A DNA stretch of 23,986 bases. It comes from a virus. This document shows, one piece after another, positions 1 to 23,986 of the stretch. The DNA lies in IMG/VR virus record IMGVR_UViG_3300006166_000011, positions 1 to 23,986 of that record; one strand, given 5' to 3'. The position numbers and the translations under genes are program-made. The first letter of the stretch is position 1; the number at the start of each line of letters is the position of its first letter. Under the pieces are notes generated by a model that ran no database searches, was not told where the DNA came from, and saw only the letters and a list, made by a program, of their open reading frames with translations.

Positions 1-1102
1 CAACTGAATCATTTGACTGCAATGGTAATACATCATATAAACTATTACCTAGAAAATCATCAGGTACACCATCTGCACCCTGAAGATATGTTGCATTAAC
101 TGTTAATGTACTACTAGCAACGGCACCACCACCTTCAGTACACCCAATAATATATTGGAAGTTGTTTCTGTAACGTGCGATGTTAGATCCATCAGCAGTA
201 CCATCCATTGATCCTCTTGATAGTGGACCTAATGTTGAATTCAATAGACAGTTATATCTGTATTGATCACCAGCACCATAGATGCAATGACCCCAATAGA
301 TAGTACCCTGCAATCCCTGTGTTGATGTTGCACCACCACCTGAACCTGGAGACCATTTATCTATAGCCATACATGGTTGTTGTCCTGAACCAGGATCACC
401 ACTTGCATTTGTAGTTTCATCTAACCATTCTTGGACAGGAATAGTAGATGCATTTCTTCTACCAAGTTGTCCCATAGGCATAGGAGCATTAGTACCAGTC
501 TCTGTTAATGCGTGGTTCCTTGCTCTTGTTGCTGAGTGGAAGTGTGAGTGTGGATGTAGAGCATTCTCCTCAACACCTTCACTATCTGTACGGTGTGTTG
601 TTCCAGCATATATCCATGATGGTTTACCACGAACATCAATCTCTTGACTTGGTACTGAAATAGATCCACTGTAATCTATTCTAACGTTAGTACCAATAGC
701 AGATACTGCTTCAATAGCAATACCTGAACGACTTACTTCATTATCTAATGAATTCTTTAATCTTATATTATTATATAATCCTGCGTTAGCACCTGACGTT
801 GGTTCTGGATACTTAGATCCAAGATCAGGGACCATAAACTGTGCATCAGTTAATGTATCAAAATTTGTGTTATCACTATTCTTCCTGATAAACTTACAGT
901 CATTTCCTGTACCACATATAGCAGCGAGTTGAGGATACTTCTCTGCATAGTATTTTGTACCATCACATTTTAAATAACCAGCAGGTAAATTTTTTGCATT
1001 AAGAGCACCGTCAGGTAACCCTTCATATTCGACTGCCCATATAATAACTTGACCTGTCAAGTTACCATACTTTGCTCTCTCTTTTGAATAGAATACTGCC
1101 AT
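1..1102 (-). CDS. Tail-collar-domain virion protein (3' part outside window)
   Basis: Only the first 367 codons are present; the frame is open to base 1. The start MAVFYSKERAKYG is chosen because its ATG overlaps the TAA of the upstream collar gene (TAATG) and an AAGG lies 7 bases before it (1110-1113). Residues about 35-100 show the phage tail-collar pattern: LPAGYLKCDG, then KYPQLAAICG, then FMVPDLG. A His-rich stretch, LHPHSHFHS, lies near residue 181. Such HxH clusters bind metal in T4 short tail fibre gp12 and similar fibres; the parallel here is inference. It probably belongs to the tail tip or short-fibre apparatus and is co-translated with the preceding collar gene. Family assignment rests on motif reading alone; the exact T4 counterpart cannot be named. 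Confidence 0.8.
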   Translation of the reverse strand, partial: MAVFYSKERAKYGNLTGQVIIWAVEYEGLPDGALNAKNLPAGYLKCDGTKYYAEKYPQLAAICGTGNDCKFIRKNSDNTNFDTLTDAQFMVPDLGSKYPEPTSGANAGLYNNIRLKNSLDNEVSRSGIAIEAVSAIGTNVRIDYSGSISVPSQEIDVRGKPSWIYAGTTHRTDSEGVEENALHPHSHFHSATRARNHALTETGTNAPMPMGQLGRRNASTIPVQEWLDETTNASGDPGSGQQPCMAIDKWSPGSGGGATSTQGLQGTIYWGHCIYGAGDQYRYNCLLNSTLGPLSRGSMDGTADGSNIARYRNNFQYIIGCTEGGGAVASSTLTVNATYLQGADGVPDDFLGNSLYDVLPLQSNDSV

Positions 1103-2763
1103 TAGAATGCCTTGATGATGAATGTCATCGTTATGGAAGGTTGTGTAGTATCACATGAAATATTTAGTGCATTTTCAAGACTTTGTGCCTGTAATGCAGA
1201 ACCATCAGCATTGGATGCTACATGTGATGGAGGACCAGCCATCGACCCTATACCCTGCTGTATTTCAAAACTACCATGATTATGTGCTCTATAAGAAGCT
1301 TGAATTGGATCCTTATTCTCTGCACCTAAGTTCATTGACACTGGCCATGCACCATGCCTAAACTTCAAATCATATGTACCAGCTACTAGTGTTGATGAGT
1401 TAAGAGTAATCTCCCACTGTGGTGTCGGATTAACAGAAACGTCCTGAGCAGCTTCCATTGTCTGTACAAATGTACCTTCTCTTAATACGTCATACTTATC
1501 ATCAACATTAACTGGTGTAACATACATCAATGGAGTTATCTTATCCCACTGCTGCCATGTATCTGGTGCAGTACCATAAGTTCTCCTAAGATCAGTACCA
1601 TTAGGTAATATAATTTTATTAGTAGCATCAAGTATACAACCAGAAACACTGAACACTGGTGCAGTTTCAGGATCGTCTACTAAACCATCCGATCTTAATG
1701 GTGATCCTGTATCATATCCAAAGTAGTTTGGTCTAGACCTATACTCCATTGGTCTTGGGAACATACCAGTATGGTTTGGAGTCTTGTGTGTATCTACTGG
1801 AACAGTATCTAATATCTGACCAGTATTTCCTCTACTAAAAATTGTTTGTGTGTATGTTGTACTAGCATGTCCCGATCCTCTATCATTAGCATTAGTACGC
1901 CAGTTTGCTTCACCAGCAGGAACACTACCCCAGTAATCTTTATTAGAACTGTCGGTAATAAACTCCATGAAACTATCCATACGTGGTAATGTATATTCAT
2001 GACTCTCATCACCATAGAATGTGATAGCAGTCGCACCATTTTGCCACGTTGTTGGTTCAGCAGACTTAAGAGCACAAGTGTTAGGACCATCAGAGGAACA
2101 GTACACACTAGCAGAACCAGTCATCTCAATACCTTGGTCTGTCCTAAATGTCATTGCACCTGTAGGGTTAACATTAGTAGATCCAATACTATCTGAGTGA
2201 CCATGAGCAGGAGTATGATTAATACCCAGCTTACGATTCAATGTATATAATGTCTCAATAAAATCAGGAGCGAACAAAGATATGTTAGTGAACTTAAAGT
2301 ATAAGTTACCAGCTATATTGAGTGTGAAATCAATATCAGATGTTGCTTCATAGGTTGTAGTAACTGGTGTTGTCTCACCATAATCATTAATCAAAGCACC
2401 AACTACACTTTGAGCATCACTCTGACCATATTGATACGTTGGATCATTAAGATCAGTATTCTCTAGGTCAGTCATGACTCTATTGGATAGGTTAGGTAAC
2501 CTAAACTCAGCATCATCATACCCAAAATAAGGGAATGGATAATGATTCCCACTTACATCAGTCATGTCACCACCATAGGTATCACCTATGATTGATGCTA
2601 ACATTGGATAGTCAGCAGCTTTTACTGTCTGACCTGTACATACTATCCACCCTTTAGGGATATTGGAAGCAAGAAATCCTGTACCACCATCACCGCCCCA
2701 AGGTAGGATAGTTCCTACCTTTGCAGTTCTCATACTTTTAATAGAGTCGTAGAGTGCAGTCAT
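1102..2763 (-). CDS. Tail-collar-domain virion protein, 553 aa
   Basis: A complete structural protein with an N-terminal phage tail-collar domain: VGTILPW at 16-22, IPKGWIVCTGQ at 35-45, DYPMLASIIGDTYGG at 51-65 and EFRLPNLSNRVM at 86-97. Two His motifs follow, HTPAHGHSD (183-191, with H187 and H189) and AHNHGSF (493-499), resembling the HxH metal sites of trimeric phage fibres. The remainder is Ser/Thr/Asn-rich and beta-type, with no signal peptide or membrane segment. The ATG lies 4 bases after the stop of the giant gene with no clear Shine-Dalgarno, so translation is probably coupled to it. Its TAA overlaps the next start. The likely role is short tail fibre or baseplate-associated fibre. 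The two collar genes share domain type and His clusters, which suggests an old duplication, but they are strongly diverged. Confidence 0.85.
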   Translation of the reverse strand: MTALYDSIKSMRTAKVGTILPWGGDGGTGFLASNIPKGWIVCTGQTVKAADYPMLASIIGDTYGGDMTDVSGNHYPFPYFGYDDAEFRLPNLSNRVMTDLENTDLNDPTYQYGQSDAQSVVGALINDYGETTPVTTTYEATSDIDFTLNIAGNLYFKFTNISLFAPDFIETLYTLNRKLGINHTPAHGHSDSIGSTNVNPTGAMTFRTDQGIEMTGSASVYCSSDGPNTCALKSAEPTTWQNGATAITFYGDESHEYTLPRMDSFMEFITDSSNKDYWGSVPAGEANWRTNANDRGSGHASTTYTQTIFSRGNTGQILDTVPVDTHKTPNHTGMFPRPMEYRSRPNYFGYDTGSPLRSDGLVDDPETAPVFSVSGCILDATNKIILPNGTDLRRTYGTAPDTWQQWDKITPLMYVTPVNVDDKYDVLREGTFVQTMEAAQDVSVNPTPQWEITLNSSTLVAGTYDLKFRHGAWPVSMNLGAENKDPIQASYRAHNHGSFEIQQGIGSMAGPPSHVASNADGSALQAQSLENALNISCDTTQPSITMTFIIKAF

Positions 2764-2767
2764 ATCT

Positions 2768-5700
2768 TTAGAGTTCGATTAACCACCATCCTCTCAATGC
2801 TGGAGGAATAGTTTGTGCAGAAGCAGAACCTTCAACGTCAACAGTACCAGCATAAACTAGACCGAATGATGCGTTGCGAGTCTGGATAATTAACTCACCT
2901 GAATCCCATGCTGTATTCAATGACTGACCAGCACCAGAAGCGATTCTTGAACCAGCACCATCACCCTGTATGTTAACAGAAACGTTGTTAGCCTTAAGAG
3001 CTCGGATGATCAGACTTGTGTTGTATGTTAGATTACCACTGAGTTCAATGAATCTAATCATATCACCTGTTTGTGCATTCTCTGGTAAGTAAACAACCAT
3101 GTTACTTCCAGAAGCAGCATTAATAAGATAGTTTTGGTTAACTTGTAATGGATTATCCTGCTGTTGTCCAAGACCTGTTGTAGGATCAAAGGCAACATAA
3201 GTATGTCTCCTACCACCACCTGCTGTCCAGTATTTCTCAATACCGAATGAGTCAATAGCGTTGTTTTGATAGATCTTAAAGTCCTTAGGACCTTCAGTTC
3301 CACCAGTACCAGCACCACCTAAGTTATCTATATGGAATATTGGATCAATTGCTGATTCAACTGACAATACCTTACCTTTCTGATAGAAGGTTTCACCCAT
3401 CAAGATGTTACCTTCTCTGTTGGTAACTCTGAATGAAGTCTCGGTTGAGCAGACTCCATGCATCTGACAGTTATCATAGTAGATCTTAAGATCACCGTAG
3501 AATGCAGCAGCACCCTTAAGTGTAAGACCAGCAGTATCTGTCTTAGGATCTTCAAGTGATCCATCACCTGAGTGACCATCATCGTTAGCGATGGACATAA
3601 CGAGTGTCTTACCATCAGAACCATACATTCTGATATTACCACTCATGACCTCAAGATCTTGATTGATCGTTGTAGATCCACCACCAAATAGTTTGACTGG
3701 TGTAGTACCAACAGAGTTAGGTTCTCTGATCTGCTTAGGCATCTTAATCGCATAGAATGCGTCAAGTGTTCCATCAACAGAATCAGGTAAGAAGAATTCA
3801 GTTCCTATTCTAACCAGAGTTACATAATCAAGTTTAGGAGCAATTAGATCAGCATCTCTAAGTGAGATCTCAAGTCTAATGTCACTTGTATTAGGTGATC
3901 TAGCCTTGAGTGCTGTCGCTCTATCAGCCTGTGTTGCAGGAAGGTCATGTAGAAGTGTTGTAGTTCTATCATACTTGTCTAACTTAACAATGTTAGCACC
4001 AATAGAGAATGCTGAAGCACTCGTGTCTTCCATTCCACGACCACCACCAGGATATGATGCGTTAGAAGACGTTGGTAATAATAGTTCTCCACCACTACCT
4101 GTGTAAGGATCATCAGTAATCTGAATAATCTCAATAGCATTGGTAGTGTAGATTGCAACCAAGTCACCCTTAGTGAAGGATGTCAAGTTACCTTGAATCT
4201 CAATGTTAGATGTTGCAGTTACAACGTTATCAGCAGTAGTTGTTGCAGGACCACCAGAGATAACAGACATTGGATTATGTCTGTATACATGGACAACATC
4301 AACACCCTTAGTGTATGCAGCAGGTGATGTACCATACTGTTCAGCAAGCATGAATGCTGTACCATGATGATTACCAACAGTTGTGTCACCTGTACAAGTG
4401 TCAACCTCGAAGGTTGTAATGTCGGAACCATTTGTTATAGTTAACTTCTTGTTGGTTGTTGCATTAATATATGGTGTTGTGCAAGTACCATTAAGGTTGA
4501 ATGTACCATTGACAATGGTAGTTCCACCAGTACCAATAGTTGCGTTACCACTTGTGGAATCAACTTCAAATACTGTTACTTCATTAGCAGTATCACATCC
4601 ATTCTTGATGGATAGTTTCTTAGCAACCTGAGATAGGAGAGACTTAACCTTAAACATCTCACCTTGATCAAATACACCATTAGCAGGGCTAGTAGTGTCT
4701 TCACGATCAATGATTATATAATCACCAATTGCAATAGATCCACCGAACTGTGATAGATATACATTCTCTTCAGCACCTGTGTCATCTAGAGTTGTAGTTG
4801 TCCAAGTAGCATTGTACTGAACGATACACTTGTAGATAGCAGTAGTATCATTATGATCAGATCTAGTAGCAGTGTATGTACCAAATGGTAGTCTCTCAAC
4901 TACGATCCAGTAAGGTGCAACGTTAATTCTTGGAAGAGAAACAATCCTGACAAATTCTGGATGCTTAACACCACCTGAGTCATCAGTATCAATGAGTAGT
5001 ATATCCTGCTCACTAAAGTACTGAACACCATTAGAATCGTATGGACGATTCTTAAGTGGTAAGTAGTACTGATCACCAGTTAAAGCTGGTAGAGTTAGAG
5101 GTTCAACAGTTCCAGCAATCTGTGTGATTGTATTCTGGAATACTGCTCCACCCCAATCACCAGTACCAGCAGTATCAACTGCGTTGTAGTTTTCATCATT
5201 GCTTGCAAGTCTTATTACATCAACCAAGTCAACATTACTGTTGAATACATTGTTACCAAGTATTCCACTAGCATGAGCAAATGGAGTTGATCCAGTTTGT
5301 GCTCTGTATGCTGTGAATGAGTAAGAAGCAAATCCACCACAGAGTGTGATGTCAGAGTTAAATCTAGCAGCAGAATCAACAACTAGGTTGTTTCTAATTG
5401 TTGTAGTACCACCCTTACCAGCGATTGTGATCTCAGCAGCGTTGGTAGCAAAGTCAAGTTTAGATGTAGCAGAACTACCAGAGAAGAACTCAACAGTTCC
5501 AGCAGTAGAGGTTAACTTAACAGTGTCAAGTAGTCCTCTAGCTGTGCCTAACTGGAAGTCTCCCTTAGTCTTGAATGACTTAGTACCTATAAGTGTGAAT
5601 GATAATGATTCGTTATTATTATAAGCACCACCTATCTCTATCTTAGAAATATTGGTGGAAGTATCAGGAGTAGCACCAACCCATATATTACTATGGAGTG

Positions 5701-8700
5701 AAGCATTACCTACACGAATGAATTGATCAGCAGTGCTGTCATTAGCAACATGAACTGTAGTTGCAAGAGGTGCAAAGTCTAATGTTCCTTCGAATAGAGT
5801 TGGGAAGAACTCAATAGTACCTGTAGTAATAGTAGTTCTAACTTGTGCAGTATTGGTTCCACCACCACCATTAATTTCAATGTCCTCTTCGAACTTAGCA
5901 TCATCTGTAAATCTAGATGTGCCATCAACAACCAGTGCTCTATCAAGTTCAGTGTTAGTTACATTAATACCAACACGTCCACCGTTAGCAGTAGAAACAC
6001 GTAAGGTTGCTTCATTCTCTGGTGTAGCAGAATCTCCACCAACCATGAGTGCATCAGTACGATCCTGATATGTTCTAGTAGCATCTGTGTTATGTGATGC
6101 ATAATCAGTGATCTTCTTACCACTAATGAATGCAGTACCAACAACATCTAAGTTAGCACGTGGAGTTGTCTTAGCATCAACGAAGTTTGTTTCGAAGGAT
6201 GCCTTATCAGATCTACCAACTGTGTTAATACCAAGTTTGTAATCACCAATAGCATCAGTCTCTGTTCTAAGTGCTTCAGCACCAATAACACCCCACTCCT
6301 TCCAATTGGAGTTAGAGTACTCAAGTCTAATGTTAGGATTAGTAGTAACCTCATCAGACCACATTCTTGGGTTCTGATTATTTACAGTGTTCTTAGTTGC
6401 ACCGATAGCAAACTGTAATGTATTAGCAGCAGGATTAAATCCATTTGATATAACCTGCCATGTGCCATTGAAATCATTATCAGAGAATCCACTGATTCTA
6501 AGTTCAGAAGCAGATGTAATACCAAGTTGCTGGTTAGTTAGTGAAACCCATGTAAGTGTAATAACATTAGTGTTATTAAAGGAGAAGGATTCAGGAACAG
6601 CATTACCAATTAATGTGTAGTAGTTAGAATAGATCCAACCAAGTGATCCAGTCTTACCAATGCTTCCACCCTTGAGTAGGAAGTCACCAGAATCAGGAGT
6701 ACCAGCATTACCATACTGAACAATCTGACTTGCATTAAATGCACCAGTTTGATCAGGAGTAATGTTAGAAGGTACAGCACCTACAACATGTGTCTGAATC
6801 TTGTATGCCTGACCATCTCTGCGACTATTGAACTGGAAAATTGCAGCGGAAATTTTATTCCTAGCAATGACAATATCACCACCAGTTTCGACATTTCTAA
6901 CGAACGCTGATCTGTCAAGAGAACCATCATCAATAGCAGGATCAACGAAGGAAGAAACTACCAACGCAGGGTTGTTTCTAACAGTTCCGAGAACATTAAT
7001 TAGAACAGGTGAGTTGAATGTACTTCTCTTATCCTGAGCCTCACCACCATTAACAGTGATGTACTCATTAAATGTAACAGGAGTATCAAACGTAGTAACT
7101 AGATTACCTAGTGTCTCGTCATCATCAGCAGAATCTTGTAATGTTGCAGACTCAAGGAATACTTCCTCACCAGTGATAGCATCAATCTTACGGTTACCAA
7201 TGTATAGGTCACCATTTGAGTTAAGACCAGTGTAGAATACAATACCACCATTCTCTTTCTTAGACTGAGCATAGAAGTCTTGTATCTCTGTGAGTACAAC
7301 CTCTTGACGTTGGGGTAGACCAGTTGAGTAGTTACCTGGACCAAAACCAAGATATTCAAATGTGTGGTTACCTGCTCTTGCGATAGATGGTCTTCGAAGT
7401 TCAACGTAGTATCGTTGATCTGCTACGACTGTACTATCACCAGCGATAGGAATTAATCTATCTTCAGATCCAGAAGCAGCGTTACCCTTCTGTGCTCTCA
7501 GTCTGTTATCAATAGAAGAAGAGACCTGTGTATAGGTATTGTTTCCGAATGCATTGTTCTTAAGTAGATCAATGACACTCTCTTGAGTTAGTGAATTCTT
7601 GAAGTCATTAACTCTTACAAGACCATGAACATAGTTATCAGCAGCAGAATATGACTGAGGTGGATCAACTAATGTTGCATCCAACTGCTGATACCAGAGA
7701 GGATCGTTCTTATAGTTTAGAGGATATAGTTTGCTGATAGGCTGGGAGAACTTGAAGTTCCTGAAGTTACCTAAGTTACCAGCACCTTGAGGTAGTGGTG
7801 AAATGTTACCACGAACAGCAGTTAGATAGTAAATACCATCTTGCTGACCATAGATACGTTTCTGAATCTCTTGTGTGTTGAAGACATAGAATGTGTCATC
7901 AATCTGACCAACATCTTCTACTGAATCAACATAGTATTGGATGCTTGCATCATCTTCAATAATATCACCTGGTGTGATAGTATAGATGCCAGAACCATTC
8001 TGTCTGTAATAGTATTCAGGATAACCTTTCTTGATAAGATCCTTAAGTACCAATGACTTACCAAAGTCAGCATCAGCAAGTAGATCAGCGAATGCTGTAC
8101 CTTGACTGAACCTTGTGTTATCGATAGAATCATAGTCAATCTTACCAACAACATCCTTAAGGATCATGTGCCAAGTAGTTGTACCTGGAACCTGTAGGAT
8201 AGCATGTAGATAACCATAACCAGTTGTATTACCAGACCATTCAATTCTGTTACTGGTTGTAGATTGAGTCTTACTAGCAGTGAAAGATCCACCTTGAGGT
8301 GCAGTAATCTTAAGTGTAGTAAACTTAGTATTAAGTAGAGCAGGATTAGTAACAGCCTGTTCAAATACAGTTAGTTCTAAGAAATCATCGGCACCCTGAG
8401 TAACATATCTACCAGACTGAATAGTCATGGAGATATAGTTCTGTGATGTAATAACCTTAGCAAACTGTGTATTGCCTACGAGATCCTTCTTGTATGGATC
8501 GTATGCTACTTCATCATTAAGACTGAAGTTAATGAAGTCTGCCTTAGTATAACCAATGTACTCATTAGATTGTACTGGGTTAGAGAAACGTGCTTTAGTT
8601 ACGTTACCAGAAACAGGCTTAAGGATTAGTTTCTGAGGTACTAACCTTCTAGTCTCGTCAGTCCTTGTCTTGATAGTGAATCCGTTAAGTGGATCTCTAA

Positions 8701-11700
8701 CAGACTGTAGGTACTGAGGTATAACATAACGCAAACGATATAGTCTATCATTAGCAGGTCTCTCATCCTTAATTCTTTCGAACCAAGAATCATTTGTCTT
8801 ATCAATACCATCAGCATACTCTCTGAGTCTCTTGATGATCTGCTCTGTACCATTATCATTCTCAACCTGTAAGTACCACTTACCATATATTATTGGGTTG
8901 GTATTAGGATTAACAAACGTTGGGTCATAACGCATTGGTGACTCACGCTTGTTAGCGAAGACATTAAAGTCGTAAGTACCTGGCTGATATGTTATTGGGT
9001 TGACACCGTTCTCTGAATCACTCTTAGTCTTGTGGATAGTGAAGACTTTCTCTGTTTGATACCTAGCATAGAAATACTTGTTACCTAACAGTCTACCATT
9101 GCTATCAGCAACAGTAGTATCACTAGCATATGCTGCACCAACTAGAGGTAAAGCACCACCTTCTCTTTCTCTAAAGAATACTGTGTGACCTGTAATATTA
9201 GAGAATGGAACATCAAATATATGAGGAACATCTGTACGGATGTTAGTATTGCTTATACCATCGAGTACACAAGCATACTGGTGTAGATCATAGTTATCAT
9301 CAAGAACAAATTGATATAGATCAATCTCTACGTCTGGATGTATATCTTCTACCTCAGCAGAATGTAAGTAGATACCAGCAGCAGCATTTTCTTTGCTGCT
9401 TGCAAGCATTAACTTAGTCTGATCAGTACCATTGAATGTAGTGGAGGTTCCATAATTCTCTGGCTTAGTGTTCCTTGCAGGAGCAATTACATAATACTCT
9501 TGGTTGGTTGCGAATCCATTAGGAAGTCTAACAAAACGCTTATCAACATCAACATAAGAACTGGTAGCAATATCATAACGTGGACGTGGAACCAATCTTA
9601 CTGGTGTACCTGTCTCAAGGTCATGTGGATTAGATCCAGCACCTTGTGTAAGGGTGAATACTGTTGCTCTAGATGATAATGCTGTAGACAACTGTGACGG
9701 TTCACTACGTGGAACAGTTCCCAATCCAGTTTGGATAATTGTGCTAATGTTAGAGAAGTACTGACGAATAGCATTTGCTTGATCAACACACTGTGGATAC
9801 GTTGTATTCTGTGTGATTGAATTGTTAGGTGTTGTAGTTAGAGTTGTGTATACTGCATTAGCTAACTCGAAGTATAGGTAAGAGTTAGTGCTAGTTGCGT
9901 TAGCATTAATAGAAGGACCAAACTCTAGACCAAGAGGAACAGGGTTTCTTTCAATGCTATCAAGATAACTAGCAGAGTTAATAGTTCCAGTAATTATCTG
10001 GAATAGAGTTGTGATTGTAGATGCAACACTCTGACAAGCACCATTAGAAATAGTTCTTGTTACACTATCAAGTGATGTTGGTGTTTCAACTGTATCAATA
10101 ACAATCTTGAATAGTGAGTTAAGTGTTGATCTTACATCCTCACAAGATCCAACAGAAGCAGTTCTTGTAACTCCACCAACTACTATTTTTTCCGATGAAC
10201 TGACGAAGGTATGAGCTGAAGTATCAGATGATACACCAACATTAACCGTGATTGAGGTAGCAGTAGTGCCAGTAATGGTGGGATCATTTGTAGATACAGG
10301 GTCGGTTGTACGTGGATATGTGTGCTGAGTAGCATTGTTATCTCTAGCACATGTGAATGTCAAAGAGTTGTCAATGATATGAACACTAGTTCCATTTGTA
10401 TAACTATGAGCACCAATGGTCAGAGTTAATGCACCAGATGAAGGATCATAAGTTGATCCAGTTACTGTATGCTTCTTACCAGATAATGTACTAGGATCTG
10501 TAATAGCATCAGTTACAATCTTAGTAAGAACACCAACAGCAGATCTCATATCCTCACAAGGACCAAGAGAATCTGTACGTGTTATACCTTGTAGTGATGC
10601 TGGATTAGTAATTGTACCAGTTAAGATAGCAACTAATGTATCAATAGCACTGAGTACAACGTTGCAGTCTCCATTGCTTACACCATCAGTGATGGTAGTA
10701 TTCTTAACCTGACTTAATGATGTATGACCACCAACAGTAACATCTACATTAGTAGCAATCTCTTTGATGATGTCACGTACTGCATTGAATGCAAAGATAG
10801 TTTCATTCTCAGATCCAGAAGCATGAGCACCAGCAACATAAAGGTTAGCAGCATCCCATACTCTATGGTTACCACCATAACCTGTGTTATGTGCAACAAC
10901 TTTAACTACATCCTTAAGATCATCAAGACAATCAGTAGAACTATAACCAGAACCCCATGTGTATGAAGGATACTGAGCGATCATTCTACCCAGTGCAATC
11001 TCTGCTGCAAACTCAACGTTAGATAAGATTAAGTCCTTAGCATCAGCATGTCTGTTACTTACAGGAGTCGCTGCGTTAGCAGTTATGGTAGTGTCCCTAA
11101 CCTGTGTACGTCCATGAGAACCAAGTGTTACAATGTTCTCATTCCTAGCGATTTGAATCATCAAATCACGTGCATGATTAAGTGCTTCGATAGTTTGTGC
11201 TTCTTCTCCAGCAACCTCTTCAACCATACCCTGTACATAGAGATCGGTCATTTCCCAAACTCTATCGTTACCACCGAATGCTAAGTTGTATGAAACTTCT
11301 TCTACGAAGTCTACAATGTCATCCTTACAATCCTGTTGGTTACCTGTTGGAGGAACAAATCCAGGATGTTGTACCAACATTCTCTCGTATGCTTCATCAG
11401 CAATGAGTAGTTTGTTAGCAACAACTAAGTTACGAGCATCACCAAATCTATCTGTTGGGGGATCAGCCTCATTAGCTGTGATACTCTTATCAAATACCTG
11501 TGATAATCCATGTGATCCAGTAACAAGAATCTTCTGGTTTCTGAGTGCTTGAGCAGCCATCTCACGTGCTTGCTCAAATACATAATTGGTTTCTTCTTCC
11601 TCACCAGCAACATGAGCACCAGTCTTATATGAATAAGCAGCATCCCATGTCTTATCATTACCACCGTAAGCAATGTTATCACCAACTGCTTCTAGTAGAT

Positions 11701-14700
11701 CAACAACATCATCAATACAATCTTGATTATGATACTGTTGGTTACCAGCAATAGTGAATACTTTGTGTATCGAATTAGTTACTGCACTGACAAACTTATG
11801 GAAGTAAGCACCACCAGTTTGAATAGCACCAGCAGATGCACTCTTGAACTGGTGTGGATATTGATCAGCAAGAGCAGCAGCACCAACATTAACAGTAAAT
11901 GTTCCTGATTCTTTCTCAATATTATTAGCAACTGCTCTAACAAATGTATGTACAGCAGTAGGATAATGCTTAACAGAATTAGCAACAGCAGCTACAAATG
12001 TATGTGGTGACTGTGGTTCAAAGTGTACACCATTAGCAACAGCACTCACAAATGTATGAGTATATCTCTGATTAAAGATAACAGCATTTGTTGTAGCACT
12101 TACGAATGTATGATCATACTGATCTGAAACAGCACCAGCACCAACATTAACTGTAATAGTTGTAGTTGTAGCATCCTTGATTTCTAGATCAGTATCGTAT
12201 GCTGGATCTGTAACTCTAGGATATGTGTGGTTAGTTGCATTACTATCCTTTGTACATGTGAATGTTAAGGAATCAGATGCTAACTTAATCTTCTCACCAT
12301 TCTGTAAGTCATGTACTCCAATGGTAAGAATCATATCACCACTAGATGCATTATAAGAAGCATTAGTTGGTGTGTAGTTGATTAGAGGAGATGCACCAAT
12401 GTTAACTGTGATGGTACCATTCTGTCTCTTAATGCCATTACCAACAGCAGATACAAATGTATGATTTGTAGTATCACTAGAGATTCCTACATTAACATCA
12501 AATGTATTAGCAGTCTTATTAGCAATCTTTAACCACCTTGAACTTGGGTAGTCAAATCCTGCCCGTGGATAATTTTTGGAAACTGTGTTACCATCAAGGT
12601 CACATGTCATCACCAGTGAACCGTCTGTAATCTGGATATAATCTCCATTAGAGAATCCATGATTGGTAACAGTCAAAGTAAGAACACCTGTCTCAGGAAT
12701 ATAACTTGCACCAGCAGCACTATGAACAGAAGCACCAATACTGTTAACAGGGATAGATTTCTCACCCGCAAATGGATCTATTCCTGGACGTGGATAACTA
12801 TGATTTGATGTGTTGTTATCTTTAGAGCATGTAAAGGTTAGAGAATTATCCTTAAGAACAATATTTGCTCCCTCACGAAGACCATGCTGACCAATAGTAA
12901 GAATTAAATCTCCAGTCTCTGCATTATAATCACCAGCAGTAGGAGTCCATGTCTGGTTATCTCCAGCTCCTCCAACATTAACTGTGATTGTATTTGCAGT
13001 TCTACCAATGATATTAAGTGATCTAGATGAAGCATAGTCACTTCCAGTCTGACGAGTGATAGCATCAGCAACACCACTTACAAATGTATGTGCGTCAGTG
13101 TTAGTAGACGGTGTGCCAGCAAGACACTGGAACTCAAATGTATTTGCTGATACATTAGAAACCTTAATCCACTCACCACTTACAGGGTCACTAGGACGTG
13201 GGTATGATTTCTCAGCAGCAGTACCTGTTGCTCCATTGAATCCACAACTGAATGTTAATGCACCATCAGTAATCTTAACGAAGTCACCATTCATCAATCC
13301 ATGATTGGTTGTAGTTGTAATAGAAACAATACCATTTGTAGGATTATATGTCGTACCAGTTGTAGCTGTAAGAGCTTTGTTTGCTGGACGTGGGTAAAGT
13401 TTGGTTGACTGTTCCTCATCCATCTGACACTTAAATGTCAATGAGTTGTCATCAATAGTAATTCCATCACCAACTGCAAGAGAATGACTACCGATTGTTA
13501 GAGTAAGATCTCCACTAGCAGGGTCATAATTTGCACCTGTTGGTGTAAACTTATTCTCTGTTATATCAGCAACAACAGCACCATAATCAGCAGATATAAA
13601 TGTGTGAGTATAATCACCACCAGTGATTACAGAATCAGCAAGACCAGAAACAAATAGATGTGTTGTAGTATCAGAAGACTTACCAACATCAAGTGTAATT
13701 GAATCAGCAGTAGTAGCAGTAACAATTACAGGAGCATCATATGACTTATCTCTCTTCTGAGAAACACCATTAGGAGTAGCACTTACAAATGTATGTGTAG
13801 TAGTGTTAGTAGATGGTGCAAAATTTAATACCTGAATAGCAAATGTATCAATAGTTACAGCAGAAACCTTAACCCACTTGTCACTGATAGGATCAGATGA
13901 ACGTGGATATGTGTGGTTAGTAGCGTTGCTATCTTGAGCACATGTAAATGTTAGAGAATTATCTGCTATCTTAATCCAATCACCGACACGCATACCATGA
14001 CCAGAGTTGGTTAATGTAAGGATACCAGAAGTAGGGTTATAAGAAGCATCAGATACTGTGTGTGTATCAATAGTTGTTCTTGGATATGCATGATTAGTAG
14101 CGTTATTATCCTGAGCACATGTGAATGTTACAGCACCATCAGAAAGTTTAACAGAATCACCAGCACTAACACTATGAGCACCAATAATCAGTGTCATCAA
14201 ACCAGTTGCAGGATCGAAAGCTGCACCTGTTGGAGTATGATTAACTAGAGGTGAAGCACCAACATTAACTGTAACTTGTGTGGCAGTAGAATTGGTAACA
14301 ACAGCACCATTAGTAATGATAGGATCAGTTAAACGAGGATAAGTCTTAATCTCTGAAGTATCACCCATTGCACAACTGAACTTCAATGAGTTCTGTGCTA
14401 TATTGATACTCTTACCTTGAGGAATATTGTGGTTAGGTATAGTTAATACCAAATCACCTGTTGCAGGAGTATATGTAGCAGCAGTTGGTGTATATGATTG
14501 AGAAGCACCTGCCTGACCAACATTAACCTTGAAGGAACTTGTTGTTGAACCATAAATTTCTAACCACTTACCATTAACAGGATCCTTAAGTCTTGGATAA
14601 GCATGCTCAGTAGCATTATCATCCATATCACATGTGAATGTAAGAGATCCATCAGCAATCTTAATTCTATCGCCGTCAGTGAATCCATGATTAGCAACTA

Positions 14701-17700
14701 CTAATGATAATTCACCAGTTGAGGGATTGTAAGAAGCATCTGATGCACTGTGATAAGTAGAACCAACAGACTTAACTGGTAAAGATGTAGTTCCAGCAGG
14801 GTCAGTAGGTCTAGGGTATGCATGGTCTGTTGCATTGTTATCTTTATTACATGAGAACTTGATAGAGTTACCAATGATCTTAATGTCTTGACCAGGCTCC
14901 AACTCATGTGGTCCAACAGTAACAGTAAGGTCACCAGTTGAAGGATTATAAGCTGCATTACTTACATCAAGATTACCTTGAGTTGTCTTACCAATGTTAA
15001 CAGTTATCTGATTAACAGATGAAGCTGCGATTGGTAGATCCTCTTGATATGCAGGGTCACTAATACGTGGATATGCATGTTGACTATTGTGACCATCCAT
15101 GTCACAAGTAAATGTCAATGCACCATAATCAATTCTTACACGATCATTAGCTTTCTTAATACCATTAGGATTAGCATCAATGAATGAATGAGTATAGTTA
15201 CCGCCAGTAGTAATTGCTTTAGGTATAGCACTAACAAATGTATGTGCAGTAGTGTTAGAAGATGTACCAACATCTAGAGTTACTGTTCCATCATATCTTG
15301 TTAAACCATTAGCAACAGCACTAACAAATATATGTGCATAGTTACCACCAGAAACTAAAGCACCAGAGGTAGCAGATACAAATGTGTGTAGGTAGTTACC
15401 ACCTGTCTTAACAGCACCTGCATCAGCAGACTTAAATGTGTGAATATATCCACCACCAGACTTAACAGCACCTGTAAGTGCAGATACGAAAGTATGTACG
15501 TCTGTAGTCTGACTGGAAGAACCAACATTAACTGTGATAGTATCAGCAGTAACACCAGTAATTTCTATTGCCTGATCATATGATCTGTCAATCTTCTGAG
15601 TAATACCGTTAGCAGAACCACTTACGAATGTATGAGCAGTAACGTTGGTAGAAGGAAGAACATCCAATACTTGTACTTCAAATGTAGTTGAAGTTACATT
15701 AGAAACTTCCAACCACTTACCAGCAACAGGATCACTAACTCTAGGATATGTGTGCTGAGTATTGTTGTTGTCCTCCATACATGTGAAGGTCAACGCACCA
15801 GTAGCAAACTGAACATAATCACCGTTCTTAATGTTATGAGCAGCAGTTGTGATACTCAACACACCTGTAGTAGGATTGTATGTTGTACCAGCGGCAGCTG
15901 TATGTTGTGCTGTAGAAGTTCTAGGATAAGACTTAGCACTCTGACTACCAACAGAGAATCCAACGAATACTGTCATTGTTGTTGCAGTGACAGAATCTAG
16001 ACCCAGTGTTTCATTACGGAATGGGTCAGTAGCACGTGGATATGTGTGCTGTGTAGCATTGCTATCAGCATCACAAGTGAATGTTAATGCATCCTGTGCA
16101 AATGTAATTGTGTTATTTGCTTTCTTAAGACCACTAGCAGTTGCAGATACAAATGTGTGTGCATAGTTTCCACCAGATGTAACACAGTTATTAGTTGCAG
16201 AAACAAATGTATGAGCTGTAGTGTTAGTAGATGGGATTGTACTTAGTACCTGAACACTAATTGTTGTAGCAGTTACATCAGTAATAGCAAATGATTTATC
16301 AGAGAATGGATCAGTTGCACGTGGATAAGTATGCTGTGTAGCATTACTATCTTCAGCACAAGTGAATGTTAGAGAGTTATCTGCAATCTTAACAGCAGTA
16401 CCAATAGTCAAACTATGAGCACCAATGGTAAGTTCCATTATACCAGTGGTAGGATTATAGTTAGCACCTGTAGGTGTATGCTGTACTAATGGAGATGAAC
16501 CAACATCAACTGAGAATGTATCTGTAGTAGCACTAGAAATTTGTAACCACTTACCGAATGTAGGATCAGATCTACGTGGGTATGTCTTAGTAGAAACATT
16601 ACCGTCCATAGCACAGTTAAGTGATATAGAACCTTCAGCAAATTTAACTCTATCACCATTACTAAATCCATGTCCAGCAACAGTAACAACCATAGCACCA
16701 GTTGCAGCATTATATACTGCGTCTGTTACTGTATGTGTAGAAGCAGGAGTTAAACTGTGTGATCCAACTTCAAGAACCAGTTCACCTGTGATAGGATCAT
16801 ATGTTGTTCCAGACGCTGCTGTCCAGTCATTACTACCATCATCAGTGATACCATTAGTAGCACCAGTGATAAAGGTATGTGGTACATTACCATATGTACA
16901 ACTGAAGGTAACTCCACCATCATCAATCTTAATTGACTCACCAACAGTTAGACTATGGTTACCAATCTTCAGTGTCATTTCACCCGTTGCAGGGTTATAT
17001 GAACCATCATCAACGTTGTGACTTACTATAGGTGATTGACCTACATCAATTGTGATTGTTGTAGCAGAAGCAGCTGTAATTTCAATAGAAGTATCATTTA
17101 CAGGGTCAGTAATACGAGGATAAGACTTAGTACTATAGTTACCATCCATCTCACAAGTAAACTTGAGAGAATTAGGATCAACCTTAATACTTGTGCCAGC
17201 AGCCAAACTGTGACTACCTATAGTCAATTCCATCAATCCTGTATTAGGATCATAGGTAGCATTAGTTGGTGTAAACGATACGATAGGAGATTTGCCAACA
17301 TTAACTGTAACATCACCACCTCTCTTAGAGATAGCATGTTCAGCTGCTCTCTTAAATGTGTGAGCAGACTGTGGTAAATTCTTAACTGAATTTGTTAATG
17401 CAGATACAAATGTATGTGCTGACTGAGGCTTATATTCAACAGCATTAGTAAGAGCAGATACGAATGTATGAGCATATCTGTTAGCAGGATCAGCATCGAA
17501 ACCAACATTAATTGTCAGTGTTCCATCTTGCTTCAAGATACCATTAGCAGAAGCAGATACAAATGTATGTACTGAGTTATCAGTAGAAGAACCAACATTA
17601 ATAGTGAAGGTATCAGTACTTGCTGCTAAGATAGGAACCCATCTGTTGCTGAGTGAATCAAAGTTAGTACGTGGATATGTCTTCTGACTTACGTTACCAT

Positions 17701-20700
17701 CAAGTTCACATGTTAATGTAATAGAATTATCTGCTACCTGAATATAATCTCCTGGTGAGAATCCATGACTAGCAACGGTAACAACCATAACACCACTCGA
17801 AGGTGTGTATGCAACATTAGTTGCTGTATGTTGTGAAGAACCAACTGCTGTAATAGCAATAGACTTACCAGCATAAGGGTCAGTACCAGGACGAGGATAT
17901 GAATGCTGAGTTGCACCAGCATCTTTATCACAAGTGAATGTTAATGAATTATCTTTTAATGTAATATCAGTACCAACACGGAATCCATGCTGACCAACAG
18001 TAAGAACCATGTCACCATTGTTCTCATTATATGTTGCACCAGTAGGAGTTATGAACTTATTAGAACCAGCAGCACCTACATTAATAGTAAACTTACCTGT
18101 CTCAACTGATGTAATTGGAAGAGATCTTCCAGAAGCTTTGTCTAGGTTTGCACGTGGATATGACTGAGCAACTTGGTTGCCATCCATTGTACATGTGAAT
18201 GATAGAGCACCGTCATCCATGACGATTCCATCACCAACAGATAGATTATGAGCACCAACAGTAAGTTCTAAGTCACCTGTTGCAGGGTTATAAGAAGCAT
18301 CAGTTGGAGTAAACTCTACGTTAGCTCCAGCATCTGCAATCTGAACCTTGAATGAATTTGGTGCAACATCATAAACAGATAACCAATCACCAGAATAAGG
18401 ATCAGTTGCACGTGGATACTTATGCTCTGAAGCATTGTTATCCATACCACATGTAAACGTTAGAGAATCCTTAGCAATCTTGATAAGTTCTCCGTTTGTT
18501 AATCCATGATTAGCAACAGTAAATTCAAGTACACCTGTAGATGGATTGTAGTTAGCATTAGTGATATCATAGTCACCACCAACACCAATAACTTCTAGTC
18601 CAGTGTTATATGCAGGATCTGTTGTACGTGGATATGTGTGGTTAGAACTATTTCCGTCCATACCACATGTAAATGTTAATGCATTGTCTGCAAATTTAAT
18701 ACTCTCACCAACATCAATATCATGGTTTCCATCGACACTAACTGTTAATTGACCACTTGCAGGATCATATGTAGCATTAGTAATATCATATGTTACTGCT
18801 GGTGTTGTACCAACATGTGCTTCAAAAGTATTATTGGATGTATTTGTAATAGTAACCCACTTACCACTAGCAGGATCACTCTTACGTGGATATGAATGCT
18901 GAGTAGCATTGTTATCCATTGCACAAGTAAAGACTAATGCATCATCGTCAAGTCTAATCTTATCTCCATCAGAGAATCCATGATTAGTAAGGGTAAATTC
19001 CATTGTACCCTTGTCAGGATTATATCCAGCACCAGTAACTGTGTGCTTGGAACCATCCGCTACAATCTTAACAGAATTCTGATATGCTGGATCAGATGAA
19101 CGAGGATAAACATGCTGAGTAGCATGACTATCTTGATCACATGTAAATGTGAATGCTCCGTCTTCTATTCTTACATTCTGACCTTCACTCAATGCATGGT
19201 TTGGAATAGTTGCAGTCAACAAACCAGTAGCAGGAGCATATGCAGCATTAGTTACATCATGTCCAATTAGAAGAGACTTACCAACATCAACACTGAATGT
19301 ATTTGTATCTGCCTCAGCAACTTCAATCCACTTATCACTAATAGGATCACTAGATCTAGGATATGTGTGAGTAGAACCATTGCCGTCCATTGAGCATGTC
19401 AATGTCAATGATTCATCTTCAATTAGTACTTTACTACCAGCAGCTAATCCATGAGCATTAGATGTAATAGTCAACCAACCAGTTTCAGGATTATATGCTG
19501 CACTCGAAGCAGTAATTGAAGTTGGACCAAGTAGACCATGACTAGCAATATCAAGAGTCAGATCACCAGTTGCAGGATCATACTCAGCATCAGTTGGTGT
19601 ATACTCAGCAGTAGAAGAACGAACCAACATTCTGTCTACAGATTCAGCAGCAATCAATTGCTTGTTAGCAAGTATTAGATTACGTGCGTCACCATTTCTG
19701 TCATTAACCACTTCAGGTGGTTCATAAGTGACAGTATTGTCATATGTTTGAGTTAGACCATGACTACCAAAGATAAATGACTTCTCATTACGCATGATCT
19801 GCACAGACATATCTCTGGCATATTCAATCGCACGAATAGTCTCGTCTTTCTTCTGTGAAATATACTGAACTGCACCACTATCATAGTGATATGCAGCATC
19901 CCATACTTCATCGTTACCACCATAAGCAGTATTCTCAGCAATTGCTTCAACGATGTCAACTAAGTCATCCCTGCAATCCTGTGGACCATATCCTGCTGGT
20001 GAAGTGTAGGATGGAAAGTCCAACACCATTCTATCAAATGCTTCAGCAGCAATGAATAGTTTGTTTGAAAGTAATAGGTTTCTAGCATCACCATTACGAT
20101 CAGATATTACCTTCTTGGTAGAGTATGTTGCTTTTTGTCCAAGTTCGATCTCTGTTGTAGAAACAACACTCTTAACGTATGTGTTATTTGGAATAACAGG
20201 AGATGCAGGACGTGTAGCACCAACATTAAGTTTATTATCTGTAAACTGACTAGGATCATAGTCAGCAACTGTCATACCCTGAACAATACCACTTGTGTCA
20301 CCAACGTCAACAATTGCAGTTCCAGCAGTAGTTTCTGATCCAGTACGTAGGTATGTGAAATTACGTATAGATGCAATAGCAAGATCTCTAGCGTAATCGT
20401 AACCTTCTAGAGTTTCAGTAAGTTCTGCTGTAATGTAAGATAGGTTATTACCAACGTAATATGACTCAGCAGACTGAATAGTATTAATGTTACCACCAAG
20501 TCTTAAATCCTGAATAGTAGCATCAAGAAGATATCCAATGTCACGACGACACTTAACAATATCAATACCTTCTCTATCTAAGAGGTATGGATACTTATTA
20601 GTGATATATCCATATGCCTCATGAGAAATAAATTCTTTATTAGCTTCAATAAGATCAGCAGCATCTAGATCCTTATTGTTAATTGTAATTCCAGTAGGAT

Positions 20701-22609
20701 TAAGAATACTTGCAGTAGCATTAAACTTCTTAAATCCATTAGGAGATAATGTAGCACTGAAAATATTACTACTTCCAGCAGTTCTAGGAATTAATTTTAC
20801 AAATAATTTTTCATCTGACCGTGAACCTATACGGAATCCGTCAATAGATGCAGCGAGACGTGTCTCAGGATTGAATCCTTCATCGTCTCCAAGATAAATC
20901 TTGGTCTGGTCTGATGCAGTGTTAAGATTTTTTGTAGCTGGAATATCAACTGTATAATAAGCATTCTTCTTGATATTTCCAGTAGTTGTGTCCACAATTT
21001 GTGGAGGAACAATACCAGTAACATATCCACCCTTATCCTGTGCATAGGCATAACCTTTATGACCAATAGCATGGAGTGATGTATTACCAAAGTTACTGTT
21101 AGAGTTGGTGATACTCATGTCACCACCACTTTCCATTAGGAAGTGATCAGCGAAACCAACAGCAAAGATACTAACACACTGAATGAATGCGTCTTCAGAT
21201 GCACGAACGTGGAAGTTTCTCCAGTCATCCTTCCAATATGCATCACCTTTGGTGTGATATGGAACTGTAGCAAATGCGTCTGCTAGTGATGCTTGGTTGA
21301 AAGTATTGCTATACTCGTCATACCTGATGAATGCTCTATCATCTTTCTGTAGAGACACACCAGTGTACTGAGCGATAACCATTGATTTGAAACCAGTGGC
21401 TTTCAAACCATTTGCCCAGATACCACAAATACCCCATGTCGAACGAATGGAGCAGTTAAAGACGTATGGAGATGCAGATTCAACAGAGTCAACCTCTGCC
21501 TTAACTACAGCATTAGAATCTAAACCATTAGAAGATGTATAGGTTGTGCCACTTATCAAAGAGGCAGTAGTACCAAGTGCAGCAACAGTTCCTGGTATAT
21601 TATAGGAGAACTTACGTTGATTAACTAAATCAATCTCAGAAATAGAGAATACACCATTAAGCTGATCATCTAGACCATTGTTTTCAATAGCAACGAACTG
21701 GTTCTTGAAGTAACCATGATTAACTTTACATGTTACTTCAACATTAATAGTTCCTGCTGGTGCAGAATCTGTAAGTTTAATACTCTCAACAGAACGAATA
21801 TCTGAAAGAGGTCCAACAATTCTAGTCTCCTGAATTCTATCACTGAATTCACCTGGATCATCAATTGTTGGTTGATATTGTGAAAATGCTTTAGCGACTT
21901 TCTGGTAGTACAGACCTAATTCTTCTTTATCTGCATACTCAAAAACAGTCAGTTTATGGTGAGAGAAGTTTGGTACAGCTTTTGCAGTCCAATCACCTTT
22001 TTGATAATAAACTTTACCAATTCCGTCAGTATTGTCATACAATGGTGACGAAGGTTCTAGATCACCATCTCTAATAGTGAATTGCCAGAAATAGCAACCA
22101 CCAGTTACATTAAAGATAGCAGAGCGAGCTTCTAATCTATCAGCAGGATCAGGAACAAATAATGGAGTAACAGACGTACGACGTAGATCATAACCAACAA
22201 GTGAAGAACCACGAGGGATTATGGCACCACCCTCAGTGTTATTAAACTTGTATAGTATGTTATCTGGATCTCCAATATCTAAATTAGAGTTATCAATCCA
22301 TTCATTAAGAGCTTGATCAAACGCAAAAGCGTCAATTCCATCAGCAGAAGCAAGACCTGGTCTGTTATCAATATAGTGTTTACCAGGCATCAACATGATG
22401 GTAAACTGGTCAAACCTGTCATTATCAGGTCCAGGTTGATAAGAGAATCTTGCGATCTCTAAAAATGCCCTCTGAATCGATTTAAACGGTCTGATAGGAG
22501 AGTTACCCCTACAATTAATCTCATCCGTTGCGTTAAAATCGTCGGGAGAGACGTACAAATACTTACCAGTTTTCGAACTGATAAGATTGTCAAGTCTTGT
22601 CAATGCCAT
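2768..22609 (-). CDS. Giant modular virion structural protein (tail fibre/baseplate type), 6613 aa
   Basis: One uninterrupted frame encodes a very long, Asn/Thr/Ser-rich, beta-type protein. The N-terminus (MALTRLDNLISSKTGKYLYV, then IRPFKSIQRAFLEIARFSY and MLMPGKHYI, residues 1 to about 650) resembles structural proteins I recall from marine cyanomyoviruses, possibly beta-helical. Helical modules with DARNL, GGND-WDAA and SHGLTQ motifs occupy about 653-1001 and 3618-3975. They are interrupted by the YPR/HTFVSA array (1002-3617). Short Cys repeats span 3976-4222, interrupted by one more array unit (4045-4144). From about 4223 the chain is non-repetitive, then fibre-like Gly/Thr-rich, ending in a domain with YLINAASGSNMVVYLPENAQ and the C-terminus LRGWWLIEL. 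There is no signal peptide, membrane segment or self-cleaving chaperone motif. A late promoter lies about 34 bases upstream; the Shine-Dalgarno is weak (TTGAG). The collar genes downstream suggest a tail-tip or fibre role. The structural call is secure; the exact location on the virion is inference. Confidence 0.88.
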   Translation of the reverse strand: MALTRLDNLISSKTGKYLYVSPDDFNATDEINCRGNSPIRPFKSIQRAFLEIARFSYQPGPDNDRFDQFTIMLMPGKHYIDNRPGLASADGIDAFAFDQALNEWIDNSNLDIGDPDNILYKFNNTEGGAIIPRGSSLVGYDLRRTSVTPLFVPDPADRLEARSAIFNVTGGCYFWQFTIRDGDLEPSSPLYDNTDGIGKVYYQKGDWTAKAVPNFSHHKLTVFEYADKEELGLYYQKVAKAFSQYQPTIDDPGEFSDRIQETRIVGPLSDIRSVESIKLTDSAPAGTINVEVTCKVNHGYFKNQFVAIENNGLDDQLNGVFSISEIDLVNQRKFSYNIPGTVAALGTTASLISGTTYTSSNGLDSNAVVKAEVDSVESASPYVFNCSIRSTWGICGIWANGLKATGFKSMVIAQYTGVSLQKDDRAFIRYDEYSNTFNQASLADAFATVPYHTKGDAYWKDDWRNFHVRASEDAFIQCVSIFAVGFADHFLMESGGDMSITNSNSNFGNTSLHAIGHKGYAYAQDKGGYVTGIVPPQIVDTTTGNIKKNAYYTVDIPATKNLNTASDQTKIYLGDDEGFNPETRLAASIDGFRIGSRSDEKLFVKLIPRTAGSSNIFSATLSPNGFKKFNATASILNPTGITINNKDLDAADLIEANKEFISHEAYGYITNKYPYLLDREGIDIVKCRRDIGYLLDATIQDLRLGGNINTIQSAESYYVGNNLSYITAELTETLEGYDYARDLAIASIRNFTYLRTGSETTAGTAIVDVGDTSGIVQGMTVADYDPSQFTDNKLNVGATRPASPVIPNNTYVKSVVSTTEIELGQKATYSTKKVISDRNGDARNLLLSNKLFIAAEAFDRMVLDFPSYTSPAGYGPQDCRDDLVDIVEAIAENTAYGGNDEVWDAAYHYDSGAVQYISQKKDETIRAIEYARDMSVQIMRNEKSFIFGSHGLTQTYDNTVTYEPPEVVNDRNGDARNLILANKQLIAAESVDRMLVRSSTAEYTPTDAEYDPATGDLTLDIASHGLLGPTSITASSAAYNPETGWLTITSNAHGLAAGSKVLIEDESLTLTCSMDGNGSTHTYPRSSDPISDKWIEVAEADTNTFSVDVGKSLLIGHDVTNAAYAPATGLLTATIPNHALSEGQNVRIEDGAFTFTCDQDSHATQHVYPRSSDPAYQNSVKIVADGSKHTVTGAGYNPDKGTMEFTLTNHGFSDGDKIRLDDDALVFTCAMDNNATQHSYPRKSDPASGKWVTITNTSNNTFEAHVGTTPAVTYDITNATYDPASGQLTVSVDGNHDIDVGESIKFADNALTFTCGMDGNSSNHTYPRTTDPAYNTGLEVIGVGGDYDITNANYNPSTGVLEFTVANHGLTNGELIKIAKDSLTFTCGMDNNASEHKYPRATDPYSGDWLSVYDVAPNSFKVQIADAGANVEFTPTDASYNPATGDLELTVGAHNLSVGDGIVMDDGALSFTCTMDGNQVAQSYPRANLDKASGRSLPITSVETGKFTINVGAAGSNKFITPTGATYNENNGDMVLTVGQHGFRVGTDITLKDNSLTFTCDKDAGATQHSYPRPGTDPYAGKSIAITAVGSSQHTATNVAYTPSSGVMVVTVASHGFSPGDYIQVADNSITLTCELDGNVSQKTYPRTNFDSLSNRWVPILAASTDTFTINVGSSTDNSVHTFVSASANGILKQDGTLTINVGFDADPANRYAHTFVSALTNAVEYKPQSAHTFVSALTNSVKNLPQSAHTFKRAAEHAISKRGGDVTVNVGKSPIVSFTPTNATYDPNTGLMELTIGSHSLAAGTSIKVDPNSLKFTCEMDGNYSTKSYPRITDPVNDTSIEITAASATTITIDVGQSPIVSHNVDDGSYNPATGEMTLKIGNHSLTVGESIKIDDGGVTFSCTYGNVPHTFITGATNGITDDGSNDWTAASGTTYDPITGELVLEVGSHSLTPASTHTVTDAVYNAATGAMVVTVAGHGFSNGDRVKFAEGSISLNCAMDGNVSTKTYPRRSDPTFGKWLQISSATTDTFSVDVGSSPLVQHTPTGANYNPTTGIMELTIGAHSLTIGTAVKIADNSLTFTCAEDSNATQHTYPRATDPFSDKSFAITDVTATTISVQVLSTIPSTNTTAHTFVSATNNCVTSGGNYAHTFVSATASGLKKANNTITFAQDALTFTCDADSNATQHTYPRATDPFRNETLGLDSVTATTMTVFVGFSVGSQSAKSYPRTSTAQHTAAAGTTYNPTTGVLSITTAAHNIKNGDYVQFATGALTFTCMEDNNNTQHTYPRVSDPVAGKWLEVSNVTSTTFEVQVLDVLPSTNVTAHTFVSGSANGITQKIDRSYDQAIEITGVTADTITVNVGSSSQTTDVHTFVSALTGAVKSGGGYIHTFKSADAGAVKTGGNYLHTFVSATSGALVSGGNYAHIFVSAVANGLTRYDGTVTLDVGTSSNTTAHTFVSAIPKAITTGGNYTHSFIDANPNGIKKANDRVRIDYGALTFTCDMDGHNSQHAYPRISDPAYQEDLPIAASSVNQITVNIGKTTQGNLDVSNAAYNPSTGDLTVTVGPHELEPGQDIKIIGNSIKFSCNKDNNATDHAYPRPTDPAGTTSLPVKSVGSTYHSASDASYNPSTGELSLVVANHGFTDGDRIKIADGSLTFTCDMDDNATEHAYPRLKDPVNGKWLEIYGSTTSSFKVNVGQAGASQSYTPTAATYTPATGDLVLTIPNHNIPQGKSINIAQNSLKFSCAMGDTSEIKTYPRLTDPIITNGAVVTNSTATQVTVNVGASPLVNHTPTGAAFDPATGLMTLIIGAHSVSAGDSVKLSDGAVTFTCAQDNNATNHAYPRTTIDTHTVSDASYNPTSGILTLTNSGHGMRVGDWIKIADNSLTFTCAQDSNATNHTYPRSSDPISDKWVKVSAVTIDTFAIQVLNFAPSTNTTTHTFVSATPNGVSQKRDKSYDAPVIVTATTADSITLDVGKSSDTTTHLFVSGLADSVITGGDYTHTFISADYGAVVADITENKFTPTGANYDPASGDLTLTIGSHSLAVGDGITIDDNSLTFKCQMDEEQSTKLYPRPANKALTATTGTTYNPTNGIVSITTTTNHGLMNGDFVKITDGALTFSCGFNGATGTAAEKSYPRPSDPVSGEWIKVSNVSANTFEFQCLAGTPSTNTDAHTFVSGVADAITRQTGSDYASSRSLNIIGRTANTITVNVGGAGDNQTWTPTAGDYNAETGDLILTIGQHGLREGANIVLKDNSLTFTCSKDNNTSNHSYPRPGIDPFAGEKSIPVNSIGASVHSAAGASYIPETGVLTLTVTNHGFSNGDYIQITDGSLVMTCDLDGNTVSKNYPRAGFDYPSSRWLKIANKTANTFDVNVGISSDTTNHTFVSAVGNGIKRQNGTITVNIGASPLINYTPTNASYNASSGDMILTIGVHDLQNGEKIKLASDSLTFTCTKDSNATNHTYPRVTDPAYDTDLEIKDATTTTITVNVGAGAVSDQYDHTFVSATTNAVIFNQRYTHTFVSAVANGVHFEPQSPHTFVAAVANSVKHYPTAVHTFVRAVANNIEKESGTFTVNVGAAALADQYPHQFKSASAGAIQTGGAYFHKFVSAVTNSIHKVFTIAGNQQYHNQDCIDDVVDLLEAVGDNIAYGGNDKTWDAAYSYKTGAHVAGEEEETNYVFEQAREMAAQALRNQKILVTGSHGLSQVFDKSITANEADPPTDRFGDARNLVVANKLLIADEAYERMLVQHPGFVPPTGNQQDCKDDIVDFVEEVSYNLAFGGNDRVWEMTDLYVQGMVEEVAGEEAQTIEALNHARDLMIQIARNENIVTLGSHGRTQVRDTTITANAATPVSNRHADAKDLILSNVEFAAEIALGRMIAQYPSYTWGSGYSSTDCLDDLKDVVKVVAHNTGYGGNHRVWDAANLYVAGAHASGSENETIFAFNAVRDIIKEIATNVDVTVGGHTSLSQVKNTTITDGVSNGDCNVVLSAIDTLVAILTGTITNPASLQGITRTDSLGPCEDMRSAVGVLTKIVTDAITDPSTLSGKKHTVTGSTYDPSSGALTLTIGAHSYTNGTSVHIIDNSLTFTCARDNNATQHTYPRTTDPVSTNDPTITGTTATSITVNVGVSSDTSAHTFVSSSEKIVVGGVTRTASVGSCEDVRSTLNSLFKIVIDTVETPTSLDSVTRTISNGACQSVASTITTLFQIITGTINSASYLDSIERNPVPLGLEFGPSINANATSTNSYLYFELANAVYTTLTTTPNNSITQNTTYPQCVDQANAIRQYFSNISTIIQTGLGTVPRSEPSQLSTALSSRATVFTLTQGAGSNPHDLETGTPVRLVPRPRYDIATSSYVDVDKRFVRLPNGFATNQEYYVIAPARNTKPENYGTSTTFNGTDQTKLMLASSKENAAAGIYLHSAEVEDIHPDVEIDLYQFVLDDNYDLHQYACVLDGISNTNIRTDVPHIFDVPFSNITGHTVFFREREGGALPLVGAAYASDTTVADSNGRLLGNKYFYARYQTEKVFTIHKTKSDSENGVNPITYQPGTYDFNVFANKRESPMRYDPTFVNPNTNPIIYGKWYLQVENDNGTEQIIKRLREYADGIDKTNDSWFERIKDERPANDRLYRLRYVIPQYLQSVRDPLNGFTIKTRTDETRRLVPQKLILKPVSGNVTKARFSNPVQSNEYIGYTKADFINFSLNDEVAYDPYKKDLVGNTQFAKVITSQNYISMTIQSGRYVTQGADDFLELTVFEQAVTNPALLNTKFTTLKITAPQGGSFTASKTQSTTSNRIEWSGNTTGYGYLHAILQVPGTTTWHMILKDVVGKIDYDSIDNTRFSQGTAFADLLADADFGKSLVLKDLIKKGYPEYYYRQNGSGIYTITPGDIIEDDASIQYYVDSVEDVGQIDDTFYVFNTQEIQKRIYGQQDGIYYLTAVRGNISPLPQGAGNLGNFRNFKFSQPISKLYPLNYKNDPLWYQQLDATLVDPPQSYSAADNYVHGLVRVNDFKNSLTQESVIDLLKNNAFGNNTYTQVSSSIDNRLRAQKGNAASGSEDRLIPIAGDSTVVADQRYYVELRRPSIARAGNHTFEYLGFGPGNYSTGLPQRQEVVLTEIQDFYAQSKKENGGIVFYTGLNSNGDLYIGNRKIDAITGEEVFLESATLQDSADDDETLGNLVTTFDTPVTFNEYITVNGGEAQDKRSTFNSPVLINVLGTVRNNPALVVSSFVDPAIDDGSLDRSAFVRNVETGGDIVIARNKISAAIFQFNSRRDGQAYKIQTHVVGAVPSNITPDQTGAFNASQIVQYGNAGTPDSGDFLLKGGSIGKTGSLGWIYSNYYTLIGNAVPESFSFNNTNVITLTWVSLTNQQLGITSASELRISGFSDNDFNGTWQVISNGFNPAANTLQFAIGATKNTVNNQNPRMWSDEVTTNPNIRLEYSNSNWKEWGVIGAEALRTETDAIGDYKLGINTVGRSDKASFETNFVDAKTTPRANLDVVGTAFISGKKITDYASHNTDATRTYQDRTDALMVGGDSATPENEATLRVSTANGGRVGINVTNTELDRALVVDGTSRFTDDAKFEEDIEINGGGGTNTAQVRTTITTGTIEFFPTLFEGTLDFAPLATTVHVANDSTADQFIRVGNASLHSNIWVGATPDTSTNISKIEIGGAYNNNESLSFTLIGTKSFKTKGDFQLGTARGLLDTVKLTSTAGTVEFFSGSSATSKLDFATNAAEITIAGKGGTTTIRNNLVVDSAARFNSDITLCGGFASYSFTAYRAQTGSTPFAHASGILGNNVFNSNVDLVDVIRLASNDENYNAVDTAGTGDWGGAVFQNTITQIAGTVEPLTLPALTGDQYYLPLKNRPYDSNGVQYFSEQDILLIDTDDSGGVKHPEFVRIVSLPRINVAPYWIVVERLPFGTYTATRSDHNDTTAIYKCIVQYNATWTTTTLDDTGAEENVYLSQFGGSIAIGDYIIIDREDTTSPANGVFDQGEMFKVKSLLSQVAKKLSIKNGCDTANEVTVFEVDSTSGNATIGTGGTTIVNGTFNLNGTCTTPYINATTNKKLTITNGSDITTFEVDTCTGDTTVGNHHGTAFMLAEQYGTSPAAYTKGVDVVHVYRHNPMSVISGGPATTTADNVVTATSNIEIQGNLTSFTKGDLVAIYTTNAIEIIQITDDPYTGSGGELLLPTSSNASYPGGGRGMEDTSASAFSIGANIVKLDKYDRTTTLLHDLPATQADRATALKARSPNTSDIRLEISLRDADLIAPKLDYVTLVRIGTEFFLPDSVDGTLDAFYAIKMPKQIREPNSVGTTPVKLFGGGSTTINQDLEVMSGNIRMYGSDGKTLVMSIANDDGHSGDGSLEDPKTDTAGLTLKGAAAFYGDLKIYYDNCQMHGVCSTETSFRVTNREGNILMGETFYQKGKVLSVESAIDPIFHIDNLGGAGTGGTEGPKDFKIYQNNAIDSFGIEKYWTAGGGRRHTYVAFDPTTGLGQQQDNPLQVNQNYLINAASGSNMVVYLPENAQTGDMIRFIELSGNLTYNTSLIIRALKANNVSVNIQGDGAGSRIASGAGQSLNTAWDSGELIIQTRNASFGLVYAGTVDVEGSASAQTIPPALRGWWLIEL
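9944..10684 (-). repeat. Short Cys-repeat family in the giant protein, four units
   Basis: Residues 3976-4222 hold four units of about 37 residues with the shape C-x-V/M-x-S-x6-L-x-x-I-x-T-x-T-I, then P-x-S-L and T-R-T. Examples are GDCNVVLSAIDTLVAILTG, PCEDMRSAVGVLTKIVTD, SCEDVRSTLNSLFKIVID and ACQSVASTITTLFQIITG. They are probably helical with a short turn at SL-x-x-x-T-R-T. The second unit is split by one YPR/HTFVSA insertion at 10178-10477. Unit boundaries are by eye. Confidence 0.75.
10178..10477 (-). repeat. Solitary YPR/HTFVSA unit inserted in the Cys-repeat family
   Basis: Residues about 4045-4144 (100 residues) match the large array in every landmark: HTVTGSTYDPSSGALTLTIG, then SLTFTCARDNNATQHTYPR, then TDP, ITVNVG and AHTFVSS. 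Upstream the host sequence reads DPSTLSG and downstream GGVTRTASVG; sister units read PASLQGITRT and PTSLDSVTRT without any insert. The element therefore sits within the SL-x-x-x-TRT turn of one unit. Confidence 0.85.
10685..11758 (-). repeat. Helical modules A3 (second half), A4 and A5 of the giant protein
   Basis: Residues 3618-3719 are the rear half of module A3, 3720-3851 are A4 (132 residues) and 3852-3975 are A5 (124 residues). Each module has GDARNL or ADAKDL near its start, a DC-x-DD segment, GGND/GGNH-x-VWD/E, a charged helix such as EALNHARDLMIQIARNE, and a closing SHGLSQ-type turn. The segments look alpha-helical, in contrast to the beta-type array beside them. Function unknown; probably a structural spacer or interaction module of the fibre. 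Confidence 0.8.
11764..12115 (-). repeat. HTFVSA cluster 3 (six tandem short elements)
   Basis: Six short elements follow each other at the C-terminal end of the array: HTFVSATTNAV, HTFVSAVANGV, HTFVAAVANSV, HTFVRAVANNI, HQFKSASAGAI and HKFVSAVTNSI. They are separated by 8-25 residues without a Cys/YPR core. The array stops right after the last element, at HKV, and the interrupted helical module resumes with FTIAGNQQ. Confidence 0.85.
15155..15496 (-). repeat. HTFVSA cluster 2 (six tandem short elements)
   Basis: The elements are HTFVSALTGAV, HTFKSADAGAV, HTFVSATSGAL, HIFVSAVANGL, HTFVSAIPKAI and HSFIDANPNGI. Several are joined by a near-constant GGNY linker (KSGGGYIHTF, KTGGNYLHTF, VSGGNYAHIF, TTGGNYTHSF), which points to recent tandem duplication of a unit of about 20 residues. 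The cluster is followed by a Cys/YPR core that lacks its usual N-terminal half. Confidence 0.85.
17325..17575 (-). repeat. HTFVSA cluster 1 (four short elements)
   Basis: HTFVSASANGI, HTFVSALTNAV, HTFVSALTNSV and HTFKRAAEHAI occur in a row; the last three are linked by KPQSA and LPQSA. The same PQS-type linker occurs in cluster 3 (HFEPQSPHTF), so clusters 1 and 3 appear to be related blocks. Confidence 0.8.
19607..20101 (-). repeat. Helical modules A2 (complete) and A3 (first half) of the giant protein
   Basis: A2 (residues 837-969, 133 residues) starts DRNGDARNLLLSNK and contains QDCRDDLVDIVEAIAENTAY, GGNDEVWDAAY, an ETIRAIEYARDMSVQIMRNE helix and SHGLTQ. A3 starts the same way (DRNGDARNLILANKQLIAAE) at residue 970 but breaks off after DRMLVRSSTA at residue 1001, where the YPR array begins. 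The missing portion reappears 2,616 residues later. Confidence 0.85.
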
Positions 22610-22642
22610 AATTGCTCAAGCTGATCTAGTCTGTGCTCGTTT

Positions 22643-22650
22643 TATTTATA
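22643..22650 (-). promoter_or_regulatory. T4-type late promoter TATAAATA for the giant gene
   Basis: The minus strand reads TATAAATA, an exact match to the T4-family late promoter octamer, which is recognised by the phage sigma-like gp55 and needs no -35 box. Its last base lies 33 bases before the ATG at 22609, leaving room for a short leader. It would drive the giant gene and both collar genes as a late transcript. It is the only clear copy seen between genes here. Confidence 0.8.
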
Positions 22651-22670
22651 CAAGCAAAACGTTGATTACG

Positions 22671-22701
22671 CTTAGGTTCTAAGGAATTCACATTCTTGTG
22701 A
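22671..22701 (-). other. Two short inverted repeats between the HNH gene and the late promoter
   Basis: CTTAG-GTT-CTAAG (22671-22683) and TCACA-TTCT-TGTGA (22688-22701) are 5-bp stems with small loops. Neither is followed by a strong T-run on the minus strand, so they are weak terminator candidates. Upstream of them, AAATC...GATTTTTT on the minus strand (about 22717-22739) is another AT-rich possibility. The remainder of the 134-bp gap holds the late promoter, a T-arm-like sequence at its edge, and no further gene. Confidence 0.35.
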
Positions 22702-22743
22702 TTTTAACCCAGTTCTAAAAAATCCACACAAAGAGATTTGAAC

Positions 22744-23097
22744 CTATGACGGTAATAGTACCAATTCAGGTAAGTCTCTGAGACCTGCATGAACCATCCT
22801 ATGACAGTTAGCACAAAGAGGAACACACTTGTCAACTTCTTGCTTCAAATCTGCATATGGACCTGTCCTAATAAGACCTGTTATACTTACTGTTTTTTCA
22901 CTATTATCTGCATGGTGGAGATCCATAACTGGAACAGGATATTGTATGTTACAAATAACACAAGGGTTTGACTTAGCATCATCAACCAACTGTTGTCTAT
23001 TTTTTGGACCACGTTGATTCATTCGTTTAGTTTTCCCATGCTTTCTTGCCCACTCACGTTGGTATTCTCTATTCTTTTGTTTGTCCTTTATCGGCAT
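22744..23097 (-). CDS. HNH endonuclease, 117 aa
   Basis: This is a small zinc-binding HNH nuclease of the phage type. Residues C46-x2-C49 and C95-x2-C98 form the metal-binding knuckles; DLHH (59-62) and CHRMVH (98-103) supply the HNH-fold histidines. A basic N-terminus (KDKQKNREYQREWARKH) suits DNA binding. The start MPIKDKQ is preferred over an upstream ATG at 23157 because GGAGG lies 6 bases before it (23104-23108) and free-standing phage HNH proteins typically begin this way. It overlaps the end of the small upstream ORF by 29 bases. Free-standing HNH genes in phages often act as homing endonucleases; target and activity here are unknown. No intron boundary is visible. Confidence 0.85.
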   Translation of the reverse strand: MPIKDKQKNREYQREWARKHGKTKRMNQRGPKNRQQLVDDAKSNPCVICNIQYPVPVMDLHHADNSEKTVSITGLIRTGPYADLKQEVDKCVPLCANCHRMVHAGLRDLPELVLLPS

Positions 23098-23218
23098 GTA
23101 AAACCTCCAATGCTTTACGTACTTCAGGAGTTTCTTCCCACTCCCAAGTCTCTTCACGACCTTTCTTATCAGTCTTCTTAAAAGTTTTCTTCACGATTTC
23201 AGAGCTCCTTAGTTTCAT
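23069..23218 (-). CDS. Small charged protein, 49 aa, function unknown
   Basis: The frame starts MKLRSSEIVKKTFKK, continues with GREETWEWEETPEVRKALEV and ends GQTKE. It is rich in Lys and Glu, with a basic first half and an acidic Trp-containing middle that may form a helix. Its ATG overlaps the oxygenase stop (TAATG), so translation is probably coupled. An alternative GTG start at 23194 would give 41 residues and has AAGGAG 10 bases upstream (23205-23210). Its last 29 bases overlap the HNH start. I do not recognise the family. Composition, tight coupling and frame length support a real gene. Confidence 0.65.
   Translation of the reverse strand: MKLRSSEIVKKTFKKTDKKGREETWEWEETPEVRKALEVLHADKGQTKE
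23104..23108 (-). promoter_or_regulatory. Shine-Dalgarno GGAGG deciding the HNH start
   Basis: The minus strand reads GGAGG, then TTTTAC, then ATG at 23097. This is the strongest ribosome-binding site in the window and selects the 117-residue HNH start over the longer reading. It lies inside codons of the small upstream ORF. Confidence 0.8.
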
Positions 23219-23760
23219 TATTGGAAAAAATTAAAATTTATCACACACTTGAATCGACTATCAAGTTGACTCACACCCCTATGTTTTAGATTTGCTGGAA
23301 ATTTTACTAAACGATTAGCAACTGCTTCTGTTACTGTACCATCTTCAAATTCTGTGTATCCATCACATGTATTGACATAATATATGGCGGTTGTCATTGT
23401 ATCAGAAGGAATTGGATCCCCATCTACCATTTCTGCCCAATCATAGTGAAAGTCACTATGAAATCTCTTACTCTTTAGTGGTTCGAAATTTGCTTTAATC
23501 TTATGCAATGCAATAAAATCAAGTCTATTTACTAAAGGGAAAATGGACTGAAAATCTGGAGATATTTCATATTTAAAAATACCACCGTGAGATTCTTGAA
23601 AATAAAACGGGTGAGTAAACTGATAATTGTCAACATCCTGTTCATTTGGACCACGTGTAACTTTGTGTTGCTGATATGTCCATAAAAGAACACCTCCCAT
23701 GAAATATTGTTCAAGTTGTTCGAACTCTTGTTGTGGTAAAAAGTTATCTAATATTTCCAT
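23218..23760 (-). CDS. 2OG-Fe(II) oxygenase superfamily protein, 180 aa
   Basis: This is a probable 2-oxoglutarate and iron(II) dependent dioxygenase of the prolyl-hydroxylase-like class often carried by marine T4-like phages. The iron triad is readable as H101-x-D103 (RFHSDFHYDW) and H160 (NLKHRGV); R169 (DSRFKCVINFNF) is placed to bind the 2-oxoglutarate carboxylate. TTAIYYVNTCDGYTEFEDG (123-141) is the usual strand pair between the metal ligands. The N-terminus MEILDNFLPQQEFEQLEQYF fits complete members, so the gene looks intact. Its ATG lies 15 bases after the tRNA 3' end with no clear Shine-Dalgarno, so it is probably on the same transcript as the tRNA. Its substrate, whether protein, nucleotide or small molecule, cannot be told from sequence. 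Confidence 0.85.
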   Translation of the reverse strand: MEILDNFLPQQEFEQLEQYFMGGVLLWTYQQHKVTRGPNEQDVDNYQFTHPFYFQESHGGIFKYEISPDFQSIFPLVNRLDFIALHKIKANFEPLKSKRFHSDFHYDWAEMVDGDPIPSDTMTTAIYYVNTCDGYTEFEDGTVTEAVANRLVKFPANLKHRGVSQLDSRFKCVINFNFFQ

Positions 23761-23774
23761 GATTTAATACAATA

Positions 23775-23848
23775 CGGGACAGAGGGGATTTGAACCCCCG
23801 ACCTCTGCCGTGACAGGGCAGCGTTCTAAACCACTGAACTACTATCCC
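23775..23848 (-). tRNA. tRNA-Asp (anticodon GTC)
   Basis: The minus strand folds as a complete cloverleaf of 74 bases. The acceptor stem is GGGATAG with CTGTCCC (one T-G pair) and discriminator G; the D-arm has TTCAGTGGTTTAGAA; the anticodon stem is CTGCC with GGCAG around the loop CTGTCAC, giving anticodon GTC; the T-arm is GGGGG-TTCAAAT-CCCCT. CCA is not encoded. Phage tRNAs are usually taken to support translation of late genes whose codon use differs from the host's. Confidence 0.95.
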
Positions 23849-23868
23849 AAAAGGGGCTTTGCACCCCT
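23849..23868 (-). terminator. Rho-independent terminator-like hairpin abutting the tRNA
   Basis: On the minus strand AGGGG-TGCAAAG-CCCCT forms a 5-bp GC-rich stem with a 7-base loop, continued by a run of four T. It follows the stop of the right-hand partial gene by about 50 bases and ends one base before the first G of the tRNA. It could terminate that gene or act as a processing signal. Confidence 0.6.
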
Positions 23869-23879
23869 ATGAGTTACTT

Positions 23880-23902
23880 GGGTTAGAAGGCTAACTTAAC
23901 CC
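23880..23902 (-). other. Inverted repeat after the right-hand partial gene
   Basis: GGGTTA (23880-23885) pairs with TAACCC (23897-23902) over an 11-base loop; an alternative inner pairing is GTTAG with CTAAC around AAGG. It has no T-run and may stabilise the mRNA end ahead of the terminator hairpin. Confidence 0.45.
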
Positions 23903-23919
23903 CCATCTCACCTTATGGT

Positions 23920-23986
23920 CTAAACAGCCACGAGGTCACGCTTGGCAACCTTGCTGAATGGACGTGAGAATGCAACGATGTTATTC
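23920..23986 (-). CDS. C-terminal end of an unrecognised gene
   Basis: The last 21 codons read NNIVAFSRPFSKVAKRDLVAV and stop at TAG (23920-23922). The frame is chosen because one alternative frame meets a stop at its second codon and the other looks less protein-like. It is followed by an inverted repeat and a terminator-like hairpin, as expected for the end of a transcription unit. The tail is basic and too short to assign a family. Confidence 0.5.
   Translation of the reverse strand, partial: NNIVAFSRPFSKVAKRDLVAV

Follow-up and report, generated by a model that had tools for sequence, protein, structure and literature searches.

The stretch of virus DNA analysed here (the window, 23,986 nucleotides) is best explained as encoding a tail protein of a T4-like cyanophage, an ocean virus with a cyanobacterial host, built on a phycobiliprotein-like helical scaffold. 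We hold this reading as quite likely, together with an in-frame, length-variable beta array in the loop of one module, A3, that corresponds to the B-E loop; that the array serves as a spacer or adhesive shaft is an inference. The features are as follows, with residue numbers referring to the giant protein.

2768..22609, minus strand: giant tail protein ORF (6,613 aa, PHROG 4527), orthologue of the Kyanoviridae 'short tail fiber / tail protein'
20324..20677, minus strand: phycobiliprotein-like module A1, residues 645-762, Cys 687 (module profile; PF00502 15.9 bits in the A1 region)
19724..20101, minus strand: phycobiliprotein-like module A2, residues 837-962, Cys 879 (module profile; AF2 model, pLDDT 91.5)
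19607..19702, minus strand: N half of module A3, residues 970-1001 (sequence and module profile)
11759..19606, minus strand: inserted beta array, residues 1002-3617 (26 unit matches at 1008-3490 and 18-residue H-x-F repeats)
11474..11758, minus strand: C half of module A3, residues 3618-3712, Cys 3631 (sequence and module profile)
11078..11452, minus strand: phycobiliprotein-like module A4, residues 3720-3844, Cys 3761 (module profile; PF00502 18.5 bits in the A4 region)
10685..11056, minus strand: phycobiliprotein-like module A5, residues 3852-3975, Cys 3894 (module profile)
10235..10453, minus strand: single array unit outside the array, residues 4053-4125 (27th unit match)

The split module and its array

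The ORF contains no internal stops, and the PHROG 4527 profile matches the giant protein on both flanks of the array (E 0). The giant gene has endonuclease V, tRNA and HNH genes on its upstream side and is followed by two collar-domain genes, an order resembling that seen in isolates. The name 'short tail fiber' is an annotation in the isolate records, and the window's phage has no proteome.

The first-pass annotation had placed a 2,616-residue array, at 11759-19606, within a single helical module, and this was confirmed. A3 breaks after DRMLVRSSTA, the last residue of which (1001) is encoded at 19607-19609, and resumes at residue 3618, where FTIAGNQQYHNQDC begins at 11756-11758. The module profile recovers A3 as two complementary pieces, residues 970-1002 (profile positions 1-33) and 3618-3712 (profile positions 30-127), demonstrating the split. 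A manual count gives 14-15 residues for the loop from DRM/ERM/GRM to QDC/TDC in A2, A4 and A5, compared with 18 for the joined A3. The joined module is 66-77% identical to six intact orthologous A3s, as against 30-49% to the other modules of the window. An assembly chimera was considered unlikely, because five further contigs with 94-96% identity have the identical split with 25-26 units.

Half-modules that failed to fold together would have refuted an insertion. No such failure was encountered, although the support is only indirect, consisting of the identity of the joined A3 to intact A3s and of low-Z model alignments. In an AF2 model of a natural relative with 10 units, the half-modules (model 147..1112 and 163..1107) match short single segments of the solved Sevenless and ROS1 chains. 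The intact A2 of the same model (17..116 and 12..117) can be aligned there too, and these alignments have low Z values of 3.0-3.9. Packing of the halves was judged from these alignment ranges rather than from coordinates or PAE.

The array yields 26 profile matches of a unit of about 74 residues between residues 1008 and 3490, the first match being only 25 residues long, together with H-x-F repeats that have 25 starts and a spacing of exactly 18 residues in 12 of 24 cases; the single unit beyond the array had previously been missed. The earlier description of the array as beta-type was right, since in the model of the 10-unit relative the stretch between the helices consists of strands, its sole helical parts being 3-residue turns. 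The fold of the unit could not be named: among solved structures it comes closest to domains found in phage endosialidases and in ubiquitin E1 enzymes (Z 8.4 or less), and an odd profile match to an iota-carbonic anhydrase (7c5x, E 1e-4) is likewise too weak. Matches to the window array occur in 370 phage records, and many of them lie in gp7-type and structural proteins. Unit matches number 28 in a 202,519-base record from a split relative, all but one inside the giant ORF, and a 192,818-base record with an intact A3 has none. A donor of the array was also sought within the same genome; one extra unit was found, in a 1,369-aa ORF of the L013 record.

The modules and phycobiliproteins

The helical module is a homologue of phycobiliproteins, a finding that is new here and is supported by Pfam, fold searches and hhalign. 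The AF2 model of the window's A2 (pTM 0.85) was used for Foldseek and VIA searches, and in each 49 of the best 50 rows were phycobiliproteins or phycobilisomes by title, the remaining one being 8u0f, a 'bacterial fluorescent protein'. Such likeness could merely reflect a shared four- to five-helix arrangement. The best VIA match (Z 12.2, 125 aligned, rmsd 3.4) falls below about 13, the level named in the tool's caution on helical bundles, Foldseek E-values were 0.04 or worse, and PF00502 (Phycobilisome) was matched neither by the modules of L062, a distant locus, nor by the window's A2, which had no Pfam match at all when scanned alone. This explanation is nevertheless very improbable in view of independent sequence evidence. 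PF00502, for which the curated Pfam cut-off is 22.2 bits, was found in all four isolate orthologues scanned (S-RSM4 66.8, S-WAM2 57.7, S-PM2 44.7 and S-H9-2 33.4 bits). It matched 59 of 114 modules at E<=1, compared with 3 of 114 for the next family, and hhalign gave 95.1% for the module against a phycobiliprotein and 0.6% for the reversed-profile control. In profile searches of the PDB, 59 of the best 60 of 127 matches carry phycobiliprotein names, and the other is called a 'bacterial fluorescent protein'.

PF00502 was also found in the contig L030 (53.6 bits), and in the window protein it was the sole family found, at scores below the cut-off in both the A1 and the A4 region. The module alignment has 114 rows, three A3 C-half fragments (L037, L041, L045) having been excluded from 117. 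The hhalign match begins at column 34 of the antenna template and the VIA ranges at chain residues 3-34. No literature on phycobiliprotein domains in phage structural proteins was found among the matches listed (title and start of abstract); automatic database annotation of the domain in isolate orthologues may well exist already, because Pfam finds it there.

Empty sites, filled sites and array length

Homologues without the array, proposed at the outset as a check on an insertion, do exist: at this site the A3 loop is unbroken in 15 contigs with 68-70% identity. These empty-site orthologues, together with the identity of the joined A3 to intact A3s, support an in-frame insertion in the loop of a helical module. 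The junctions read SST/SSV on the left and HK[VTI]F on the right in 14 of 14 split sequences, and invariant positions occur there in all 16 rows of an alignment. Ten isolate orthologues showed no units at the A3 loop of a complete module, the units sitting at another loop or between modules. The units of S-WAM2, L056, L051 and ACG-2014h were considered as B-E loop insertions and rejected, since a reading of the printed sequences locates them between modules or among degenerate helical repeats.

A tree was built from 15 empty, 22 split (21 contigs and the window) and 7 outgroup rows. L026, a contig ending at residue 1000, and L082, which is split with 9 units and lacks A1 and most of A2, were left out. 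Six contigs starting inside the array (L066, L070, L071, L073, L075, L076) were unscored, and the distant loci L047-L065 were not scored for A3, L052 and L056 among them being used as outgroup. Intact and split rows each fall on one side of one branch, with support of 94/96 for the empty group and 69/40 for the split group. A single insertion event is inferred; with such weak support for the split group, the tree leaves unsettled whether the split or the empty state is older. The original insertion reading stands as to an array in the A3 loop, but it was incomplete: it had overlooked what the module is, and the tree does not decide between a gain of the array and its secondary loss in the empty lineage.

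The ancestor of the clade might instead have carried the array, which an exact deletion then removed from the empty lineage, leaving the module whole again. Compatible with such a loss, the split and empty groups are neighbours, the outgroup attaches, with low support, between three sets of rows (the split L038 group, the empty group and the remaining split rows), and splits with 9-10 units occur both in the L038 group and among the other split rows. We regard it as possible but unlikely, since the deletion must have been precise to within a few residues, no units were seen at the A3 loop of the ten isolate orthologues, and both the window's other modules and cellular phycobiliproteins are uninterrupted.

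The length of the array varies among relatives. In 22 contigs with both A3 halves, the window excluded, there were 9 (n=7), 10 (n=6), 11, 12, 14, 15 (n=1 each) or 25-26 (n=5) unit matches. The window array looks like two rounds of a 9-unit block. Its units line up in two ordered chains with the 9 units of L038 (4 and 0 of 500 shuffles did equally well) and likewise with L078 (18 and 0 of 500). Against L035, L015 and L029 the best chain was weak in each case, being equalled in 95, 72 and 59 of 500 shuffles, although the second chains were equalled in 7, 7 and 4 of 500. A test for block duplication restricted to the window array did not reach significance, as 179 of 1000 shuffles scored as well.

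In one lineage, then, a block of small beta units lies in frame in the A3 loop corresponding to the phycobiliprotein B-E loop, directly before the conserved Cys of A3; that a single event placed it there is inferred. Its length differs between relatives (9 to 26 units seen), in the proposed mechanism by duplication of a 9-unit block and by single units being gained or lost, and the two half-modules and the two junctions remain the same throughout. Anchored at both ends in one rigid module, the array is inferred to change length without disturbing the scaffold, and might serve as a spacer or adhesive shaft of adjustable length that protrudes from the virion fibre.

The conserved cysteine, CpeT and related systems

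The antenna Cys with which the module Cys aligns is the bilin-carrying one, and the A3 array is located just before this position. The Cys is present in 109 of 114 modules and an Asp at +3 in 112 of 114, all five modules of the window having both; for the isolates, where rows with a gap at the Asp column are not counted, 52 of 55 module rows have the Cys (one Ser, two gaps) and 55 of 55 the Asp. A CpeT gene lies immediately upstream of the giant gene. Modules and CpeT occur together in 23 of 28 isolate genomes (including S-PM2, S-RSM4 and S-WAM2), four genomes have neither, one has modules only, and none has CpeT without modules. Fisher values of 0.0026 (22 genomes, E<=0.001) and 0.00024 (28 genomes, curated cut-off) are descriptive only, as the genomes are related and selected. 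Nine (W01-W09) were fetched for carrying the orthologue, P-SSM2 and P-SSM4 were chosen after PMC2984593 and S-CREM2 after PMC10665884; P-SSM4, P-SSM3 and P-RSM3 belong to one genus, as do P-HM1 and MED4-213. P-SSM7 is CpeT-positive by the curated cut-off only (28.6 bits summed, best E 0.0053). CpeT was found in P-SSM4, contrary to a passage of PMC2984593 that gives P-SSM2 and P-SSM4 as lacking cepT.

The conservation of Cys and Asp, the joint presence and absence of modules and CpeT, and the position of CpeT would all fit modules that are working bilin carriers, with the phage CpeT lyase attaching bilin to the conserved Cys; the role of phage cpeT, pcyA and pebS is moreover called unresolved in PMC3037559. 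There are no bilin data, and this remains doubtful. DSL-LC03 has modules and no CpeT match, and a CpeS-family S-type lyase that might stand in for CpeT was not found there; S-CREM2 has an S-type lyase and no module match, and the bilin-reductase family was found in just 1 of 5 records. Isolate rows mostly show an Arg at Cys+2 (40 of 55), but over all modules only 51 of 114 have it. The module Cys may be structural, and a passage of the review PMC10452541 describes T-type lyases as serving the Cys-153 position. More probably the modules are a retired antenna fold, used as virion building blocks only, and the link to CpeT reflects shared ancestry of cyanophage gene content. The modules stand in tandem like parts of a scaffold, with as many as 19 profile matches in a single ORF, that of L062. 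The counted genomes are related to each other, and the nearness of CpeT is weak evidence because the giant gene generally has similar neighbours. What a retired fold does not readily account for is that exactly the positions aligned with the pigment site are highly conserved, and that CpeT without modules occurs in 0 of 28 genomes. An antenna protein turned virion-fibre block and still loaded with bilin by phage CpeT, giving virions a covalent pigment as fold stabiliser, photosensor or decoy, is accordingly a speculation that we hold improbable.

The kinship of a giant cyanophage tail-protein scaffold with host antenna proteins is the larger of two points raised here. It gives the unexplained pigment-attaching genes of phages a possible and testable target; if a phage lyase has a phage-encoded acceptor, the open question of cyanophage bilin genes becomes a direct laboratory test, and if bilin loading is true these genes would have a structural substrate. 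The second point is that a virus may lengthen a surface appendage by kilobases, its scaffold untouched, through an array held at both ends in one loop, and intact and filled forms of A3 are available for comparison.

With phycobiliproteins (PF00502; phycocyanin, phycoerythrin) the modules share the fold over most of the antenna subunit, the Cys-x-Arg/Asp-Asp motif and a Gly-Gly 18-19 residues further. They differ in being arranged in tandem in a giant tail-type protein, in the splitting of A3 by an array, and possibly in the N-terminal X-Y hairpin, which the hhalign match, starting at column 34, does not cover. The core-membrane linker ApcE / LCM resembles A3 in having a phycobiliprotein domain with a long loop insert, the PB-loop, which lies in the same B-E region as the A3 insertion. 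The PB-loop is tens of residues long, whereas the A3 insert comprises 2,616 residues of a different, repeated fold. Passages of PMC12152189 and PMC8437437 name the PB-loop without stating its place. The 'short tail fiber protein' of Kyanoviridae (PHROG 4527) belongs to the same orthologous group and has a similar gene order; unlike the window protein, the 10 isolate orthologues fetched have 3,504-4,759 aa and 0-3 unit matches, none seen at the A3 loop. Other cyanophage giant proteins carry, by profile, the same unit (PHROG 1276, for which no function is given, and PHROG 5342, 701 and 18802, which have structural categories only), but the array of the window is nested inside one module.

Split and uninterrupted forms of module A3

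The IMG/VR record lies complete within the window (23,986 bases), and the genes beside the giant ORF are of the kinds seen around the orthologous gene in Kyanoviridae isolates, e.g. S-PM2, S-RSM4 and S-WAM2.

Features of the window
2768-22609, minus strand: giant ORF, 6,613 residues
Upstream of the giant ORF: endonuclease V, tRNA-Asp and an HNH gene
Downstream of the giant ORF: two collar-domain genes
10235-10453 (residues 4053-4125): 27th array unit, outside the array

Since photosystem reaction-centre genes (PF00124) were found in both of the two longest relatives, the virus is most likely a cyanophage. Both flanks of the giant ORF matched the profile PHROG 4527 'short tail fiber protein'; a virion location is inferred. 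Sixteen tRNA features annotated within the giant ORF of S-PM2 (L007, AJ630128.1) look like a coordinate error in that record.

A helical-module profile seeded with A2, A4 and A5 of the window matched A1, A2, A4 and A5 whole, and A3 in two pieces, residues 970-1002 (profile 1-33) and 3618-3712 (profile 30-127), demonstrating that A3 is split; the boundaries of the array and of A3 given in the first-pass annotation were exact. Between the pieces lie 26 matches to a profile of the ~74-residue unit and 25 starts of an H-x-F repeat, spaced by exactly 18 residues in 12/24 cases. The LTFTC-strand cysteine occurs in 25 of the 26 unit matches, the array (residues 1002-3617) containing 27 cysteines in total. 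The unit profile also matched iota-carbonic anhydrase 7c5x (E 1e-4), which is unexplained. The 27th unit stands alone after A5 amid degenerate short helical repeats; its flanks, GKK and VGG, resemble those of the single nested units of three other loci (L036, L040, L043), and S-WAM2 carries units in a comparable stretch.

The array had been read as an insertion into a loop of A3, and homologues without it at that loop were looked for in IMG/VR scans with two giant-ORF flanks (54 and 19 loci, contigs partly shared). The empty site was observed directly, as an uninterrupted A3 loop in 15 contigs (68-70% identity), one of which (L019) has three units after A3, not inside it. A split A3 with both halves was present in 22 contigs besides the window, the N-terminal half stopping at profile position 27-39. 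Array length demonstrably changes among these, with 9 unit matches in seven contigs, 10 in six, 25-26 in five, and 11, 12, 14 and 15 in one contig each. Six intact A3s share 66-77% identity with the joined A3, against 30-49% for the window's other modules, and the filled and empty sites are therefore orthologous. In a tree built from the region up to A2 (22 split, 15 empty and 7 outgroup rows), each group formed one side of a branch. The split branch is weakly supported (69/40), however, so the tree does not separate gain of the array from its loss. Junction residues invariant across 16/16 aligned split relatives speak for a single event; a single insertion is inferred.

Array units were not seen at the A3 loop of a complete module in any of ten isolate orthologues; five of the ten have units elsewhere, either two nested in a second module loop at profile ~77 (ACG-2014e, ACG-2014i, S-CAM4) or units between modules or amid degenerate helical repeats (S-WAM2, ACG-2014h). 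One unit lies inside the C-terminal half of A3, at profile ~83, in L036, L040 and L043. This second loop (profile ~77-83) also accepts one or two units in other lineages (L036, L040, L043; L002, L003, L004). Two further ORFs, of L061 and L062, have 15 and 19 near-tandem module matches and no unit matches, and their products are possibly fibres built mostly of helical modules.

Predicted fold and proposed growth of the array

An AF2 model of a natural 10-unit relative (L035), spanning A2 to A3 and computed with 16 sequences (pLDDT 75, pTM 0.40), runs from helices through strands with only 3-residue helical turns to helices. Alignments with solved ROS1 and Sevenless chains cover its intact A2 (12..117, 17..116) and, jointly, both A3 halves (163..1107, 147..1112), at low Z (3.0-3.9) and as judged from alignment ranges rather than coordinates. 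The proposal that the half-modules fold together thereby receives weak, indirect support, and packing of the A3 halves as one domain remains a model-based prediction.

The window units chain twice, in order, onto all nine units of relative L038 (shuffles as good: 4 and 0 of 500) and twice onto L078 (18 and 0 of 500). Against L035, L015 and L029 the best chains were weak (95, 72 and 59 of 500 shuffles as good), and the second chains gave 7, 7 and 4 of 500. A block duplication test within the window array alone was not passed (179 of 1000 shuffles as good). Our own reading, from sequence comparison only, is that the array may have grown by duplication of a 9-unit block followed by single-unit changes. 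The 192,818-base record of L030 (empty site) contained no unit matches; that of L013 (filled) has one outside the giant ORF.

Most likely, the helical modules form the scaffold of a tail fibre or baseplate protein, and the array protrudes as a spacer or adhesin, evolving in length through recombination between units; the shaft role is inferred.

Helical modules, phycobiliproteins and bilin lyases

On the combined evidence, we regard homology of the module family to phycobiliproteins as secure. A profile of 114 modules matched 127 PDB sequences at E<=10 (best 2.7e-5); 59 of the 60 matches listed bear the name of a phycobiliprotein, and the remaining one is a 'bacterial fluorescent protein'. At E<=1, PF00502 (Phycobilisome) was matched by 59/114 modules and the second-ranking family by 3/114. 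An hhalign comparison with 138 antenna sequences drawn from genomes of cyanobacteria gave 95.1% (E 3e-8, 102 columns; reversed-profile control, 0.6%). With PF00502, orthologues scored 66.8 (S-RSM4), 57.7 (S-WAM2), 44.7 (S-PM2) and 33.4 bits (S-H9-2) against a cut-off of 22.2. A six-frame PF00502 search of four phage records placed the best match in the giant module ORF in 4/4, one over cut-off; at the same loose limit (E 10), 4/14 control genomes matched, also one over cut-off. L062 gave no PF00502 match. PF00502 was the sole Pfam match of the window regions, below cut-off (15.9 and 18.5 bits), and A2 of the window alone had no Pfam match; for the window modules, phycobiliprotein homology is inferred by orthology. 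In each fold search with the window A2 model (pLDDT 91.5, pTM 0.85), 49 of the 50 matches listed were entries for phycobiliproteins or the phycobilisome, and the remaining one was 8u0f; Foldseek E-values were 0.04 and up, and the best Z (12.2) did not reach the value of ~13 below which the tool advises caution with helical bundles. A2 of the L035 model matched phycobiliproteins at Z up to 10.6.

The T-type lyase family (PF06206, CpeT) was found in 8/10 IMG/VR records, always upstream of the giant ORF at a distance of ~0.5-2.2 kb, and not in those of L012, which ends inside the giant gene, and L061. In 9/9 isolates with an orthologue, S-H9-2 among them, it precedes the giant gene by ~0.3-2 kb; for a tenth, ACG-2014i, the record annotates a CepT gene at that place. 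S-H9-2 (L006) has a clear CpeT match (129 bits) at ~11842-12348, where the record lists no gene. Four empty-site records (G002, G006, G007 and G008; L030, L019, L034 and L023) have two adjacent CpeT copies upstream of the giant gene, with a TAG inside one copy in G008. Among 28 isolate genomes, 23 have both modules and CpeT, four neither (P-SSM2, S-SSM7, S-CREM2, S-CRM01), one modules only and none CpeT only. The Fisher value (0.00024) is descriptive only, since the genomes are related and were partly chosen with knowledge. In the boldest reading, which remains possible and can be tested directly, a phage-encoded lyase would load virion fibres with bilin; bilin itself is inferred. Against a pigment role, the one genome with modules and no CpeT, the lake phage DSL-LC03 (L211; four module matches), also lacks a CpeS match, S-CREM2 has an S-type lyase without a module match, and bilin reductase was found in only 1/5 records. 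A review, moreover, describes T-type lyases as acting at the Cys-153 position (PMC10452541).

The cysteine is kept in 109/114 modules, with Asp at +3 in 112/114 and Arg (51) or Asp (60) at +2. Isolate modules (61 matches, 55 with a letter at the Asp column) have Asp in 55, Cys in 52, and Arg at +2 and Lys before Cys in 40 each. In PDB profile matches and hhalign alignments, this near-invariant residue falls opposite the bilin-carrying cysteine of the antenna C-x-R-D motif. The array site lies between the first long helical part of A3 and this conserved cysteine, and the array loop is the equivalent of the antenna loop between helices B and E.
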